From: a virus
Direction: 5' to 3' (one strand)
Virus record (IMG/VR): IMGVR_UViG_3300048813_000106
Span: 1 to 54,990 of that record
DNA length: 54,990 nucleotides
Part shown: positions 1-54,990 of the stretch, one piece after another
How the letters are laid out: each line of letters opens with the position of its first letter
Position numbering within the stretch: position 1 is the first letter of the stretch
The notes under the pieces: model-generated
Told to the model about the DNA's origin: nothing
Databases searched by the model: none
What the model saw: the letters and a program-made list of their open reading frames with translations, nothing else
Made by a program: the position numbers and the translations under genes

Positions 1-1
1 A

Positions 2-175
2 CAAGCCCTCGGAGGCGGCCCTATCGCGCTCATCATCTCCGGTGCCATAGCGCTCTACGTGAGCTGGCGTTGGAAGCAGGTGAAGGCCGAGGAGCACCGG
101 CGTCAGGTGGTTGCTGACGAGCAGCTAAGGCTCGACGTGCTGCACCGCCGCGAACGGGAAGGACGGACCCCATGA
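2..175 (+). CDS. C-terminal part of a small membrane protein (5' cut by window edge)
   Basis: The reading frame is open from the first bases and stops at the TGA in 173-175. The visible 57 residues begin with a hydrophobic helix (PIALIISGAIALYVSW, about residues 7-22), followed by a strongly charged Lys/Arg/Glu tail. A single membrane span with a charged cytoplasmic tail fits a holin-like or other small phage membrane protein, but no family is recognisable. The stop overlaps the next start as ATGA, so the two are translationally coupled. The true N-terminus lies outside the window. Confidence 0.6.
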   Translation, partial: QALGGGPIALIISGAIALYVSWRWKQVKAEEHRRQVVADEQLRLDVLHRREREGRTP

Positions 176-393
176 GCGCCTATCTAATCAGGCTCGGACC
201 GCCAGCGAAGGGCGACGTGATCCACACCAGCGACTGCCGCTTCGCCGAGCGCTCCAATGCTCTGCGATGGGTATGGGCAGACCGTCAGGGCTTCAAGAAC
301 ATCGACTGGGACACGCTCGCAGGACGCGGCATACGTCCTTGCCGTCTCTGTGTCCCCGAGCTACTACGGGAGGGTCCCGATGCCCCAGCTTGA
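172..393 (+). CDS. Small Cys-containing protein, 73 aa
   Basis: Not recognised as a named family. It has a Cys at residue 22 (SDCRF) and a C-terminal CRLC pair, a spacing that could bind one zinc ion. The start overlaps the upstream stop by ATGA. The end runs 14 bases into the next gene. The layout of short coupled genes suggests one small plus-strand operon at this edge of the virion block. Confidence 0.6.
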   Translation: MSAYLIRLGPPAKGDVIHTSDCRFAERSNALRWVWADRQGFKNIDWDTLAGRGIRPCRLCVPELLREGPDAPA

Positions 394-589
394 GCGAGAC
401 GGCCTGACGGTATCCACGGTCGGCGAGTACATCGAGGTCCTAGAAGGCGGCCGTGGCATCGGACTGGACCTCAACGAGGCCCGGTGGCTGATGTCCACGG
501 CTCTCCCAGCCATGATCAACGCCCTCACAGGCACAGAGGAGGTCTCTGACGCCGTTCGGGAGGGGTATCAAGGGGTGAGGGAGGGATGA
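380..589 (+). CDS. Hypothetical protein, 69 aa
   Basis: I chose the ATG at 380 because GGAGGG lies about 5 bases upstream and the start then overlaps the previous gene by only 14 bases. A longer version from 257 would overlap it much more. The protein (MPQLERDGLTVSTVGEY...) is acidic and soluble, with no recognisable motif. It is probably co-translated with the 73-aa gene. Confidence 0.55.
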   Translation: MPQLERDGLTVSTVGEYIEVLEGGRGIGLDLNEARWLMSTALPAMINALTGTEEVSDAVREGYQGVREG

Positions 590-603
590 GGCCTCAGAGG
601 CCG

Positions 604-804
604 CTAACGGCCGTTCTGCGCCGCTTCCTCCCACTCGCGGTCCAAGGCAGCAGCGACAGCCAACACGTCTCTCGGCACATGCTCGCGAGGCTGGCGTCCT
701 TTGCGGCGACGGCGCTTGGTGGGTTTCAGCTTGCCGTCCAGTCGCTTCACGATCCTGGTCGTACCGTCCGCGTAGGTGATCTTGATGGGGGCTACTTTCG
801 GCAT
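604..804 (-). CDS. Small basic protein, 66 aa
   Basis: On the minus strand, opposite to its neighbours. GAGAGGG lies about 8 bases before the ATG at 804. The protein has a beta-like N-terminus (KITYADGTTRIVKRLDGK), then a Lys/Arg-rich patch (KPTKRRRRKGRQ) and an acidic helical end, so nucleic acid binding is possible. The plus-strand reading of this stretch looks like a shadow, with odd composition and no Shine-Dalgarno at its start. Function unknown. Confidence 0.55.
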   Translation of the reverse strand: MPKVAPIKITYADGTTRIVKRLDGKLKPTKRRRRKGRQPREHVPRDVLAVAAALDREWEEAAQNGR

Positions 805-1158
805 GGGCTGACCCTCTCTCTGGCACGTAGAGCGCTGGGGTACTCGTCAGGCGACTGGTCGAACTGGAGGCTTGCTCTCTGTGGCCCGGAACCTCAAGGC
901 TCTCGGTGCCCGCGCCTTCCTTTCGGGGGCGAGGCGGCTAACCGGCTGCGTCGTCGTGACCGTCGCTGTCGTTTGCCTTTCGGCGAGGCGCATTCGGAGT
1001 CGTTCCCTGCGGTGGCCCTCGCCGACCGGGAGTCCGAGTTCGATCGCTTGCCATTGCAGACGGGATCGTCGCGTCCTCTCTCTCGACCGGATATGTCAGG
1101 CGAGCGAGGACATCGTGCGCGGCTCATCGGTCCGCCGCGCTACTCTCCACTTGATTGG
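805..1158. other. 354-base stretch without a convincing gene
   Basis: Lies upstream of a minus-strand gene and a plus-strand lipoprotein gene. One plus-strand frame from a GTG at 880 has GGAGG about 10 bases upstream and a hydrophobic stretch (TGCVVVTVAVVCLS), but it then turns into Arg/Ser-rich sequence typical of a non-coding frame and overlaps the lipoprotein. I do not call it. Other open frames here have unlikely composition. The region probably holds the promoters for its two flanking genes, but I see no good -35/-10 pair. Confidence 0.35.
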
Positions 1159-1173
1159 ATGCACACCGATCAA
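1151..1173 (+). promoter_or_regulatory. Inverted repeat placing the lipoprotein start codon in its loop
   Basis: TTGATTGG at 1151-1158 pairs with CCGATCAA at 1166-1173 (8 positions, one G-T wobble). The 7-base loop is ATGCACA, and the ATG is the best start of the lipoprotein. It could be a translational control hairpin or a protein-binding operator. Confidence 0.4.
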
Positions 1174-1557
1174 GATAGCGCGTCGAGTCGATGGCCCTCA
1201 CGGCTGTCGGCTCGGCGCCTCTTCTTGATCCCTGTGACCTTCATAGCTCTAGCCCTCGCAGGGTGCGGCAGTACAGGTCCGACGCCCGCTCAGCGAGAAG
1301 CCAGCTCCATAGCGCACGAAATCGTGTGTGGAGGGGCGAACAAACTCGGGAAAGAACGCTACTGCGAACACCCCGCGCTGGTCGAAGCCGAAGAACAAGA
1401 ACGCAAACGCCAGGAACCCGCCGTCGTGAAAGCCGAAGAAACCGAAGAAGCCAAGACACTCGCAGCCGAAGAAGGCGAAGAACGACACACCGAAGGTGGT
1501 TTTCCTGTCTGCAAGACGCCCTCGGAAAGCGGCTGCATCGAACCAGGGACCGGCTGA
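1159..1557 (+). CDS. Predicted lipoprotein with charged helical stalk, 132 aa
   Basis: Start taken at the ATG in 1159-1161, as the frame above has no protein-like character. Residues 18-36 form a lipoprotein signal: Arg-Arg, a hydrophobic core and the lipobox LALAGC with acceptor Cys36. The mature part contains two Cys (CGG, YCEH), then an Ala/Glu/Lys-rich stretch (about residues 70-110) likely to be a long helix, then two more Cys (PVCKT, SGCIE). Signal peptidase II would process it and it would be anchored outside the membrane. It sits at the lysis/tail edge and is coupled by ATGA to a tiny membrane peptide. A role in lysis or superinfection exclusion is inference only. Confidence 0.65.
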   Translation: MHTDQDSASSRWPSRLSARRLFLIPVTFIALALAGCGSTGPTPAQREASSIAHEIVCGGANKLGKERYCEHPALVEAEEQERKRQEPAVVKAEETEEAKTLAAEEGEERHTEGGFPVCKTPSESGCIEPGTG

Positions 1558-1643
1558 TGCGCAGCCCGTACGCCCTGGCCTGGATACCCCTCTGCATCGT
1601 GGTCTGGGTCGTGATCGCGCTGCTGCTCGCGCATACTGGCTAG
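1557..1643 (+). CDS. 28-aa single-span membrane peptide
   Basis: ATG at 1557 overlaps the lipoprotein stop (ATGA). The peptide is almost only a membrane helix (YALAWIPLCIVVWVVIALLL) with Arg at residue 2 and a short HTG end. The start position and hydrophobic character make chance unlikely. It is probably made with the lipoprotein and may be its membrane partner. Its TAG stop shares the CTAG at 1640-1643 with the stop of the convergent minus-strand tail gene. Confidence 0.5.
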   Translation: MRSPYALAWIPLCIVVWVVIALLLAHTG

Positions 1644-4018
1644 ACGCGCGTCAGATAAAAGCGCGGCGTCACGGTCACGACCACTTTGGATTCGTACGCC
1701 AGCTGCTCGGAAGCGGTAGTCACTTCCGGCGCGTCGGGAACCATCGAACTCAACTTGAGGAACATTTCCGTTTCCCCCGCAGGCAACTGCATCAACTGCC
1801 CCCCGAGCCCGTTATCGGGGTGCCCATTCTTCCCCGGCTTCGCGACGACCGCCGACAGGTTCGACTGGACCGTCTTGACGGTCGGGCCCACGTTCGCGAT
1901 GAACTTCGGGTAGGCCGCGTTATTGGGCTTGCTAGACGGAGAGCAGGCACGCTGCGAGGAGGGCACCAACAGCAGATAGTCGAGGCCCCACTGTGCCGCT
2001 TCGTGAGCGTACCCTTCGACATAGAGCTTCCAGATACGCGGAGCCAGCGGATTGACCAGCAAGTGCAGGGTCCCTAGCCGGGTGATGCGGAACTGTTCCT
2101 CTTCCTCGGGGAGCTGGACGCTACGCCCAGCGGACCCCCACTCGTCGGTATAGCGTGGAGCGCCGTACCCTACCCCGTCCTGGGGCTGGGCGGAAAGGAC
2201 AAGCATCGGGGGGTGCGGGAAGCCCTCTTCGTCGTTCAAAAGTTCGCTCAACATGACCCTAGCCCACACCTCGACAGCGATTTCCCCAGAGAAGCTGTCG
2301 GGGGTCATCGTCGCGGGGTCCACTTCCCAATAGGCGCTCCCGTTGCGTTCGCTCGCATGTAGCATGCTCCCTCCACGTGCCCCCGTCTGCGTGGTGTAGG
2401 TCCACCCGGACACTGCTACGGCCGTGGAGCTATCCAACAGTCCGAAGGGGGCGGTGGCGAGCCCAGCGGAAGGCTTAGGCGCCCACCCAAGGAGCGCCCA
2501 TATGCCGGGCGAATGTTCGATCCTTACCCGGCCGATCGCCCCAGCCGTGCGGGCTGTGAAGTAAACGTATTCACCCTGCACCGCAACCGCGACAGGTTCT
2601 CCGCTGGCCGCAGCCCAGGAGCCAAGTGGTTCGGCACCACCTAGGGTCGCTCGACCGATACTGGAGCCTCCTGGCGATGCCCAGTAGAGTTGGGAGATGC
2701 TGAGGCCCAAGCCGGCGGCCCCCGAGATACCAGAGAAGGATTCAAGGCCCGTACCGCTCACCGTGAACCGCGACACCACTCCTGTTTCCGCCTCGCTGAA
2801 GTAGACCGACGCCGCGTTTACGGCTATCGCAGCGATCCCGTAGGTCGGACTGGCGGCAAACCAGTGCTGTTCGACGGAGCCTCCTGCGATGGTCGCCCTT
2901 CCGACGTACCCCCCACCACACCAGTACACGTGGGTGCTGCTGACGGCTACCCCAGGAGAGGGCTGCAGTAGGGTGATCCAGGTCTTTTCGATAGTCCCCC
3001 CGGCTAGCGTCGCACGTCCGATGTAAGGGCTTGCGAGATTGGACCAGTACACATGCGTACCGTCCACGGTCACGCCGTAGGGTTCCCCTTCCGCGTGCAG
3101 CCACGTCAGTTCGGGTTTCGTGGGTTCGCTGACTTTGCAGCGCCCGATGTACCCGGTGGATGGCTGCGTGAAGTACACGTGTTCGCTATCGACCGCTAGC
3201 CCACTGGGTTTCGTCGCCCCCGTAATGAAAGCCGCCGTCGGTTCTTCCCCTGTTTCGATACTGACTTCCGCCAACGCGGGGGCATCCCCAGGGATCGCAG
3301 ACAGCGAGATTGTTTCCGGGAGCAACAGGCCCGATTTCACATACACGACCCCAGGCAGTCCCTGCGCGAGGGGACCTACCGGGATTTCCAGTGCGATCAT
3401 GAACAGGTTCGCGCCTTCCAGCGTCGCGTTTTCAAAGTTAGGTTCCCAGTGCCCGGCACCCCTGATTTCATACAACGTAGGGTTCGTCACTTCCCCAGGC
3501 TGCCAAAGGAGTAGAAGCTGAGTAGGGTTAGATTCGAGCTGCGCCAGGAGCGTCTCTACCTTTTCGATGGCTTCCTGGGCCGTGGTCCCCGCGACAGCGA
3601 CTTCCCAGTTCACGCTCCCGTTTTCGCTCACAGCCCCAACCTCGCGTGCGCCACCCCAACGCCGCTGATCCTGCGCCAATACCCGCGTCGTGACAGGGGC
3701 GACAACCTTGAAGCTGCCGCTCTTTATGAAGAAGTGCGCCGCATCGTTCAGGTTCAGCAGAGTTTCGTACGGTGCCGTAACGGACACGTTGATGCTGAAC
3801 GTGTTCACGACCCCCGTCACACCAGTCAGTTCCGTCGTACCGTTGATCCCGGTATAGCTAAATGCCTGGCTTGTGACGAGGTACGCTTCCCCGGCGGGAG
3901 GGAACCCAGCAGTCGATCCCACCTTGATGACGGTGGTGCCCGCTTTCACGTGTTCCGTAGTGAGCGTTTTGGCTCCTGCGGTCGCCTGCACGATCTGTAG
4001 CTTTTCCTTGAAGGCCAT
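1640..4018 (-). CDS. Minor tail protein with inserted six-bladed beta-propeller, 792 aa
   Basis: Last gene of the virion operon, directly below the tape measure gene (1 base apart). ATG at 4018 has GGGAG about 6 bases upstream. The first 65 residues carry the G-T-T-x-I-x-V and S-x-x-GFPPAG pattern seen in phage tail tip and fibre proteins. Residues about 265-505 hold six repeats with a V-x-V-x-x-x-x-V-Y-W/F core and a trailing IGRATLAGG-type strand, i.e. YWTD/NHL-like propeller blades. The C-terminal third (LNDEEGFPHPPMLVLSAQ onwards) resumes a tail-protein type beta fold. Position suggests distal tail or tail tip. The propeller may bind host surface glycan or protein. The exact tail-protein family is not certain. 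Confidence 0.75.
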   Translation of the reverse strand: MAFKEKLQIVQATAGAKTLTTEHVKAGTTVIKVGSTAGFPPAGEAYLVTSQAFSYTGINGTTELTGVTGVVNTFSINVSVTAPYETLLNLNDAAHFFIKSGSFKVVAPVTTRVLAQDQRRWGGAREVGAVSENGSVNWEVAVAGTTAQEAIEKVETLLAQLESNPTQLLLLWQPGEVTNPTLYEIRGAGHWEPNFENATLEGANLFMIALEIPVGPLAQGLPGVVYVKSGLLLPETISLSAIPGDAPALAEVSIETGEEPTAAFITGATKPSGLAVDSEHVYFTQPSTGYIGRCKVSEPTKPELTWLHAEGEPYGVTVDGTHVYWSNLASPYIGRATLAGGTIEKTWITLLQPSPGVAVSSTHVYWCGGGYVGRATIAGGSVEQHWFAASPTYGIAAIAVNAASVYFSEAETGVVSRFTVSGTGLESFSGISGAAGLGLSISQLYWASPGGSSIGRATLGGAEPLGSWAAASGEPVAVAVQGEYVYFTARTAGAIGRVRIEHSPGIWALLGWAPKPSAGLATAPFGLLDSSTAVAVSGWTYTTQTGARGGSMLHASERNGSAYWEVDPATMTPDSFSGEIAVEVWARVMLSELLNDEEGFPHPPMLVLSAQPQDGVGYGAPRYTDEWGSAGRSVQLPEEEEQFRITRLGTLHLLVNPLAPRIWKLYVEGYAHEAAQWGLDYLLLVPSSQRACSPSSKPNNAAYPKFIANVGPTVKTVQSNLSAVVAKPGKNGHPDNGLGGQLMQLPAGETEMFLKLSSMVPDAPEVTTASEQLAYESKVVVTVTPRFYLTRV

Positions 4019-4019
4019 G

Positions 4020-7000
4020 TCACACTCCCGGCGCTAGACGCTTACTTAGGCGAGACCCCTGATAGCGCATCCCGCGCACACTAGCCTTCCCGATCTCGGT
4101 GAGCACCGCCGGATCGGAAGGGTGCATCATGTGGTTGTGCTGCTCGAAGTGAACCGGAGGACCGTTGCCCCATTCGCGTTGCTCGGGAGTGAGGATTTCC
4201 TCTTGGCCGTGAACCAACGCTAGGCTTGGTGCGCCCCTCGCCCCAGGGACCACGCCACCGACATCGAAACTCGGAATCCAACTGGCGGGTATCAGCATGC
4301 CGCGTGCCCCGGCTGCAGCATAGGCGTTGAGGCCGCCCCGGCCGATGTCGCCCGGACCAGAGAACACGCTAAAAGACTGTTCCAGCACCTTTTCGTTGGC
4401 CGTCTTGATTTTGAGCTGTTCTTGCGCCTGCACGAGTTCGCGTTCCTTCAGTTCGAGCGGGGATTCCCCCGTGCCGCCGCCTTTGGCTTCCGCGAGCTTC
4501 AATTCCAACGCGGGGCCGCCGATAGCGGTCAGTTCCGCCCCGAGCTTCTGCAGCGTCAGCTGGGCGGTCAACATCGACCCGCCGTGTTCGGTGAGCCCCC
4601 CCAGGGTGTGCTGATCCCCTTTGACGGTTTCCGTGGCGGCATGGAGTTCGGAGACCTGTGTGTCGAGAGTCCCGATCTTCCCCGCGTCCCCGATGGAGGT
4701 CGCGTTCCCCCCGAGCTGGACGTTTTCTGCTTCGAGGGACTTGATCTGCTGGGCGGTGGAGTTGATTTCGCTGCCCAGCTTTTTGGCTTCCGCATGATCC
4801 GCTGCTGTCGCCTTCTTGCCCTTCGGGACTTTCGCCAGTTTCACTTCCAACGCGTGCCGGTGTTCGTGGAGGCGTTTGATCTTGTTGAGGTTCGCCTGGA
4901 TTTTCGCCTTCAGTTCGAGGATCGCCTTCGCGCGTTCCTTGCTGCCTTCCTCTGCCGCCTGCAGCACTGTGCTCGATAGTCCCCATGCGGTGTTCAAATC
5001 CCCTAGCAGACTGTTCTCGGTCCCGATGAGCCCTTCGAGCTGGTGCTGGCGTAGTTCGACGTTCCCCCACAAGATTTCAGGGTTCCCACCCGACGATGAG
5101 GACGACGTGTTCGCGAGGTTCGCCGTCGGACCCGTGTACGCCGAGTAGTAGCCGCCCCCCGATTCGCTCGGGGTGTAGATGAATTCCCCGCCGTGGGGTG
5201 CCGCCTGGAGCGCTAGTTCCGCCGCGTTACTCGACAGTTCGTACTGTTCGGTGAGGTCTGCCACAGCACCCGTTTCGCCCAAGAGGCCGTTCAGCTGGTC
5301 GTAGAAGCCCTGCCCCCACCATGTGGTCGCGAGCGGCTTGATTTTCTGGAACGGGTGAACCTTCCATGCGTCCACGGGATGAGGGAGCGGTTTCGCCTTC
5401 TTGGACTTGACCTTCCCAGCAGTGTCGAACACGTTGTGGGTTCCACCCGCGAAGCTCAGCAGGCCACCCGAGGCGAACCCGAGCAGGCCCCCGAGGCCGT
5501 AGAAGCCACGGCTCGTCTCGCTTGCCCACGCAGCCGTGGGGTTGCGGTACGTGGCCTTGATGTACTTCGCCATAGCGATGATCTGTTCGACGCCGCTCGA
5601 CCCAGGCCCACCGCCGTAGGCCGCCCAGTTCATACTCTCCAGTTGCCCGAGGCCGAACGCGGTGCTGGACGGGTTTTTGATGCTGACGACACCACCGGAC
5701 TCGCGGGCCACCACTTTTTCCCAGTCCGCGAGGCTCCAGCCTTCCTCTTTGGCGATGCCTCGCATGACCTGCACCCAGTCACCGGAGAACGACGCGCCGC
5801 CAAGAGAGCCACCACCCATGCCCGCGGAGTGCAGGCCAGCGATCTTGGCCTTCCCGGCCTTACGTACGTCTGAGAGCCCCGCCTGCACCACATCGGGGAT
5901 CAGGCCCCCAGAAGCCATGTAGTTCGGGGTGGTCACCGCGCCAAACAAGCCGGGAAGCCCGCCGTAGCCCATGTGTTCCAGGGCGGCGTTCACGATCGGC
6001 TGCTGGTGACGGTTGAACACAGCTACCTGCTCGCCAGCGCCGACCGCTATCGGCAGGCCCCCGACGTTCAAGCCAACCGTGTCGTGGCCAGCATCGCCTG
6101 GCTGCCCGATCTGCAGCAGTCCGCCCTGAGCCTTCCCGAACGGGGTGGGTTCGTTGCGGAGGTTGGTGCCTTTGCCTTCGACCGGCGCACCCGGCTTTGT
6201 CTGGCCGCCGAACCCTGCCCGGATTTCTGAGCCGCCGAGCTGCTTGATCTCCGAATTCAGTTCCTTGTTGATGCTCGCGATTTCCCTAGCGTTGAGTTCG
6301 CTAGCGGCCTTCCATTCTGTCTCAAACGCGGGGACTAGGCCACTGATGAGTTCGCGGGCCTTTTCACCCATTGGCCCCTTGTTGTTAGCGAAGATCGTCT
6401 GCAGGAATTTCAGGGCGTTCTCGGTGCCCGTCTCGGTATGTTTGAAGCTCACGCCAAATGCCTGTTCGATTTCGGTGAGGCCCGTCGTCACTGTCGCCTT
6501 GGCGTGCTCGAGATCGTAGGCTTTCGCTAGCGCGGCAGAGGTCGCTGACCCGTGCGCTTCGAGGTAGGCGGTCAGCCCTGAGAATTTCTGCTCCAGGGCA
6601 GTGATAAACCCGGCGACCGCGCCCTTCGGCAGGCGCCCTTCGGATTCGAGCTTCGCGGCATAGGCGAGCATCGTCTTCGCTGCCTCGCCCTGCGCTTGCT
6701 GAGGCAGCTTCGCGAGTTCATGTTCGACCGAGGTGAGGAACCCGAGGCGGCTCGGGAACCGGACGTGCTGGAACGCTTCGACGTATTCCCTGCCCGCTTC
6801 TTCACCGGCCTTGCGGTAGTCGCGGGCCTGCCCCGCCAGGTTCGCCCTCACGCCAACGAGACTCTCGCTGCCACGCCCGGTCACGATGCCACGCACGGTG
6901 GACTGTCCCGCTTCGTGGGCCGCTTCCAGCGCGTGCGTGATCGCGGCTTCGTGCGGTTTGCTGCCGAGCAGACCCTTACTCAGCGCGTTGACGGCGCTCG

Positions 7001-10000
7001 CGGTCTTCTCCGCTTCCTTCTTGAACGCGGGCTCACCCGAGGAGAACAGGTCACCGATGCCCTTGATGAGATAGGGGGCCGCGAACCCAAACGCCGCACC
7101 GATCGCGGTCCCCACGACAGGGGCAATCGTCGTGCCGATCAGGGCACCCGCCGCAGGCCCGAGGACGAAGCCCACGCCCGCACCCGCACCGCCTGCTTGC
7201 AGGCCGCTCGCGAGTGTGCCTTTCGCGCCAGTTGCGCTTGCTAGGAGGCTGCCACCGATGAGGCCACCAGCACCGTAGATTCCTGCTTTCAGCAGGTTGC
7301 TCTTGCTGAGAAGAGCAGCGAGGCCACCTCCCTCGGCGGTCAAGCCGCCAGCGGCGAGCATATCGGAGCCCTCCTGCGCCGCCATAGCCCTCTCGTATGC
7401 GCTGGCACCCGCTATGCCTGTCGTTCCCGCGAGTCCGCCCTGTGCCGCTGCATCCAGGCCACCTGCCGCCGCGTTCTTGTCCTCCTCCGCAGTCAGCAGC
7501 CCCGTCTCGACACCCGCTGCCTTCAGGAGCGGGACGAGTACTTTGAGCTTCGCCGTGATCAACGTCAAGCCGATCAACCAGGTCCCGAGCGCACCAGCTT
7601 TCTCGATCGCCGTCACGACTTTCGTGAACGCTTCCGCGATATCGGTGACAGCGTGCACCAGCGGCGGGGAGATCGTTGTGTAGATGTGCGAGAAGCTGGC
7701 GATCAGCGGCACCAGCGCGTCGAGCAGCGCGATGGCCTCTTCCTTGTGGACCGTGAAGATGTTTTTGATCGCGGCGCTACCGGCAGTCGAGTTCTCGTAT
7801 TCGTGAACTTTGTCCAGCATGTGCGTGAGCGCTTCGATGATCCCCTCGCCTGTGTGCGCATCCTTATCGAACAAGTCGAACAGGTCAGCCGCGAGGATCT
7901 TCACGAACGCGCCCCACACATGAAAGTCGGCGATGAGGCGGTTCATCTCGCCCTCCCACACCGAGAACTCGCTCGGGGTGTTCCACTTCGTGAAGAACTT
8001 GTCGAGGTCTCTGAGGAACCCTCCTGTCAACGGAGCGGTGTAGGCGACGGTCTTCGCGAAGAACTCAAAGCCCTGCGTGAGCGCTGCCATCGCGGTCGGG
8101 ATCTCGTTCTTGAACTCGCTCTCAAGCTGAAGGAAGATCCCCATACCTTCGGGACCCTTCAACCAAGCCAGGAGCGGCTTGATCGTGCTGTTGATGACCG
8201 AGAAGTTTTCCGTAGCAGCCCGCGCCACCAGCGGGATATACGCCTTGTCGAGTTCCAGGAGCTGCATCCCGATCTTCGACGCCTGCACCCGCGCCTGAGA
8301 GGTCTGCTTGTCCCAGTATTCGTTAAGGGACATCGCGGCCTTTGCGACCCCAGCCTCAGCCTTCACCCCAGCCGTGTTCCCCAATTCCGAGAACACATTG
8401 TTCAGTTCCTTCGTCGCTTCCTTCGCCTGTTCAGAGTCCTTGCCATACACCCGTACGGCCTTGTTGACCGCTTCATACGCCGTGTAGAGCTGCTTGGTGT
8501 CCGCGATCGTGGAGGACGCCACGACAGCATCGGAGCCCATGCCGACCCCGAGCTTCCCGGCCGCGCCAGCACCGAGCAGCGCACCACCCCCCAAAGCAGC
8601 GACACCCGAGCCGACGATCCCGCCTGCCGTGAGGATGATGTGCTCCGGCCCGAACCCAGCGAACGACCCGAGGGAGCCGATACCCGCACCGATGCCTGCC
8701 GCACCGACAGCGGCACGCCCCAGGATGCCGCCACCGACATAGCCGCCCCCGCCGCCACCTCCCCCTCCGTGGCCCCACAAGAGCGCCGTAAGCCACGGAG
8801 GGACCCCGCCCCCACCTCCACTACCCCCAGCGGCTCCCGTGGCAGCAGCGGCCTTCTCAGGCTCGTATAGCGCCGCCTGCGCTGCTGCCATGTCCGGGCC
8901 GAGAGCACTCAGGCCCGACCGAGGCCCCAACCCAGGGATACCGACCGCTCCAGCACCGTAAGGATGGCCCAGGAACGCCGCGAGCGCATCCGCCTCCGCT
9001 TTCGCATCTTCGGCCTTCTGCGCGGCCAGCAACGCCGCCTCAGTCGTCAGCCCATAGTTCCCTGTGCCGGGTTCTCCGCCGGGAGCGTAAAGACGCCCAG
9101 GACCACCAGCCACCCGAGAGGCGACCGTGTATCCGAGCGCTTCGTAGGCCGCACGGTAGGCGGAGCCGCCTTTGGCTACCTGCCCCGGCGCCAGATTCGC
9201 GGGGAGGGCTTTAGCCGCCTCCACAGCCAAAGCATCAGCGACAGCAGAGCCTGTCGCGTCCGCGACTTTCTGGTCCTCCTCAGTGATCCCAGCGATAGTC
9301 GTCGCCTTGCCCGCAGACGGCCGCTGAGCAGCCTCCAGGGCCGTAAGAGCCCGCGCCAACGAGCCTTCCATCACCTGCTGACGCTGAGCGTCCAAGCCGA
9401 TCAGCGCAGGGACAGCGCCCTTCTGGCGTTGCTGCTCCGCAAGCGGGGTCTCCCCCACAACCGTCCGGGTGTTGTTCCGTTCCGTACTGACCGACAGGGA
9501 CTCCGGGCCACCGCTCTGAGCATCCTCGCCGATAGCAGCAGCGAGAGACCCCAGCGGCGTACGGTCCGCAGCCGCGATAACGACCGTGCCCGGGTTCGTC
9601 GCGGAGAACGGGTGAGGCGTAGGACCCCGCACACCCCAAATCGCGGTATCAGAGGAGGTAGCTGCTACGTCACGGAGCGCCCCGTGACCCCCGATACCAC
9701 CCAGGATCGACCTAGCCAACGCCGAGCGGCCCGCAGCAGCCTCCTCCGCATCAGCAGCGGCTTTCGCAGCAGCGGCCTGGACTGCGTATGCCGCGACTAC
9801 CCGTCCCGACGCGGCGACCTGAATGTCCGCAGCGTCATCCGCCGTGACCGCCATCCCCACATACGCCGCGTCCGTCTCCTCGATGGAGCGACGGACACTC
9901 GCTAGGGCCGTATCCTGAGCCGCGCTCCACCACCCGATAGCGCCCGCGTGACTGTCGAGCCCTGCACCGAGGAGGCCACCCTCAACTCCTACGTGCAGGG

Positions 10001-10133
10001 TGTCGAGCACGCGCTGCATCTCGGCAGTCTTCGCCGTAACGCGCGCTAGGGCATCGTCAAGGTCCGCCCGCAACTGGACCAAGCTAGCCTCAAGGCCTAG
10101 GGTTGCGGAGCCGAGTGAGATCCCATCGGTCAT
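4020..10133 (-). CDS. Tape measure protein with lytic transglycosylase-like domain, 2037 aa
   Basis: The longest gene in the window, in the right place below the frameshifted chaperone pair. ATG at 10133 is preceded by GGGAGG. The N-terminal 400 residues are Ala-rich helical. A Gly-rich hinge with a run of nine Gly lies near residue 460. Hydrophobic Gly/Ala stretches follow near residues 490-540 and 980-1050. A soluble lysozyme/SLT-like domain spans about residues 1460-1570, with catalytic Glu candidate E1478 in VVARESGG, then AFGLGQLE and IKATYRNPTAAWA. Residues about 1690-1860 are predicted coiled coil. It sets tail length and probably locally degrades peptidoglycan during DNA entry. At roughly 0.15 nm per residue the tail would be near 300 nm long. 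Confidence 0.93.
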   Translation of the reverse strand: MTDGISLGSATLGLEASLVQLRADLDDALARVTAKTAEMQRVLDTLHVGVEGGLLGAGLDSHAGAIGWWSAAQDTALASVRRSIEETDAAYVGMAVTADDAADIQVAASGRVVAAYAVQAAAAKAAADAEEAAAGRSALARSILGGIGGHGALRDVAATSSDTAIWGVRGPTPHPFSATNPGTVVIAAADRTPLGSLAAAIGEDAQSGGPESLSVSTERNNTRTVVGETPLAEQQRQKGAVPALIGLDAQRQQVMEGSLARALTALEAAQRPSAGKATTIAGITEEDQKVADATGSAVADALAVEAAKALPANLAPGQVAKGGSAYRAAYEALGYTVASRVAGGPGRLYAPGGEPGTGNYGLTTEAALLAAQKAEDAKAEADALAAFLGHPYGAGAVGIPGLGPRSGLSALGPDMAAAQAALYEPEKAAAATGAAGGSGGGGGVPPWLTALLWGHGGGGGGGGGYVGGGILGRAAVGAAGIGAGIGSLGSFAGFGPEHIILTAGGIVGSGVAALGGGALLGAGAAGKLGVGMGSDAVVASSTIADTKQLYTAYEAVNKAVRVYGKDSEQAKEATKELNNVFSELGNTAGVKAEAGVAKAAMSLNEYWDKQTSQARVQASKIGMQLLELDKAYIPLVARAATENFSVINSTIKPLLAWLKGPEGMGIFLQLESEFKNEIPTAMAALTQGFEFFAKTVAYTAPLTGGFLRDLDKFFTKWNTPSEFSVWEGEMNRLIADFHVWGAFVKILAADLFDLFDKDAHTGEGIIEALTHMLDKVHEYENSTAGSAAIKNIFTVHKEEAIALLDALVPLIASFSHIYTTISPPLVHAVTDIAEAFTKVVTAIEKAGALGTWLIGLTLITAKLKVLVPLLKAAGVETGLLTAEEDKNAAAGGLDAAAQGGLAGTTGIAGASAYERAMAAQEGSDMLAAGGLTAEGGGLAALLSKSNLLKAGIYGAGGLIGGSLLASATGAKGTLASGLQAGGAGAGVGFVLGPAAGALIGTTIAPVVGTAIGAAFGFAAPYLIKGIGDLFSSGEPAFKKEAEKTASAVNALSKGLLGSKPHEAAITHALEAAHEAGQSTVRGIVTGRGSESLVGVRANLAGQARDYRKAGEEAGREYVEAFQHVRFPSRLGFLTSVEHELAKLPQQAQGEAAKTMLAYAAKLESEGRLPKGAVAGFITALEQKFSGLTAYLEAHGSATSAALAKAYDLEHAKATVTTGLTEIEQAFGVSFKHTETGTENALKFLQTIFANNKGPMGEKARELISGLVPAFETEWKAASELNAREIASINKELNSEIKQLGGSEIRAGFGGQTKPGAPVEGKGTNLRNEPTPFGKAQGGLLQIGQPGDAGHDTVGLNVGGLPIAVGAGEQVAVFNRHQQPIVNAALEHMGYGGLPGLFGAVTTPNYMASGGLIPDVVQAGLSDVRKAGKAKIAGLHSAGMGGGSLGGASFSGDWVQVMRGIAKEEGWSLADWEKVVARESGGVVSIKNPSSTAFGLGQLESMNWAAYGGGPGSSGVEQIIAMAKYIKATYRNPTAAWASETSRGFYGLGGLLGFASGGLLSFAGGTHNVFDTAGKVKSKKAKPLPHPVDAWKVHPFQKIKPLATTWWGQGFYDQLNGLLGETGAVADLTEQYELSSNAAELALQAAPHGGEFIYTPSESGGGYYSAYTGPTANLANTSSSSSGGNPEILWGNVELRQHQLEGLIGTENSLLGDLNTAWGLSSTVLQAAEEGSKERAKAILELKAKIQANLNKIKRLHEHRHALEVKLAKVPKGKKATAADHAEAKKLGSEINSTAQQIKSLEAENVQLGGNATSIGDAGKIGTLDTQVSELHAATETVKGDQHTLGGLTEHGGSMLTAQLTLQKLGAELTAIGGPALELKLAEAKGGGTGESPLELKERELVQAQEQLKIKTANEKVLEQSFSVFSGPGDIGRGGLNAYAAAGARGMLIPASWIPSFDVGGVVPGARGAPSLALVHGQEEILTPEQREWGNGPPVHFEQHNHMMHPSDPAVLTEIGKASVRGMRYQGSRLSKRLAPGV

Positions 10134-10153
10134 GTGGCGTCACCTCCCTTCAC

Positions 10154-10561
10154 CTAATCGTCGGCTGCGACACCAACCTTGCGGACAGGCAGCATGGTCT
10201 GGATACGACCCAGGGCACTCTTGTCGAGACGACGCGCACCCCCACCCGACTGGGCCTTCTCCAACGCAGCGATGTACGGGCCGCGTGCCTCTTTCGACAT
10301 CGGCCTTTCCACATAGGCGTGACCGATCTGGACTGCGGCAAGCGTCTCTTCAGCCTTCAGCTTCGGGAGAGCCGCCACATACACCCGAAAGAGACGCAGT
10401 TCCACCTTGAGCCAATTACCCGAAGGGTGAGGGCACTGAGGGTAGAAACGCGAAAGGCGCGGGATCAGCTCTCCGTAGTCGAGCTGTCCTCCGCGCCCCT
10501 CTCTAGCTGCTTCTGTGCTTCCTTGACCGCCGCGAGGTCTTCTTGCGCCCACTGTGTCCGA
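10154..10561 (-). CDS. Tail assembly chaperone, downstream (T) segment read by -1 frameshift
   Basis: Continues the 10465-10917 gene in the -1 frame. No convincing own start or ribosome site was found, only a GTG at 10552. The 135 residues after the shift point include LDYGELIPRLSRFYPQ, W-L-K-V-E-L-R-L-F-R-V-Y and a final RIQTMLPVRKVG, which look like genuine protein. The geometry (same strand, -1 frame, directly above the tape measure gene) is the known lambda G/GT arrangement. The predicted fusion is about 254 residues. GT-type proteins bind the tape measure and recruit the major tail protein. Confidence 0.8.
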   Translation of the reverse strand, partial: SDTVGARRPRGGQGSTEAAREGRGGQLDYGELIPRLSRFYPQCPHPSGNWLKVELRLFRVYVAALPKLKAEETLAAVQIGHAYVERPMSKEARGPYIAALEKAQSGGGARRLDKSALGRIQTMLPVRKVGVAADD

Positions 10562-10917
10562 AAAAACAGGAGCACCCGCTGACGCAGACGGTCGTTGAAC
10601 TGCGCCTTCTCGGCATCTGTCGCGTCCATGAGACGGTCGAACGCCGTGTCGAGACGCAACCGTAGTTTCGCGTTCTCCTTCTTATCGAGAGCGCCTTTCT
10701 GCTGTAGCGCACTGAACTGTTCAAGTTCGGTACGCAAAAGGTGCTCGTCCTCGACACTGAACTCTTCCGGGGTGCGAAGCTCGTACGGTTTCCCGTCAGG
10801 GCCTACCACGACTGCGCGCTGTAGTGACTCGGAGAGGTCCAGTAGTGGCGCGTCGTCCTGCGGCACGTCCTTACTGTCCGTCGGGGTCTTGGGGTCCGTC
10901 TCTGTGGCTGGTGTCAC
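10465..10917 (-). CDS. Tail assembly chaperone, upstream (G) protein, 150 aa
   Basis: GTG at 10917 has a perfect AGGAGG about 7 bases upstream. The protein starts with an acidic disordered segment, then PDGKPYELRTPEEFSVEDEH, then a long helix with many Arg/Lys/Asp, the usual G-protein make-up. It lies between the major tail protein and the tape measure. Read alone it ends at 10465. A fraction of ribosomes is expected to shift to the -1 frame to give the G-T fusion. Confidence 0.82.
   Translation of the reverse strand: MTPATETDPKTPTDSKDVPQDDAPLLDLSESLQRAVVVGPDGKPYELRTPEEFSVEDEHLLRTELEQFSALQQKGALDKKENAKLRLRLDTAFDRLMDATDAEKAQFNDRLRQRVLLFFRTQWAQEDLAAVKEAQKQLERGAEDSSTTES
10561..10566 (-). promoter_or_regulatory. 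Candidate -1 frameshift site, tandem TTT TTT
   Basis: In the G frame the codons read CTG TTT TTT CGG, Phe118 and Phe119. Slippage by one base back continues directly into the T frame. This is the only homopolymer run in the overlap of the two frames. The first P-site base would be mismatched (G), so it is not an ideal X-XXY-YYZ heptamer. Confidence 0.5.
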
Positions 10918-11131
10918 CTTGTCCTCCTATTGGGACTTCGTGAGTGTTGGTTTGTATCCGTAGCGGGATGCCCGCGAGAGCACACGCCCGCTGCAGTTCT
11001 GTGAGGCTCGCCATCTTCCGGTGCAGGGCGCGCTTGTGGAAAGACGCCGCACGCTTATGCTCACGTGCGGCGTCCTGAAGCTCAACAGCCTGCGCCTGTG
11101 CCGTCTCCGCGTTCACCTTATTCGGTGACAA
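10871..11131 (-). CDS. Small helical protein between tail genes, up to 86 aa
   Basis: Lies between the major tail gene and the chaperone pair, overlapping both. The start is uncertain: TTG at 11131, or GTG at 11116 just after the upstream stop, giving 81 aa. Residues about 8-50 are Ala/Glu/Arg/His-rich and probably helical. The end (GGQGDTSHRDGPQDPDGQ) is disordered and overlaps the start of the G gene in another frame. Function unknown. Confidence 0.5.
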   Translation of the reverse strand: MSPNKVNAETAQAQAVELQDAAREHKRAASFHKRALHRKMASLTELQRACALAGIPLRIQTNTHEVPIGGQGDTSHRDGPQDPDGQ

Positions 11132-11672
11132 ATTCGACCCATTTGCCGATTTCTGCTTCGACGGCGGTGAACTGCACAGCGAGGTACGCCGGGCCGCCCT
11201 TAGGCGCGAGTTTCGGGGCAGGGTTCGCCGTCTGGTAGCACGACGCGACCTCGAACTGGGAGAACTTGCCTTCGTTCAACGGTGACGGCCCCTTCAGCAG
11301 CAGCGAGAAGAGGTGCATCGAGAACCCCATCGCGAGGTTCACCTTCTTTTCCGCCCCACCCGTGACGGACGCGTTGTTCATCAACAGCGCCAGCGTTTCG
11401 GGGGTCAGGTCCGCGACTTCGAACGCGACCATCCACGTGTGTTCGGTACGCCACACCTTCCGGGGCCTGGGGGAACCGGCTGGGGTGAACTGTGCGGTCG
11501 TCTGCGCCATCGTGACGGTCGCACCGGCTTCTGAGTAGCTGTCGGTGCCCTGTTTCCCGACTGGTTTCCATTCCCCTGCGGGGGTGGCGCTGCAGGCAGG
11601 GAAAGCGGTTGCTACGGGCGCGACATACGCCTCAAACGTTTCTACTATGACTTCCTGTGATTCCTGAGCCAT
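11118..11672 (-). CDS. Major tail (tube) protein, 184 aa
   Basis: ATG at 11672 follows AGGAGAGC. The protein is beta-rich with pattern KVWRTEHTWMVAFEVADLTP and a C-terminal AVQFTAVEAEIGKWVEFVTE. Size and position just before the chaperones and tape measure are those of siphovirus tail tube subunits. Tube monomers stack as hexameric rings around the tape measure. Identification rests mainly on gene order and fold type. No other gene here competes for the role. Its start overlaps the Pro-rich gene upstream by 41 bases. Confidence 0.72.
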   Translation of the reverse strand: MAQESQEVIVETFEAYVAPVATAFPACSATPAGEWKPVGKQGTDSYSEAGATVTMAQTTAQFTPAGSPRPRKVWRTEHTWMVAFEVADLTPETLALLMNNASVTGGAEKKVNLAMGFSMHLFSLLLKGPSPLNEGKFSQFEVASCYQTANPAPKLAPKGGPAYLAVQFTAVEAEIGKWVEFVTE

Positions 11673-11940
11673 CGTGCTCTCCTGTCGGATCGGCGGTGGC
11701 GGCGGCTATGTCCTCGGTGGGGCTTTGCCTATCCGTGTTGGTGGTGTTGCTGCCGCCAGCGAGAGCAGGCGGGTTATCGGTGGCGAACGGCACTGCGCCG
11801 TCCGGGACGGGGGGTGTCAGGACTGTTGGCGCCCACGCTTCGGGCTGTTGCGGCTCGGGCGTAGGCTCCGGCTGTTGCTCTGCCGGGGGCGTCGTTCCAA
11901 ACGCCCGGTTCGGTGCATTCGGGCCAACTGGTGAAGGCAT
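11632..11940 (-). CDS. Pro/Gln/Thr-rich disordered protein, 102 aa
   Basis: ATG at 11940 has AGGAG at good distance (7 bases), so it is likely translated. Almost the whole protein is low complexity (PAEQQPEPTPEPQQPEAW), lacks a hydrophobic core and should be disordered. It separates the glycan cassette from the major tail gene. The Ser/Thr/Pro-rich sequence could be an acceptor for O-glycosylation by the neighbouring enzymes, but that is inference. The C-terminal 13 codons overlap the major tail gene. Confidence 0.55.
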   Translation of the reverse strand: MPSPVGPNAPNRAFGTTPPAEQQPEPTPEPQQPEAWAPTVLTPPVPDGAVPFATDNPPALAGGSNTTNTDRQSPTEDIAAATADPTGEHDGSGITGSHSRNV

Positions 11941-11951
11941 GGGGTTCTCCT

Positions 11952-12701
11952 TTACTGGAGGGACGTTCGTGCGGCGAGCAGCCTGTCACGGTTCTCGGCG
12001 ATGTACTCGTGCATCCGTACGCCTGGCGTGAGGTCGGGGGTGCCGCCGAGGATCATGTTCGCCCCGTGCTGCCTGTACAAAATCAGCGCATCGGGGATGT
12101 ACTCGAACTCCGCAAGCGCAGCGACATGCACGGTGATCCACCAGTCCTCCCACTGCGCCCAATCGGGCAGCGGGTAGAAGCCGTCGCGGTAGCAGGCGCG
12201 GAACATCATCGTGCCCCCTGAGACAAACGGTCCGATCATCGCCCGCTCAAGGGCGTCGCCCCTTACGGGCACGATTCCTTGGCTCTCCCAGAACGACGGG
12301 GTGATGACGTTCAGGTGGGCGTCTGTGACAGCCATGTCCCCGTACACAAGCCCCACCTCGGGGCGCGTGGCGAGGATCTCGGCCTGCCTACGGAGCTTCC
12401 CTGGCAGCGCCACGTCATCCGCCGAGTGGAAGGCGATCAGCTCGCCGGTCGCAGCGGCGAGGCCGGTGTTGGCTGCTCCGGCGACACCCTGGTTCTCCTG
12501 GTAGATGTAGCGCACGCAGGGGGAACGCTCAAGGTAGGTGCTGGCGACCTGGCGCGTGTCGTCCGTGGAGCCGTCGTCTATCACGATCAGCTCCACCTCG
12601 CCCGCGTAGTCCTGGCTAAGCAGGCCCTCTACCGCCTCTCCGAGGAATCGGCCGTAGTTGTGCGCCAGGACGATGACGCTGACCTTCGGCAGGTCAGCCA
12701 C
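11952..12701 (-). CDS. Family 2 (GT-A) glycosyltransferase, 249 aa
   Basis: The start is taken at GTG 12701, which overlaps the upstream stop by 8 bases and gives VADLPKVSVIVLAHNYG, the usual GT2 N-terminus. Nucleotide-sugar and metal binding are indicated by VIDDGSTDDT and by the SADD motif (FHSADDVALPGK, the DXD equivalent). Later WEDWW carries acidic residues where the catalytic base usually lies. The enzyme should move a sugar from a nucleotide donor to an acceptor in the cytoplasm. Last enzyme of the six-enzyme glycan cassette. Confidence 0.88.
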   Translation of the reverse strand: MADLPKVSVIVLAHNYGRFLGEAVEGLLSQDYAGEVELIVIDDGSTDDTRQVASTYLERSPCVRYIYQENQGVAGAANTGLAAATGELIAFHSADDVALPGKLRRQAEILATRPEVGLVYGDMAVTDAHLNVITPSFWESQGIVPVRGDALERAMIGPFVSGGTMMFRACYRDGFYPLPDWAQWEDWWITVHVAALAEFEYIPDALILYRQHGANMILGGTPDLTPGVRMHEYIAENRDRLLAARTSLQ

Positions 12702-13101
12702 TTTCGCGGATCTCGTACGGGTCGCCGCCGTTAGGCCCGTGAGCAGGAAAGTAGGGTGTGCGGGCGCCGACGCGGTAGAACTCCATCGCCTCGTGACGCT
12801 CCACAAGCAGGATCTGGTCGAGCACCCACCGCTCCCACGTGCGGCGATCCCAGGTAGCTACCGGGACGGGCATGATGTGGTGGACGCCTACCTGGGTAGG
12901 GCTAATTACGGTGTCGCCCGCCTTGCTGTCGTACACCTGCGCCCGAATGGAGAGCGTGAGGCCCACGCTGCCGACGTAGTGTTCGCCTCGGCGCTCGCCG
13001 TCCCATAGCTCAAAGCTCCAGCCGGGCTTGTAGGCGACTTCGCTGACGAGCCGCTCCAGTAGCGGGACCGTCTCCTGTGGCCCCTCCTGGTGGTTCCTCA
13101 T
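12694..13101 (-). CDS. Conserved actinophage-type hypothetical protein, 135 aa
   Basis: ATG at 13101 overlaps the previous stop (ATGA). The sequence LLERLVSEVAYKPGW near the start and AMEFYRVGARTPYFPAHGP near the end match a pattern I know from many actinobacteriophage hypothetical proteins. No catalytic motif is known for it. It sits inside the glycan cassette between the acyltransferase and the GT2 gene. Central segment GVHHIMPVPVATWDRRTWER is probably beta plus helix. Confidence 0.65.
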   Translation of the reverse strand: MRNHQEGPQETVPLLERLVSEVAYKPGWSFELWDGERRGEHYVGSVGLTLSIRAQVYDSKAGDTVISPTQVGVHHIMPVPVATWDRRTWERWVLDQILLVERHEAMEFYRVGARTPYFPAHGPNGGDPYEIRESG

Positions 13102-13565
13102 ACGGGCGTCCAGGCGGCGGGCGTGACCTGTTCGGGCTTCTCGAGCTTCCTCGCGGGATTCCCAATCCATGTCTCACCAGCAGGCACGTCGTGCGTCACG
13201 ACAGCGCCCGCACCGATCCTCGCCCCGGCACCCACCTTGCGCATCGGGAGGATGCTCGCGTTCACACCGATGTGTACCCCGTCTCCGATCTCGCAAAGGC
13301 CGCAGATGACGGCACCTGGGGCAATCTCTACGTCCTCGCCTATCAAGGCATCGTGCCCGATATGCACCTTGCGCATCGTCCAAGACCGTGCGCCGATACG
13401 TGTAGAGCGCTCGTAGCCTGCGTCCACCGTGGCGTACGCCTCGACCCTAGCCGTAGGATCAATCACGGGGAGGAATAGGGGCTGCTCAGGCGACCACTCC
13501 CGACCCTCCGGGGGATCGCCGACGATCGCCGTGGGGTGAATGCCACCCCCATATGAGACGAACAC
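13098..13565 (-). CDS. Hexapeptide-repeat (left-handed beta-helix) acyltransferase, 155 aa
   Basis: GTG at 13565 follows a strong GGGAGGGG. The sequence has I/V-x-x-x-A-x-like hexapeptide turns: ARVEAYATVDAG, VHIGHDALIGEDVEIAPG, VHIGVNASILPM, ARIGAGAVVTHDVPAGETW, ending in IGNPARKLE. That final motif is typical of sugar O/N-acetyltransferases such as the NeuD/WbbJ groups. It probably acylates a sugar or aminosugar made by its neighbours. It acts as a trimer in the cytoplasm in known relatives. Confidence 0.85.
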   Translation of the reverse strand: MFVSYGGGIHPTAIVGDPPEGREWSPEQPLFLPVIDPTARVEAYATVDAGYERSTRIGARSWTMRKVHIGHDALIGEDVEIAPGAVICGLCEIGDGVHIGVNASILPMRKVGAGARIGAGAVVTHDVPAGETWIGNPARKLEKPEQVTPAAWTPV

Positions 13566-13576
13566 TTGCCCCTCCC

Positions 13577-14308
13577 TCAGTCGTGCTTGCTGTAGATGCG
13601 TTCTACGCCACCCTCAAGCGGCACCAGCGACTCGCCGCCGCCGATGCGGGGCTCCCTCAGCCGATCCCCACGCCTTGGCGGAATGATCTCCACGTTGTCC
13701 CTGCCGACTAGTGCGGCTGCCTCGTCAATCATGCAGACGGGCTCTCCAGGGTCCAGGGTGTAGCGGCCGGACGGCATCTGCGCAACCTTCAGCAGTAGTG
13801 CCACAGCCTGCGGCATCGTGATGAAGTAGCGGTAGCAGCTAGTCGCGGGCAGCGGTGGCTGCATCCGGGCCCATATCTCGAACACGTTGCCGGAGGCTTC
13901 CCGCACGTTGTAGAACCGGGCGACACTCTGCCCCGCGTTCAACATCAGGCGCTCTGCAATGAGCTTTGTGGCCCCGTACACCGTCTCGGGGTTGCACGCC
14001 TTACAGGTAGACGTCAGGACGACACGGCAGCCCGCAGGAGCCGCCTGGAGGACGTTACGCGTCCCCTCCACGTTGATGCGGGTCGCGTCCCAGGGCTCTA
14101 CCTCGCCTTCCGGGGCGTGCTTAGCGCCAGCACAGTGGAAGATCACATCGGGCTCCGCCAGTTGCAGCGCAGACTTGAGCGCCAGCTCGTCAAGGATGTC
14201 CAGGCCCGTCAGAATGTCCAGACCGTGCACCGTGTCGCCACGGGCCCCCAGGACGGGTGCGAGGGCTTTCCCTACGCTGCCCTCCGAACCCGTGATGAGC
14301 GCGATCAT
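13577..14308 (-). CDS. NAD(P)-dependent nucleotide-sugar epimerase/dehydratase, 243 aa
   Basis: ATG at 14308 overlaps the upstream stop (ATGA), and the N-terminus MIALITGSEGSVGKALAP is an extended-SDR Rossmann start with G-x-x-G-x-x-G. The YxxxK pair is present in VYGATKLIAER, with TST before it as the Ser/Thr of the triad. The length is short for the family (usually above 300), with a reduced substrate domain. It should modify the sugar part of an NDP-sugar (epimerisation or 4,6-dehydration). It supplies substrate for the glycosyltransferases next to it. Confidence 0.85.
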   Translation of the reverse strand: MIALITGSEGSVGKALAPVLGARGDTVHGLDILTGLDILDELALKSALQLAEPDVIFHCAGAKHAPEGEVEPWDATRINVEGTRNVLQAAPAGCRVVLTSTCKACNPETVYGATKLIAERLMLNAGQSVARFYNVREASGNVFEIWARMQPPLPATSCYRYFITMPQAVALLLKVAQMPSGRYTLDPGEPVCMIDEAAALVGRDNVEIIPPRRGDRLREPRIGGGESLVPLEGGVERIYSKHD

Positions 14309-14502
14309 GTGGCCTGCTTGCGGAAGAGCGGCTTGACTTCGCCTAGTAGTTCCCCGTCGCGCACAACGAAGCGACGAAGCTTGCGCTGCTTGGGCACGGG
14401 GACCAGCGTGCCTTGTAGCCATCCCGCGTTCACGCAATACTCGCAGTAGCTGTGGAAACCGGTGGACAGCTTCCCGCACTCGGGGTTGTCGCAGCGCCAC
14501 AT
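14305..14502 (-). CDS. Small zinc-ribbon protein, 65 aa
   Basis: ATG at 14502 forms TGATG with the upstream stop. Two Cys pairs, CDNPEC (residues 4-9) and CEYC (20-23), fit a rubredoxin/zinc-ribbon knuckle. The rest is basic (VPKQRKLRRFVVRDG). It is embedded between a glycosyltransferase-like gene and the epimerase. Function unknown. Confidence 0.6.
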   Translation of the reverse strand: MWRCDNPECGKLSTGFHSYCEYCVNAGWLQGTLVPVPKQRKLRRFVVRDGELLGEVKPLFRKQAT

Positions 14503-15116
14503 CACACGGCCACCGCGAACACCCCATCGCCTGGCCACCCCGGAGCAAGGTCCCTCACCTTCGGGTTACCGAGGCCGATCCACCGCTCGCTAGCCCACCT
14601 GTCCTCCGTAGAAACAGGCGGCAGGGTGCGCAGGTAGTCGCAGCGAGCGACCCAATAGTTACCGCCGAAGAACGGGACGGCGCCCATCGTCGCCTCCCCG
14701 AACACGTCCGGGTGCAGCCAGTGGCACCCCACAGCGTCATAGCCTTCTTCGAGGACGTTGCGGCAATGCTCCCAACCCTCCACCACATGGTGCGTCATCG
14801 AGCGCCGCCAGCGATCGTTGAACTCCGTGGGCTGCGATGCACCCTTGGTATGGGCGTAACAGATTGCGTCCTCGGGATACGTGAGTGCCCACGCCCGCAC
14901 CAGTTCCATCGTGCCGCGCTCAGAGGTTGGGTCCACCGTCACGACCGTCGCGGTGTCCCCCAGCATGTCCCGAAGCCTCTCTTGGGCAACCGGGCCGCCA
15001 GCAGCTCCGACGATGACCTCCCCATGAAAGTCGCTCAGCGCCCTTCGGTACTCGGTGACCATCCCCGGCCACACGTCGTTGTCTAGATAGGCGTGGTAGA
15101 AAGCGACGACGCTCAC
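14502..15116 (-). CDS. Putative glycosyltransferase-like protein (YAHTK family), 204 aa
   Basis: GTG at 15116 overlaps the upstream stop (GTGA). It shares with the next upstream gene the blocks YAHTKG/A-S, W-R-x-S-M, HVV...W, G-x-H-W, GN-Y/F-W-x-A and YLRTLPP, so the two are paralogues. The layout (N-terminal Rossmann-like half, HTKG, then FGGNYWVA and a WIG end) resembles sugar transferase-like proteins seen in viruses and capsule clusters. This assignment is from memory of the motif and not proven. The cassette context supports glycan transfer. Confidence 0.6.
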   Translation of the reverse strand: MSVVAFYHAYLDNDVWPGMVTEYRRALSDFHGEVIVGAAGGPVAQERLRDMLGDTATVVTVDPTSERGTMELVRAWALTYPEDAICYAHTKGASQPTEFNDRWRRSMTHHVVEGWEHCRNVLEEGYDAVGCHWLHPDVFGEATMGAVPFFGGNYWVARCDYLRTLPPVSTEDRWASERWIGLGNPKVRDLAPGWPGDGVFAVAV

Positions 15117-15691
15117 CGGAACATGCCCATCGGGTTGCCCCTACGCATGTTGAAAGTGCTCGGCTCGTTCTGCCCAACCCAAAACTCAGCGTCCATTCGA
15201 TCTCCTGTCGCGCATGGCGGGAGTGTACGCAGGTACGCGGCTGACGCCATCCAGAAATTCCCGCTGAAGTGTGGTGGGGTGCCGTCGTCAATCCAGTGAG
15301 CGCCAGCCAGGTCGGCCCCCGCTTCGATCCCACGCAAGGCGTCTGCCCATCGTGTGACGACGTGGGCGATCATCGACTGGCGCCAAGCGACCTTCCACGG
15401 GCTCGGGTCCGAGCTTGCCTTGGTGTGGGCGTAGAGGATCGGCTGGTCATGCGTCTGCGCGTATTCGTACAGCGCGGCCAGCGTGACCTGCTCCCAGCCC
15501 GAATCAGCTTCTGCGGCTACCTCTACCTCCCCGAGAGCGTTCAAGGCCCTTAGGCGACTTTCCCGTGGCCCTACAAGACCAACATGGATGGTGCCGGGGA
15601 AGTCGCTGGCGTGCAGGGCGGCTAGGACCTCCGTGACGGGCTCCTGCCATGCGCCGGGTGTCCAGATATGCAGAAAGCACGTGGGGTTCAT
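15113..15691 (-). CDS. Putative glycosyltransferase-like protein, paralogue of the 14502-15116 gene, 192 aa
   Basis: ATG at 15691 is in ATGA with the upstream stop. Conserved with its neighbour: ILYAHTKASSDP, WRQSM, HFSGNFWMASAAYLRTLPP and AEFWVGQ. The HTK/GNFW pair is probably part of the active site. The tandem arrangement suggests duplication followed by divergence, perhaps to add two different sugars. The N-terminal part (CFLHIWTPGAWQEPVTEVL) differs from the sister protein. Confidence 0.6.
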   Translation of the reverse strand: MNPTCFLHIWTPGAWQEPVTEVLAALHASDFPGTIHVGLVGPRESRLRALNALGEVEVAAEADSGWEQVTLAALYEYAQTHDQPILYAHTKASSDPSPWKVAWRQSMIAHVVTRWADALRGIEAGADLAGAHWIDDGTPPHFSGNFWMASAAYLRTLPPCATGDRMDAEFWVGQNEPSTFNMRRGNPMGMFR

Positions 15692-16755
15692 GCGGCCTTG
15701 CGGGTCGCAGCATGCCTGTTGGCTACTGCCTGCGACCACGCCTCTGTCCAGTCGGGACCTCGCGTCTCGTAAAGGTGCCGGGATCGCACGACCTCTCGAC
15801 CCTGCTCGGCCATCTCGTAGCGCAAACTCTCGTCGGCGATGAGCTGCCTGACGGCTGAACGCCAGTTGCGGGAGCGGTCAGCCGCGAGGATGCCTAGCCC
15901 AAGCGCCGAATACTCAACACGTGGAGAAGCGACGAAGGGGACGCCCCGAGCAGCCATCTCCAACCCCTTTAGCCAGGACTTCGCAGCGTTGAAGGCAGTA
16001 TTCCCGAGAGGCACGATACCTACGGTCAGACGGCCGAGCGCGAGATGGTAGTCCTCGACGCTCTCGATCCACGGCGTCTCATCGGGCTCACCCGGAAGGC
16101 CAAGGGCCTCACGTACGCCTGCTGCCTCTCCGATGACCTCAAAGCGCCAGTCATCGAGAGCTTCCCCCACTCCGCCGCGAGTGACCTCCAAGTCTCCGGG
16201 GTGTGTTGCGACGCGCCCTGCCCACCCGATGGTGTGCCCGTCTGAGAGGCTCGGGTAGTCAAGGATCGCGGCAGGAACCGCGTTCGGCAGGACAGCGACG
16301 CGGCCGTGTGCGCCGTAACGCTCAGCCAACGCAGGCGTACTAACCGTCACAAGATCAGCAAGGGCACAGCACCGGGCCGTGAACTTAGCGTGCACATCGG
16401 GATGCACCAGCCCTGCGTGCAGAGGGTAGGCGGCGTTCTGTGGGTGCACTGCGCGCAGGTCGTCGTCCACGTCCACGACGACCGCTACCCCCATGCGCTG
16501 GTACTGCTCGATGAAGCTGATCGTGTCGCGGTGCGGGGGACGCTGAAACACCACCACGTCCGCATCGACCGGGGCGACCATACGCTCTACGATCCGCTCG
16601 CGCAGGACCGCTGTGCCTCGGTGTTCCCGGATGCCTCTGCCGATCATCTCGACCGACATTCGTATCTCGCCGTCCACACCAGATGTCCGTAGCGGCTGCT
16701 CGCAACGAACATAGGCGCAGCCACCTTCGTCGGCGGGGTACAGGATGACTCGCAC
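15688..16755 (-). CDS. GT-B (family 4-like) glycosyltransferase, 355 aa
   Basis: Start chosen at GTG 16755, which overlaps the upstream TAG (TAGTG) and gives the usual MRVILYPADEGG N-terminus. A frame extension to 16770 is possible. The N-lobe contains DADVVVFQRPP and VVVDVDDDL. The C-lobe has IGWAGR and the donor-binding KGLEMAARGVPFVAS block, the E-rich motif of retaining GT-B enzymes. First enzyme of the glycan cassette, directly below the head-tail connector gene. Probably transfers a sugar in the cytoplasm. Confidence 0.85.
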   Translation of the reverse strand: MRVILYPADEGGCAYVRCEQPLRTSGVDGEIRMSVEMIGRGIREHRGTAVLRERIVERMVAPVDADVVVFQRPPHRDTISFIEQYQRMGVAVVVDVDDDLRAVHPQNAAYPLHAGLVHPDVHAKFTARCCALADLVTVSTPALAERYGAHGRVAVLPNAVPAAILDYPSLSDGHTIGWAGRVATHPGDLEVTRGGVGEALDDWRFEVIGEAAGVREALGLPGEPDETPWIESVEDYHLALGRLTVGIVPLGNTAFNAAKSWLKGLEMAARGVPFVASPRVEYSALGLGILAADRSRNWRSAVRQLIADESLRYEMAEQGREVVRSRHLYETRGPDWTEAWSQAVANRHAATRKAA

Positions 16756-17222
16756 TACCAGCCGCCCCATCCCCAGCCGCCCCAGCCGCCCCCACGACGC
16801 CCCTGAAACTGCCTGAGACGGAACATTGACCCTTCGCGGTTCGGGTTCTGCGCCTGAGCGACCTTTTCCGACCGGCTGATCCCACCCGCATACGGAGCAT
16901 GGAGTTCCTGGGCACGCAGCCGTAGCTCAGCGGCGCGTTCCGCGTACTGCTCCGCACGCTTAGTCGAGCCGATCTTCAACGTCCCCGACTGGCGGTCCGC
17001 CAACGCCGCGAACCTCCGGGCGAGCGCTTCCATGCAGTGCGCTGCCGCTTCGAGCACTTCATACTGGTTGGAGTTCTCAGGACTGTTGACCCCTTCGACG
17101 GTGAGGGCGTAGCTGATCTCAGCGTCGGAGAGCAACTGGGCGGCCGGGTTCGTGTCCTGAATCTCGAACCGCACCGCGTCCTTCGTGCTCGTCATCGGAT
17201 CTTCGCTATACGTCCACGCCAT
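16755..17222 (-). CDS. Head-tail connector (adaptor-like) protein with Gly/Trp tail, 155 aa
   Basis: ATG at 17222 follows AGGGAGG (8 bases). The N-terminus TYSEDPMTSTKDAVRFEIQD and LLSDAEISYAL is the pattern of gp6-type head-tail adaptors in actinophages, followed by helices (CMEALARRFAALADRQ, AEQYAERAAELRLRAQEL). The last 15 residues (GRRGGGWGGWGWGGW) are an odd Gly/Trp run that the adaptor family does not need. Sits at the head-tail joint in relatives. Confidence 0.7.
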   Translation of the reverse strand: MAWTYSEDPMTSTKDAVRFEIQDTNPAAQLLSDAEISYALTVEGVNSPENSNQYEVLEAAAHCMEALARRFAALADRQSGTLKIGSTKRAEQYAERAAELRLRAQELHAPYAGGISRSEKVAQAQNPNREGSMFRLRQFQGRRGGGWGGWGWGGW

Positions 17223-17224
17223 CT

Positions 17225-17317
17225 CTAGCCCTCCCTTGCTCTAGCGGTGCCCACCGAACTCGGCAGTTCTACTTCCCCGTTTTCGTTGGCGAGAGCGAGA
17301 TATTTACGTTCACCCAT
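17225..17317 (-). CDS. 30-aa conserved-looking peptide
   Basis: ATG at 17317 is preceded by AGAGAGGA. The peptide is MGERKYLALANENGEVELP then SSVGTARAREG, with good codon character. It exactly fills the gap between its neighbours, overlapping the Pro-rich gene by 8 bases. The next gene's ribosome site lies in its last codons. Too short for the usual gene callers. Function unknown. Confidence 0.5.
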   Translation of the reverse strand: MGERKYLALANENGEVELPSSVGTARAREG

Positions 17318-17993
17318 CGTTCGTCCTCTCTAGCGGCCCGAAGGCGGCGCGGTTAGCTGGCATCGGAGGCATTGGGGTGCCCGTGAAGTCCGCGCCAGGA
17401 GCACGCCCTGGTGGGTTGGCAGGCATCGGCTCTCCCTGGAAGGCGCTATCGACCGCCTGGTTAGGCGGCATCACGGGCAAAGGGTGCCCCGCGAACCCAG
17501 CGCCACTCCCACGGTTTGGAGGCATCCCGGGCAACGGACGCGCATCCCCGATCACCCTGCTGCGCTCGTACCATCCGAGGGGCATCCGAGGCAACGGGCG
17601 CGGGTCCCGAGACCGTCTCGGGCGCTCATACCACCCCGGAGGGTCCGCACGCAAGGGCCTAGCATCACGAGGGGGTCGCTCTCGACTCACGCACACCGAC
17701 GGCATCGGCGGCAACGGCCTACCCACAAAACCAGCGTTCAGAGCATGCCCTGGAGGGTTCGGACGCATCGGCGCGCCCTCGAAACGAGCCCCGAGGAAAT
17801 GAGACTGCCCGATGATCGCGACACGACCTCCGATGAGCCGCAGATACGCCTGCTGGCCCGACGAAGCGAACCCCGTGTCGAAGTACGGGCGGCCCAGTTC
17901 GTCAATCCCGAAACCCCAGTTATCCGCCAACACGGGCACCCCGCCGATGATCTGGTTTTCGAGCGGCCCGTCCGGGCTTTCGATGTAGAGCAT
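17310..17993 (-). CDS. Pro/Arg-rich repeat protein in the neck gene block, 227 aa
   Basis: The N-terminal about 65 residues (LENQIIGGVPVLADNWGFG, YLRLIGGRVAIIGQSHF) look folded. From residue about 68 the protein is built of some eight imperfect 19-21-residue units with a G-x-P-x-P-x-M/N-P-P core, such as GEPMPANPPGRAPGADF and GTPMPPMPANRAAF, interrupted by Arg-rich WYER variants. This should be extended and exposed. It may be a minor virion protein or an acceptor for modification. Function unknown. Confidence 0.65.
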   Translation of the reverse strand: MLYIESPDGPLENQIIGGVPVLADNWGFGIDELGRPYFDTGFASSGQQAYLRLIGGRVAIIGQSHFLGARFEGAPMRPNPPGHALNAGFVGRPLPPMPSVCVSRERPPRDARPLRADPPGWYERPRRSRDPRPLPRMPLGWYERSRVIGDARPLPGMPPNRGSGAGFAGHPLPVMPPNQAVDSAFQGEPMPANPPGRAPGADFTGTPMPPMPANRAAFGPLERTNDG

Positions 17994-17995
17994 GC

Positions 17996-18430
17996 TCAGT
18001 TTCCTTCCCGGTTGTGCATGACCTGCACCACCACCAAAGATTCCGGCCAGTTCGTATGCGGATCAACTTCCGCGACCGGGGCAGCAGCAATCCGCGCCCA
18101 CTTCAACACGACACCTTCCCACTTCGACAGGCGCAGGTTCTGCAGCGCCAACATCACTTCGTCCGCCAACGTGTCCGCCTCAAACAGCGTGGAGCCGTAA
18201 CACAGCACATCCAAGATCGCGTCCACAATCGGTAGGAACGTCGCTGAGAGCATCTGCGACCCGCCCGCCCTGGACACCACCACCGCACGTTCCGGCATGT
18301 TCGCCTGTTCTTCGGTCGGCAGACGCGGATAGAAGACGCGCAAGCCTTCCTTCACGGTGCCTTCGGTCTTGCCTTCGAGCTTGGCGGTGAGGTACGCGGC
18401 AACGGCTAGGCCGGGATTAGCCGCACTCAC
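17996..18430 (-). CDS. Tail terminator-like protein, 144 aa
   Basis: Position between the gp10-like protein and the tail genes, and a small alpha/beta composition (GLAVAAYLTAKLEGK, VFYPRLPTEE, AVVVSRAGG, WARIAAAPVAEVDPHTNWP), fit the neck/tail-completion family that caps the tail tube. The start overlaps the previous stop by 4 bases. Function is inferred from order and size, not from a firm motif. Confidence 0.55.
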   Translation of the reverse strand: MSAANPGLAVAAYLTAKLEGKTEGTVKEGLRVFYPRLPTEEQANMPERAVVVSRAGGSQMLSATFLPIVDAILDVLCYGSTLFEADTLADEVMLALQNLRLSKWEGVVLKWARIAAAPVAEVDPHTNWPESLVVVQVMHNREGN

Positions 18431-18948
18431 AACCCCTCCTGAAACGCCTCAGCTATGCGCAGAGGCAGCAACGGGAATTGCGTGTACCCGGCTGGACGGA
18501 TGTATGCACGCATAGGCGTTAGTGGCCCTGTCCCCGTAGAGGGCCTGTGGAGCGTCGTAAAGCCATAGCCCCCACCAGGAGGCAAGATCGTAAAGGACTG
18601 CCGCACACTCACCCCAGGAGCCGGCGCAGGCCCCGGAATCGTCCACCAGCCGGCAGACCCCGCGACACGCTGGAATGTGGTCGGCCCGATGCGGCTCGTA
18701 CCGATCTCCACATCCAACGCGTAAGGCGCCGACGCACCGAACGCGCCCTTTACCACCAGGCCGTCGCTGTGCGCAGGCTCCAACACCCCGATAGACGCCT
18801 CAAGGGCTCCCGTTCTAGACACCCACTTGTGGGCGGTCTTGGCCTGCTCCGACGCCACCTCAAGGGTCCGCTGCACCCCCACCACGGCAGCGGCCTTGAC
18901 GCGCTCGAAAACCTCGTCGCCGTTCCACTCAAAGCCAACCAAGGGCAT
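18427..18948 (-). CDS. HK97 gp10-like neck/minor head protein, 173 aa
   Basis: I chose the ATG at 18948 because GGAGG stands 8 bases upstream and it overlaps the previous stop as TGATG. The N-terminal helix (VFERVKAAAVVGVQRTLEVASEQAKTAH) and the following VSRTGALEASIG are the classic features of gp10-type proteins, which later have a G-T-S-R/x-P-x-x-PF end (here EIGTSRIGP and MRAYIRPAG). In known phages it joins head and tail. Confidence 0.7.
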   Translation of the reverse strand: MPLVGFEWNGDEVFERVKAAAVVGVQRTLEVASEQAKTAHKWVSRTGALEASIGVLEPAHSDGLVVKGAFGASAPYALDVEIGTSRIGPTTFQRVAGSAGWWTIPGPAPAPGVSVRQSFTILPPGGGYGFTTLHRPSTGTGPLTPMRAYIRPAGYTQFPLLPLRIAEAFQEGL

Positions 18949-19265
18949 CAGCAAGACCTCCAAACACCGCGCTCAAGGAACCCATGCCAGTAGCCCTCGC
19001 GGCCCCCGCTCCGCATAAGGGCGTCATCATCCGCAATCTCGATTTCACGGCCGGGCGGCGGCGATACCTCAATTGATGGGTTGACGGAGATGGTCCCGTC
19101 CTCATGTTCAACGACCTCGTGGGGCGTGAGATCACCCAGCAGGCCGTTAGGCGTGCGGGCATACCAGATCCACTCCCCGTCGCTCAGCACCCGGCCATAT
19201 GCGCCTGACTCGAAACAGGCCGAGCCACGCATCTCACCGTCGCCGACCCTCCTGCCCTGCATCAT
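18948..19265 (-). CDS. Conserved small phage protein (possible DUF6527-like), 105 aa
   Basis: ATG at 19265 (ATGA) or 19262 are the plausible starts. The core YARTPNGLLGDLTPHEVVEH, DGTISVNPSIEV and the end WHGFLERGVWRSC have the D-G-T-x-S-V-x-PSI...W-H-G-x-L-x-x-G-x-W pattern I know from small phage and plasmid proteins. The Cys pairs found in some relatives are missing. It lies between neck genes but its role is unknown. Confidence 0.55.
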   Translation of the reverse strand: MMQGRRVGDGEMRGSACFESGAYGRVLSDGEWIWYARTPNGLLGDLTPHEVVEHEDGTISVNPSIEVSPPPGREIEIADDDALMRSGGREGYWHGFLERGVWRSC

Positions 19266-19660
19266 TCCGCCGCAGGCCGCGTCAACTGCACGTCCGTGTG
19301 GTCTTCCCAAGCCTGCACACTCGACACCTGAAACGGCCCCTGCACCACGACCTCACCGTTTTCGAGGATCGCCCCAACATGATCCCCGTCCTGAATATCA
19401 GCGCCCGCTTCCATGGTCAACACCCCGCCCGTGTAGAAGATGCGTGACTGCGGCTCTGCCCATTCCCTAGATGTGCTGCGACCCGACTGGGTACGCCACC
19501 ACGAGAACCGGCAAGGTATCTGCGCTACGACCTCGTATTCGGCTTTGCTCTCCTGCCCATATAGGCCAGGTTCGGCCTGGTCTCGTTCGACCGAAGCGAA
19601 CTGCGTGAGCAGCACGGCAAGGTCGAACGAGAGAGCCGACTCGTCGTAGCCAGTCGCCAC
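19262..19660 (-). CDS. Head-closure/head-tail joining protein, 132 aa
   Basis: GTG at 19660 follows AGGGG. A longer version from TTG 19678 would overlap the capsid gene end. The sequence QIPCRFSWWRTQSGRSTSRE, then SRIFYTGGVLTM and DGDHVGAILENGEVVV, is the small beta-barrel pattern of head-closure proteins (SPP1 gp16 type). Position directly after the major capsid gene supports this. Confidence 0.6.
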   Translation of the reverse strand: MATGYDESALSFDLAVLLTQFASVERDQAEPGLYGQESKAEYEVVAQIPCRFSWWRTQSGRSTSREWAEPQSRIFYTGGVLTMEAGADIQDGDHVGAILENGEVVVQGPFQVSSVQAWEDHTDVQLTRPAAE

Positions 19661-19667
19661 GACGCCC

Positions 19668-20669
19668 CTACGCCACAACCTTGGAGAAGAACATCCCGAG
19701 GTCCGACGCCGTGATTTTCATGTCATACGCCGCCCGGATCGCATACCAGTCCGTCCATGACCTGTCCAGGCGCCCGGAGTAGATCACGCCAGCCGTAGCG
19801 TTAGACACACCCGGTACGAGGTTCGTCCACGCGAACGTGTACCCCGCCGACGGTGTATCGATCGACGGCCCAGACGGCGCGAACGCCAGCAGCGCCGCCT
19901 TCGGGTTCGCGATGAATTTGAGGTTCGCCGGAGCACCCTCAAGCGCTTCGTTGTAGATCCCGCGAGCGACAATGATCTTGTCGACCTCGAACGCGGCAGC
20001 CATCGCCTGGCGGCCCACCAGGGCCGGTTCGTTCTGCGAGATGTACTTGATGCGGTTCAACAGTTCTTCGTTGTTGCGCAGCCCCGTGTACGCCTTCGCG
20101 CCAAGCACGAGGATGTTCGGGCGACGCCCCGTCGTTTCCTGCATTTCGTCCGCACGGCTCCCGAAGAACAACACGGGTTCCGTTTTTGCCTTGTTGAACT
20201 GTTCGTAGGTCTTCCCGGATTCCGACGCGGTACCGGAGGTACCTTCCCACGTCGTTTTCCACAACGACGGTTCAAAATACTGCGAGCACCATTCCGCATC
20301 CATGCCGATCAGGGCACGTTCCTCCAGGAATTCAGTCGCCCGGAGATCCGGGTGCACCGGGTCATCCGCGTTCTTTTTGATCCTGTCATCCAGGCGATAC
20401 TGCAACGCCCGCTCCGTGCACGAGAATTTCTTCGTTTCCGTGCCGTACTGATCGTACGCAGGCTCCTCGTTCATACCCCTTCGCGGGAAGTCGTTACGCA
20501 TCCACGCATCCCGCAGGAACACGAGGTAGTCATCAGACGCCGTATCCGTAGGGATCTGCGGAAAGGCCTGCAGCGCAATGAACTCGTCCTTCTCCTGCCG
20601 GTAGCGGATAGCGAAGTTTGTCGCCCACCGGTTTATATGGACGCTTGAGAGACCAATCTCAGCTGGCAT
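19668..20669 (-). CDS. Major capsid protein, 333 aa
   Basis: ATG at 20669 is preceded by AAAGGA. Typical blocks: FIALQAFPQIPTDTASDDYL, then the E-loop region with GMNEEPAYDQYGTETKKFSC, then LDDRIKKNADDPVHPDLRATEF, and an axial part with RRPNILVLGAKAYTGLRNN. These fit a HK97-fold coat protein of the long-known actinophage and proteobacterial phage group. The gene follows protease, scaffold and decoration genes. Hundreds of copies form the shell. Confidence 0.9.
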   Translation of the reverse strand: MPAEIGLSSVHINRWATNFAIRYRQEKDEFIALQAFPQIPTDTASDDYLVFLRDAWMRNDFPRRGMNEEPAYDQYGTETKKFSCTERALQYRLDDRIKKNADDPVHPDLRATEFLEERALIGMDAEWCSQYFEPSLWKTTWEGTSGTASESGKTYEQFNKAKTEPVLFFGSRADEMQETTGRRPNILVLGAKAYTGLRNNEELLNRIKYISQNEPALVGRQAMAAAFEVDKIIVARGIYNEALEGAPANLKFIANPKAALLAFAPSGPSIDTPSAGYTFAWTNLVPGVSNATAGVIYSGRLDRSWTDWYAIRAAYDMKITASDLGMFFSKVVA

Positions 20670-20709
20670 TAGCCATCATCCTTTCTATATCTTCTGGAAG
20701 GACTCGGGC

Positions 20710-21078
20710 CTAGGCCGTTGTCACAGGTGGGCAGACAAGCGCTTCAACGATGTCGCCTGCCACGCCCGCTTCAAGGGCCACGCCAACGACTAGGCCATTC
20801 GATGCTTTGATGGCCTTCCCTTCACTGTTCACTTCAAGCTGGTTCCCGACAGCGATAGCACCGCCGATGATCACCTTCTGACGCTCCGCACCGAACACCA
20901 GCGTCGAGTACCCGCCGATTTCCGCGCCTTCGGTGATCGCATAACCCGCTTCACCCGCACCGGCCAATTCGCATTCGCCGGTGGACGTGAGCTTCGCGAA
21001 ATAGAATTCTTTTTCCAGCAGGTTCGTAGCCGACTTCACCGCTTTCAGCGCATGCGGGTCTACGTTTGACTTGGCCAT
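20710..21078 (-). CDS. Head decoration/cement protein (DUF2190-like), 122 aa
   Basis: ATG at 21078 follows AAGGAGC. The sequence ends with VVGVALEAGVAGDIVEALVC and includes the IGGAIAVGNQLEVNSEGKAI strand pair, the pattern of DUF2190 capsid cement proteins. Lies directly upstream of the coat gene, as is common. It should bind the outside of the expanded capsid. Confidence 0.8.
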   Translation of the reverse strand: MAKSNVDPHALKAVKSATNLLEKEFYFAKLTSTGECELAGAGEAGYAITEGAEIGGYSTLVFGAERQKVIIGGAIAVGNQLEVNSEGKAIKASNGLVVGVALEAGVAGDIVEALVCPPVTTA

Positions 21079-21122
21079 GGTGGCCGCTCCTTTTCTATTA
21101 GGGACGAGACGGGACGGCCGGG

Positions 21123-21989
21123 TTAGACCCCGGCACGCTCCTTCTCGTACTGGGCCGCCACGGCAGGGTCACGCATCGCGCGACGAAAAGCCTCAGCGCT
21201 CGACATGTTCGGGTCAGACTTCTGCAGCTCCTCAGCCTTCTGCATGGCTTCCGGCAGGCCGGGGCCAGACGGGGACGTGACACGCTGGCCACTACGCCCA
21301 TACTCCGCCTCAATCGAGCCCTTACGGAGCTGCTCGTTGATCGCGGACTGTTCGCGGAAATACCCGTCGTAGTCCGCCTTCTCCAGCGTCTCGGAGAACT
21401 TCTTCAGGCGCTTACCGACGACCTCCGGGTCCCCCATGTGCGGAAGCTCGCTCTTGGCGAGGTCAACGAACTCGGCCTCGACACGCGTTTCACGCTCACT
21501 CTTAGCGATCTCCTCCGCCGACTCCGCACGCTCCTTGTTGACCTCGGCTTCCTTGCGAAGCTCAGCCACCTCGGCGTCACGCTTCAGGAGATACGCCTTC
21601 ACACCCTCCGGAAGGTCAGCCTTGGAGAGGTCGTCCGGGTCGTCCTCGTCGTCGTCCATCTTCGGGGCCGGTTTCGCTTTGCCGCCACCAGCCTGCTTCT
21701 CCAGCTCGGCCTTCGCGTCCTCAGCGGCCTGCGCCTTCGCGAGGGCCTCGTCCCGGTCCTTCTCAGCGGCCTTGGTGGCCTCTTCGGCCTTGACTAGCGC
21801 CGCCTGCGTTTCCTCGGGGGTCATAGCTGACCCTCCTTTCTCGCCCGGCAGCGCCGGATCGTTGGGTGCATCCTCGGACTTCCACAACAGCATCCGTCGA
21901 GGTTGCGTTGGGCTATTTGGGTCCCTTGTTGCCGCGCGCTCGACCAGGCTTACGCGTCGCACGCGGGCATCCGTCACTTGATTAGGCAT
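21123..21989 (-). CDS. Scaffolding protein, with two well-marked starts (288 or 233 aa)
   Basis: The full frame starts at ATG 21989 with GGAGG 5 bases upstream. Its first 40 residues (RVRRVSLVERAATRDP then RMLLWKSE) resemble the VSLV-D/E-R-A segment of XkdF-type protease proteins rather than a scaffold. A second in-frame ATG at 21824 has a near-perfect AAAGGAGGG. From there the protein is Glu/Lys/Ala coiled coil (residues about 56-100 and 150-210), with an acidic patch MDDDEDDPDD and a helical C-terminus. This is the usual make-up of a scaffold that is removed during head maturation. Confidence 0.8.
   Translation of the reverse strand: MPNQVTDARVRRVSLVERAATRDPNSPTQPRRMLLWKSEDAPNDPALPGEKGGSAMTPEETQAALVKAEEATKAAEKDRDEALAKAQAAEDAKAELEKQAGGGKAKPAPKMDDDEDDPDDLSKADLPEGVKAYLLKRDAEVAELRKEAEVNKERAESAEEIAKSERETRVEAEFVDLAKSELPHMGDPEVVGKRLKKFSETLEKADYDGYFREQSAINEQLRKGSIEAEYGRSGQRVTSPSGPGLPEAMQKAEELQKSDPNMSSAEAFRRAMRDPAVAAQYEKERAGV
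21831..21839 (-). promoter_or_regulatory. Strong internal ribosome binding site within the scaffold gene
   Basis: On the minus strand AAAGGAGGG ends 6 bases before the in-frame ATG at 21824-21822. It is as good as any ribosome site in the window, so a shorter scaffold is probably produced, perhaps as the main product. Confidence 0.6.
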
Positions 21990-22649
21990 CTAGACCTCCA
22001 CTGGGTGACGGAAACCAAGCCCTTCGAGGCTCAATCCCGTCAGCTTGCCTTCATCGACTTCCTGCTTTACCAGCGGGTCATCGATCTGCCATGCCTGCAC
22101 CCATGAGGACTTCGTGACTGGCTCACCGCCCAACACCATGTCCATCGGCGCTATGTAATTCTCGATCAGGTCCGCCCCGGCGTCCCGGCCACTGTGCTGC
22201 ACGTCCGGGGAGTGCTCTGCCTTCGAGAGCGAGTAGTCCCGCATGAAGCCATGGCATGCCTTCTCGATCTCTGCCGGGGCGAAGATGTCGCCTTGGCTAT
22301 CTTCGAGCCCCGGCTCTAGGACGACACCATAAAACTTGCCCTCGACATCGCTCTTACGCAGCGGGCAGGTATAGGCGACCTCCGCCTTCTCCATCTCGCC
22401 GATGTCCGGGTAACGGCTGTGAACGGCCGCTTTGACCTTGGCCTGTTCGTCCGCGTTCCCGTGCTGAGCGACACGAGCAAGGGCGTTCCGGGCGTGGGAG
22501 GCATCGTGGATGGGGTAGCGACGCCCAGGCAGCGCGAAGTCGGAATCCTTCAGGTCATTCCGCGCGTCAGCGTCAAGCGCCGCCTTCTCCAGCTCGTCGG
22601 CCTCACCGGCCCTCGCGAGCACATCCAGCGATTTGGTCAGCCAGGACAT
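21990..22649 (-). CDS. XkdF-type prohead protease, 219 aa
   Basis: The C-terminal domain (about residues 95-219) has KFYGVVLEPGLEDSQGD, AEIEKACHGFMRDY, LGGEPVTKSSWVQAWQ and LTGLSLEGLGFRH, the XkdF/Peptidase_S78_2-like pattern of putative serine proteases in head maturation. The N-terminal part (FALPGRRYPIHDASHARNAL then AAVHSRYPDIG) is the DUF6582-like segment often fused to it. The stop is next to the scaffold start. It should cleave the scaffold and perhaps other head proteins. Confidence 0.8.
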   Translation of the reverse strand: MSWLTKSLDVLARAGEADELEKAALDADARNDLKDSDFALPGRRYPIHDASHARNALARVAQHGNADEQAKVKAAVHSRYPDIGEMEKAEVAYTCPLRKSDVEGKFYGVVLEPGLEDSQGDIFAPAEIEKACHGFMRDYSLSKAEHSPDVQHSGRDAGADLIENYIAPMDMVLGGEPVTKSSWVQAWQIDDPLVKQEVDEGKLTGLSLEGLGFRHPVEV

Positions 22650-22659
22650 AGGGCCTCCT

Positions 22660-25350
22660 TCAGGCTTCGGGGGTCACGACAGGGTTGTAAGACAGGCCAG
22701 AACCCACATGCGGGGCAGACGGCGCGTCAGCAAGCAGGAACGTCTCTCCGTCGCGGTCCCCGCCATGCGTCTGCAAGCCCACGACCCGCGGACTGGACCC
22801 GTAAGCAACGAGAGACGCAGCCCGCTGCATCGCGGCCGTCTCATTCGCTGCGATCAGCTCCGAGCGGTAGCCAACACCAGCTTTCACGAACCTGCCTGCC
22901 GGTACCGCCTTGCGTATCCGTTGCGCTGTACGGCCTGGGTCCTCTCCGGCCTGCACACCCGCCTCTACGGCCTTCAAGATGGCCTGGCGGACCTGGGGTT
23001 CGATATCACGACAGGAGAGCTTCCTAGAGCCCTTTATGCGCCGGATATCGGCATCCGCGATAGCGAGGTCAAGGCCGGTCTCCGTCTTGAGCAGAAGCTC
23101 CGTGTCACGCGCCACCCTGCCCGCATGAGCGGCAAGAGCCGGAGTCAGGCGCTGCTGAACCCACGCGGCGATCCCGAGAGACCGGACTACCTTCGCGGTG
23201 ACGCTGCGCATCTCGCGTTTCCCGGTCGGCAACTCACCCTTACGCACCGTCGTCAGATATGCGCTCGCAGCACGCGACCCAAGCTCCTGCAGCAACCCCG
23301 TCATCTGACCGTCCAGGGCACCGGAGAGGACCCTCGCACGCGTCGCTAGTGCAGGGCCTACGTCGATCACCTGCCCGTCAGCCTTCGCTAGCCGCGCCTG
23401 CCCAAAAGGGACACGGAGCACTTCCTCCCCGCGGTGCACTGAGAGATGGGTGAACTTGATGGGGGTCTCCGGCAACGGGTCCGGGAGCGGGTCGCCCTCG
23501 TCCTGGTAAGTGAGCGTCACATGCGGGCGGAAGCCGCTGTGTTCGCTGGCGTTCAACGGCTCGAACGCGGCCCTGAGCTTGTCGAGACCCGCGATCTTCG
23601 GCACCGCGTACACCGGCACCTTGCCATCGCTCGCCTCCGAAGGCTCAAACGTCCCCTGACCGCCAACGGTGCCTTTCGGGGGCTTCGTGGTAGCCGCGAC
23701 ACTGCGTGCCGTCTCAACGGCCTGTGCGAACGTCTCGTCGTCCACGTCGCTGCCGAGGAGCACGACCGTCAGATGGTGGTCCTGCACCCCGTCGTCCATC
23801 GCTGGCAGCGTGCCTGGCACGAGGTCCAGCGACACCATCCCAGTGCCCTTGCCTACCTGCGCGGCGTCCTTCTGCAGCTTCGACGGTTCCAGTTTCCCGG
23901 CAGCAGGCTTCGCTGGTTCGACAGGCTTCGCGGGCGCCACGGGGAACGTGAAATCCGACCCCAGGCCAGCAGACTCGAACAGTTGCTTCTTGAACTTCGG
24001 GTCATCCGGCAACGTGAGGCCAGCAGCAGCCATGTTCGACAAGAACAGGCCGACCTTTTCGAGGTCTATGCGGCCCGCCGTGGTAGCAACGATTTTCGGG
24101 GGGTCGTTCGTCTTGACCCCATTCAACCTCAACAGGCGCGGGATGGCGTACCGGTTCATCGGCTTGAGGATCTGGTCAATCATGGCGTCCACAGCCATCC
24201 CAAAAAGCTCCGACTTCACATCGACCATCGCATACGAGCCAAGGCCGTCCTGCCCCAGGAGCATGAAGTCAGCGGCCACGCTTGCGGCGATCCTCTGCTC
24301 GTACCGGCGGATCACCTTGTCCAGGTCAAACTGGCGGGACCCCGCCGCCGACATCAATTCGAACTCCCACTCCGCTGTCGGGAAAACGAGCCCCTCGTCC
24401 TCATCCCTATGGACAGTGGTAACGAGTTCCGTTACACGGTTATACAGCTCCGTGTTCTCCTGCGCGAACAAGTCCACACCCGGAGGCGGCTTCGCTATCG
24501 GGATACCCGCAAGGTCTCTCGCTGCGCCCACGGCCTCGATGTCCTGTAGGCCACGCAGCCGGAAGAATGACGGCCAGCTACGACGCAAAATCGAATAGCC
24601 TTCTGGATTGTTCCTGACACGCCGGTTGCGGATCAGCACCAGCTTTGTGATCGGAATGTTGTGGTGGCCGCCGTGCCAGTCGAGCTGCTCAAGGCCACGC
24701 AGGCTGCTGTACCCGTCGAAATGCCAGTGCAGCGTGGTTTCCTGGGCACGCAGCGGCAGCTTCCGCCACCCGACAAGACCGTCCGTGTACGCGCTACTGC
24801 CGGGGTGCTGGGGTTCTTCGGTGGTAGGCGTCTCGTCGTCTGAACCCATTTCGTCCTGGCCCGGCTGTTCACCCCGGCGGTACTTGAACACTTCCTCCAT
24901 CGCCGCATACCCATAAGGCAGATGGGTCAAGGCTTCGCAGATGAAGTCGTCCCAGCCATGCGACATGTCGTGCATCGATTGCTCAATGTGATTGCGCCAG
25001 CGGGGTTCGCCACCCTCAACCGAGTAGTCCACGCGCTGCGCGAGCATTTCGATCATGAACAAGAAGCCGCCCGCGATGGGGTCGTTATCTAGAAATTCGC
25101 GGTAACGCCACGCGGCCTCGCGGCCTTGGAGTTCCCCAAGCCACTCATCCAACACCCAGCCTGACCACTGTCTGAGACCCGATGTCCCGATCTCCACGAA
25201 CGGCGAGACCTTGCGCGGACCCTGGGACTGACGGTCCCCTACGGCCATCGGGCGAACGATGGCCGTAGCACCACCAGTAGATGAAGACGTGGAGCTACGC
25301 GACCCGATAGCGCGTGCACCTTGGGAGCCGCCGCGAGACTTATTCGCCAT
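22660..25350 (-). CDS. Portal protein fused to a 2H phosphoesterase domain and a MuF-like C-terminal region, 896 aa
   Basis: ATG at 25350 is preceded by GAGGAGG. Residues about 60-480 are a portal of the DUF935/Mu gp29 type (WRYREFLDNDPIAGGFLFM, HLPYGYAAMEEVFKYR, ITKLVLIRNRRVRNNPEGY). A Pro/Ala/Lys linker (485-515) follows. Residues about 520-665 carry two H-x-T motifs, HLT (H526) and HVT (H610), 84 residues apart and each in a hydrophobic strand (HLTVVLLG, HVTLTY). That is the signature of 2H phosphoesterases (LigT/2'-5' RNA ligase superfamily). Residues about 670-896 are helical and resemble a divergent MuF-type region (SELIAANETAAMQRA). The portal lies at the unique capsid vertex, so the 2H enzyme would be packaged in the virion. 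Two of the three parts are firm; the MuF part is weaker. Confidence 0.88.
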   Translation of the reverse strand: MANKSRGGSQGARAIGSRSSTSSSTGGATAIVRPMAVGDRQSQGPRKVSPFVEIGTSGLRQWSGWVLDEWLGELQGREAAWRYREFLDNDPIAGGFLFMIEMLAQRVDYSVEGGEPRWRNHIEQSMHDMSHGWDDFICEALTHLPYGYAAMEEVFKYRRGEQPGQDEMGSDDETPTTEEPQHPGSSAYTDGLVGWRKLPLRAQETTLHWHFDGYSSLRGLEQLDWHGGHHNIPITKLVLIRNRRVRNNPEGYSILRRSWPSFFRLRGLQDIEAVGAARDLAGIPIAKPPPGVDLFAQENTELYNRVTELVTTVHRDEDEGLVFPTAEWEFELMSAAGSRQFDLDKVIRRYEQRIAASVAADFMLLGQDGLGSYAMVDVKSELFGMAVDAMIDQILKPMNRYAIPRLLRLNGVKTNDPPKIVATTAGRIDLEKVGLFLSNMAAAGLTLPDDPKFKKQLFESAGLGSDFTFPVAPAKPVEPAKPAAGKLEPSKLQKDAAQVGKGTGMVSLDLVPGTLPAMDDGVQDHHLTVVLLGSDVDDETFAQAVETARSVAATTKPPKGTVGGQGTFEPSEASDGKVPVYAVPKIAGLDKLRAAFEPLNASEHSGFRPHVTLTYQDEGDPLPDPLPETPIKFTHLSVHRGEEVLRVPFGQARLAKADGQVIDVGPALATRARVLSGALDGQMTGLLQELGSRAASAYLTTVRKGELPTGKREMRSVTAKVVRSLGIAAWVQQRLTPALAAHAGRVARDTELLLKTETGLDLAIADADIRRIKGSRKLSCRDIEPQVRQAILKAVEAGVQAGEDPGRTAQRIRKAVPAGRFVKAGVGYRSELIAANETAAMQRAASLVAYGSSPRVVGLQTHGGDRDGETFLLADAPSAPHVGSGLSYNPVVTPEA

Positions 25351-25377
25351 GCAATGCGCCTCCTCGAAGGTAAGGTG

Positions 25378-26976
25378 TTAGACGGAGCGGCCGAAGCCAG
25401 CGCCGCCACCGGCACGCTGATGCAGCGCACCCCACCGTGACCCGCCGGGACGCCTGAGAACCTGGGGAGCAGCGACAGTCGGGGCGATACGGCTCAGAAA
25501 ATATGATTGCACTACGGAATCGCCACTATCCGTAGAGCGCTTGAGTCTCTTGCGAATCTCTTTCTTAGCTTCCACCTTGATCTTGCCGCCAGTGACTTCC
25601 TCCCAGCGCGGCGCCAAGAGGTCTGCGGTGAGCTGTTCATCGGGTGGGATCGCAAGCTCGAACCCTGACCCGGGCTCTAGCATTTCGCGGAGGTTCCACC
25701 ATGCAGCGTCTCGAACGGACGTGAACCCGAGCTGCCCGCCACGGGTACGCAAATCGGTTTTGTTGGATGCGACGAAGTCAACGACGGACCTGCCGCGTTT
25801 GCGAAGCTCGTTCGCGATCACTTCACCCTGACCAATAGCGTCTATCACGACGCGTGCGCCGCGTTCGGGTGCTGCCGCGAGGCCCTGTAGCTCATCGGTG
25901 GTGACGGCCGTGTCGGGCTCGTGGGGGCGCACCAGCACAGCGGAGATCACGGGGCCGTGGCGTAGCGCGTAGACGGTGCGGTCCTCCCCGCGTCCCGCGA
26001 TGTCAGCCCCGATGATTTCCAGCGGGCCGAGAGAATCATGGACAGGGACGATCAGGCTGTTCGTTGGGGCGAGCTGCAGCATCCGCCAACGCTCGTTCGC
26101 TTCTTCCAGATGATCCATGCGGATCACGGCGTCTACCTGCTGGCGGGCGAACTCCCCGAGCACATGGTTCGCGTACCACGCGGAGTCTTCACCGAACTGT
26201 GCGGCGCGCTGTTTGCGCCACACCTGCGTCATACGTTTCGCCTTCAGCACCCGGTCAAGCTCAACATGGATGGGGTGCCAGTCCTCATACCCCGCTGCGC
26301 CTTCGTGAATGTCGTAGAACCGGCCCTCCGGTGCCCCCGGTGTCGAGGACGCGAGCGCATACGCAGCCTGGTCGGATTCTGGTCCTGCCCCGGCGAACGC
26401 ACCCTCAAGGCTGTTCCACGTATCTTCCGGGATCAACTTGGCCTCATCGAGGAGGACGAAAAGCTCATCAGCGTGAGCACCCTCAATCTTCCCACTATCT
26501 GTCGGTGCGGCCATCGTGATCGCCCCGAACTTCAGGCGCAGCCCGAGGAGCGTCATCTCCTCCGCAGGCTTGAACGGCTCCCGGCCGATCCTCTCCCAGT
26601 TCAAGCGGGGTGCGAGCTTGGACCGAAGCTCAGGCCACAGGTAATGCTGAAGCTGACTCCACGCGCCTGCGGTGACGACACACTTCCAGTCCTCCCCGCA
26701 GGCATCACGCGTTAGCGAGAACCACAGCAGAGAGAGGACCGCCGTGAAGGTCTTTCCGAGGGTTCGCGGGCCTCGCACGGCGACACGCTGATGGTCTACG
26801 AGCGCCTGGAGGATTTCCTCCTGGTACTCCGTCAGCCCACCGGCCTGCCCTGTCTTGCGGCCCGTGGGCCACGTGAGGCAGTCACGGGCGAAGCCAACAG
26901 GGTCGTTGTGATACTGCGCGACGCCCGTGACTGGCGGGTCGAACAGGTCGGCGAGGCGCGAAGCGGATGAAGCCAT
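25378..26976 (-). CDS. terL: Terminase large subunit, 532 aa
   Basis: ATG at 26976 has AGGAGG. The N-terminal ATPase shows Walker A GPRTLGKT (residues 69-76) and Walker B LFVLLDE (residues 172-178), with the adenine-binding YQEEIL motif before. The C-terminal RNase H-like nuclease contains IIGADIAGRGEDRT, VVIDAIGQGEVI and SGDSVVQSY, whose Asp residues would bind metal. It pumps DNA into the prohead and cuts concatemers. It lies directly upstream of the portal gene. Confidence 0.94.
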   Translation of the reverse strand: MASSASRLADLFDPPVTGVAQYHNDPVGFARDCLTWPTGRKTGQAGGLTEYQEEILQALVDHQRVAVRGPRTLGKTFTAVLSLLWFSLTRDACGEDWKCVVTAGAWSQLQHYLWPELRSKLAPRLNWERIGREPFKPAEEMTLLGLRLKFGAITMAAPTDSGKIEGAHADELFVLLDEAKLIPEDTWNSLEGAFAGAGPESDQAAYALASSTPGAPEGRFYDIHEGAAGYEDWHPIHVELDRVLKAKRMTQVWRKQRAAQFGEDSAWYANHVLGEFARQQVDAVIRMDHLEEANERWRMLQLAPTNSLIVPVHDSLGPLEIIGADIAGRGEDRTVYALRHGPVISAVLVRPHEPDTAVTTDELQGLAAAPERGARVVIDAIGQGEVIANELRKRGRSVVDFVASNKTDLRTRGGQLGFTSVRDAAWWNLREMLEPGSGFELAIPPDEQLTADLLAPRWEEVTGGKIKVEAKKEIRKRLKRSTDSGDSVVQSYFLSRIAPTVAAPQVLRRPGGSRWGALHQRAGGGAGFGRSV

Positions 26977-26994
26977 CGAACCTCCTATACGTGG

Positions 26995-27885
26995 CTACGC
27001 GAGCGGCTTGCCTCTCCCCGGCACGATGGGACACCCAGCGATGAGAGGCACACGATCCGGGCGACTCCCGCCGGGCTTGAACTGGAGCCTGGTTAGCGCT
27101 TCGCCATCCAGGAACGCATTCCAGGTTCGCACGAGGAACACGGCCCGAATATTGGTCCCTATAGGCGAATGACCTTCCAGCTCGCGTTTCATGCGCTCAC
27201 GCAAGGCGTGGATGGCCACTTCGCCTGGGGCATCCCCGAATCGGCCCGTCAGGAGTTTGTCGTGGAAGGCGTCCACCTCCTCAGGCTCGGTGCCCATGCT
27301 CGCTAGGTAGAGAAAGGCGTTGTAGAGACCTCCCGCTATCCCCGACGGCGTGCGTGTGGTGTAGTCCTCGCCGAGTGTGGGGTGATCGACTTGTAGGCGT
27401 TCCAGCTCGGGGACAGTCGGAGATGGGAGGCCCCGCCCATCGAGGCGCCCCCATCCGGTGTAAAACCAAAGAGAGCGTATGGAGGCCGCCACGCCGTTCG
27501 CGTTCGGCACCCTATCGATGCGAAGCTGCTGGCCAAAGCTACGGGACTTGCCGGTATCACGCACGCCCTGCGAGGCACGAGGTAGACCGCCCACCAGCAG
27601 CATCCATTGAGCCGTGCCGGACTCTAGGATAGCTTCGCATCGATGCTGCGCGTCGAACATATTCTCCTGTTCGTCGGTGAGTATCGATGAGCCTGGAGCC
27701 CAGTCTCCGCTTTGCATATCGCGAGCGAGGCGGGCGACATGTTTCGGGTCTATGGCGCGATTACGGCCTTGCGTCCGAAGTAGGTCCTTCGCCTCATCGG
27801 GACCCACAAGGACCCATTCCGCCCAGATACGCGTGCCTGGGATGTAGATACGGGAGCGATCTGACGCAGTCGCTACGGTGGACAT
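26995..27885 (-). CDS. ParB/sulfiredoxin-like N-terminal domain protein, 296 aa
   Basis: ATG at 27885 follows AGGAGG. Residues about 30-125 hold NRAIDPKHVARLARDMQSG, then DEQENMFDAQHRCEAILESG and VRDTGKSRSFGQQL, the pattern of phage ParB-like nuclease-fold proteins (usually RPL...H-V..LA..M..G...DGQHR). The second half is helical and ends with NAFLDGEALTRLQFKPGG. It sits directly upstream of terL. A role in DNA binding or processing is likely, but it is not a typical small terminase. Confidence 0.7.
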   Translation of the reverse strand: MSTVATASDRSRIYIPGTRIWAEWVLVGPDEAKDLLRTQGRNRAIDPKHVARLARDMQSGDWAPGSSILTDEQENMFDAQHRCEAILESGTAQWMLLVGGLPRASQGVRDTGKSRSFGQQLRIDRVPNANGVAASIRSLWFYTGWGRLDGRGLPSPTVPELERLQVDHPTLGEDYTTRTPSGIAGGLYNAFLYLASMGTEPEEVDAFHDKLLTGRFGDAPGEVAIHALRERMKRELEGHSPIGTNIRAVFLVRTWNAFLDGEALTRLQFKPGGSRPDRVPLIAGCPIVPGRGKPLA

Positions 27886-27955
27886 CTCGTTGCCTCCTCG
27901 CTAGGTGATGAGCATGTGCCCGGGCGCTTCGCACGTCGCGGGCACACACTTCATG

Positions 27956-28171
27956 CTAACGGAAGATCGGATGGTCCTTCGGCGAATGGCGTGTCGGCAA
28001 CCCGAAGAACGCCCATGCGTTGTGAACGTCCTCCTCCATCAGTGCGCGGTCGAAGCGTCCTGACTCGCAGTCCGCGTAAATGACCTTCTGGATGATGTGA
28101 CTGGCGGGAGAAGCGAGGATGTGGGCCACCCGTCGAGAGAGAGCCGCGACTGGGTCCACGGTGTCAGCCAC
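27956..28171 (-). CDS. Hypothetical protein, 71 aa
   Basis: GTG at 28171 overlaps the previous gene by 8 bases. The sequence DPVAALSRRVAHILASPASH is helical. There is a single Cys. Not recognised. Lies in the block just upstream of the ParB-like and terminase genes, separated from them by about 70 bases that hold nothing obvious. Confidence 0.55.
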   Translation of the reverse strand: MADTVDPVAALSRRVAHILASPASHIIQKVIYADCESGRFDRALMEEDVHNAWAFFGLPTRHSPKDHPIFR

Positions 28172-28715
28172 GGTCGTCTAGGTGTTCCGTGCGATCAAGA
28201 GCCCGCAGGACCGCACGCGTAGCGTCACCCGAAGGCAGTGACCGTAGCGTGTCTTTGAGAGCGTTACGCAGCAGCAGGGCGTCCGCAAAGTTCGCGTCAC
28301 TCTCGTTCTGCACCGCGTCGATGATCTCCTTCGCGTAGTACCGGATCATGTGCTCCTGAACCCACGCCCACACGTCGAAGGGGCCGCGCTCCCGGCCCCC
28401 CTCGATGGCCTTCGCTTCGCCGCGAGGACCGTGTTTGGCCACGGGAGGAGCCTCCACCCGCAGGATCTCAGCCTCAACCGCAAGCAACATCCTAAGAGAG
28501 CGCGGGTGCCTCCACTCGCACCGGTTTAGCTGCTCGCGTGCAGCCATCAGGAACTGATCATCTTCGATCTGCTCGTACCTCTCTTCGACCCGTCGGGTCA
28601 GGACCGCCTCCCGCTGCTCGGCGGTAAGGGGTGCCAGTCCGAGAGCCCTCCGAGCGGCTTCAACGGGTTCAAGGATGGCCCTCTCTTGCTCAACGCGCTC
28701 GTCAACCGTGCTCAT
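28164..28715 (-). CDS. Helical hypothetical protein, 183 aa
   Basis: The protein is helical throughout, with Arg/Glu-rich segments (EQREAVLTRRVEERYEQIED) and FDVWAWVQEHMIRYYAKEII. No catalytic motif seen. Size and location upstream of terL would suit a small terminase, but the 35303-35932 gene is a better candidate. Coupled by overlap to the 71-aa gene. Confidence 0.6.
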   Translation of the reverse strand: MSTVDERVEQERAILEPVEAARRALGLAPLTAEQREAVLTRRVEERYEQIEDDQFLMAAREQLNRCEWRHPRSLRMLLAVEAEILRVEAPPVAKHGPRGEAKAIEGGRERGPFDVWAWVQEHMIRYYAKEIIDAVQNESDANFADALLLRNALKDTLRSLPSGDATRAVLRALDRTEHLDDRG

Positions 28716-28746
28716 GCCGTCCTCCTCGCTCGTATCGAGACGCGAA

Positions 28747-29061
28747 TCATAGAACCGAAGGCACGAACGAGACGCTCACGACGACAGGCAGCACCTTCTT
28801 GAACGGTGCCGGGCAGGTGATGACAGCCAACCACTGCCCGGATTCTCCGAGTTCCGAGACGACGACGGCTTCGTACACGTTCGTTTCGAGTTTCGGGAGG
28901 GTGATCGGACCGACAGGCCCGACAGTGGGGTTTTCCTTGCGGGCCGCAGGCGAGTAGATCAGCGCCGACAGCGACAGGGGTTCGACGGGCGCCCCCGTCT
29001 TGGTGTTCGTGACCGTGATTTCAAGCTCCCACGGGTCCCCGACATACAAGGGCTGGTTCAA
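28747..29061 (-). CDS. Ig-like beta protein, probably virion-associated, 104 aa
   Basis: TTG at 29061 overlaps the upstream stop (TTGA). The sequence PLYVGDPWELEITVTNTKTG, LSALIYSPA and a YEAVVVSELGESGQWLAVIT strand pair suggest a small beta-sandwich, seen in phage accessory head or tail proteins. Follows the repeat fibre gene in the same operon. The role is inferred. Confidence 0.6.
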   Translation of the reverse strand: MNQPLYVGDPWELEITVTNTKTGAPVEPLSLSALIYSPAARKENPTVGPVGPITLPKLETNVYEAVVVSELGESGQWLAVITCPAPFKKVLPVVVSVSFVPSVL

Positions 29062-30434
29062 GACGGTCCGCCTTCCAAGGTCGTCGGGGCACGCGAAACC
29101 ACCCCAAGGGTCGTCGGAGCGCGAGAGGCCCCCGTCAACGTCAGGGGGCTACGGCTAACGACAGTCAGGGTCGTCGGGGTCGGTGGCAGAAGCACTTCGA
29201 TCCCGGCGAGCACCCCACCCGCCCTCAACGCGGCGAAACCACTGGAGAGCCGCGACCCGACAGCACCCAGCCTGCCCCCTACGGAGAGCTGGACGGCAGA
29301 GGACGCGAACTTGACGCCTTCCGCACGGTTCCGGGCGGCTGCGGGGAATCTCGGTTCGCCTGCGGAGCCCTTTAGTCCTGCGACTTGGCTCCCGGCGCTC
29401 GCGCGGGACGTGGCCGTACCCGACGCAGTCTTCTGGCCCGTGGTGAGCGTGCGTGCTGCCGCAGAGAAGGCCGCCGCGCCTGTGTTGATGACTTCGGAGG
29501 CGGCCGTGAGGAAGCCTGCGGCCCGTGGGGAGGCTTGCCCGGACGTGGACTTCGACCCCGTGGCCGTCAGGCGCGGGCCACCGAGAAGGGAGGGTTGGCC
29601 TGACGCGCCCTTCGCTCCAGACGCGATGACTCGGGTGCCCGTAGGCAGTGTTGGCTGGCCTGAGGCGCCCTTGGTGCCCACGGTCGCACCGGTTGCCCCC
29701 GAACGGACAGTGGAGGTTCCGCTCGCGCTCTTGACGCCCGCGCCTTTCACGGCCCCAGCCGCACGAGGAACACCTTCCCCCGACGCCGCCTTCGCGCCTA
29801 CAACGCTCGTACGCGATCCGTCACGCAGCACAGGCTGGCCTGCGAGGGCCTTGGCACCCGACGCCGTGACCCTACCGGAGGCGCGCAGCACTCCTTCGCC
29901 CTTCGCGCCCTTCGCGCCCGTTGCCTGCAAGCCCCCTGCGGCACGTACGGTCGCGGTACCGCTGAACGCTTCTTCGGATTCTTTCCCGATCGCCCAAAAC
30001 CCGATAGGGCCGTCCGGTTCCAGGACAGACCATTTCTGGTTGGAGATCTGCGACTCGGCGGTATTGCCGCTCCTCACCGTACTCGTGCCCGCGAGACCGG
30101 CTTTGACTTTGATACCACCCGCAGCGGGGTAGAACACAAGCCAGTAGAAACTGCCTTTCACGACCGGGACGGCCGTGGTGAGCGTCACCTTGTTTTCACC
30201 GACGACGGGTTTGCCGCCGAGCTTTTCCCCTCCCAAGACGGCACCGACAGCACCTGCCACGTCTTCACAGACGGCCCATTTAGCCACCGCCGCGCTGGTG
30301 GTGTTCAGCCAGATCGCGAGTTCTTCGATCGTCCCCGAGGCGAGCGCTTCTACCCGCTGTCCGATCGCCTCTTCCGCTGATGTCCCGAATTTACTGCCGC
30401 CGCCTTCGGTCGTCGCGCCCGCAAGAACAGCCAT
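29058..30434 (-). CDS. Fibre-like protein with about a dozen 21-22-residue Gly/Ser/Ala repeats, 458 aa
   Basis: Residues 1-150 form a beta-rich head (IEELAIWLNTTSAAVAKW, SFYWLVFYPAAGGIKV). From about residue 160 to 400 an imperfect unit A-x-G-x-K-x-A-S-G-x-x-x-x-R-x-x-G-x recurs, e.g. GAKGASGQPSLLGGPRLTAT. The C-terminus has a second repeat, SRAPTTLGVVSRAPTTL. No Cys in the repeat region. The repeats would suit a thin trimeric fibre or collagen-like stalk. It is encoded upstream of the terminase, with two further virion-like proteins. Receptor binding is possible. Confidence 0.65.
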   Translation of the reverse strand: MAVLAGATTEGGGSKFGTSAEEAIGQRVEALASGTIEELAIWLNTTSAAVAKWAVCEDVAGAVGAVLGGEKLGGKPVVGENKVTLTTAVPVVKGSFYWLVFYPAAGGIKVKAGLAGTSTVRSGNTAESQISNQKWSVLEPDGPIGFWAIGKESEEAFSGTATVRAAGGLQATGAKGAKGEGVLRASGRVTASGAKALAGQPVLRDGSRTSVVGAKAASGEGVPRAAGAVKGAGVKSASGTSTVRSGATGATVGTKGASGQPTLPTGTRVIASGAKGASGQPSLLGGPRLTATGSKSTSGQASPRAAGFLTAASEVINTGAAAFSAAARTLTTGQKTASGTATSRASAGSQVAGLKGSAGEPRFPAAARNRAEGVKFASSAVQLSVGGRLGAVGSRLSSGFAALRAGGVLAGIEVLLPPTPTTLTVVSRSPLTLTGASRAPTTLGVVSRAPTTLEGGPS

Positions 30435-30438
30435 GGCA

Positions 30439-31047
30439 CTACGGTGCCGGCGTGCCTTCCGCGAGGTTCATGTCCGACTCGGATGATTTGACCGTGTAGG
30501 TGCCTTCCGAGCCGTATTTCTCCGGGGTCGTAAGGATGCTGAACCCGAGCCAGTGTTTCGCGGAACCGATACCGGAGGCGGCTTCGTTGTAGCACTCCGC
30601 GTTGATCGTTTTCCCGGCAGGGATTTTCAACGCGTGTTCCGTAGTGTCTTCCGTCTTGCCTTCCGCTGCGGCTTCGAATTTCGTTTCGATCCGTGCGTAG
30701 GAGCCGCCCGTCAGCTCGGTCAGCTTGATGTATTCGCTCGCGGCTTTCAATTCCGTCGTGAACGACACGGCTGCGCCGCCTTCGATGAGGGACACTTCGA
30801 ATTCGTTGGTGGCCGCGCCGACGACGTAGTAGGGCCTCAGAGCAACGAGACCCGCGCCGCCGGAGAGGACGGGGAAGTAGACGACGTTCCCGTTCGCGAG
30901 ACCGTTCGCCGTCTTTTTGATTTTCGTGCCAGCCGTCGAGGCTTCCACCGCTGCTGCGGCGGCGGCTTCCATCGCGCCGACCCAGCGTGCGGTGGTGTGC
31001 CATGAGGCGTTCAGGGCGATCGTCTTCTGCTCACCTGTCCAGGGCAT
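30439..31047 (-). CDS. Probable virion structural protein, 202 aa
   Basis: ATG at 31047 overlaps the previous stop. Beta-rich sequence such as VVYFPVLSGGAGL, EFEVSLIEGGAAVSFTTEL, GSYARIETKFEAAAEGKT and LGFSILTTPEKYGSEGTYTV resembles phage tail-tube-like or fibre proteins. It forms a unit with the repeat fibre protein directly downstream. No specific family assigned. Confidence 0.6.
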   Translation of the reverse strand: MPWTGEQKTIALNASWHTTARWVGAMEAAAAAAVEASTAGTKIKKTANGLANGNVVYFPVLSGGAGLVALRPYYVVGAATNEFEVSLIEGGAAVSFTTELKAASEYIKLTELTGGSYARIETKFEAAAEGKTEDTTEHALKIPAGKTINAECYNEAASGIGSAKHWLGFSILTTPEKYGSEGTYTVKSSESDMNLAEGTPAP

Positions 31048-31322
31048 CAGGCCACCACCTCCTGCTCGGGCACGGTCTCTACGTCCACGATCTCCACGCC
31101 CGTGATGACGTGCGCCGCGACACTCGCCCAGCCAAGCTCGAGCACCACGTCACGCTCACGGTTCCCTGAGCCAGTCTCTGTGGTCGCGTCTGCTGGTCCG
31201 CCGTGCGCGACACTGATCTTGGAGGCAACCAATGCGCCTTGCTGCCCGCACGCGTCCTCCCCCATCTCCGGGGACTCGATCGTCGCGTTCTCGCCTTCCT
31301 TGTGGATCAGCAGCCTCGGCAT
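31047..31322 (-). CDS. Small beta protein of the fibre block, 91 aa
   Basis: ATG at 31322 is preceded by AAGGGAG. A longer frame from 31487 is rejected because its first 55 residues are Arg/Ser/Pro-rich shadow. The product (MPRLLIHKEGENATIESP ... DVVLELGWASVAAHV) ends in an acidic stretch, EIVDVETVPEQEVV. First gene of the fibre operon. Role unknown. Confidence 0.6.
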   Translation of the reverse strand: MPRLLIHKEGENATIESPEMGEDACGQQGALVASKISVAHGGPADATTETGSGNRERDVVLELGWASVAAHVITGVEIVDVETVPEQEVVA

Positions 31323-31347
31323 ACGGGCTCCCTTCGAGTAGTGAGAT

Positions 31348-31602
31348 TCAGGTATGGACGGGCGGATCGGGCTGCGACGCCTGCCAGGACTGCGCGACAC
31401 CCGTGGGCAACTCGGCCTGCAGAACGGGCTCGCCATTCGTTGGGCATGGCACCCAGGCGTTCCACTCGATCCTGCCGACCGTCGCATCGTTCTCGATGAT
31501 CGGCCGCGTCAAGGGTTTCCACACGATACCCGCGTGGTCGCCGCCGCAACGCGCGCAGTTGCCGATGTGCGCGAGCAGCGCAGGGTCTGAGGTGTGCTCC
31601 AT
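31348..31602 (-). CDS. Zinc-ribbon protein, 84 aa
   Basis: ATG at 31602 has GGAGG 7 bases before it. CARCGG near residue 16 and WVPCPTNGEP near residue 50 give three Cys in a ribbon-like spacing, with His residues near by. Such small proteins are frequent in actinophages and have no known role. Confidence 0.6.
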   Translation of the reverse strand: MEHTSDPALLAHIGNCARCGGDHAGIVWKPLTRPIIENDATVGRIEWNAWVPCPTNGEPVLQAELPTGVAQSWQASQPDPPVHT

Positions 31603-31628
31603 CGCGGAGCCTCCAATCAAGTCGCGAG

Positions 31629-31790
31629 TTACGGACGGGGCGGCAAGACGCGTCTAAGCGGCCGAGAACGCTTACGGGGAGGTTTCCCTACCCTCACAGG
31701 CCCCATCGTCCTGAACAGGGGCTGCTGAGGCTCTCTGAGCCTCCTGAGGGCCTCGTCTAGACGACGCTGCATCTCACGGGAGTCGCTCAC
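31629..31790 (-). CDS. Arg/Pro-rich basic protein, 53 aa
   Basis: GTG at 31790 is in GTGA with the stop of the upstream gene. The sequence is helical (EMQRRLDEALRRLREPQQ), then very basic (GKPPRKRSRPLRRVLPPRP). Nucleic acid binding is possible. It is the last of the chain of coupled small genes on this strand. Confidence 0.5.
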   Translation of the reverse strand: MSDSREMQRRLDEALRRLREPQQPLFRTMGPVRVGKPPRKRSRPLRRVLPPRP

Positions 31791-32083
31791 ACCGCATCCA
31801 CGATCGTGACGACGCCCTCGCCAGTCGCGCAGTCGAAGTCCACCATATTGCCGTCCTGGCGCCCAGTGACGCGACCACGACGAAGCGGCGGCCCACGGTG
31901 GTAGCGACCTTTGGCGAAGATTGTGAGGTAGGCGACCATGCGAACGGGGCGCGCGATCTCGTGCCACTCCTGCAAGTAGAGACTCAAGTCCTGGCGCTCT
32001 GCCCTGATTTCAACGCCACGGCCCGCAGGCACTGGGACCCCGTCGATAGACGGGCTCTCGATAAGGACGATCCTCTCGCTCAC
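31787..32083 (-). CDS. Small protein, paralogue of the 42373-42675 gene, 98 aa
   Basis: Shares with the second copy S-x-x-I-D-G-x-P-V/L-PAGRGVE, the segment R-x-VAY-x-T-x-F-x-x-G-x-Y-x-R, and a C-terminal TGEG. This is homology inside the window. All-beta character. Role unknown, but two retained copies in different operons suggest it matters in both the late and the early programme. Confidence 0.6.
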   Translation of the reverse strand: MSERIVLIESPSIDGVPVPAGRGVEIRAERQDLSLYLQEWHEIARPVRMVAYLTIFAKGRYHRGPPLRRGRVTGRQDGNMVDFDCATGEGVVTIVDAV

Positions 32084-32301
32084 GGGGCGTGCGCCTTCAG
32101 ACGGTCGTAGGCGCTCTGCACCGCAGCGTCGAAGCCCTTAGCTTTGCCGCCAACAACCTCAGAGCCCCCTGCGCCCTCCTCGACACCCTCGTAGACCGTG
32201 ACGCGCCACCTACGGCCGCGTGGTGCGCCGTACACCAGCGCGCACTCCAACCCGTACCCAAGCTCTTCGCAAGCCTCCGCGAGCTGATGCAGAGCGCTCA
32301 T
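32080..32301 (-). CDS. Hypothetical protein, 73 aa
   Basis: Start overlaps the upstream gene, stop overlaps the next start. The pattern LAEACEELGYGLECALVYGA ... RWRVTVYEG, then SAYDRLKAH, is alpha-beta-alpha as in small double-stranded-RNA-binding-like folds. This is only a similarity in order of elements. Unknown function. Confidence 0.55.
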   Translation of the reverse strand: MSALHQLAEACEELGYGLECALVYGAPRGRRWRVTVYEGVEEGAGGSEVVGGKAKGFDAAVQSAYDRLKAHAP

Positions 32302-32579
32302 ACCGGCCCTCCTGCCAACCCAAGCCCGGACGCTCTCGCCAAAGCCGCGTCCACCAGCTCCAAACGCTCAGGCTGCCTAGCCAGCGAATCCCACTCCCGC
32401 AAAGTCATCGACGCGTGCCCCGAAGGCAACGCCTCCCACAACACATCCCACAACCGGCTCCACTCCCTGTACCCCTCGCCATAAGGGGACGCGACCGAGT
32501 GCAGGGCCTTGTGTACGGGGCGGCCCTCAGCTACGAGGGAACGGATCGCGGACAGGGGCATCACTAGATCGAGAGTCAT
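32298..32579 (-). CDS. Hypothetical protein, 93 aa
   Basis: Coupled by overlap on both sides. Helical protein with EWSRLWDVLWEALPSGHAS and LVDAALARASGLGL. Several Trp residues. Not recognised. Confidence 0.55.
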   Translation of the reverse strand: MTLDLVMPLSAIRSLVAEGRPVHKALHSVASPYGEGYREWSRLWDVLWEALPSGHASMTLREWDSLARQPERLELVDAALARASGLGLAGGPV

Positions 32580-32866
32580 CGGTCCTCCACAACGCGGACG
32601 CCCAGGTCTGCCAGCCGTAGCTCCGCATCATCAATATCGGCGATCCGCTCGTACTCCTCCACGAACTGGCGAGTCGCCACCACCTGATAGCGGCGAGGGC
32701 CGACGTAACACCACCAGTCGAGTTTGAACCCGAACCTCAGCGCCTTCCAGCGAGGAAGCGGAATGGTCCACCCCTTGGCTAGGCGAGCGAGTTCGTGGAG
32801 CTGGCGAAAGCGGACCTCCTGAGTGCCGCGAGGTAGCTTCCATTCATGCCCTTCGGGGCCACTCAT
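32576..32866 (-). CDS. Hypothetical protein, 96 aa
   Basis: ATG at 32866 overlaps the upstream stop. The centre (WKALRFGFKLDWWCYVGPRR) is beta-rich with Trp, and the end (FVEEYERIADIDDAELRLAD) is helical and acidic. Not recognised. Confidence 0.55.
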   Translation of the reverse strand: MSGPEGHEWKLPRGTQEVRFRQLHELARLAKGWTIPLPRWKALRFGFKLDWWCYVGPRRYQVVATRQFVEEYERIADIDDAELRLADLGVRVVEDR

Positions 32867-33126
32867 CTCTTCCCCTCCAGCAGCCGACGAGCCTCAGCCA
32901 TCAACGCGTCAGCCTCAACTTCGGAGTGCGCGTGAATCCTGACCCTCTCGCCGCTCCGCAGGGCCTCAGCTATCGCGGCAATCATCAGCAGGCGGCGACC
33001 GAGTGGACGACCGCCGCCAACCACCAGGTAACGCGGCATGCCCTCATAGAACGCCTTCTGCCACGGCAAAGGCTCAGCGAGCGGCTCGCCAAGGGTGGCG
33101 CGTATGAACTCGGCGGGGTCCATCAT
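32863..33126 (-). CDS. P-loop-remnant protein, 87 aa
   Basis: The sequence DPAEFIRATLGEPLAEPLPW, then QKAFYEGMPRYLVVGGGRPL and GRRLLM, follows the start of a terminase/helicase ATPase (adenine-binding PWQ, then strand and P-loop). But the P-loop reads GGGRPLGRR, where Lys-Thr/Ser is replaced, and no Walker B follows. The size matches a small family I know from actinophages. It may be a reduced nucleotide-binding module or regulator rather than a fragment. Starts and stops overlap its neighbours. Confidence 0.6.
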   Translation of the reverse strand: MMDPAEFIRATLGEPLAEPLPWQKAFYEGMPRYLVVGGGRPLGRRLLMIAAIAEALRSGERVRIHAHSEVEADALMAEARRLLEGKR

Positions 33127-33362
33127 GCGGAGCGCTCTATGCGTAGGAGTCTGTTCGCGTAGCGGTAAGACAACCCCTGGCCTCGGTCGAGGATCGCCGA
33201 CGAAGCCGCGAGCTTCTCAGCCATCGTCGGCATCCAGGAAGCGGGAAACCACCACGGCAGCCGGATCACCGCGTGAGTCTCGGACTCCTCAACCACACGG
33301 AAGCCGAGGAGTCGCCCTTCCCAGCCGATACGCACATCCCCATTGCCATCTACACGCTTCAC
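33123..33362 (-). CDS. Hypothetical protein, 79 aa
   Basis: GTG at 33362 is in GTGA with the upstream stop. Mixed sequence GWEGRLLGFRVVEESETHAV, RLPWWFPASWMP, then a helical end YRYANRLLRIERSA. Unknown function. Confidence 0.55.
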   Translation of the reverse strand: MKRVDGNGDVRIGWEGRLLGFRVVEESETHAVIRLPWWFPASWMPTMAEKLAASSAILDRGQGLSYRYANRLLRIERSA

Positions 33363-34102
33363 GACCTCGCCTCCAGCAGCCGCTCTAGCCGGTCATGCCA
33401 AGCACGATGAACCTCCGTGTAGTCCTCGATGGCCTCGATAGCGGAGCCTTCCGGCCCAAGCGCGCTTATCGCGGCACCGCAGAGAGCGCAGTATTGGACG
33501 ACGAGATCGTCGCCGTGAAAGGAGGGAGAGCTGCCGATCCTGCCCGTGACCATCTCCCGTGTCACACGCGGAGCGTCAAGAGTCTCGACTTTCCAGGGAC
33601 AACGCCGCTCTGGGCACTTGCCTTCAACCATCGGCACGTCGTGCTCAGGGCAGCGGAACTGCGGATCGGCAAGCCGTGCGGCCTTCTCCCCCGCAAAGAC
33701 CGCCTCAGGCTCCGCTACGGGCACGGGGTCGGCTATCTCACGGGCTAGGGAGGCTAGCTCGTCCATCGCGATGGAGTCTCGCTCGTTGTCGCGTAGGAAG
33801 TCCGCCAGCTTCGAGCGATAGTCACCGCCGGGGGTCGTGTGTTCGACAAACACTCCGGACCACCGCTCGTGGTTCTCGGGGATGACCTGCAAAACGAGCG
33901 TCCGACAACGCTTCCCACGAAGATTGCGGATCTTGTCGCGCCAGACCTCGCCCTCACGAGGAGGACCACCAGCCACGGCCGGTTCCGCAGCTTCAAGGAT
34001 CTGCCTCGCGGCGTTGCGCACCACGGCAGGCATCAGGTCATCGAGCCTCGGCCCCATAGCGACTCTCAGCGCCTGCTCCGCTACATCCAGACGGTCACTC
34101 AC
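33359..34102 (-). CDS. Cys-containing hypothetical protein, 247 aa
   Basis: Largest protein of this small-gene block. N-terminal helices, then EVWRDKIRNLRGKRCRTLVL, SKLADFLRDNERDSIAMD, and two possible zinc knuckles, CPEHDVPMVEGKCPERRC and QYCALC. No catalytic motif seen. The zinc sites suggest nucleic acid or protein binding. Starts overlap the upstream membrane-protein gene. Confidence 0.6.
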   Translation of the reverse strand: MSDRLDVAEQALRVAMGPRLDDLMPAVVRNAARQILEAAEPAVAGGPPREGEVWRDKIRNLRGKRCRTLVLQVIPENHERWSGVFVEHTTPGGDYRSKLADFLRDNERDSIAMDELASLAREIADPVPVAEPEAVFAGEKAARLADPQFRCPEHDVPMVEGKCPERRCPWKVETLDAPRVTREMVTGRIGSSPSFHGDDLVVQYCALCGAAISALGPEGSAIEAIEDYTEVHRAWHDRLERLLEARS

Positions 34103-34362
34103 GGCACATACCCCACATAGCCATCCCGGCAGACCACCACAGCACGATTCAAGATCGGCTCAAGGACACTCACATTCGCGACCCCATCATGACGGACACA
34201 CACGCCACGTATCTGCCCCGAGGACGGCGTTTCCTCAGCAAAAGCAAGAAGCCAGACACCAAAGGCCACCGCGATCACCATAAGGACCACGACCGGCAGC
34301 AACAAGGGATGCATAGATCGCGAGGGAGTCTCCGGCGCCCACGTCTTTGCCGTGGCGCTCAC
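34099..34362 (-). CDS. Single-span membrane protein, 87 aa
   Basis: GTG at 34362 in GTGA with the upstream stop. Residues about 17-42 (HPLLLPVVVLMVIAVAFGVW) form one membrane helix. The C-terminal half has two Cys (CVRH and VVCRDG) and would probably be outside the cell. Unknown function. Confidence 0.6.
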   Translation of the reverse strand: MSATAKTWAPETPSRSMHPLLLPVVVLMVIAVAFGVWLLAFAEETPSSGQIRGVCVRHDGVANVSVLEPILNRAVVVCRDGYVGYVP

Positions 34363-34538
34363 GGCTTCGTCTTGCCGAACGTACCATCCGGGTGCGCCCC
34401 AGGCCCACGCTTGATCGGCGCTTCCTGCAAACGCCTGTTTCGCTCGTCAACCAGCCTGCGCCGGGCTTCCTGCTCGGCCGTTGGGCCTTTCTGAGCGAGA
34501 CGCTTCGCCTGAGCCGCGATATCCGTAGGCCTGCTCAC
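34359..34538 (-). CDS. Basic helical protein, 59 aa
   Basis: GTG at 34538 overlaps the upstream stop (GTGA), the stop overlaps the next GTG. The sequence IAAQAKRLAQKGPTAEQEAR, then RNRRLQEAPIKRGPGAHPDG, TFGKTKP is a charged helix with a basic tail. It was found by reading the gap between two coupled genes. Unknown function. Confidence 0.55.
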   Translation of the reverse strand: MSRPTDIAAQAKRLAQKGPTAEQEARRRLVDERNRRLQEAPIKRGPGAHPDGTFGKTKP

Positions 34539-34780
34539 AGCCCCTCCGGAACGCCAAGCGACAAGCCATCGAGGTCGCCGAGGAAGAGATCAGGAGCGTC
34601 GGCAAGCGTGAGATGCGCGGCAGCGCCGCGCTCGACCACCACGGCTGCGGCGATCCGCGCGCTCCCTACCGGCTCCCCGTCGAGGGTCAAGGGAACTCGA
34701 TGGCCCTGCAGCCCATCGAGCACATCGCCACCGAACCGGCCCCCGAATGGCGCTGAGTAGCGAAACGTGAACATGCTCAT
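34535..34780 (-). CDS. Hypothetical protein, 81 aa
   Basis: ATG at 34780 is in ATGA with the upstream stop. Beta-rich N-terminus (MFTFRYSAPFGG) and hydrophobic, Ala/Asp/Leu-rich C-terminus ending in LDGLSLGVPEG. Not recognised. Confidence 0.55.
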   Translation of the reverse strand: MSMFTFRYSAPFGGRFGGDVLDGLQGHRVPLTLDGEPVGSARIAAAVVVERGAAAHLTLADAPDLFLGDLDGLSLGVPEGL

Positions 34781-35094
34781 CGCTTGCCCCTGGACGCTTT
34801 AGGAAACGCACCCCGACCAGACATCTCAGCAAGAGTCCTACCCACCCGAGCCTGCGGCGCGCCACCCTCACGACCCGGCTCATAAGCAACCGAGCCGACC
34901 TCTGCCGGTTCAACGACCGGCCCACGACCACGCGCAGGCTCCGCGTCAGCAACAACCCTCTCCATATCACCCAACCCAGCATCACCAATCTCACGACGCA
35001 CAAGCTCACGCACCCACGTCGCCGCAGGAACCCCACCACGCAACTCATTCAAAGCATCGCGCTCCACATCCGACAAAGTCACTTTCAACAACAT
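34777..35094 (-). CDS. Ribbon-helix-helix-like DNA-binding protein, 105 aa
   Basis: ATG at 35094. The N-terminus MLLKVTLSDVERDALNELRG then ATWVRELVRREI is a short strand and two helices, the ribbon-helix-helix (CopG/Arc-like) layout. The remaining 60 residues are disordered and end with a basic patch, GAFPKASRGKR. Likely a transcription regulator of the small-gene operon that it heads. The upstream region holds repeated GTAC sites that could be its operator. Confidence 0.6.
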   Translation of the reverse strand: MLLKVTLSDVERDALNELRGGVPAATWVRELVRREIGDAGLGDMERVVADAEPARGRGPVVEPAEVGSVAYEPGREGGAPQARVGRTLAEMSGRGAFPKASRGKR

Positions 35095-35302
35095 GGGACC
35101 AATAGTACCACAAGCCCCACCAGTACGGGCCATAAGACCAAACCCAGCACCGTACAAAAAACCAGAAGCCCAAACAAAGCGACCCGTAAAAACCACGGCG
35201 CCTGCCCGGCGGGGTACTACCGATTGAGGCTTCGATAATTCTGCCGAATGGTCTTTATGTGCGTGGAGGGCCGGCGTGCCGTGAGAGCGGCGTGTAGAGC
35301 CT
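35095..35302 (-). promoter_or_regulatory. Probable promoter/operator region of the small-gene operon
   Basis: The 208 bases upstream of the RHH gene have no ORF and are locally A/C-rich on the plus strand. GTAC occurs at 35105, 35123, 35152 and 35214, mostly followed on the minus strand by a TG-containing context. TACTAT on the minus strand about 10-15 bases above the start could be a -10, but no good -35 was seen. Confidence 0.35.
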
Positions 35303-35932
35303 CTAAGGCCCTGTGCCTGGCCCGATGGACCGGAGGTGCTGTCCGAGGAACCGTAGGGCCTCACGCTGCACCTCAGGGGGCAGCCCCAAAGCCTTCTCAG
35401 CCAACGCCATCCTCGCAGCGGCAGCCAGGAGGCCCATGGACTCTTCCTCCATAGCGAGACGCTTCGTAGACACACCAGCGTCGATAGCGTGCTTCGACAC
35501 ACGATCCCACCGTACAGCAGCCTTGTCCATCTCTTCCATGTACGGGTGGATCGCAGCTTCGCCCTTATGGTTCTGCCACAACAACAGATCCCCACTGTCC
35601 ACGAGCTGCTCACAAGCCAGCTTCCAAGTCGCATAGCTAAGAGCCTCAAACCTAAGCAGAGCCTCAATATGCGCCAACGGATCGGACCCCAGCTCAGCAA
35701 GCCACGGCTGCGCCTCAGCCTCCCTCGCAGCCCACTGCAAAGCCGTCTCACGCGCAAGACGCTCAGCAGCCTTCTCACGCACACGTTTCGTCACACCATG
35801 CGACGTACAAATCGTCGCGCCCTTCAACGGCCTCCGCGTACAACGCTCCCCAGCACGCTCATGACTCGCCCTGAACACATGCACACACTGATACGGAAAC
35901 ACCGTCTGCGCAGGCAAAACCCCCGAACCCAT
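35303..35932 (-). CDS. Possible terminase small subunit, 209 aa
   Basis: The N-terminus carries CVHVFRASHERAGERCTRRP, then ATICTSHG. This C...C...C-x-x-HG arrangement is seen in phage proteins that precede terminases, after which a helical region follows (VREKAAERLARETALQWAAR). The end RMALAEKALGLPPEVQREAL is helical too. Assigned by pattern only. It is separated from terL by some 8 kb, which is unusual. Confidence 0.5.
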   Translation of the reverse strand: MGSGVLPAQTVFPYQCVHVFRASHERAGERCTRRPLKGATICTSHGVTKRVREKAAERLARETALQWAAREAEAQPWLAELGSDPLAHIEALLRFEALSYATWKLACEQLVDSGDLLLWQNHKGEAAIHPYMEEMDKAAVRWDRVSKHAIDAGVSTKRLAMEEESMGLLAAAARMALAEKALGLPPEVQREALRFLGQHLRSIGPGTGP

Positions 35933-36004
35933 AGGCCCATCCTACCCAGAAGCACCCACAACGCCACACGCAGCGGACGCGAGAACGGCTCCTGTCATCG
36001 TCGT

Positions 36005-36355
36005 CTAGAGGTGTGGGTGGGTGGCGTGGGGCATTTCGAGCGCGTCTTTGCGTATGGCGGCGCCTGCTGCTTTGTCTCTGCTCGTGGCTCTGGAGGGTCG
36101 CAGGGCTTCTGTGAGTGCTGCGTCGTAGCCCGGCGCTATGCAGTGGCGTCTGTCGGGGGTCGTGGTGTTCGCTGGCGGGGTAGCGCTGTAGTGCGTGTGG
36201 TAGAGGATTAGTTTGCCGGTGCCCTCGCAGGTGTGGCAGAGGTGTCCGTCTATGAAGCGTTCCACGAGCCCTTGGGCGTACAGCATGCGCTCGCGGCCAC
36301 GGCCCTTGCAGTCGGGGCAGAGTTTGTCCGCTAGCGTGATGTCGGGAGCGTGCAT
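36005..36355 (-). CDS. DnaJ-type zinc-finger protein, 116 aa
   Basis: ATG at 36355 has GGAGG 6 bases upstream. Two C-x-x-C-x-G-x-G repeats, CPDCKGRGRE and CHTCEGTGKL, 27 residues apart, could bind one zinc as in the DnaJ cysteine-rich region. The C-terminal half is disordered and His/Thr-rich. The J domain is missing, so it is not a co-chaperone proper. Confidence 0.65.
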   Translation of the reverse strand: MHAPDITLADKLCPDCKGRGRERMLYAQGLVERFIDGHLCHTCEGTGKLILYHTHYSATPPANTTTPDRRHCIAPGYDAALTEALRPSRATSRDKAAGAAIRKDALEMPHATHPHL

Positions 36356-36507
36356 GCGGGCCTCCGGAGGGGTGGTGTAGAGATAGTTCGGGTAGTGGCT
36401 AGGCGCGCCGCATTGGCCTTGCTGGCGGTGCCTGGTTGGGCAATGTAGCACGGAGCACCAGTGCGATTTCGCCTACGCCTTCGATTCCGGTCGGGGCGCT
36501 TTGCGTC
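36356..36507. other. Non-coding gap of 152 bases
   Basis: Between the DnaJ-like gene and the 36508-36678 gene. A plus-strand frame from 36436 exists but has no ribosome site and unlikely composition. I see no terminator or promoter with certainty. Confidence 0.3.
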
Positions 36508-36678
36508 TCAGGGCCGGAGCTGCAGGACGAACGCAGCGACCATCAGCAGAGTCACGAGACCGTAGGCGAAGCGCCGAGGCCACCGTCGTACAGGCCGGTA
36601 GTAGCGGCGCAGCATGGACGCACACGCTGATTCATCGCACGCTCGCTGCCAGTCCTGGACGCTATGAAGGTCGCCCAC
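36508..36678 (-). CDS. Small membrane protein, 56 aa
   Basis: GTG at 36678, three bases after the upstream stop. The sequence begins MGDLHSVQDWQRACDE and ends with a basic stretch (RRYYRPVRRWPRRF) followed by one membrane helix (GLVTLLMVAAFVLQL). By the positive-inside rule the N-terminus is in the cytoplasm. Unknown function. Confidence 0.5.
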   Translation of the reverse strand: MGDLHSVQDWQRACDESACASMLRRYYRPVRRWPRRFAYGLVTLLMVAAFVLQLRP

Positions 36679-36680
36679 GG

Positions 36681-36926
36681 CTAGAAGATCCTTTGGTCGC
36701 TACGACGGCCTGAGCCGCCGCACGCGTGGCATCTGTGGAGGTCGTCGGGGCAGTTGCCTAGCGGATCGGAGCCTTCGTCGCAGGTACCCTCGCCGCCGCA
36801 GTGCGTGCAGCCCCACTCTGGATCGAACTCGTAGTCGTCGCATGAGCACTCCTCGCAGGAACCCGAATGGAAGAAGTCGGCATGCCCGCATTTGCAGGTA
36901 TCGCCCTTGATGTCCTCGCCTCTCAC
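36681..36926 (-). CDS. Cys-rich zinc-binding protein, 81 aa
   Basis: GTG at 36926 is in GTGA with the upstream stop, with GGAAGG before it. Four Cys clusters: CKCGH, CEECSC, CTHCGGEGTC, and CHACGGSG near the end. It fits small phage proteins with C-x-x-C-G-G-x-G knuckles and the ending S-x-x-R-S-D-Q-R-I-F. It may bind two zinc ions. Unknown role. Confidence 0.65.
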   Translation of the reverse strand: MRGEDIKGDTCKCGHADFFHSGSCEECSCDDYEFDPEWGCTHCGGEGTCDEGSDPLGNCPDDLHRCHACGGSGRRSDQRIF

Positions 36927-37165
36927 TTCGCTGCCTTCCATGTAGCCAGCCGTCCCGTCTCCGTCAACCACCAAGCCAACGGACGCCCACGAGCCGACTC
37001 ATCCCGCACACCACGCAACAAGCCCTCACGCTCCAATCTGCGCAGGAGCTTGGAGAGCTGCCCACGATCCGACACACCCACCTCGTGGCCTATCTGCACG
37101 TTCGAGGACCCAGGGTGATGTTCGATGGCTTCTAGGACCGCTCTTGTACGGGCTGTGCGTCTCAT
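36923..37165 (-). CDS. Winged-helix DNA-binding protein, 80 aa
   Basis: ATG at 37165 overlaps the upstream stop (ATGA). The order VLEAIEHHPGSSNVQIGHEV, then SDRGQLSKLLRRLEREGLL and a wing with RGRPLAWWLTETGR is that of MarR/ArsR-like winged helix domains. Probably a transcription regulator. It sits near the divergent promoter region at 37390-37504. Confidence 0.75.
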   Translation of the reverse strand: MRRTARTRAVLEAIEHHPGSSNVQIGHEVGVSDRGQLSKLLRRLEREGLLRGVRDESARGRPLAWWLTETGRLATWKAAK

Positions 37166-37389
37166 GGGACGCGCTCCCAGGCCGTCAGCTCGCTAGGTAG
37201 GCGCCGCAATCGTCGCACCCCTCCGTGGGGCCAGAGCCACCTCCACAGCCCCTCATCGCCCACCGGGGAAAGCCAGAGCCACACAGTGCCGTCGAGCCGC
37301 GATGAGGTAGAGCTAACGCGCCAAATACGTCCCGTGCGAGAACGCCTAGGCCGCAAATGGTCGCCCACTCGCAGCCTCCCCTCAATCAT
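37162..37389 (-). CDS. Hypothetical protein, 75 aa
   Basis: First gene of the minus-strand set reading away from the divergent promoter region. Trp/Arg-rich beta-type sequence such as RTGRIWRVSSTSSRLDGTVW and RWLWPHGGVRRLRRLPSEL. Not recognised. Confidence 0.55.
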   Translation of the reverse strand: MIEGRLRVGDHLRPRRSRTGRIWRVSSTSSRLDGTVWLWLSPVGDEGLWRWLWPHGGVRRLRRLPSELTAWERVP

Positions 37390-37441
37390 GGCCAGTTCCT
37401 TCGCTCATGCTTGCCAGCATACACCACTTCCCAACTCTTTG

Positions 37442-37488
37442 TTGACAAGAACGTGGAAAGCGTGCTACCTTGTTCTCGTTACCGGAAC
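37442..37488 (+). promoter_or_regulatory. Promoter with shared downstream element GTTACCGGAAC
   Basis: TTGACA at 37442-37447 and TACCTT at 37466-37471, spacer 18. Twelve bases after the start of the -10 box comes GTTACCGGAAC (37478-37488). The same combination recurs at 51042-51065 (minus) and 54151-54173 (plus). AGGAGG and the ATG at 37505 follow. It should drive the plus-strand early genes. Confidence 0.75.
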
Positions 37489-37504
37489 CTAGAGGAGGCC
37501 CACC

Positions 37505-37795
37505 ATGGCTAGCAGCACCGCATCAACCAAAGAGTTCGCCCCACGCGAGTTCAACCGCAACGATCAACACCTGACGCAGGAGGGCTATCGGCAGGAGTCA
37601 CACGCCCAACTGCAGCGCATGACGACAGACGCGGAATCGCTGACGCCCAACGATGCCCTACGCCTCGCTCAGCGCCTGCTCGTCGGGGTAGACGCCTACG
37701 GCATCCAGCAGCGCCCGGACTTCCAAAGCCCACAGGCGGTGCAGCGGTACGTCCGGAAAGCCATCGCAGCACTACGCGGACTAAGCCTCTCGTGA
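37505..37795 (+). CDS. Hypothetical protein, 96 aa
   Basis: First gene behind the TTGACA promoter, ATG with AGAGGAGG upstream. Acidic, helical protein with Gln-rich middle (RQESHAQLQRMTTDAESL) and an Arg/Ala-rich end. Not recognised. Its position suggests strong early expression. Confidence 0.65.
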   Translation: MASSTASTKEFAPREFNRNDQHLTQEGYRQESHAQLQRMTTDAESLTPNDALRLAQRLLVGVDAYGIQQRPDFQSPQAVQRYVRKAIAALRGLSLS

Positions 37796-38247
37796 GCACA
37801 CAGCTCGCAGCCGTCGCGAAGCTCGACCGCGACATCCAAGCCGAACAGGAGCACGACCGTCGCGTCCGTGAGCGCCGCACAGGCCAAGAACTCACCCGCC
37901 TAAGTGCCGAGGACAGCAGACACGAACCACGCCGACACGACGACGAAAGCGAGAGAGTGATGTCCAGCAAGATCACCCTATATCAGGGCCAGCGCCTAGG
38001 AGCATCGGGCGAGTTCGTCTACTCGCCTTGGCGCCACGGAGGATGGTACGTGGACAACGTGCGTTACCCAAGCGGAGCGGTCGGGTGCGTAAGCCGCAAC
38101 TATGCAGATCGGAAGTGGCGCATCGTCTGTGATGACCGTGGATACCCAGGCGGTCCCGTGGATTACACCTACGCCAACCGCGACGCAGCTGCGCGTGCAG
38201 AGCGCGAGCTGATCGCCGCAGGCCTCCTCGGAAAGGAGGACTCATGA
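37792..38247 (+). CDS. Conserved actinophage hypothetical protein, 151 aa
   Basis: GTG at 37792 is in GTGA with the upstream stop. The first 55 residues are a charged helix. From the internal ATG at 37960 the protein has a beta core, WRHGGWYVDNVRYPSGAVGC and RKWRIVCDDRGY, known to me from many actinobacteriophages with unknown role. Both starts are possible. Confidence 0.65.
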   Translation: MSTQLAAVAKLDRDIQAEQEHDRRVRERRTGQELTRLSAEDSRHEPRRHDDESERVMSSKITLYQGQRLGASGEFVYSPWRHGGWYVDNVRYPSGAVGCVSRNYADRKWRIVCDDRGYPGGPVDYTYANRDAAARAERELIAAGLLGKEDS

Positions 38248-39203
38248 GCACAGAGCTAGCCCTACGACCAGAGCAGATCAGGGCCGAGATCGCCGCCGAC
38301 CCCGCACGCAGGGAGATGCTGAGAGAAGCAACCGCCGAACTACTCACCACCACGGAGAGCTTCATCACGCGGTACGTGGTGCTCCCTGACGAGGCCGCAA
38401 GCGCCGCCTGCGCGCTGTGGTGCTTGCATACATGGGTCCTCCCGGCCTGCGACTCCACGCCCTACCTGCTGCTCGTATCCAGCGAACCAGGCTCAGGAAA
38501 GACGCGAGCAATGGAAGCCCTTGGCTACCTCGTCAGACGACCGTGGAACACGTCAAGCACAACACCGACGGCCCTATTCCGGCGCATGGCCAGCGACCAG
38601 CCAACCCTGTTCCTGGACGAGATCGACACCGTATTCAAGGGCGGCTCCTCATACGAGGCCCTGCGAGCGATCCTCAACGCAGGGAACCGCAGAGGCGCCA
38701 CAGCCACACGCTGCGACGGGAAATGGGGCGTCGTGGAGTACGAGACGTTCGGCGCGAAGTGCCTCGCCGGGCTCGACAACGGGCACCTACCGTCCACCAT
38801 CCTCGACCGCAGCATCATCATTCACATGGTCAAGACGCAAGGCCAGACCGAGCGCCTACGGCCACGCCAAGCAGCCGCAGAGGCCGCACCACTCGCTCAC
38901 ACATTGGAGGCATGGGCGAGCATCGTCGTAGACGAGCTGGCGGCTATACGGCCCGATCTACCCCCGGAGCTTTCCGACCGTGCAGCTGACGCGTGGGAGG
39001 CTCTGGTGGCCCTCGCTGAGTTCGCTGGGGATGAGTGGGCGTCACGAGCCCGCACGGCCGCACAAGCCCTCACAGCGCCCTCTCACGGGATACCTGTAGA
39101 GCCAGCGCCCGAGATGGAGCTTCTTCCCAGCATGGTGGCGCTCATGCAGCCCAACACATCAACAGATGGGGTATCCACTTTGATGGCCCGGAGGGAGAGA
39201 TGA
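38244..39203 (+). CDS. DUF3631-like P-loop ATPase/helicase-type protein, 319 aa
   Basis: ATG at 38244 (ATGA). Walker A SSEPGSGKT (residues 79-87), Walker B TLFLDEID (121-128) and FGAKCLAGLDNGHLPSTILD then SIIIHM as sensor region. The end (ADAWEALVALAEFAGDEWAS, ARTAAQAL) is the usual C-terminus of DUF3631 proteins. These are ATPases found with phage and plasmid replication genes. The bulk of the long N-terminal primase part found in some relatives is absent. Likely acts in DNA replication. Confidence 0.8.
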   Translation: MSTELALRPEQIRAEIAADPARREMLREATAELLTTTESFITRYVVLPDEAASAACALWCLHTWVLPACDSTPYLLLVSSEPGSGKTRAMEALGYLVRRPWNTSSTTPTALFRRMASDQPTLFLDEIDTVFKGGSSYEALRAILNAGNRRGATATRCDGKWGVVEYETFGAKCLAGLDNGHLPSTILDRSIIIHMVKTQGQTERLRPRQAAAEAAPLAHTLEAWASIVVDELAAIRPDLPPELSDRAADAWEALVALAEFAGDEWASRARTAAQALTAPSHGIPVEPAPEMELLPSMVALMQPNTSTDGVSTLMARRER

Positions 39204-40186
39204 GGGATGACCTCACGGTCGGCTCCCTTTTCAGCGGGATCGGAGGGTTCGACCTCGGGCTTGAGCGCGCAGGCATGCGAGTGCTCTGGCAGTGCGAGGC
39301 AGATGGGTTCTGCCAGCGCGTTCTCGCCCGTCACTGGCCTGGACTCCCCATCTATCCAGACGTGTCCAAGCTGCGGGCAGCCGACTGTGCGCCCGTCGAT
39401 GTGCTCTGCGGAGGCTTCCCCTGCCAGGACATCTCCCTCGCCGGCCGAGGCGGCGGCATCCAAGACGGATCACGCTCGGGTCTTTGGCGGGAGTTTGCTC
39501 GGCTCATTGGGGAACTACGACCCCGCTACGTCGTCGTTGAGAACGTCCCAGCTATCACTTCTCGAGGACTCGACATCGTGCTTGCAGACCTTGCCGCGTG
39601 CGGGTTCGATGCGGAGTGGGACCATCTACCAGCGTCGGCCTTTGGCGCCCCTCACCGCCGCGATCGGTTCTGGCTTGTTGCCTACCCCGACTCAAGTGGA
39701 TGGGACGGGAGGACCGGGGCGCTCGGAGAAGCGAACGGGCGGCGACAATCTGCGGACTGCGGTGGCGATCCCGACGCCAACGGTGGGCGACTCCAAGAGC
39801 GCGCGCAACTCGACGGCGAAGCGCAACCGCATCCCGCCAACGGGGATACACGCCGGCAACACCCTGACGGACTTCGTGACGATGTGGCCGACGCCGACCA
39901 GGATCGACGCCGAGAAGGCATACGCGAGCCCGCCGGGACCGACGAACGACCGAGGCCGGGAAACCCTCTCGGGAGCGGTGCAGGCGATCCCCACGCCCAC
40001 AAGCAGCCGCAGGACGGGGCTGCAATCGCATGGGGTCAATGTCGTCACTGGCTCGCTGAACCCGACGTGGGTCGAGTGGCTCATGGGGTTCCCCTTCGAG
40101 TGGACCGACTGCGGGGACTCGGTAACGCGCTCGTCCCGCAAATTGCGCAATGGATCGGGGAAAGGATCATCGCGTGGGCCAGCTAA
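39200..40186 (+). CDS. Cytosine-5 DNA methyltransferase, 328 aa
   Basis: ATG at 39200 (ATGA, GGAGGGAG upstream). All key motifs are there: I (VGSLFSGIGGFDLGLERAG), IV with catalytic Cys75 (GGFPCQDIS), VI with Glu114 (VVENVP), VIII (APHRRDRFWLVA), and IX/X at the end (RVDRLRGLGNALVPQIA). The target recognition part is Asp/Gly/Arg-rich and low in order. It transfers a methyl group from SAM to cytosine C5. No cognate endonuclease is visible, so self-protection against host restriction is likely. About 790 bases also encode another protein. Confidence 0.92.
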   Translation: MRDDLTVGSLFSGIGGFDLGLERAGMRVLWQCEADGFCQRVLARHWPGLPIYPDVSKLRAADCAPVDVLCGGFPCQDISLAGRGGGIQDGSRSGLWREFARLIGELRPRYVVVENVPAITSRGLDIVLADLAACGFDAEWDHLPASAFGAPHRRDRFWLVAYPDSSGWDGRTGALGEANGRRQSADCGGDPDANGGRLQERAQLDGEAQPHPANGDTRRQHPDGLRDDVADADQDRRREGIREPAGTDERPRPGNPLGSGAGDPHAHKQPQDGAAIAWGQCRHWLAEPDVGRVAHGVPLRVDRLRGLGNALVPQIAQWIGERIIAWAS

Positions 40187-40190
40187 GTAG
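39399..40190 (+). CDS. Out-of-frame protein inside the methyltransferase gene (PTPT/VEWLMGFP family), 263 aa
   Basis: Reads in another frame from about ATG 39399, while the frame is open from 39207. The product has SPARTSPSPAE at its start, SLGNYDPATSSLRTSQLSLL, LPRAGSMRSGTIYQRRPLAP, four PTPT units (LPTPTQ, IPTPTV, WPTPTR, IPTPTS) and NPTWVEWLMGFPFEWT near its end. I recognise this as a real phage protein family of unknown function that usually stands beside methyltransferase genes. Here both frames are protein-like over about 790 bases. It has no clear Shine-Dalgarno, which weakens the case. Confidence 0.6.
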   Translation: MCSAEASPARTSPSPAEAAASKTDHARVFGGSLLGSLGNYDPATSSLRTSQLSLLEDSTSCLQTLPRAGSMRSGTIYQRRPLAPLTAAIGSGLLPTPTQVDGTGGPGRSEKRTGGDNLRTAVAIPTPTVGDSKSARNSTAKRNRIPPTGIHAGNTLTDFVTMWPTPTRIDAEKAYASPPGPTNDRGRETLSGAVQAIPTPTSSRRTGLQSHGVNVVTGSLNPTWVEWLMGFPFEWTDCGDSVTRSSRKLRNGSGKGSSRGPAK

Positions 40191-40243
40191 ATACCCCATC
40201 ATCAACAGACGCCGCTCTCTGCGGCATAGGAGGCTAGGAAACC

Positions 40244-40591
40244 ATGCCCGACAAGCCGCGTATCTTCTGCTTTATCAACGGGGGAAAGGGCACCGACTGG
40301 GTGCGAGTAATGGCAATAGCCGAGGACGGCACTTGCCTTGGTCAGCACGTATCGAGCAGCGATGACTTCGCCGTGCTCGACAGCAGGTTTGCCGAGGCAC
40401 CAGAGTACGCCTCGATGCAGTGGGGGCCGAACCTCGCGAAGCGTGCCGCCTTTGAAGCACACTATCCCGAGGGCTTCGATCTGGAGTGGGTAGACAACCC
40501 GTTGAGACACGCCGGGCTCCTGGCCGCCTACCAGCTGAATCAGGCGCAACACGAGCACCCGCTCGCCGCCTCCACAGGACAGGAGGGCTGA
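40244..40591 (+). CDS. Conserved phage hypothetical protein, 115 aa
   Basis: Pattern RVMAIAEDGTCLGQHVSSS then AHYPEGFDLEWVDNPLRHAG and a Gln/Asn/His end is known to me from several phages. It has a small beta-alpha fold. Role unknown. ATG at 40244. The last codons and the stop are part of a short duplicated segment that also ends the next gene. Confidence 0.65.
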   Translation: MPDKPRIFCFINGGKGTDWVRVMAIAEDGTCLGQHVSSSDDFAVLDSRFAEAPEYASMQWGPNLAKRAAFEAHYPEGFDLEWVDNPLRHAGLLAAYQLNQAQHEHPLAASTGQEG

Positions 40592-40595
40592 GGCG

Positions 40596-40772
40596 ATGAC
40601 CACGCCACTGGAGAGCGTTCAAGCAGCGAAGGATGCCGCCTATGACGCCAAGAACGAGACGGAGGATGACCCCTGCGACATCTCAGCCGAACTGGAAGAA
40701 GCCATCGACGCTCTCAACCGCGCCGAGTGTGCTCTCGAAACTGCGCTCCGGGCGGCGGGACAGGAGGGCTGA
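40596..40772 (+). CDS. Acidic helical protein, 58 aa
   Basis: ATG at 40596, with AGGAGG in the last codons of the previous gene. The protein is helical and acidic (AELEEAIDALNRAECALETA) and ends in AAGQEG, like the previous gene. Not recognised. Confidence 0.5.
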   Translation: MTTPLESVQAAKDAAYDAKNETEDDPCDISAELEEAIDALNRAECALETALRAAGQEG

Positions 40773-40775
40773 GCG

Positions 40776-40847
40776 ATGGGTGCCGCGTTGATACTCGGCC
40801 TGCTCTTGGCGTGGGCAACCTTTAAGGAACGAAAGGCAGAACGATGA
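40776..40847 (+). CDS. 23-aa membrane peptide
   Basis: ATG at 40776 with AGGAGG in the preceding stop region, stop overlapping the next ATG (ATGA). The peptide MGAALILGLLLAWATF then KERKAER is one short hydrophobic helix with a basic tail. The double coupling supports it. Confidence 0.45.
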   Translation: MGAALILGLLLAWATFKERKAER

Positions 40848-41182
40848 GGAAGGTCAACCAGCCCGAACGATGCTCCAAATGTGGTGTCGTCATCTACGGC
40901 GATCCCGCACTTCGTCCCATGCGTCTGTGTGATCGCCATCTGCATGAGGCACGCCTAGCCAGCGGCCCCTTTGGTTGCTCCACGGCGGCGATTGACGAGG
41001 GCTACGGGGAACCCCTACCACCCGAGCCCAAGGGCAAGCTACGCGCGTTCGGGCTAACCCATGAGGCGACATGCTGCCTCTGCGGCGCACCGCTAAGTGA
41101 CGGCGAATGGGCCGTGCGGATGAACGGGGGTGGGATTGCTCAGCCGTCGTGTGCAGGCGATGCGGGCTGGGAGATCGAATGA
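40844..41182 (+). CDS. Double zinc-finger protein, 112 aa
   Basis: ATG at 40844 in ATGA. First pair CSKCG (residues 10-14) with CDRH (29-32), second CCLCGAPL with SCAGD near the end. Two small zinc sites joined by a Pro/Gly linker. Possibly binds DNA or RNA. Confidence 0.6.
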   Translation: MRKVNQPERCSKCGVVIYGDPALRPMRLCDRHLHEARLASGPFGCSTAAIDEGYGEPLPPEPKGKLRAFGLTHEATCCLCGAPLSDGEWAVRMNGGGIAQPSCAGDAGWEIE

Positions 41183-41304
41183 CCCCGCGTGTCCGTCCTC
41201 CCCGGCCCCTCCAACGCCCCTTAGAACACCGAGGAGAACGCAAACGCACACCCATAACCAACCAGCGGGCGAGAGTCCGTGCAAGCCACAGGAACCAACG
41301 ATGA
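41179..41304 (+). CDS. Arg/Pro-rich peptide, 41 aa
   Basis: ATG at 41179 (ATGA with the previous stop), and its stop overlaps the next ATG (ATGA). Sequence is Arg/Pro-rich (TPRVRPPRPLQRPLEHRGER and so on). It may be a real basic peptide or only a coupling ORF. Confidence 0.4.
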   Translation: MTPRVRPPRPLQRPLEHRGERKRTPITNQRARVRASHRNQR

Positions 41305-41723
41305 GACTGCGTAGAAGGCGTGAGCGGCCCCGAGTAGACGAGATGCTCGACATGGAGCCTGCAGACCCCGAGCGCATTTGCCGTGCAGCAGAACAGCGTC
41401 TACAGCGGGAATGCTGGGACGTGGACCAGCTACTCATTACCTCAGTGCTCGCGGACCCCGATGGCCTCGCCTCTCAGGACGAAGCAGACTCCGGGACAGA
41501 GGAGGACACACGACACATGCCCGAGCCTCTCTCGCTACCACGCATCGACGCCTGGAAGGATGCCCTCGGGCACCTCCTGGGAGAAGTGGAGGACGCATAC
41601 CCCGAAAACGTCAAGGGATCGTACCCCTCGGCGTTTGAGTGCGCGTTGCACGTAGCGCGAGAAGTCCTCAGGACCGAGGCGCACCGTCTTGAAGATCGTC
41701 TACGAGAGGAGAGGTTCTCATGA
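41301..41723 (+). CDS. Helical hypothetical protein, 140 aa
   Basis: ATG at 41301. A basic start (RLRRRRERPRVDEM) is followed by acidic and helical parts, IDAWKDALGHLLGEVEDA and a final Arg/Glu helix. Not recognised. Coupled at both ends. Confidence 0.6.
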   Translation: MRLRRRRERPRVDEMLDMEPADPERICRAAEQRLQRECWDVDQLLITSVLADPDGLASQDEADSGTEEDTRHMPEPLSLPRIDAWKDALGHLLGEVEDAYPENVKGSYPSAFECALHVAREVLRTEAHRLEDRLREERFS

Positions 41724-42004
41724 GCGCTTCAACACGCAGCGACGGGTGCGAGGAGGAGCGCCTAGCAGGACTCGACCGCGCCCACCAGCATTACACGAAC
41801 ACGCTCGCCCACGCACACTGCATCAACGCCCTAGAGGACATCTCCAAGAAAGCCCTCAGAGCCCAAAACCACGGCAGCATGGCCGACGCCCTACTCGCCA
41901 TCAACGAAACGGCTCAGAAAGGCCCTACAGAGGCCCGTAGAGGGCACGAGGGTCCGTTGCCTCATGCCACACCGAGGGGAGCAAGGCACGGTTGTGGGCT
42001 TTGA
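41720..42004 (+). CDS. Hypothetical protein, 94 aa
   Basis: ATG at 41720 in ATGA. His/Ala-rich helical part (RAHQHYTNTLAHAHCINAL), then a Gly/Arg-rich end that overlaps the next gene by 41 bases. Unknown function. Confidence 0.55.
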   Translation: MSASTRSDGCEEERLAGLDRAHQHYTNTLAHAHCINALEDISKKALRAQNHGSMADALLAINETAQKGPTEARRGHEGPLPHATPRGARHGCGL

Positions 42005-42098
42005 CGTTGACTTGGGGCAAAGCCTTGTGGAGTGGGATGAGCTGCGCGGGCTGCCGCCCGAGGCCGTCGAGCCGAGCGAGATGGAAGTGACCTCGTGA
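41964..42098 (+). CDS. SH3/KOW-like small protein, 44 aa
   Basis: ATG at 41964 inside the end of the previous gene, another frame. The sequence EQGTVVGFDVDLGQSLVEWD, then ELRGLPPEAVEPSEMEV is a typical small five-stranded SH3-like pattern (G-x-V-x-x-F-D ... V-E-W-D ... P-S). It ends in TGATG with the KTSC gene. Too short for usual callers but convincing. Confidence 0.6.
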   Translation: MPHRGEQGTVVGFDVDLGQSLVEWDELRGLPPEAVEPSEMEVTS

Positions 42099-42370
42099 TG
42101 ACGCCCGACGATGCCCAGCTACCGTGGGACTCCTCGTTCGACTCGACCAACATCAACCGCATCGCGTTCCTCAAGGACGACCCCGAGGACTACGGCACAG
42201 AGGGCCACGGCACGCTCTACGTCGAGTTCTCAAGCGGCAGCATCTACCGCTACCTCCACGTCTCCTACCAGCACCACACAGAGCTACTGGACGCGCCGAG
42301 CGTCGGCGGCTACCTCAACAGCGAGATCAAGCCCATCTACGACTACGAACGGGTAGAGGTCCTCCAGTAG
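42095..42370 (+). CDS. KTSC domain protein, 91 aa
   Basis: Contains STNINRIAFLKDD, then GTLYVEFSSGSIYRYLHVSY, LLDAPSVGGYLNSEIKPIY and a YERVEVL end. This is the KTSC domain, whose relatives include lysyl-tRNA synthetase-associated and many phage proteins of unclear role. Start is GTG 42095 or ATG 42098. Confidence 0.8.
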   Translation: MMTPDDAQLPWDSSFDSTNINRIAFLKDDPEDYGTEGHGTLYVEFSSGSIYRYLHVSYQHHTELLDAPSVGGYLNSEIKPIYDYERVEVLQ

Positions 42371-42372
42371 CC

Positions 42373-42675
42373 TCAAGCCGTGACGCTGTAGGTCCCTTCG
42401 CCCGTGCGCGTGTCGAAGTGGACGCGGGCACCGGCCTTCTCCGCATCGACCGTGTGTCCCTCGATGCGCCCCGCGCGTCTATACGCGCCCCGGTAAAAGG
42501 CGGTGTAATAGGCCACGAATCTACGGTTCTGCGCGATTCCCGTGACGTAGGCGCTTGACGGACTCATAACGAGTACGTCAGGCTCCTCCGCGCACAGTTC
42601 GACCCCTCGGCCCGCCGGGAGAGGCCGTCCGTCGATACGTACCTCTGAGTTCGACCATGACATGAGCGTCCGCAT
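42373..42675 (-). CDS. Second copy of the PAGRGVE protein, 100 aa
   Basis: ATG at 42675 in TGATG with the upstream stop (an internal start at 42663 is also possible). Shares RIDGRPLPAGRGVE, VAYYTAFYRGAYRRAGRIEG and TGEG with the 31787-32083 gene. Convergent with the KTSC gene, with two bases between stops. Unknown role. Confidence 0.6.
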   Translation of the reverse strand: MRTLMSWSNSEVRIDGRPLPAGRGVELCAEEPDVLVMSPSSAYVTGIAQNRRFVAYYTAFYRGAYRRAGRIEGHTVDAEKAGARVHFDTRTGEGTYSVTA

Positions 42676-43388
42676 CAGCGACGAATCCTACCCTCTCTGA
42701 GACGGTCCATGTACGGAGGAGGAGGATCGGAAAGCCTCCCAGCCACAGCGACCCGAGTGAACATCTCCTCCCCCATCCGGGTCACAAGCACAGGGGCAGG
42801 CCGCTTACGCCCGACACGCAGAAAAGTCGCCGGTAGAGGTATACGGAGCTTCTCGGGTTCGCTCCACTTCTGAGGGGCGCGCAAGGCATACGCGATGCGC
42901 TTGTTGGCGGCCATCACAGACGCGTGCGCCACGTTCTCCTCAAGTCCCCACAGCAACAGCCGGCGACACGACTTGCCCATCCTGAGGACCATTGTGGGGA
43001 GCGGCTTGAAACGCCCTGCCCTGCGCGCCTGGTCCTTACTCTCCACCCAGCACCACAGAACCGTGCACTCCCCAGGGCCACCAATCCCACGCTGGCGTTC
43101 CGGCAACCCAAGCTCAAGCTGCGTGCTGTCGCGACCCCTCGCAATGCGGCGTAGAAGGTCAGTGGCCGTTTCGCTCGGCTGCGAGCAATCCACCCAGCCG
43201 CTAGCCACCGCAGACCCATCCCGATACACAGGCGCGACACCCCCACCCCACCCCGTCAAGAACGCCAACAACCCCACAGCCTCCACGTCCTCTGCTGTCG
43301 GGGACCACGCCTCCGAGGCCGGTAGGACCGTGCTCCACTCCCCTTGGTCCGTTACTACGTAGCGGTTCGGGAGGGCGTGAGCGCTCAT
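42675..43388 (-). CDS. Conserved actinophage-type protein, 237 aa
   Basis: ATG at 43388 has GAGGGG upstream. The sequence TVLWCWVESKDQARRAGRF, then MGKSCRRLLLWGLEENV, ANKRIAYALRAPQKW and FLRVGRKRPAPVLVTRM, LSDPPPPYMDRLREG is a pattern I know from actinophages near the primase/replication genes. It may be a primase-related protein but no catalytic motif is clear. Confidence 0.6.
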   Translation of the reverse strand: MSAHALPNRYVVTDQGEWSTVLPASEAWSPTAEDVEAVGLLAFLTGWGGGVAPVYRDGSAVASGWVDCSQPSETATDLLRRIARGRDSTQLELGLPERQRGIGGPGECTVLWCWVESKDQARRAGRFKPLPTMVLRMGKSCRRLLLWGLEENVAHASVMAANKRIAYALRAPQKWSEPEKLRIPLPATFLRVGRKRPAPVLVTRMGEEMFTRVAVAGRLSDPPPPYMDRLREGRIRR

Positions 43389-43531
43389 CTGCCCCTCGGA
43401 CGGCCGTGACGGCGCTTACGGGGACGATTGCGGCGGCTGCGCGCTTGTGCACGCCACCCTCCGCGCAACACAAGCTTGAGAGCCCGTGGCATCACGTACT
43501 CGTGAGTCTTTGCGTATTCGCCTGCGGTCAT
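43385..43531 (-). CDS. Basic protein, 48 aa
   Basis: ATG at 43531 overlaps the upstream stop and its own stop overlaps the next ATG, both ATGA. Sequence MTAGEYAKTHEYVMPRALKL, then a strongly Arg/Lys-rich end (RRNRPRKRRHGRPRG). Likely binds nucleic acid. Not recognised. Confidence 0.55.
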   Translation of the reverse strand: MTAGEYAKTHEYVMPRALKLVLRGGWRAQARSRRNRPRKRRHGRPRGR

Positions 43532-43938
43532 ACCGCCTCCCTCTCGAAGCGCCGGACCCGCACATCCCTGCTAGTAGCCAGGAAAAACCGGGTGCAAGGC
43601 CCCGCATAGTCCAACTCCTCCCCATCGTCCCGCCAGAACACCCCCACGCACGCCGTAGGGCCACGAGACGCCAAAGGCGTAGTCATCCCGCAGCTACACC
43701 ACACGAGACGCTTAGAACGCCCCTGCGCGTCTGTGGTGAGGATGACGTGCTCCGGAGGAACCGACTTCGACCAGAGTCCGAGAAAGCCCGGTATCGCGTG
43801 CGCCAACGTCAACCCGTCGAACGGATTACGCGGCACCAGACGCCCAAGCCTGTCATGCGGCCTATGATCCCCCACCTGGAGATACGGACGGTCTACGGCA
43901 GGTTCGGGCCAGCACGCTTCGTCCTCGGGAGCACTCAT
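43528..43938 (-). CDS. Hypothetical protein, 136 aa
   Basis: Mixed sequence with LVWCSCGMTTPLASRGPTAC (three Cys in a possible zinc site) and FWRDDGEELDYAGPCTRFF. Starts and stops overlap neighbours. Unknown function. Confidence 0.6.
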   Translation of the reverse strand: MSAPEDEACWPEPAVDRPYLQVGDHRPHDRLGRLVPRNPFDGLTLAHAIPGFLGLWSKSVPPEHVILTTDAQGRSKRLVWCSCGMTTPLASRGPTACVGVFWRDDGEELDYAGPCTRFFLATSRDVRVRRFEREAV

Positions 43939-44273
43939 GGTTCTGCCACCCCTTGCTCGGTGTCCCGCACGGCGAGAGCGTCGATGGCGTTACGAACCAC
44001 CAAGTCTCGCTCCTCGTCGCTGTAGTTCGACGTGTTCTGCTGAACCCACGCAAGTAGCTCAGTCAGTGCCTCCCGCTCGTGCGGCTGCTCCTGTACTGAC
44101 AGGTAGGCGGCGATGGCGCGCTGGGCCGCACGGCGATATTCCGCTTTGCCGTTCTCTAGAGCTTCAAAGGCGCTGTCATCAATCTCGTAGCAGATCGCCT
44201 TCGCCGCTGCCTCTAGTCCTGCCGGGTCCAGCTCAGGTGCGCTCTCGCTTCCGCCTGCTGCGCTACCCTCCAT
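43935..44273 (-). CDS. Helical hypothetical protein, 112 aa
   Basis: ATG at 44273 follows GAGGAG. Ala/Glu-rich helices, AGLEAAAKAICYEIDDSAFE, AAQRAIAAYLSVQEQPHERE and LAWVQQNTSNYSDEERDLVV. Unknown function. Confidence 0.6.
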   Translation of the reverse strand: MEGSAAGGSESAPELDPAGLEAAAKAICYEIDDSAFEALENGKAEYRRAAQRAIAAYLSVQEQPHEREALTELLAWVQQNTSNYSDEERDLVVRNAIDALAVRDTEQGVAEP

Positions 44274-44302
44274 AACGATTCTCCTCTGTTCGTTGCCGGT
44301 CC

Positions 44303-44337
44303 GCGAGCCGCTCTCCCTCACCCAGGGGGCGGCTCGC
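44303..44337 (-). terminator. Strong hairpin between two minus-strand genes
   Basis: GCGAGCCGC (44303-44311) pairs perfectly with GCGGCTCGC (44329-44337), 9 base pairs with a 17-base loop. It sits between the stop of the 44345 gene and the start of the 44273 gene. No T run follows on either strand, so it may be a weak terminator or a processing site. Confidence 0.5.
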
Positions 44338-44344
44338 CCTGTTT

Positions 44345-44905
44345 CTACGCCTCCGCCACTTCCGGACCATCCCCGAGCAGCTTCGAGACTGTCGCCGAGG
44401 AAACACCCGCCTCATGCAGCAAATCAAGCACTTGCACGCGCGAGTACATCTCCCCCGCGTTCTCGACGTGCATCGCCCGGATCGGCTGACGCAACGTGAA
44501 CTCCTCAATCGTATGATCCCCACCCGCCTGAGCGTCACGATGTTTCGCGACAGGGACCGGCGCTCCCGGTAGACCACGCACCAGCAGCGTGACCTCCTGT
44601 TCGGGGTGCAGCAGACCACCAGTGAGAGGAACCTCAGCACTGGACAGAGACGCCTTGAGCGTCACACGCTGCCCCGGTTTGATCAAGTTCTTCAACGTGA
44701 TTTTGCTGTCGCCCTCCACCACCCCTACAGGGAACAGCTCATCGTCATCAGGGTCGCTGTTCTGCACGCGATCAGCGACACTCGTCCCGGCTTTCGCCTC
44801 CCTACGACGAGCCAGCTCGTCCTCATCCGGGCTGCCATCCCGCGCGGCAGGCGTACCCTCCGGCTTCTCAGCATCACCCGGCGGATCGGCTTTTCTACGT
44901 GTCAT
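44345..44905 (-). CDS. Hypothetical protein with disordered acidic N-terminus, 186 aa
   Basis: First about 60 residues are charged and disordered. The middle, GQRVTLKASLSSAEVPLTGG, LLHPEQEVTLLVRGLPGA and a His region, is beta-rich. The end, YSRVQVLDLLHEAGVSSATVSKLL, resembles a helix-turn-helix. Possibly DNA-binding. Not recognised. Confidence 0.55.
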   Translation of the reverse strand: MTRRKADPPGDAEKPEGTPAARDGSPDEDELARRREAKAGTSVADRVQNSDPDDDELFPVGVVEGDSKITLKNLIKPGQRVTLKASLSSAEVPLTGGLLHPEQEVTLLVRGLPGAPVPVAKHRDAQAGGDHTIEEFTLRQPIRAMHVENAGEMYSRVQVLDLLHEAGVSSATVSKLLGDGPEVAEA

Positions 44906-44950
44906 GCGTGATCTCCTTCTCGTTCGTGTGGTTGACGTTGGAATCTACGC

Positions 44951-45499
44951 TCACGCCGCCCGCTCCAACGCAAGCAGCTCGTCTAGCCGCTGCATCGTCT
45001 CCTCGCGGGTCAGTTCCTCCCCGAGATAAACGAGCGCGTAATAGGCCGCGACGTACGGCTCAAACCAAGTGCTGTGCCCCCACGGCCAGACACGCGCCAT
45101 CTGGACCTTCCCTTGCACTTGCAGGTGACACCGTTGGCAGAGAGGCGTCAAATTCCACCAGCGCAGGTCCGCCTTGTTCCCGTTGAGATGGTGAACGGTG
45201 AGGATGCGCCAGCGGGCTTCGACGGGGATACCCAGAGCGAACCCCGAGAGCAAACCAGCGGGTTTGTCGCCAGCGTCGAACTCCATCCCAGCGGGTCCGT
45301 AGCGGACGGGACCCGTGTGGGTGCATCGCTTATCGCAAGCGGACCACTCGCCTTCTCCCGAAGAATACGGATGTAGGCAGCGCACGCAGCGATCGCCCGA
45401 GAGCACGCGGACTTCATGCTTGACCCTCTCATGCCACTCCGGGGGGTAGCCATCCTTGGCGCACTCCTCGGCCTTGTAGAGACGCATTAGCTCGCTCAT
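44951..45499 (-). CDS. HNH endonuclease, 182 aa
   Basis: ATG at 45499 (ATGA). CVRCLHPY, then ILTVHHLNGNKADLRWWNLT and PLCQRCHLQVQGKV form the HNH motif: His-His, Asn and final His with the zinc-binding Cys pairs. Likely nicks or cuts DNA, perhaps together with terminase or as a homing enzyme. A second HNH-type gene lies directly upstream. Confidence 0.85.
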   Translation of the reverse strand: MSELMRLYKAEECAKDGYPPEWHERVKHEVRVLSGDRCVRCLHPYSSGEGEWSACDKRCTHTGPVRYGPAGMEFDAGDKPAGLLSGFALGIPVEARWRILTVHHLNGNKADLRWWNLTPLCQRCHLQVQGKVQMARVWPWGHSTWFEPYVAAYYALVYLGEELTREETMQRLDELLALERAA

Positions 45500-45909
45500 G
45501 CTGGCGGGTGCTCCCGTAGAAGGGCAGCGACAGCCCAATCCCCAAGCTCCCGAGCGAACAGCATGCAGGACTCAGGGAGAGCCTCAAAGGGCACCACTGC
45601 GAAGCGAGCAGTGTGCCGTTCGTGCTCGGGACGGACCAGCACCACGCCGTTCCTAGGGTCGAAGCGAAGCTCCGGCGGTAGCTTCTGCTTCTCCACAGGG
45701 TGATGGGCGTGCCATTCCCAGGAGCTGCCTGCACGCAGAGTCATCCGGCCCGTCTGAACACACCGACCCCCACAAGCATCCCACACAGCCAGCCTCCACT
45801 CCCCAGGACTCAACGGCCCCTCCGGTAGGGCACGGGCCTTCCGTCGCCTCCCAGCAGCCCCCACGGGGCTCAGGCGAGACGTACCACGGGCCAGGGGCGA
45901 GCGTTTCAT
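45496..45909 (-). CDS. HNH-like nuclease, 137 aa
   Basis: Basic start MKRSPLARGTSRLSP. VWDACGGRCVQTGR, then WEWHAHHPVEKQKLPPELRF, DPRNGVVLVRPEHERHT follow the beta-beta-alpha metal order (HH ... N ... H). The zinc Cys are fewer than in the downstream HNH gene. Related in layout to recombination endonucleases of phages. Confidence 0.75.
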   Translation of the reverse strand: MKRSPLARGTSRLSPVGAAGRRRKARALPEGPLSPGEWRLAVWDACGGRCVQTGRMTLRAGSSWEWHAHHPVEKQKLPPELRFDPRNGVVLVRPEHERHTARFAVVPFEALPESCMLFARELGDWAVAALLREHPPA

Positions 45910-46142
45910 GCCGCACGCTCCCGCGTCTGCGAGAACATACCCTCATACGACTGCCCAAACGGGTGCGTCACCCAACGATGTTTTTCCATCCGCAAGTCCG
46001 CCTGATCCATCTTCGCGAGCCTGTACGCCACCGTCACAGGCCTCGGATCAACCTCACGCCCGCAACACAAGCAACGCCCGTCGTCCAGCACGATGGAATG
46101 ATGACGAGTACAGGACAGCTTGAGCGGGATGACCTCGATCAC
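45906..46142 (-). CDS. Small zinc-finger protein, 78 aa
   Basis: Cys at C-T-R-H-H (residue 11), CLCCGREVDPRP, so a C-x-H ... C-x-x-C site. The rest is Lys/Arg/His-mixed. Coupled at both ends. Not recognised. Confidence 0.6.
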   Translation of the reverse strand: MIEVIPLKLSCTRHHSIVLDDGRCLCCGREVDPRPVTVAYRLAKMDQADLRMEKHRWVTHPFGQSYEGMFSQTRERAA

Positions 46143-46516
46143 CGCTCCATCGCCGCCTCAAGAACCACACGTGCATGCTTGAGCGCAGTCCGACGTTGCT
46201 CCGTCACCTTCTCCGGGTCCCGCTGACGACGCCACGAATCGAACAACGCATCAGCACCACGCGCGAGCATCTCATCTGTGACGGCGGGCACCGCGAAGGC
46301 CGTGGCAGGCAGCCAACTCTGGTTAGAGCCGTCCTCCCAACAGATCAAGAAAAGACGCTGAGGATCGGAAAACGCATCCGCTTTACTGTGGGCCGCGACG
46401 TGACCCTCTTTATCGAAGCCCCCCAGCTCGCTGTTGAAGCGCCGCACCCGTCGGCCCACCAACGCATCCGCTGTCAAGCTAGCGTGGCTCGTGTCGAAGT
46501 AGACCTCCACGCTCAC
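46139..46516 (-). CDS. Hypothetical protein, 125 aa
   Basis: Beta-type first half (VGRRVRRFNSELGGFDKEGH, LFLICWEDGSNQSWLPATAF) with an SH3-like outline, then a helical Arg-rich end. Directly below the exonuclease gene in the same operon. Unknown function. Confidence 0.6.
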   Translation of the reverse strand: MSVEVYFDTSHASLTADALVGRRVRRFNSELGGFDKEGHVAAHSKADAFSDPQRLFLICWEDGSNQSWLPATAFAVPAVTDEMLARGADALFDSWRRQRDPEKVTEQRRTALKHARVVLEAAMER

Positions 46517-47736
46517 GTCGCCCCTTCCCTCTGCTGGCGAGCCTCAGCGACACTCGCCCTCATGGCCTCTACGAGCGGCGAATTGGGGTCGTAAGCCTGC
46601 CGCGTCGCAGGACGATCCGCACCCTCGGGCGTGTACTCCGAGAACAGCAGTTTGCCGCCCTTAATCGTCCGATAGCCGAGCACCAGCCTGCCCTTCGCGC
46701 GCTTCACAGGGACCGGTCCGTGCTCGTCTACCCACGCCTTCAAGAAACCCGTGAGACGCTTCGAGACTGAGAGAGCGACCTGCCGTGCCCCCGCCGCACG
46801 TTCCGCGTCCTCGGGCGTACGGATACCACCGTCCTTGTAGTCGTCGTCTATGGGGCAAAGGTGAGCCTTGGCGCAGTTGAAACACTGGCGCCCCGGACTA
46901 GGTTTCCAGAACCCCTCGTCCAGGTCCGCGAGCTTGAGTGTGCGCGGAGGGCCTGCAGCGAGCGCTGCATCTAGGTTCTCCACGAGGATCGACAGGCGTT
47001 GCGTGATCTTCGGGAGATCAGAGCGCACGATCCGCGCTTCCCGCACCTTCGTCCGCCGTGGGTAGAACTCACGCGTGCTGACAGCCATGACCGCAGGAAA
47101 GTTGGTCAACACCAAGTAGGCATACAGCACCATCTGGAAGAAACCGAGAAAACTCAAACCCGGCTGCTCATCGTCAGGCTCATGCTGCGGCGGCAAAGCC
47201 CAGGTGAACTTAGCGTCGAATACAGTCGCCTCGTCCGGCGGGCGGCTGAGGAGCGCGTCCAGACGGCCTGTAACGATGCGCGTGCGCAGCTCTCCATTCG
47301 CGTCCCGGTAGGTTATGGGAGCTTCGAGCTGGCGCTCCACGTCGATCAGGTTACGGATAGTGAACGCGTTGTCCGCGCAAAACTTCCGGATCGACATCTC
47401 AAGCAGCGGGATGTCACGCAGCGGCACGCGCACACGCTCGGACGCAGGCACCCCTTGCTGGCGCAGCTTCTCCTCAAGGATCGCGATGCCCACATCCACT
47501 GGCACCGTTTCGGAGTCAGCTCTTTGCATCTCGCGGAGACAGTCCGCTACGACCCGATGGCCGATGACCCCCGCCGCCTGCGGATGAGTAGACCAGCCGC
47601 GCTCGTAACGGAGCGACATGAGACTCGACAGGCCGCAGTCATCGAACTTGGCGAGCATGCTCTGACGCAACGTAGGCCAGCGCAGCGCCACCTCGTCAAG
47701 CGTCAGCGGCCCCTCGGGAACGAGAGCGAGCGTCAT
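46513..47736 (-). CDS. Cas4/RecB-like PD-(D/E)XK exonuclease, 407 aa
   Basis: ATG at 47736 (ATGA). Nuclease motifs: VTGRLDALLSRP (motif II Asp) and VFDAKFTWALP (D-x-K, motif III). Cys34 near the N-terminus and CFNCAKAHLC near residue 330 give the four Cys of a Fe-S cluster as in Cas4 and AddB-type nucleases. The N-terminus has LRQSMLAKFDDC, typical of the family. It should resect DNA ends to give single strands for the RecT-like protein encoded upstream. The last 80 residues are an extra domain (KRLTGFLKAWVDEHGPVPVK). Confidence 0.87.
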   Translation of the reverse strand: MTLALVPEGPLTLDEVALRWPTLRQSMLAKFDDCGLSSLMSLRYERGWSTHPQAAGVIGHRVVADCLREMQRADSETVPVDVGIAILEEKLRQQGVPASERVRVPLRDIPLLEMSIRKFCADNAFTIRNLIDVERQLEAPITYRDANGELRTRIVTGRLDALLSRPPDEATVFDAKFTWALPPQHEPDDEQPGLSFLGFFQMVLYAYLVLTNFPAVMAVSTREFYPRRTKVREARIVRSDLPKITQRLSILVENLDAALAAGPPRTLKLADLDEGFWKPSPGRQCFNCAKAHLCPIDDDYKDGGIRTPEDAERAAGARQVALSVSKRLTGFLKAWVDEHGPVPVKRAKGRLVLGYRTIKGGKLLFSEYTPEGADRPATRQAYDPNSPLVEAMRASVAEARQQREGAT

Positions 47737-47873
47737 GTGCCCCGTGCCCTGCGCGTCTCCCACACCCGCAACGCTCGCGCGCGCCTCTCATCCGCACCCA
47801 TGCGGTCCGCAGCGGCACGGAGCGAGGCCGCGCGCTTGGCCTGGGTCGTCCGCTTGACGTAGAACGTCGTCAT
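47733..47873 (-). CDS. Arg/Ala-rich helical peptide, 46 aa
   Basis: ATG at 47873 overlaps the upstream stop, and its stop overlaps the exonuclease start, both ATGA. The sequence MTTFYVKRTTQAKRAASL, then RAAADRMGADERRARALRVW is a basic helix. Likely real by coupling. Unknown. Confidence 0.5.
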   Translation of the reverse strand: MTTFYVKRTTQAKRAASLRAAADRMGADERRARALRVWETRRARGT

Positions 47874-48547
47874 CCCTTCGCCGCCTCACTCGCACGGGGG
47901 CCGCTTGGGAGCTGCGGCGTCTCTCCGAGATCGCCAGGGCTCAACCCCAAGTGCTGCGCCTTCGCGAGGACCATCGCCTCGATGTCCGCGCGAGCGCGTT
48001 GCACCACATTCTCGGCATGCTCGCCTAGGGAAGTAGCAGCGAACTCCATGTTCGGCACCGCGTTGCCAATCACTGCCCCGAGGTGCCGCATGTTGGCCTT
48101 GGTCGGCTTCTCCGCAGCAACCTCGAACGCCTCACGAATCCCGGCGAGTGCCCTCTCCCCGGCGGCGTGCACCTCGTCCATCGACTCAGCAAGCCGTGGT
48201 TCATAGTTGAGGCCGGGTACAAGCCGCTCGTCCTCGCGCTGGCGGATCGTGCATGGCACCCCCGTGCCACTGTTCATGCTGAATACGAACGACGCCCACT
48301 GCGCCTCGCTCATCTCGACCTCAACGAACTCGCGCTTGCGGTGTAGCCAGTCGTGGTTCAGATCGCGCTTACGGGTCGCGGTCGCGATACGCACTATGAC
48401 GGTGTGCTGGTGTCGGATATCGCTGTCGAACAGCGTCGAGCCGTGACCCGAGTTCGATACACGACTGGCGCCGATCATGCCGAACGCAGGGTGCTGTTCA
48501 TCGCCATGCTCGTCCACCGTCTGCGCGACTACCTCTCGGCGGCTCAT
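47870..48547 (-). CDS. Conserved recombination-cluster protein, 225 aa
   Basis: The middle, GHGSTLFDSDIRHQHTVIVR, DLNHDWLHRKREFVEVEMSE and FVFSMNSGTGVPCTI, matches a family often found next to phage recombination genes. Its activity is unknown. C-terminal half is helical, with an Ala/Glu-rich end. In this operon it lies between the SSAP and exonuclease genes. Confidence 0.7.
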   Translation of the reverse strand: MSRREVVAQTVDEHGDEQHPAFGMIGASRVSNSGHGSTLFDSDIRHQHTVIVRIATATRKRDLNHDWLHRKREFVEVEMSEAQWASFVFSMNSGTGVPCTIRQREDERLVPGLNYEPRLAESMDEVHAAGERALAGIREAFEVAAEKPTKANMRHLGAVIGNAVPNMEFAATSLGEHAENVVQRARADIEAMVLAKAQHLGLSPGDLGETPQLPSGPRASEAAKG

Positions 48548-48822
48548 CCCTTCGCCGCTTCCCGTTCAATCTTCCTCCTGCGCACCTTCGCGGCCTGCAA
48601 CCCCCGAGCCACCTGAGCATGCTTAGGCGACCCCGCAGACAACCGCAACAACCCATCTTCTACACGCGCCTCACGCGCACGCATCTCATCAACCCTACGA
48701 TCCCCGCTAGCCGTTTGTGCAGACGCAGGGACACTCCCCTCCTGCCGAGGTTTCAACTCATGCAACGGCACCCCAGCAGTGCCTGTTATCGCACGACCCT
48801 CCCAGCCGCCTAGAGGGGTCAT
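48544..48822 (-). CDS. Hypothetical protein, 92 aa
   Basis: N-terminal part without order (GGWEGRAITGTAGVPLHELK), then a charged helix, RRVDEMRAREARVEDGLLRL and a Lys/Arg end. Overlaps both neighbours. Unknown function. Confidence 0.55.
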   Translation of the reverse strand: MTPLGGWEGRAITGTAGVPLHELKPRQEGSVPASAQTASGDRRVDEMRAREARVEDGLLRLSAGSPKHAQVARGLQAAKVRRRKIEREAAKG

Positions 48823-49160
48823 GCCGTAGCCTCGACGGGTGTGTCAAGGCGCACGCCGCAGTCGTGGCAGTACAGCCCCCGGCACCGCTCACACAGTTCC
48901 CCTGTCGGCGTCCGTACGATACCGGCGCCTTCGCCCGGGTCACACTGACACTCGCAGCCGTTGTCCAACGCCCAGTCGTCCGCCGTGTAACTAGTGATGA
49001 CTTCAGGCGCGCCCCATTCGAGATTGCGCCGATCCTCCAAACCAGCAACCACGCGCGCACAGCGAGGTTCGCCCCATCGCTTCGCCGCGCACGGCAGACA
49101 CAGAGCCTCGCAGCCCTCGACGTTGACGCCCACGATCTTGAGGTCGAATCCACTCAACAT
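48819..49160 (-). CDS. Cys-rich zinc protein, 113 aa
   Basis: ATG at 49160 has GGAGG upstream. Cys groups: CEALCLPC near residue 17, CECQC near 70, CERCRGLYCHDCG near 95. The spacing allows two zinc sites. Probably interacts with nucleic acid or protein. Not recognised. Confidence 0.6.
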   Translation of the reverse strand: MLSGFDLKIVGVNVEGCEALCLPCAAKRWGEPRCARVVAGLEDRRNLEWGAPEVITSYTADDWALDNGCECQCDPGEGAGIVRTPTGELCERCRGLYCHDCGVRLDTPVEATA

Positions 49161-49164
49161 CGTC

Positions 49165-49914
49165 CTATGCCTCCATCGCGACAGCAGCAGGACCAAGATC
49201 GGCGTAGAGAGCCCTCTCCGTCAGGCTCTCATGCTCGGCGTCCGTAATCTTGCTGTACCAGTTGTAGCCCCCGTACTTCGCCTCAAGCGCCTTACGGATC
49301 GGCTCGCGGCGTTTCGCCTGAGCGTCGAGAAACTCAGCCTTGCTCGGCTGGCCACGCCACTTCACCGTCACGCCGCCGTAGCGGCCCTCGATGACCTCCA
49401 CATCACGCAACAGGCGAGCAACCTCCATCCGTAGACGCTCCTCCGTCACGAAACAGGTGGTGCCACCCGAGAGCCTCTTCTCCCCCGTGTGGCGGTTCAC
49501 GAAGTAGTCCGTGCGGTAGGCGACATCCACGCACGCAGGGTGCCCCACGTCCGTCGCTGCCTGCGGTCCCGTGTGCCAGCCCCCAACGATCTCCTCCTCC
49601 GTCCCGTCAAGCAGCGTAATCGTGCGACGCCAGCCACCGAACCCGTCGTCTGGCTTGCCTCCCCACGTGAAGAACCACGCGAAATCACCGTCCTGGGACC
49701 AGTAGAGATGCCAGCCCTTACGCTCGTTACGCATCCGGCTGCCGATGATCGCGGCCTGCTCGCCACTCACCTGCTCTTGTGCGCAGGGCCGCTTGTCGTA
49801 GCGGCCGTACTCAGGCTGACGGTCCAGCAGGAAACACAGCGACGGGTCGTTGGCGTACTGAGCGTGCCACTCCACGCCGATGTCAAGAACCTGGATGGGA
49901 GTCTCGGGAGCCAT
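49165..49914 (-). CDS. Hypothetical protein, 249 aa
   Basis: Beta-rich first part (GWHLYWSQDGDFAWFFTWGG) and the C-terminal half is helical (EEVARLLRD-like segment, EFLDAQAKRREPIRKALEAK and ITDAEHESLTERAL). Just below the RecT-like gene, three bases apart. Not recognised. Confidence 0.6.
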   Translation of the reverse strand: MAPETPIQVLDIGVEWHAQYANDPSLCFLLDRQPEYGRYDKRPCAQEQVSGEQAAIIGSRMRNERKGWHLYWSQDGDFAWFFTWGGKPDDGFGGWRRTITLLDGTEEEIVGGWHTGPQAATDVGHPACVDVAYRTDYFVNRHTGEKRLSGGTTCFVTEERLRMEVARLLRDVEVIEGRYGGVTVKWRGQPSKAEFLDAQAKRREPIRKALEAKYGGYNWYSKITDAEHESLTERALYADLGPAAVAMEA

Positions 49915-49917
49915 GAC

Positions 49918-51021
49918 CTAAAGCTCCATCGAGGCTTGGCCGTCCACGCCCTCCGGTGGAGGCGTAGTCAACGCGTCAAGCTCAGCCTCCGCATCCGAAC
50001 GCTGCTGCTCAGACAGGTCATCCCCCGCGAGCGCCTCCTCAAGGCCCTCCACGCGCCCCTTACGGACACGCTCAGCCAAATCCAGCTCCTCCTCGGTCGC
50101 CTCCACAGGATCACCCACCTGCAGCGGCTCAGGAGCCTCTACAACCTCCGCGTCAGGGACAGCCCCCTCCGCATGGGCAGAGCGTTCCCGTAGCTCAAGG
50201 ATCGCGCTCTCGATAGCCTCCAACTCCACAGACACCCGGTAGCCCGCCAACCCCTTGAACACCAGTTCGACCTTCGCCGCTGACCAAGAGTGCGGCGCGA
50301 GACTGTTCTGCTCATCCATCAAGTCCTTCGCGCGTTCCTGCTGCTCCAACGGGATGTTGTCGATTATCGCGTCCAGCAGGGCACCACGGTCCTCCGGGCC
50401 AGCAGAACGCCCGCTAGTGCCGCCCGGCTCGCCGTCACGGGCACCGGAGGCGGCCACGCCTTCCAAATCCTCCGGTGTGTAGACGGGGATGCCGCGCATC
50501 GTCTCGGGCACCAGCAGCTTCACGCCCTGGCTCATCGCACGATTCCAGAACATAGCGACGGGATACTTGATGTGGTTGGACTTCGCGCCATTCGAGGTGG
50601 GCTTATCCAGCTCCGCGAGCTTGCTCTGCTCAGGCCCCCACTCCGAGACGCCCTCAGACTCGCCGTTGCGGAAGAACTCAATCGCCACACCCTCAGCGCC
50701 CATGCTCTTGACTTTCCAGTCGTAGCCCTCACGGGAGCGGACAAGCGTCCCGAGGAGGGTACCCCGGAGCTGCGCGTGACCCTTCACGATGTCGATACCC
50801 AACATCGACTGCGCAGGGTTCAAACCAAGGTGATGACCGACGAGCATGCGAGCGAACGCCTGCTCGGCCTGCTCGACATCCTTGAACATGCGTCCAGCGC
50901 AGAGAGCCTTCGCCTCCCGCCAAAGCATGGTCATCGTCGCATCCTGCAGCGTCAGACTCCCATCGGGAATGTCCGCAGGGGCGGCGGGCGGACGGTCTAC
51001 GGCGGTGCTCGGGCTGCTCAT
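49918..51021 (-). CDS. RecT-like single-strand annealing protein, 367 aa
   Basis: ATG at 51021 with GAGGAG upstream. Residues about 30-205 hold TMLWREAKALCAGRMFKD, LGLNPAQSMLGIDIVKGHAQ, LRGTLLGTLVRSREGYDWKV, SNHIKYPVAMFWNRAMSQGV and KLLVPETMRGIPVYTPED, the RecT-type core. The rest is acidic, low complexity (Glu/Ala/Pro). It should anneal single strands made by the nuclease encoded further down. It is behind its own promoter with the shared GTTACCGGAAC element. Confidence 0.88.
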   Translation of the reverse strand: MSSPSTAVDRPPAAPADIPDGSLTLQDATMTMLWREAKALCAGRMFKDVEQAEQAFARMLVGHHLGLNPAQSMLGIDIVKGHAQLRGTLLGTLVRSREGYDWKVKSMGAEGVAIEFFRNGESEGVSEWGPEQSKLAELDKPTSNGAKSNHIKYPVAMFWNRAMSQGVKLLVPETMRGIPVYTPEDLEGVAASGARDGEPGGTSGRSAGPEDRGALLDAIIDNIPLEQQERAKDLMDEQNSLAPHSWSAAKVELVFKGLAGYRVSVELEAIESAILELRERSAHAEGAVPDAEVVEAPEPLQVGDPVEATEEELDLAERVRKGRVEGLEEALAGDDLSEQQRSDAEAELDALTTPPPEGVDGQASMEL

Positions 51022-51041
51022 GGGGAGTCTCCTCACGTTCG

Positions 51042-51065
51042 GTTCCGGTAACGGACGGGACGCTA
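51042..51065 (-). promoter_or_regulatory. Promoter of the RecT operon with shared element
   Basis: On the minus strand TAGCGT (51065-51060) could be the -10. It is followed 13 bases on by GTTACCGGAAC (51052-51042), identical to the element at 37478. The -35 is not clear. A GAGGAG ribosome site and ATG follow. Confidence 0.55.
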
Positions 51066-51095
51066 CCACAAACACGTGACGACCCCTGAGACAGC

Positions 51096-51130
51096 GCTGG
51101 CCCCGCCGTCTCTGCAGGGGCGGGGCCAGC
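51096..51130. terminator. Perfect 12-bp hairpin
   Basis: GCTGGCCCCGCC (51096-51107) and GGCGGGGCCAGC (51119-51130) are exact inverted repeats with an 11-base loop. No T run follows. Could stop transcription from either side or be a protein site. Confidence 0.5.
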
Positions 51131-51281
51131 AAGTCGCTGTGTCGCGAGGGCTGTTACCGGGAGTTTCCGAGGAGACAGCCGTACCCCCGCGAACCAGCAG
51201 GAGCATAGCCGACGACAGGTCTACCCTTCCTGGGAGCTTCGGTCTCCGGCATGCCGGTGGGTCGTGGTGCTTCTCCGGGCT

Positions 51282-51305
51282 CGGCCCTGCCTTCGGGTGG
51301 GGCCG
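51282..51305 (+). terminator. UUCG-loop hairpin followed by TTTCC
   Basis: CGGCCCTGCC (51282-51291) pairs with GGTGGGGCCG (51296-51305) with two G-U wobbles, around a TTCG tetraloop. A short T run follows. Good candidate for an intrinsic terminator on the plus strand. Directly after it lies a second repeat, GTTTCCG-TC-CGGAAAC (51305-51320). Confidence 0.55.
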
Positions 51306-51514
51306 TTTCCGTCCGGAAACTAGACGCGACGGGCGGCAGTGCACCCCGATTGCGGCCCCGAGACTGCCCTTCGTTTACCGGGCTCGCTGCTCCCTCCCTT
51401 CACCCAGAGCTCTAGGTCCATCAGGCGCTGCGTTGAGAGCAGGTGTCATCCCGTCGCGTTGCAGGCGAGCATACTCCGAGGACCAGCAACCACCGTAGCC
51501 CCCCTGAAACGACG

Positions 51515-51564
51515 GGAGCCCGCCAGTCCGAGGACTTGACGGGCTCCGCGAAAACAACTACTGT
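51515..51564 (+). promoter_or_regulatory. Promoter overlapped by a nested inverted repeat
   Basis: TTGACG (51536-51541), 17-base spacer, TACTGT (51559-51564) is a good sigma-70-type promoter. GGAGCCCG (51515-51522) and CGGGCTCC (51540-51547) enclose AGTCC-GA-GGACT (51525-51536), so a repressor site or hairpin covers the -35. It would transcribe the structured stretch and the primase gene. Confidence 0.6.
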
Positions 51565-51891
51565 GCTCGATCGTGGAAAAGAGCAAGGGAAATATTAGCG
51601 ACTGGCCAGGCGTAGCGCCAGTCGTGCCCGCAGGCGCGTAGCAGGACCGCAACCGACGCGGGTAGTCCGTCGGTCGATCGGCACCTCCTACACCCGGACT
51701 GGCCGGGGAAGAGAGTCAAGCGCTGCGCAGCGGCAACCCGTCCCGCGAGAGGCCCCCGGAAAGGGCCGAAATCTTGGAAAACCGAGTGGGGAACAGCGTG
51801 GAGGAAACGATGGAGTCTCTTCGCCCATTACGTATAGGGGAAAAACCTTCGTCCCCGCGCAAGGCAAGAGATTGAAGAGAAAGAAGGAGAA
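51565..51891 (+). ncRNA. Candidate structured RNA leader (or origin region) upstream of the primase gene
   Basis: From the promoter to the primase GTG there are about 327 bases with no ORF worth calling. Successive hairpins: CGACTGGC/GCCAGTCG (51599-51624), ACCGACG/CGTCGGT (51652-51674), CCCGG/CCGGG (51693-51707), CGCTGCGCAGCG (51721-51732), GGCCC/GGGCC (51751-51767), CTTGG-AAAA-CCGAG (51773-51786), GGGGA/TCCCC (51837-51856), TGGGG/CCCCA (51893-51906). The last one holds the start codon. Purine-rich A/G stretches lie between 51864 and 51892. It may be a regulatory leader, an independent RNA, or part of the replication origin. No known RNA family recognised. Confidence 0.45.
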
Positions 51892-52404
51892 GTGGGGAAA
51901 TCCCCAAACAGCATTAGAGCCTTGGAAAGAAAGGATTGCGTGATCTATACCTTTGGACAGCTCCAGGCGGAAACGCGCGAGCTGGACGGCCCCGGACGCA
52001 AATCGTATTTCGAGGCGCTTCCTGAGCCTCAGCAGCGCGAGGCATGGCGTACTTTGCGCGAGACGACGGAGTTCCGGCGTGCGCTACGAGAACCGCGTGC
52101 GGTGCGAACCGACTGGCGTGCTATCGGCGACCGGCTACGCGAGCTGCCTGCTACGGAGTATGTGCAGAGGATCGCCGGACGTGAGATTGAGGACCGTCAG
52201 CGGATCACCTGCCCGTTGCCGGACCATGACGACCACACCAGCGACTTCGGTATACGCCAAACGGGCTGGCATTGCTTTGGCTGCAATCGCGGCGGCACGA
52301 TCTACGACTTCGCGGCGCTCTATTGGGAGCGTGGCGAAGACCCGAAGGGCCAGATGTTCAAGGCCGTGCGCACAGAGCTGGCGGAAATGTTCGGACTCAT
52401 CTAA
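51892..52404 (+). CDS. CHC2 zinc-binding primase-domain protein, 170 aa
   Basis: GTG at 51892 with AAGGAG upstream. The CHC2-type motif ITCPLPDHDDHTSDF ... GWHCFGCNRGG has the Cys/His ligands of DnaG primase zinc domains, with GTIYDFAALYWER behind. The catalytic TOPRIM domain is absent, so it may act with another primase part or as a regulator of priming. First gene of the plus-strand replication set. Its start codon lies in a TGGGG/CCCCA hairpin. Confidence 0.82.
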   Translation: MGKSPNSIRALERKDCVIYTFGQLQAETRELDGPGRKSYFEALPEPQQREAWRTLRETTEFRRALREPRAVRTDWRAIGDRLRELPATEYVQRIAGREIEDRQRITCPLPDHDDHTSDFGIRQTGWHCFGCNRGGTIYDFAALYWERGEDPKGQMFKAVRTELAEMFGLI

Positions 52405-52421
52405 AAACGAAAGGAAACACA

Positions 52422-52856
52422 ATGTCACTTAAAGACCGACTGGACGAAGAGACGCAGACCGCTGAGGCGTGGCGTCCCGAGCCGAACGAAGAGCTGATCG
52501 GGATCGTGCGCCGCTACAACATGCGGAAAATGGACGACGGCAGCGAATACCCAATCGTGACCATCGAGACTCCGGACGGCGAGAAACACGCCTGGCACGC
52601 CTTCCACAAGGTCGGGCGGGATCAGCTAGAGGAAGACAAGCCACGCCCCGGCGACGAAATCGGTGTTCGTTACCTCGGGAAGGTGGACGGTGAGACGTAC
52701 AGCTACCACAACTATCGCGTGGCTGTGGACCACAAAACACCGGAGCCGCCAGCAGGCAGCGACACGCCATCTGACGACCAAGACGGCCCCGGTCCCAGCG
52801 AAAGCGACTTCCAGCCCGCACCCGTGGGCGATGCGGACCAAGATATCCCTTTTTGA
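52422..52856 (+). CDS. SSB-like OB-fold protein, 144 aa
   Basis: ATG at 52422 with AAGGA upstream. Beta segments EELIGIVRRYNMRKMDDG, YPIVTIETPDGEKHAWHAFH and GDEIGVRYLGKVDGETY have OB-fold order. After a Pro/Asp-rich linker it ends in DADQDIPF, the acidic tip that SSB proteins use to bind partners. Likely the phage single-strand DNA-binding protein, though the OB part is not the standard SSB sequence. Confidence 0.72.
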   Translation: MSLKDRLDEETQTAEAWRPEPNEELIGIVRRYNMRKMDDGSEYPIVTIETPDGEKHAWHAFHKVGRDQLEEDKPRPGDEIGVRYLGKVDGETYSYHNYRVAVDHKTPEPPAGSDTPSDDQDGPGPSESDFQPAPVGDADQDIPF

Positions 52857-52884
52857 GGAAGGGGATACGTGCTAGGCTCGGATA

Positions 52885-53337
52885 ATGCCACGAAAGCCCT
52901 CATGCGGGTGCGGAAAGTGCCCCACATGCAGGGTGCGGCTCGCAACCCGCGAGGCGTATGCGGCTATGACACCGGAGGAACGTAAAGCATGGGTAGCCAA
53001 ACGCGACCCCGCGAAGGTGAGGGCGGCCGATCGAGCCCGCTATCGCCGGGACAAGGAGAAGCGTCTGGCTGCTCAGCGTGCCTATCAAGGGACCGTGCAG
53101 GGCCGTGCTGCTCGGGCACGCAGCCAGGCACGCCAGCGTGCGCAGAATCCGGTCAAGTACAAAGCGGTCACCGCCGTAGGCAACGCACTGCGGGACGGGA
53201 AGCTTGCGAAGGGTGCGTGTGAAAAGAAGGGACGTGACTGCAAGGGGCCAATCCACGCCCACCATGACGACTACATGAAGCCCTTGGAGGTTCGCTGGCT
53301 ATGCAGGAAACACCATGAACTCCTCCACCATCGGTAG
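52885..53337 (+). CDS. HNH/endonuclease VII-like zinc protein, 150 aa
   Basis: CGCGKCPTC at the N-terminus, a basic Arg/Ala/Lys helix in the middle (AADRARYRRDKEKRLAAQRA) and the end CKGPIHAHHDDYMKPLEV, RWLCRKHHELLHHR. The final block has the His-His ... W-L-C ... H-x-x-x-H order of small HNH-like proteins found in phages. Activity not certain. Confidence 0.7.
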   Translation: MPRKPSCGCGKCPTCRVRLATREAYAAMTPEERKAWVAKRDPAKVRAADRARYRRDKEKRLAAQRAYQGTVQGRAARARSQARQRAQNPVKYKAVTAVGNALRDGKLAKGACEKKGRDCKGPIHAHHDDYMKPLEVRWLCRKHHELLHHR

Positions 53338-53551
53338 TCGGGAGTGCGAGCGCACGGATGAGGGGCAGCAGGACAAGCTCCGTCATGGGTATCTGGCAGC
53401 GGCTAGGGAGGGCCGCCTGCCAGTCGCTGGGGATACGGCTCGCTGCGGCTACGTCAAACAGGACCACACAGGCACGGGGGGCGCATGGGGAACCGGGGAG
53501 TGCTGCATCGTCTGCGAACGGCTACGCCTCCGGGAACGGGAGCGCCAGTAG
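53315..53551 (+). CDS. Hypothetical protein, 78 aa
   Basis: ATG at 53315 overlaps the end of the HNH-like gene by 23 bases, with AGGAA before it. The sequence KLRHGYLAAAREGRLPVAGD and GTGECCIVCERLRLRERERQ has three Cys in a possible zinc site. Not recognised. Confidence 0.55.
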   Translation: MNSSTIGSRECERTDEGQQDKLRHGYLAAAREGRLPVAGDTARCGYVKQDHTGTGGAWGTGECCIVCERLRLRERERQ

Positions 53552-53587
53552 GCCAACCGTTTTGCCTGCGAAAAAGTGGGAGGTTCT

Positions 53588-53644
53588 ATGAGAGGCGGTT
53601 TTCCCTCCACCGTCACCTCTACCGTGTGTGCATGCAACTCCTAG
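53588..53644 (+). CDS. 18-aa leader ORF before the RuvC-like gene
   Basis: ATG at 53588 with GGGAGG upstream, stop TAG at 53642-53644, so it overlaps the RuvC-like start at 53632 by 13 bases. The RuvC-like start itself has no good ribosome site. Probably couples translation. Confidence 0.35.
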   Translation: MRGGFPSTVTSTVCACNS

Positions 53645-54141
53645 CGATAGACCCTGGCAATGTTGAATCGGCGCTCCTGCTGTACGACACTGAGCAGGAA
53701 ACCCCGGTTAGGTTCGCGAAGCTCCCCAACGACGAGGCGTTGCTTGCTCTCGATGACTGGCCTGCGGAGAAGCTCGCGGTTGAGATGATCGCCTCATACG
53801 GCATGGCAGTCGGGGCGTCCGTGTTTGACACGTGCGTCGCTGTTGGGCGGTTCCTTGAGCGCTGGACGCATAGCGACGGCCGCTGGCGGGAGCTTGAGGG
53901 AGAGCTTGTGTTCCGCCGCGAGGTCAAGATGCATCTCTGCGGCTCGATGCGCGCGAAAGACGCCAACATCCGCCAAGCGCTACTCGATCTTTACGGCGGG
54001 AAGGAGCATGCGATAGGACGCAAGGCCGCTCCCGGTCCGCTGTACGGGATCGCGGGAGATGTCTGGTCCGCGCTGGCTGTCGCCGTGACTGTCGCCGAGC
54101 GTGTGCCTGTGGCTGAGTCGGACCAGCTTGCTCTCGTCTGA
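53632..54141 (+). CDS. RuvC-like Holliday junction resolvase, 169 aa
   Basis: Acidic catalytic residues in the RNase H-like order: LLAIDPG (D7), VEMIASYGM (E51), and AGDVWSALAVA (D143). VKMHLCGSMRAKDANIRQAL and PGPLYGIAGD are hallmarks of the actinophage RuvC-like family. It should cut four-way junctions produced in recombination and replication before packaging. A shared-element promoter begins inside its last codons. Confidence 0.85.
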   Translation: MQLLAIDPGNVESALLLYDTEQETPVRFAKLPNDEALLALDDWPAEKLAVEMIASYGMAVGASVFDTCVAVGRFLERWTHSDGRWRELEGELVFRREVKMHLCGSMRAKDANIRQALLDLYGGKEHAIGRKAAPGPLYGIAGDVWSALAVAVTVAERVPVAESDQLALV

Positions 54142-54173
54142 GATCCTTGCTACCTTCCTGGGTGTTACCGGAA
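54128..54173 (+). promoter_or_regulatory. Promoter with shared element GTTACCGGAA
   Basis: TTGCTC (54128-54133), 17-base spacer, TACCTT (54151-54156). Thirteen bases after the start of the -10 box stands GTTACCGGAA (54164-54173). The -10 box is identical to that at 37466. AGGAGG and an ATG (54194) follow. Confidence 0.65.
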
Positions 54174-54193
54174 ACCACGAAGGAGGAGACGAA

Positions 54194-54990
54194 ATGCCAG
54201 ACAGGCTGATTGCCTACCACGGCGACCCAGCACTCAAGGACGAGGCGATGGCGAAGATCGCCGCACACCGAGCCGCAGACGAGATCGCAAAGGGTGCCTA
54301 TGTCCGCGCAGGCATCAAACCCACCTACTGCGCTGTGGGATGCCTCCTAGAGGACCCAGAGGGCGGCCACATGCGCTACGAGTCCGAGTTCGGCATCCCA
54401 GCCCAGCTCGCCTACCTGGAGGATGGGATCTTCGAGGGCTTGCCCGACGAACTGGCGATCCCGTGGCCCGAGCGGTTCATGGGCGCCATCGCACCCGGCG
54501 CGGACTTGTCGAAGGTGTGGCCCAGGTTCGTGATCTGGTTGATGGTTGACCCGGAGTGGGGGCTGGTGAACGTCACGGAGGCGCAGGACGTGAAAGTGAT
54601 CTGCCGCCGCGTGGCCGACGGCTACACCCGCGACGTCCAGGGCGAACCCCTCACTGAGGAGGACGTGGAGGCCCTTGCGTGGGCTGCGCGGGCTGCGTGG
54701 GCTGCGTGGGATGCGTGGGATGCGCGGGATGCGCGGGCTGAGTGGGCTGAGTGGGCTGCGCGGGCTGCGCGGGCTGCGCGGGCTGCGTGGGATGCGCGGG
54801 ATGCGCGGGCTGCGCGGGCTGAGTGGGCTGCGCGGGCTGCGTGGGCTGCGCGGGCTGCGTGGGATGCGTGGGATGCGCGGGATGCGCGGGCTGCGCGGGC
54901 TGCGTGGGCTGCGCGGGCTGCGTGGGATGCGCGGGATGCGTTCACTATTGCCAGTGCTGACGCCCTCGTTGCTCTCCTCGCAGAGACGAT
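54194..54990 (+). CDS. Phage protein with long Ala-Trp/Arg-Ala/Asp repeat (3' cut by window edge)
   Basis: ATG at 54194 follows AGGAGG and a shared-element promoter. N-terminal part: [53 protein letters not shown] and [15 protein letters not shown], a pattern known to me from many actinophage proteins of unknown role. From codon 162 it has 29 three-residue units A/E-W/R-A/D, then [15 protein letters not shown]. The frame runs past the end of the window, at least 265 codons. Unknown function. The repeat length likely varies between strains. Confidence 0.7.
54677..54937 (+). repeat. 9-base tandem repeat, 29 units, inside the last gene
   Basis: Units follow GCG-(T/C)GG-G(C/A)T, with three units (two of them adjacent) starting GAG. 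All 29 keep frame and encode A/E-W/R-A/D. The near identity at DNA level, including wobble positions, points to recent expansion by slippage. Confidence 0.85.

Follow-up and report, generated by a model that had tools for sequence, protein, structure and literature searches.

A predicted 2H phosphoesterase domain between the portal and MuF parts of a fusion protein from a metagenomic phage

Described 2H and MuF fusions and the phage locus

Predictions of 2H domains fused to MuF or to portals date from 2017, when Iyer et al. suggested that the fused 2H domains may act as RNases or degrade the nucleotides of counter-invader systems (PMC5512222, 2H section, Fig. 5B). In 2022, Iyer et al. described the MuF- or portal-fused 2H domains as probably packaged and injected, and aimed at SMODS, cyclic-mononucleotide and CRISPR signalling (PMC9503650, section 3.4.5). 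Experimental studies of 2H-portal or 2H-MuF fusions were not found in the literature searched. In SPP1, the portal directs the MuF protein gp7 to the inside of the procapsid, and fusions to MuF have been suggested to serve for effector delivery (PMC6316719). Portal-MuF fusions and MuF-VIP2 fusions are known from Microbacterium phages (PMC7302621). Among the 2H enzymes, Acb1 of phages T4 and FBB1 is a phage-encoded member of the superfamily with an HxT/HxT active site; it is a small protein with the base-stacking residues Y12, W74, F107 and W147 and a C-terminal lid (PMC9117128). E. coli LigT and drCPDase, which are 2'-5' RNA ligase-like, are free-standing cellular enzymes.

The DNA analysed here, referred to as the window, was the 54,990-base IMG/VR virus record IMGVR_UViG_3300048813_000106, which had a G+C content of 64% and belonged to a phage known from metagenomes only. 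A gene on the minus strand (22660..25350) encoded a portal-2H-MuF fusion of 896 aa. The first-pass annotation knew of no description of a portal that incorporates a virion-borne 2H enzyme. As far as sequence description is concerned, this claim of novelty fails because Iyer et al. had already described 2H-MuF and 2H-portal fusions in 2017 and 2022 (PMC5512222, PMC9503650). The window protein is a well-supported new example of a described fusion type and not a new kind of system. It shares with the fusions of Iyer et al. a 2H domain on the portal and/or MuF of tailed phages and the proposed role against nucleotide-signalled immunity or as an RNase; the portal-2H-MuF order and a 2H-less relative are documented here, in a comparison made by description and not protein by protein. 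The Microbacterium fusions likewise hold portal and MuF in one gene and have enzymes joined to MuF, whereas the window enzyme lies N-terminal of MuF, after the portal, and the consulted portion of that study mentions no 2H domain (PMC7302621).

The fusion gene lay within a head module on the minus strand. It was preceded by the gene for the terminase large subunit (25378..26976; PHROG 2, E 5e-28) and followed by that for an XkdF-type head maturation protease (21990..22649; Peptidase_S78_2, Pfam PF14550, E 4e-22). Next in the module came a gene of no known family (21123-21989), a protein that may serve as cement or scaffold (20710-21078) and the major head protein (19668..20669; PHROG 1005, E 4e-63). 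Upstream of the terminase, the gene at 26995-27885 (minus strand) matched PHROG 5931, of unknown function, with an E value of 4e-43. Elsewhere on the same strand, a 2037-residue protein of tape-measure size (4020-10133) showed a transglycosylase-like match at residues 1446-1511, and nucleotide-sugar epimerase-like and glycosyltransferase-like genes (13577-14548 and 15688-16770), for which glycosylation functions are possible, were located near the structural genes.

Architecture of the fusion gene

The gene opened with an ATG and contained no internal stops. The portal domain, of the Portal_Mu or DUF935 type, occupied residues 51-470 (23941..25200). Pfam Portal_Mu matched residues 108-449 with an E value of 3e-16, and the portal part matched PHROG 113 (portal) with 4e-51 and the solved portal 11bp_A with 6e-44; the Portal_Mu and solved-portal matches placed it among the Mu-type (DUF935) portals. 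A proline/lysine-rich linker (residues 471-493, 23872..23940) came next, followed by the 2H phosphoesterase module of 162 residues (residues 494-655, 23386..23871). The remaining residues 656-896 (22663..23385) formed the MuF-fold part. At the sequence level this part was matched weakly: PHROG 2468 (head morphogenesis) gave an E value of 2e-5 and was matched by all four members compared, and the Phage_Mu_F cut-off was not reached (12.5 bits against 29.6). The MuF identity was decided by structure. An AlphaFold model of this part (pLDDT 84) matched numerous proteins of the minor capsid or head morphogenesis type, with E values down to 1.6e-7, and the matches included proteins named for ADP-ribosyltransferase and zeta toxin. 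Both a MuF-type fold and a place beside the portal were thus found. The reading frame, Pfam, PHROG and the model all agreed with the original view of one 896-residue gene with a DUF935-type portal, 2H motifs and a MuF-like part. The 2H domain had also been described as inserted in the portal; its position was between portal and MuF, outside the portal fold. An insertion into the portal fold was ruled out, as the segment follows the portal domain and a relative lacks exactly that segment.

The 2H assignment was made by profile, fold and motif. Pfam 2_5_RNA_ligase2 (PF13563) matched residues 526-625 with an E value of 8e-7. When the 2H domain was scanned alone, it scored 33.7 bits against the PF13563 cut-off of 27, and LigT_PEase was also above its cut-off. 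The two catalytic motifs, H526-L-T528 (23767..23775) and H610-V-T612 (23515..23523), were spaced 84 residues apart, and the histidine and threonine of both were invariant in all 21 aligned domains. The first motif was within a predicted strand (domain residues 27-34). The initial placement of both motifs in strands was right as to their positions, their spacing and the first motif; in the second, H610 just precedes the predicted strand (domain residues 112-117) and T612 is inside it.

An AlphaFold model of the 2H domain, built from the alignment of the 21 domains, had a mean pLDDT of 86. In a Foldseek search, the PDB matches ranked 1-27 were all 2H enzymes or 2H-domain proteins, and the best were E. 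coli LigT, drCPDase and the rotavirus VP3 2',5'-phosphodiesterase. The probability was 1.00 for LigT, CPDase and the VP3 phosphodiesterase, with moderate TM-scores of about 0.46-0.64. The fold is common to LigT, drCPDase and the window domain, whereas the sequence identity to these cellular enzymes is about 17%. When PDB sequences were searched with a profile of the 2H alignment, PH0099 was the best match (E 0.003), and the remainder were near chance; PH0099, as a 2'-5' RNA-ligase-like protein, was also in the fold-search list. The two HxT/S motifs and the three-dimensional fold of the 2H superfamily were both found, and the family and fold matches implied that both histidines would face one cleft. 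Profile, structure and comparative evidence strongly supported a 2H fold with both HxT motifs, as suspected at the outset, and the segment of 162 residues is predicted to be a 2H phosphoesterase whose catalytic motifs are intact.

The suggested link to Acb1 was upheld at the superfamily level only. Usb1 and Acb1 were weaker fold matches than LigT and CPDase (Acb1 E 3.8e-3), and the window domain did not reach the Pfam Acb1 cut-off (11.9 bits against 27), so that membership in the Acb1 family was rejected. The relative L021 was also below this cut-off, with 18.5 bits.

Relatives with and without the 2H domain

Intact relatives were present in five other contigs, with 2H regions 100% or about 75% identical to that of the window. 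The same frame was intact in other metagenome records, namely L002-L004, in which the 2H region was 100% identical, L005/L010 (889 aa) and L037 (893 aa). A search with the portal identified a further contig, L036, with a portal 87% identical to that of the window and a protein of 730 residues. The 2H segment was absent from it in frame: the linker was kept, and PSKLQ ran directly into KADGQV, without window residues 494-655. No 2H domain was found elsewhere when the L036 contig was searched. A short AAGG repeat was present at both ends of the segment, which is compatible with its in-frame gain or loss in either direction. A clean gain or loss of the 2H segment between portal and MuF is strongly supported, and the existence of a portal-MuF protein without it makes the 2H domain an optional module between the two parts. 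That separate genes had been joined by an assembly or frame error has a practically negligible probability; no supporting point was found, and the open frames of independent contigs comprise either all three parts or portal and MuF only, so an artefact was ruled out.

The dN/dS of the 2H segment was 0.23-0.28 between the window and L037 and L010, and 0.09 between L010 and L037, from which purifying selection on the 2H domain was concluded. The synonymous divergence between the window and L010 was 0.51 in the 2H segment versus 1.02 and 0.92 in the flanks; the lower value gives a hint, and no more, of a separate exchange of the segment.

Relatives at 39-54% identity occurred in many virion proteins. 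The portal-2H-MuF order was found in L011 and L023, and a portal-2H-ParB-like-MuF order in L015. An HK97-type portal followed by 2H was found in L028, and portal-MuF-ParB-like-2H in L031. The 1751-residue portal protein of L029 (201-5456) had the same arrangement as L031, with a Hint/intein-like element in the apparent MuF part. The ParB-like parts of L015 and L031 and the MuF and ParB-like parts of L029 were read by eye. In L026 (1368-4739), the order was portal-MuF-2H-Nudix, and one portal protein bore two different nucleotide-processing domains. Polyvalent proteins with ADP-ribosyltransferase-like, ParB-like and 2H domains were found in L021, L024, L027, L030 and L032; the ADP-ribosyltransferase type was Arr-ms in L021 and ADPrib_exo_Tox in L032, and the ParB-like parts and the domains of L024, L027 and L030 were read by eye. 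L024 and L030 contained an additional 2H copy whose first motif had decayed to HxA. The 2H domains thus shared a gene or a gene neighbourhood with virion head proteins, a feature of virion-packaged, injected (polyvalent-type) effectors. That the window domain belongs to a subfamily moving between head proteins of virions and arrays of polyvalent effectors is strongly supported, and such variable placement would be expected for cargo. Two scans of bacterial and archaeal genomes gave no confirmed relatives, which is weak evidence for absence since the pattern step was restrictive, and plasmids searched for 2H relatives gave no match.

These relatives bear on the reading of the domain as a structural or regulatory part of the portal crown, with a 2H fold but no catalysis. 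Its location in an assembly protein and the degraded extra copies in L024 and L030 are consistent with such a role. It is considered very unlikely, however, because both HxT motifs are invariant in the 21 domains, the position of the domain varies in other proteins, and L036 has a portal-MuF protein without it.

When isolated phages were searched directly with the window 2H domain, one weak match only was obtained. Matches in Gordonia and Arthrobacter phages were reached via other subfamily members, most with tblastn E values above 0.01, and were then confirmed by profile; these domains were more distant than the metagenome relatives. Gene 18 of Arthrobacter phage Shrooms (L047:3812-4930), annotated as 'aldolase class I', encoded a 2H domain joined to an XkdF-type head protease, with Pfam E values of 4e-11 and 2e-13. 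In the gp16-gp18 region of this Laroyevirus, the portal was 37% identical to that of the window and the 2H domain was likewise in the head module, whereas portal and MuF were in separate genes and 2H was joined to the XkdF protease. The two phages therefore have four modules in common (portal, MuF, 2H and XkdF) in different joins. A 2H domain was also present in the Gordonia phages Dexdert (L044:3669-6506), Zipp (L045:2684-5737) and Mutzi (L046:3896-4450), in genes annotated as 'head maturation protease' or 'RNA ligase'. In Dexdert, a long tail of low complexity, with repeats, came after the 2H domain. Several phage genes labelled 'RNA ligase', 'aldolase class I' or 'head maturation protease' thus contain 2H domains.

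A role in RNA repair, in which the 2H domain would open the 2',3'-cyclic ends of cleaved tRNA for religation, draws on LigT and CPDase as the closest solved folds and on the 'RNA ligase' annotation of related cultivated-phage genes. It seems quite unlikely, since Iyer et al. met with no case of these 2H versions alongside ATP-grasp RNA ligases (PMC5512222) and none of 20 further window proteins scanned, a subset of the ORFs, matched an RNA ligase family.

Proposed function of the 2H domain

The reading preferred here, for which we see about an even chance, is that the window protein carries a virion-borne RNA-end or oligonucleotide phosphoesterase as optional portal cargo, which would be active during infection. 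The portal is the ring by which phage DNA passes into and out of the capsid; as a dodecamer it would hold up to twelve 2H copies inside the capsid, and the neighbouring XkdF-type head maturation protease is a candidate for cutting the cargo free. After cleavage, the 2H domain, perhaps together with the MuF part, would reach the cytoplasm during infection. There it would hydrolyse RNA ends that bear a 2',3'-cyclic phosphate, or signalling oligonucleotides of the cyclic or 2'-5' type, and this activity would blunt RNA-cleaving or nucleotide-signalled host defence. An anti-defence role, in which a virion-borne enzyme may destroy nucleotide signals, is reasonable from the sequence and is already in print (PMC5512222, PMC9503650). 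Against the cargo reading, the portal stays in the capsid, so that ejection would need a putative cleavage. The 2H domain is dispensable, as L036 shows, and an accessory of little effect also fits this observation. A more specific version, in which twelve 2H domains at the inner portal vertex would be freed by the XkdF protease, enter with the DNA and act on alarm signals before phage genes are expressed, is put forward tentatively and is doubtful in this full form. If true, it would provide the first demonstration of an injected anti-signalling enzyme borne by a portal.

Head genes are normally expressed late. The main rival, which we judge rather improbable, is that newly made portal subunits would act late in the cytoplasm, before or without assembly and without being injected, to suppress late abortive responses (CBASS) as Acb1 does. 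Such timing would agree with late head-gene expression and with the activity of Acb1 in T4 infection from about 15 min, which matches the late onset of CBASS (PMC9117128), and no cleavage or ejection step would be needed. However, a free gene would be enough for late action, and the subfamily recurs together with portals, MuF proteins, head proteases and polyvalent proteins, which suggests that a location in the capsid matters.

To the described fusions, this analysis adds a natural 2H-less relative, a variable position of the 2H domain and misannotated cultivated relatives. The natural pair of portal-2H-MuF and portal-MuF proteins, with portals 87% identical, makes the prediction directly testable, as do the relatives that can be cultured, namely Arthrobacter Laroyevirus and Gordonia phages whose head-protease genes include 2H. 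Virion-carried counter-defence enzymes could act ahead of phage gene expression.

Follow-up and report, generated by a model that had tools for sequence, protein, structure and literature searches.

A second selected reading frame within a phage C5-cytosine methyltransferase gene probably encodes the other chain of a split enzyme

Introduction

Can the gene of a phage DNA methyltransferase encode a second protein in another frame of the same strand, and if so, what is the second protein for? The question is raised by a locus in a viral DNA stretch of 54,990 nucleotides (IMG/VR record IMGVR_UViG_3300048813_000106; hereafter, the window), which is of phage origin: portal, terminase and major head protein were matched in it with PHROGs. 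In this locus a C5-cytosine methyltransferase frame (M) is accompanied by a second open frame (S) at +1 relative to it. To our knowledge, long same-strand overlaps in which both frames are under selection are rare in prokaryotes. An earlier sequence-only reading of the window had proposed that S encodes a member of a separate phage protein family, and that this family arose by overprinting of the methyltransferase gene. Here we followed up this proposal with comparisons of homologous loci, frame-by-frame measures of selection, profile alignments and structure prediction.

Results

The catalytic core of a C5-methyltransferase (motifs I–VIII, with GGFPCQ, ENV and GAPHRRDR) and motif X (GLGNALVPQ) are both present in M (Table 1). 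However, the PF00145 match (E 8.1e-38) was confined to 2–165 of 324, and the target-recognition domain and motif IX expected of such a chain are not in M; motif IX sits in the S frame. The gene had been described as complete with motifs I to X, which is right for I–VIII and X, whereas alignment to the canonical profile is limited to the core. Alignment of M with canonical C5-methyltransferases by hhalign likewise covered the core (E 2e-44), and M matched phrog_363, labelled DNA methyltransferase, with E 2.4e-77. In the AlphaFold model, residues 1–165 were mostly predicted with pLDDT >90, in a core resembling M.HhaI (Foldseek 1.3e-15) and M.HaeIII (Foldseek 8.8e-15), and the final two 10-residue blocks reached 94–95. 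Residues 172–184, 186–210, 215–247, 264–277 and 287–295 had pLDDT <50 and no predicted secondary structure. With most of the stretch between core and motif X modelled at this level, M alone appears to be an incomplete enzyme. The stop codon of the upstream gene overlaps the start of M in an ATGA, which suggests translational coupling. No nuclease gene adjoining the M/S gene was seen in the part of the window scanned.

Table 1. Positions in the window of the two frames, their motifs and the neighbouring gene
Feature	Coordinates	Strand	Details
Upstream gene	38244..39203	+	TGA stop overlaps M start (ATGA 39200-39203)
M, C5-cytosine methyltransferase frame	39200..40186	+	328 aa, ATG 39200, stop TGA
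M motif IV (catalytic, GGFPCQDIS)	39410-39436	+	
M ENV box	39539-39556	+	
M motif VIII	39644-39682	+	
M motif X GLGNALVPQ	40115-40141	+	
Motif X and C-terminal helices, M frame	40115..40183	+	AlphaFold helical residues 301-327 (predicted); omega_M 0.25
S, second protein, +1 frame relative to M	39399..40190	+	263 aa, probable start ATG 39399, stop TAG 40188-40190
ARTSPSP in S	39423-39443	+	
RTSQLSLL in S	39540-39563	+	
PTPT unit 1 of S	39681..39692	+	
PTPT unit 2 of S	39771..39782	+	
PTPT unit 3 of S	39888..39899	+	
PTPT unit 4 of S	39990..40001	+	
NPTWVEWLMGFP in S	40059-40094	+	
Methyltransferase motif IX in S frame (LNPTWVEWLMGFPFEWTD)	40056..40109	+	hhalign
Overlap 1: M motifs IV–VIII and S N-terminal part, both constrained	39410..39682	+	omega, stop counts
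Overlap 2: unstructured linker in M (predicted); PTP-repeat, putative target-recognition segment in S	39683..40056	+	omega, pLDDT, xTP frame

All the features that the sequence-only reading had named in S (ARTSPSP, RTSQLSLL, four PTPT units and NPTWVEWLMGFP) are present, and ARTSPSP is, as it had stated, an out-of-frame reading of the catalytic GGFPCQDIS box, namely the +1 reading of PCQDISLA within motif IV of M. Its position of 39399 is retained as the probable start of S; the end had been placed at 40186, and the stop codon in fact ends at 40190. The S frame stays open upstream of this ATG as far as another at 39207. No Shine-Dalgarno sequence is visible before ATG 39399 in the window gene, and nothing clear was found by way of a start codon or Shine-Dalgarno sequence conserved for S across homologous loci. 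S matched phrog_1008, also labelled DNA methyltransferase, with E 5.6e-34 over 41–281 of 329, most of the family. Modelled alone by AlphaFold, S was predicted poorly (pLDDT 58.5, pTM 0.28).

An open second frame might be nothing but a shadow, cast by the conserved motifs of M together with GC-rich codon usage. When the window gene was recoded with M-synonymous codons, S was kept open by chance in 9.4% of recodings. The four PTPT units are less readily expected, since in 2000 recodings such units appeared at a mean of 0.35 with a maximum of 3. Since the open frame in the window alone is thus only mildly surprising, the window gene by itself was rejected as proof of S, and homologues were used. 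Searching by tblastn with S yielded 66 phage records and at least 593 IMG/VR stretches; relatives of M were gathered by an independent scan.

The S frame was then examined in 95 non-redundant viral loci after recoding of M by synonymous codons taken from M itself. Stops in S numbered 9 over motifs IV–VIII where 204±14 were expected, and 8 from VIII to X where 122±10 were expected. No depletion was found in these loci upstream of motif IV (208 observed, 218 expected) or around and downstream of motif X (204 observed, 183 expected), and the third frame had none comparable (239 against 283 and 529 against 539 expected). Only loci with an open M frame had been admitted, and the M-stop part of the reverse test was therefore set aside. 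Conservation of S residues exceeded the recoded null with z 65 in overlap 1 and z 95 in overlap 2. Bias from picking loci by S was ruled out, as 30 loci picked by M alone gave the same depletion (4 stops against 83 expected, and 2 against 48). Bacterial-genome loci matching both profiles had 23 S stops against 179 expected, and annotated phage loci had 4 against 31.

Nor is the +1 frame intrinsically open over any C5-methyltransferase: in 28 canonical enzymes from 60 Pseudomonadota genomes, S-frame stops showed no depletion (119 against 114 expected). In a FastTree of the cores, from which SEN4-type loci were omitted because their cores aligned over too few columns, the S-bearing enzymes formed one clade with support 0.97, apart from 27 canonical enzymes. 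Because the depletion is found in S-bearing loci but not in canonical enzymes, S is a property of one clade and not of the fold. GC-rich codon usage does not account for it either, since in Clostridioides phage phiC2 (L263), at GC 0.35, S is open with zero stops against 6.5 expected. The comparative evidence for coding by S is decisive, and the S protein is under strong purifying selection.

Selection was then resolved frame by frame in 33 disjoint, independent pairs, each substitution being sorted according to what it changes in M and in S. Before motif IV, omega_M was 0.23 and omega_S 1.02. Over motifs IV–VIII both frames were constrained, with omega_M 0.22 and omega_S 0.57 (0.48–0.66). From VIII to before IX the relation was reversed, with omega_M at 1.02 (0.92–1.15) and omega_S at 0.49 (0.39–0.64). 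At motif IX, omega_M was 0.86 (0.70–1.18) and omega_S 0.41, and around motif X the values were 0.25 and 0.74. A simpler count of rates by codon position agreed with these results. Between VIII and X, then, the amino acids of M drift neutrally while S is conserved, and M was shown to be without a conserved, or in the model folded, region there. M's D/G/R-rich "target region" amounts to S read neutrally in the other frame. The earlier suggestion that two frames constrain this region was well founded, M's own sequence being the neutral one.

The sequence-only reading had named stop codons, or substitutions at random, in the second frame of homologous loci as evidence that would count against it. 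With that comparison run, dual coding stands: S is a second protein-coding frame over the methyltransferase, and the evidence for its dual coding and selection is strong. Some S residues over motif IV, ARTS among them, exceed the conservation predicted from recoding by little or nothing, as a shadow would have it; yet the near absence of stops, the canonical control and an omega_S of 0.49 where M is neutral refute the shadow reading for the clade, and we give it practically no credence.

What, then, does S encode? On profile alignments, its C terminus is methyltransferase motif IX. The C terminus of window-type S aligned by hhalign with that of S from split-type loci (E 1.2e-10), which carries IX and X, and the latter aligned with motifs IX–X of canonical enzymes (E 3.6e-5); a direct alignment of window-type S with canonical enzymes was marginal (E 0.015) and fell on the same columns. 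Through this chain of alignments LNPTWVEWLMGFPFEWTD is read as motif IX. In the split-type loci (L004, L005, L006, L174, L181), M ends just after VIII and S carries the PTP segment, IX and X. Streptomyces phages Lilbooboo and phi-BT1, Mycobacterium phages Camperdownii and TiroTheta9, and Arthrobacter phage KBurrousTX all have an M that stops after VIII, and their S frame continues past PTP repeats as far as FxEWxMG...IGNGV.

Three architectures were counted, related contigs being taken separately. Motif IX lies on S (+1) and X on M (+0) in 181 loci, the window type; both lie on M in 31 loci (L003 and L376, for example); and in 18 loci both lie on S, while M breaks off after VIII. The xTP motifs between VIII and IX lay mostly in the +1 frame in all three, with counts in frames 0/+1/+2 of 0/422/6 in the window type, 4/107/1 where IX and X are on M, and 0/75/6 where they are on S. 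The PTP array itself is divided in L371, L372 and L422, with the first units on S and the later units, IX and X on M. Since the PTP, IX and X pieces are able to sit on either chain, the simplest view is that they are parts of a single enzyme.

These layouts bear on three further explanations of S. Descent from a one-frame enzyme, which the motif IX homology and the mobile frame boundaries fit, would also be expected if S were a relic, that is, an old C-terminal half that was frameshifted away and is no longer translated. Present-day pairs show S to be under purifying selection (omega_S 0.41–0.57), which, together with the near absence of stops, makes this extremely improbable.

A programmed +1 ribosomal frameshift after VIII, fusing the M core to the C terminus of S in one full-length polypeptide, would suit the split-type loci, where M breaks off and S goes on with all that is missing. 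However, both the conservation and the openness of S reach back to about motif IV, well before any plausible slip site, so that a start of its own is favoured. Moreover, in the window type M carries X and S carries IX, and in other loci the PTP segment is on S but IX and X are on M; such mixed layouts would need two opposite shifts. We consider a frameshift very unlikely.

S might also be an independent phage protein (DNA-binding, clamp-binding or anti-restriction) born by overprinting, and not an enzyme subunit at all. Its own N-terminal segment over motifs IV–VIII is conserved beyond the demands of M, as the z score and omega_S of that overlap indicate, and a clamp-binding-like motif, Q[LM]x[LM][FLPIM], is found ahead of motif IV in 19 of the 95 loci where 0.7 would be expected under M recoding; in the window S the motif is not visible. 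Against independence, S bears motif IX of a methyltransferase and in some lineages X, its pieces shift between S and M across lineages, and M on its own has no conserved stretch from VIII to X. In addition, three S-type queries found no S without a methyltransferase core among 191 further viral loci, one edge-truncated contig apart, and the earlier expectation of family members away from the methyltransferase was not borne out. An independent protein is therefore unlikely, though less so than a frameshift. S does belong to a recognised family, phrog_1008, but not to one separate from the methyltransferase, and the view that this family arose by overprinting of the gene is not supported. Only the N-terminal half of S, over motifs IV–VIII, appears to be overprinted on the catalytic core.

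Discussion

We consider it likely that one gene encodes both chains, M and S, of a split C5-cytosine DNA methyltransferase of the M.EcoHK31I kind. M would be the catalytic chain, in which motifs I–VIII are predicted to fold as a SAM-binding core, followed by a putatively disordered tether of about 130 residues, the "wrong-frame" reading of S, and then by motif X. S would have its start within M, close to motif IV, and would comprise an N-terminal segment, the PTP-repeat segment and motif IX. The two chains may be translated from one mRNA and would assemble into one enzyme, to which M would bring catalysis and motif X, and S motif IX; the PTP segment of S probably supplies target recognition. 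Such an enzyme would probably methylate phage DNA, for example against host restriction.

M.HhaI and M.HaeIII, with whose catalytic core M shares its predicted fold, have core, target-recognition domain, IX and X all in one frame. These single-chain enzymes differ from the window in this respect, and the canonical enzymes sampled are without an S frame. M.EcoHK31I belongs to a restriction-modification system, and its small chain is reportedly encoded inside the gene of the large chain in another reading frame, just as S of the window is coded inside the gene of M in the +1 frame. M.EcoHK31I (YGGCCR) and M.AquI (CYCGRG) are described as two-polypeptide C5-methyltransferases (PMC3404938). The same account assigns motifs I–VIII, X and a predicted target-recognition domain to the large chain of M.EcoHK31I, and motif IX alone to the small chain (PMC3404938, citing Lee, Kam and Shaw 1995, doi 10.1093/nar/23.1.103). 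The enzyme resembles the window in that the large chain has I–VIII and X without IX, which is on a second polypeptide, and probably differs in having target recognition predicted on the large chain (PMC3404938), since M of the window is neutral and predicted to be disordered there. The constrained PTP segment of the window lies in the second frame; the M.EcoHK31I prediction speaks against placing target recognition on S.

For M.AquI, the same account places motifs I–VIII on the alpha chain, and the distal variable region, IX and X on the second chain (PMC3404938). This resembles the split-type loci; unlike M.AquI, M of the window retains X and continues past the motif IX of S rather than ending after VIII. 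Another protein concealed in the other frame of a phage methylase gene is found in the ShiLan domain, an out-of-frame HNH endonuclease (PMC11855218). That case is a homing insertion with an HNH nuclease, whereas in the window nothing is inserted and the second frame appears to carry part of the enzyme; an insertion of the ShiLan type was rejected for S as a different thing (PMC11855218). The entries of phrog_1008 and phrog_363, the two PHROGs families matched by S and M, are silent on their shared DNA, and a literature search covering few of the subscription journals found no published description of the S-bearing clade.

A wider reading seems to us slightly better than an even bet. It holds that, throughout an ancient clade of C5-methyltransferases found both in phages and in bacterial genomes, the enzyme is read from two overlapping frames, with a target-recognition subunit in +1, a sequence-free tether in the first chain and a frame boundary that has slid along recognition segment, IX and X. 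Beyond M.EcoHK31I, this would add the spread and age of the two-frame arrangement and the place of the constrained recognition-like segment. The overlap of M and S is deep, in one well-supported clade, and extends across phages and many bacterial genomes, with the canonical enzymes as a clean outside control; the layouts line up as a natural series, with segments of a single protein changing frame from one layout to another. If the split-enzyme reading of the gene is true, many annotations as "DNA cytosine methyltransferase" denote one half of an enzyme, the search for its target-specific part has been made in the wrong frame, and M expressed alone would often be inactive. If the clade-wide reading is also true, single-methyltransferase annotations would stand for two-subunit enzymes, and the low-GC enzymes of Streptococcus, Clostridioides and Blautia phages would belong here, perhaps with P1 Dmt.

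Several observations were made alongside. In the low-GC loci (Clostridioides phiC2, L263; Streptococcus Javan269, L265; a Blautia phage, L266), S is shorter and has a LLDILEDEVHEKYFLS-like ending just past VIII, with zero S stops in the core against 3.6–6.5 expected. By eye, the +1 frame of the cytosine-methylase part of Escherichia phage P1 dmt (L264) contains an open stretch that ends ...LLSQVLEQTSIPQRYFLSSKACAGILRR..., like the S of the low-GC phages. At L018:1961-3052, M has an in-frame stop in the catalytic box (GGFP*PCQDLS) and S is open, which may be a sequencing error or a dead enzyme. A chromosomal two-frame methyltransferase of Proteus mirabilis (L234:2980-4840) adjoins a tyrosine integrase; a convergent Cys-rich ORF there (3866-4840, minus strand) could be a restriction enzyme, with no Pfam match above threshold. 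GenBank annotation is uneven: among L003, L002 and L007, Rhodococcus ReT1v-2 and Microcystis Mwe-JY08 have the S frame annotated at the locus and not M, and Paenibacillus Bloom has both frames annotated as DNA cytosine methyltransferase. Mycobacterium phage SG4 (gp64) and Paenibacillus phages possess both frames. Sequences such as QLTLF or QMELP, which resemble a sliding-clamp-binding motif, are frequent in the start region of S directly before motif IV (L007, L099, L115 and L158, for example). Elsewhere in the window, an ORF of 2037 residues (4020-10133, minus strand) has a sub-threshold transglycosylase match and is perhaps a tape-measure protein.

Follow-up and report, generated by a model that had tools for sequence, protein, structure and literature searches.

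A probable bidirectional early promoter/operator region between the recT-like and primase-like operons of a phage from metagenome records

The stretch of DNA analysed here (the window) is the entire IMG/VR record IMGVR_UViG_3300048813_000106, which comprises 54,990 bases. Minus-strand structural genes, including a Mu-type portal recognised by Pfam and a terminase recognised by PHROG, extend to approximately 37 kb. A DUF3631/methyltransferase operon occupies the plus strand from 37.5 kb. The recombination operon, which encodes exonuclease-like and RecT-like proteins, runs leftward from 51.0 kb, and a primase-like operon runs rightward from 51.9 kb. The features of the divergent interval that separates these two operons, together with related loci elsewhere in the window, are listed in Table 1. 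A related record, IMGVR_UViG_3300046478_000024 (41,575 bases, hereafter G007), served for comparison.

The portal is approximately 38% identical to those of Arthrobacter phages, and a protein encoded in the recT operon shares 42% identity with one from Microbacterium phage ClearAsMud (genus Quhwahvirus); these similarities hint at an actinobacterial host. The portal gene (22660-25350, 896 residues) features an additional, unexpected match to the 2'-5' RNA ligase superfamily at residues 526-625 (Pfam PF13563, E 8e-7). At the end of the record (54680-54945), a tandem repeat codes for a tryptophan/alanine/arginine-rich repeat protein and may have broken the assembly.

Coding potential was assessed from codon usage, with a score trained on 20 of the record's genes. 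No frame in the 51022-51939 region scores like the genes of this record: long ORFs crossing it score between -0.09 and -0.39, compared with 0.37 for recT, and a hidden gene was rejected on this ground. The initial annotation, which had been made from the sequence alone, placed the primase start at GTG 51892. GTG 51940 is the better choice, as the 51892-51939 segment scores -0.23 and the gene read from 51892 scores 0.17. The 870 bases said to lack a credible gene are thus borne out, and the interval, at 918 bp, is slightly longer. Its setting had been described as a genome in which genes overlap, which is only partly fair: approximately 85% of the record is coding, and several further gaps of 400-570 bp are present. 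In the codon-usage gene set, the 918-bp gap is the second largest in the record. Since a weak zinc-domain match marks at least one ORF of the largest (35828-36922), the 51022-51939 interval is probably the longest that is truly gene-free. The match in that larger gap (ORF 36005-36451) is to a DnaJ-type CXXCXGXG zinc domain and falls below the cut-off.

Table 1. Features of the divergent interval and of related loci (positions in the window).
Feature	Position	Strand	Evidence or remark
Small winged-helix protein, candidate regulator of GTTACCGG sites	36923-37165	-	Pfam HTH_24 above cut-off; PHROG 2440 transcriptional regulator
Second class member, TTGACA-18-TACCTT (extended -10) + GTTACCGG; gene 37505, DUF3631 operon	37443-37485	+	
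RecT-like single-strand annealing protein, first gene of the leftward operon	49918-51021	-	PHROG 4171, E 5.5e-9
Gene-free divergent interval (918 bp) between recT-like and primase-like operons	51022-51939		coding-potential and gene-gap scans
GAGGAGAC, ribosome-binding sequence of recT (ATG 51019-51021)	51027-51034	-	sequence
GTTACCGG at the expected recT transcription start, putative operator	51045-51052	-	recurs at 37478, 54164 and in G007; conserved in G007
Extended -10 TGGTAGCGT of the recT promoter; no -35 match	51060-51068	-	one of only 7 TGnTAnnnT on both window strands
Perfect 12-bp hairpin, 11-nt loop; outer helix extends to about 51088-51143	51096-51130		first among the 50-nt folds of the window
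Conserved island CGGTAACAGCCCTCGCGACAC, upstream of the hairpin	51139-51159	-	19 of 21 bases identical in G007
Second GTTACCGG, inverted relative to the recT copy	51153-51160	+	108 bp away (97 bp in G007, reading GTTACCGA)
UUCG-loop hairpin, terminator-like on the plus strand	51282-51305	+	best 0.3% of 36-nt windows
Imperfect 33-bp dyad over the -35 of the rightward promoter, putative operator	51515-51547		best 0.07% of 36-nt windows
Putative primase-operon promoter TTGACG-17-TACTGT	51536-51564	+	one of only two TTGACN-16..18-TAnnnT in the window
Purine-rich primase-operon leader, eight GGAAA	51565-51939	+	61% purine, more than any other 375-nt window
AT-richest 150 bp of the record, candidate unwinding element	51805-51954		AT-content scan
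ORF of 21 codons with GGAGG ribosome site, possible leader peptide	51810-51875	+	read from sequence
CHC2-zinc-ribbon primase-like gene	51940-52404	+	Pfam PF01807, E 6e-4, below cut-off; start by codon score
Third class member, TTGCTC-17-TACCTT (extended -10) + GTTACCGG; gene 54194	54128-54171	+	

The recT end of the interval features a promoter signature composed of an extended -10 element (TGnTAnnnT), a gap of 6-8 nt, GTTACCGG, a ribosome site and an ATG. This promoter class, like the GGAAA cluster and the AT-richest 150 bp described below, was absent from the initial annotation. Three members occur in the window (recT, the DUF3631 operon and gene 54194) and two in G007, namely, recT and the head of an operon that runs rightward from contig position 28.4 kb and has a counterpart of the DUF3631 region. 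Thus, the same short sequence is found upstream of several start codons in one genome. Exact GTTACCGG copies number four in the window, and three of them (37478 plus, 51052 minus and 54164 plus) lie just before a ribosome site and ATG; the background for such a distance is 1.3% of positions (binomial p 8e-6). The same is true of two of the three exact copies in G007 (p 4e-4). TGnTAnnnT lies 6-7 nt before GTTACCGG in four of the five members, and the fifth, G007 recT, has TGCTATAGAT instead. Conversely, three of the seven TGnTAnnnT sites of the window precede a GTTACCGG. A search with the promoter pattern allowing two mismatches returned only the class members, all with none. Copies of GTTACCGG with at most one mismatch show no overall enrichment in the window (40 versus 36.3 expected), and the evidence therefore consists in position and context. 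These elements, their positions and their recurrence, as well as the recT-side conservation in one relative, are read directly from the DNA.

Members of the class differ at the -35 position: TTGACA is found at the 37478 member and at its G007 counterpart, and the recT promoters of both the window and G007 have no -35. The matching operon of G005, the third of the related records, is headed by TTGACT-16-TACGGT, again with an extended TG; a variant of the element, GTTACCCG, follows further downstream. A sigma-70 consensus scan, which applies a stricter -10 rule, accordingly reported no promoter in the region. The palindrome GTTWCCGGWAAC was considered as an enriched genome-wide element and rejected (6 versus 3.5 expected). 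A text search of the literature for GTTACCGG gave nothing relevant among the matches listed, which is no claim of absence from print.

Judged by its spacing, GTTACCGG in this class would cover approximately +1 to +8, a position at which a bound protein would prevent transcription from starting. The best candidate for a regulator of the GTTACCGG sites is the winged-helix protein, which is 75% identical in G007 and is encoded divergently from the DUF3631 operon.

The region was matched in one of the 12 records reached, G007, and so was the RecT tail. Searches of viral contigs with the leader pattern, the RecT tail and a neighbouring protein each returned only G007. The G007 record extends only approximately 107 bp upstream of the conserved block at the recT start, and the comparison therefore covers approximately 140 bp adjoining recT in this one relative. 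The conservation in relatives on which the initial annotation had made its reading depend could be followed in that segment only, and there the result is in favour of conservation. The 41 bp around the recT start are 90% identical. The alignment consists of near-identity at the start and ribosome site, an unalignable middle and a second conserved island, CGGTAACAGCyCyCGCGACAC.

The annealing proteins themselves differ. A Pfam RecT domain is present in the G007 protein (E 8e-18), whereas the Pfam search gave no match for the window protein; the C-terminal tail is common to both (77%). The annealing-protein slot (49918-51021; L016:4283-5440) thus combines differing N-terminal domains with a common tail and common upstream control DNA, and looks like a domain swap inside one gene.

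In further searches, the interval DNA had no match among phage records, and the same was true of the exonuclease and the winged-helix protein. RecT had one weak match there, S-LBS1, which does not share the neighbourhood, and the primase had three weak matches. In viral contigs, the RecT query found no match, and the primase-like gene found five loci; as these match the zinc-ribbon part only and lie in other gene neighbourhoods, they are of no use for the leader. A search for the HNH gene returned seven loci (42-55% identity). The hairpin pattern search gave no match, and alignments of the RecT tail and the exonuclease to genome contigs gave none.

Among the class members, only recT has an inverted second copy of GTTACCGG. 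The spacing between the copies differs between the window and G007 by 11 bp, about one helical turn in this single comparison. No -10 precedes the distal copy at 51153. The entire leader unit of recT (GTTACCGG, 8 nt and GAGGAGAC) recurs in rightward orientation at 51153-51176, again with no -10 before it and with GTA in place of the start codon. The outer CGGTAAC/GTTACCG repeats have an RNA pairing probability of 0 in the window and approximately 0.48 in G007. DNA sites are therefore favoured, and the GTTACCG inverted pair is unsupported as an RNA helix in the window.

Between the two copies lies the perfect 12-bp hairpin, which the initial annotation had placed correctly and which exceeds chance. 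Perfect 12-bp stems with loops of 3-12 nt occur only twice in the window, here and at 25239-25268, within the 5' part of the portal gene. The strongest 50-nt fold measures -35.0 kcal/mol in the window and -38.9 kcal/mol in G007 (z -4.2 and -4.7), and ranks first among all windows scanned in either record. The two folds occupy the matching place (n=2), and their stem sequences are unlike and unalignable. A random spot would match this slot in approximately 0.3% of cases, as estimated by hand from 108 of 41,575 bases. When both strands were folded in 120-nt steps, only the recT-proximal end stood out (51000-51119 minus, z -3.84) against a background of 150 windows (mean -0.18, sd 1.03, minimum -3.72). 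The G007 stem consists of 19 pairs and folds better as minus-strand RNA (-49.9 kcal/mol) than as plus-strand RNA (-33.3 kcal/mol), because G-U pairs exist only on the recT-sense strand. In the window, the two strands fold equally well (-38.4 and -40.2 kcal/mol). There is no T-run on either strand of the 51096-51130 hairpin, and the terminator scan reported none there. With no U-tract after the stem, it is not a canonical intrinsic terminator. It probably stops leftward read-through as RNA, which is the least certain step of the mechanism outlined below.

All motifs named in the initial annotation are present where it placed them, and some of them exceed chance. The UUCG terminator-like hairpin exceeds chance. 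The remaining named elements, GTTTCCGTCCGGAAAC (5.5%), CCGGCATGCCGG (10%) and CGCTGCGCAGCG (65%), do not. The eight or so hairpins reported up to the primase do not amount to a signal, as the 340 nt at 51566-51905 fold no better than shuffles (z -0.05), and structured RNA in the primase leader was rejected on this ground. Nor does either strand of the 51160-51560 region show excess folding (z 0.29 and -0.92). In a genome this rich in GC, most of the hairpins listed earlier are nothing unusual. Base composition predicts approximately 20 exact 12-bp palindromes in the record; five are present, two of them in this interval. Such a shortage is as expected under palindrome avoidance. The earlier statement that no RNA family matches holds for an Rfam search of 50900-52000, which returned none at E<=1. 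The non-coding RNA proposed at the same time finds no support: apart from the recT-proximal hairpin there is no excess folding, and no evidence of a larger structured non-coding RNA was found.

On the rightward side, the only other TTGACN-16..18-TAnnnT site in the 55 kb scanned is that at 37443. Approximately one such site is expected by chance (hand estimate from base composition), and placement therefore counts above number. The promoter lies under an inverted repeat, as had been noted earlier, and the dyad exceeds chance (Table 1). Downstream of it, GGAAA is the most enriched 5-mer of the leader (eight copies versus 0.30 expected, Poisson p 1.4e-9). The plus strand carries 48 copies of GGAAA across the record, eight of them in 51565-51939, where their spacing is irregular. 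CsrA-type AnGGA sites were considered and rejected (4 versus 3.1 expected).

These data suggest that the interval is probably a bidirectional early promoter/operator region of the phage. The regulatory role that the initial annotation had listed among several possibilities is supported by elements resembling promoters at the left and the right; one class of these elements is found again elsewhere in the genome and shows partial conservation in G007. On the leftward side, an extended -10 promoter would start the recombination operon at or next to GTTACCGG. Because the unit of promoter, element and ribosome site heads two other transcription units, a single regulator acting throughout the phage, possibly the winged-helix protein, most likely uses GTTACCGG as its operator. 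At recT the inverted copy lies about ten helical turns upstream of the first, and the regulator could hold both sites. The strong hairpin between the copies, kept by structure and not by sequence, would most likely act as RNA on leftward transcripts: by stopping or stalling interior read-through, it would leave recT expressed only from its own regulated promoter. On the rightward side, a separate and separately regulated promoter, TTGACG-17-TACTGT, lying under the 33-bp dyad, would start the primase operon with its long purine-rich leader. The transcription starts, the regulator binding, the looping and the action of the hairpin in this scheme are what we infer from the arrangement of the elements.

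If correct, this reading has consequences for a phage group known here from metagenome records alone. The signature TGnTAnnnT, 6-8 nt and GTTACCGG would allow the early regulon and its regulator to be predicted from sequence, and the hairpin offers a clean case of folding strength kept without sequence at one address.

The recT-side element might instead be a transcribed RNA regulator, either an attenuator or a put-type antitermination site, that is read from a leftward promoter further upstream and is not an operator. We regard this as unlikely. Strong structure kept with different sequence, the minus-strand folding asymmetry in G007 and the conserved stretches on both flanks of the hairpin would all suit an RNA, but no good leftward promoter is present upstream of 51160 (the best scores are 7 at 51597 and 6 at 51207), and the outer CGGTAAC/GTTACCG pairing is nil in the window and partial in G007. 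Moreover, two further promoters of the window carry GTTACCGG, and the 14 strongest folds include neither of these places.

The primase side raises the question of a replication origin, which the initial annotation had also considered. A putative promoter with a downstream A+T-rich element, as in T4-type origins, is present in the sequence (51536-51564 and 51805-51954). A transcript from approximately 51571 could form an R-loop in the leader (51565-51954) and prime replication, making the region origin and control region at once; the recT-side hairpin could then act as a single-strand structure. We hold this to be doubtful. The position of the AT-richest 150 bp of the record (51805-51954) argues for it, although this segment begins approximately 235 nt past the expected start. 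No 375-nt stretch is richer in purines than the leader, which carries eight GGAAA, but their spacing is irregular, and iterons are absent from the repeat scan. An iteron-type origin was rejected, as there is no direct-repeat array in 50950-52000. Plus-strand third-position skew is -0.167 in the minus genes at 42.6-51 kb, -0.097 in the plus genes at 37.5-42.4 kb and +0.053 in the plus genes at 51.9-55 kb, and cumulative GC skew reaches its minimum near 51 kb. However, the skew turns where the genes change direction, a skew of -0.175 (n=160) is seen in the plus genes at 0-1.6 kb, and no initiator gene was found. Quite improbable, in our judgement, is a more elaborate version that would make the region both early control centre and replication origin: the purine-rich transcript from approximately 51571 would form R-loops with the AT-richest DNA beside the primase, and the hairpin module, conserved in fold only between the inverted recT operators, would have stayed while the annealing domain was exchanged. 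The origin question for this phage group narrows to one 375-bp leader.

It is very unlikely that the interval is the debris of a decayed gene whose old leader survives as GTTACCGG, 8 nt and GAGGAGAC at 51153-51176. This plus-strand copy does repeat the recT leader arrangement, and the frame after it is open to 51498; yet that frame scores -0.26, the ribosome-like site is followed by GTA in place of a start codon, no -10 precedes the copy, and part of the copy is conserved in G007. Least probable of all is that a non-coding RNA of its own, several hundred nucleotides long and of the ornate or sRNA type, fills the primase leader. The long untranslated purine-rich leader with hairpins and A-rich loops and the UUCG terminator-like hairpin at 51282-51305 would speak for it, and the z of -0.05 for 51566-51905 and the empty Rfam search at E<=1 stand against it.

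A bidirectional promoter/operator region would place this phage among those with structured or operator-controlled divergent early promoters, such as HK022 with its put RNAs and lambda with OL/PL and OR/PR. Unlike HK022 put, the interval features no similar leader on its two sides and no Rfam match, and the literature search made for this comparison found nothing. Unlike lambda, no repressor/cro pair was identified beside the region; control here would involve two inverted GTTACCGG copies, and the sole candidate regulator is encoded 14 kb away.

Start-linked repeats, namely, the EC, EF, EG and EI motifs, are described in Microbacterium phages (PMC7302621). In cluster EC (the Quhwah group), an 18-bp intergenic motif lies 21-30 bp upstream of start codons and before the ribosome site, mostly at non-structural genes, with 12 copies per genome and all genes in one direction (PMC7302621). 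In our reading, this motif resembles the GTTACCGG class in its place and in combining a -10-like TAnnnT with a fixed block. In contrast, its sequence differs, its 12 copies compare with three in the window, and the excerpts available of that paper describe no inverted partner or hairpin (PMC7302621). A 15-kb ClearAsMud stretch contains one GTTACC and no GGTAAC, and GTTACCGG is not among the repeated upstream words of that phage. In cluster K mycobacteriophages, Start Associated Sequences (SAS) are tied to non-structural start codons, and the extended form (ESAS) adds upstream inverted repeats (PMC3203893). As conserved elements linked to start codons, they are similar to GTTACCGG. However, SAS lie at the ribosome site and ESAS repeats are 17 bp with spacers of mostly 4-13 bp (PMC3203893), whereas the GTTACCGG copies are 8 bp, approximately 100 bp apart and preceded by an extended -10.

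Cluster O mycobacteriophages carry 17-bp palindromes at 34 sites genome-wide, about a third of which are inside genes (PMC4351075). An intergenic terminator with an 18-bp stem is also reported for them (PMC4351075). They share with the window short repeated sites in a two-direction genome; their sites are widespread, whereas the palindrome GTTWCCGGWAAC is not enriched here. GTTACCGG differs from the consensus of the EC motif, SAS, the cluster O palindrome and the EG inverted repeat as given in the excerpts of these sources. Finally, T4 oriF and oriG consist of a promoter with a downstream A+T-rich stretch (PMC3016281). The rightward side of the interval, as known from its sequence, is similar in layout, with a putative promoter followed at approximately 235 nt by an A+T-rich stretch.
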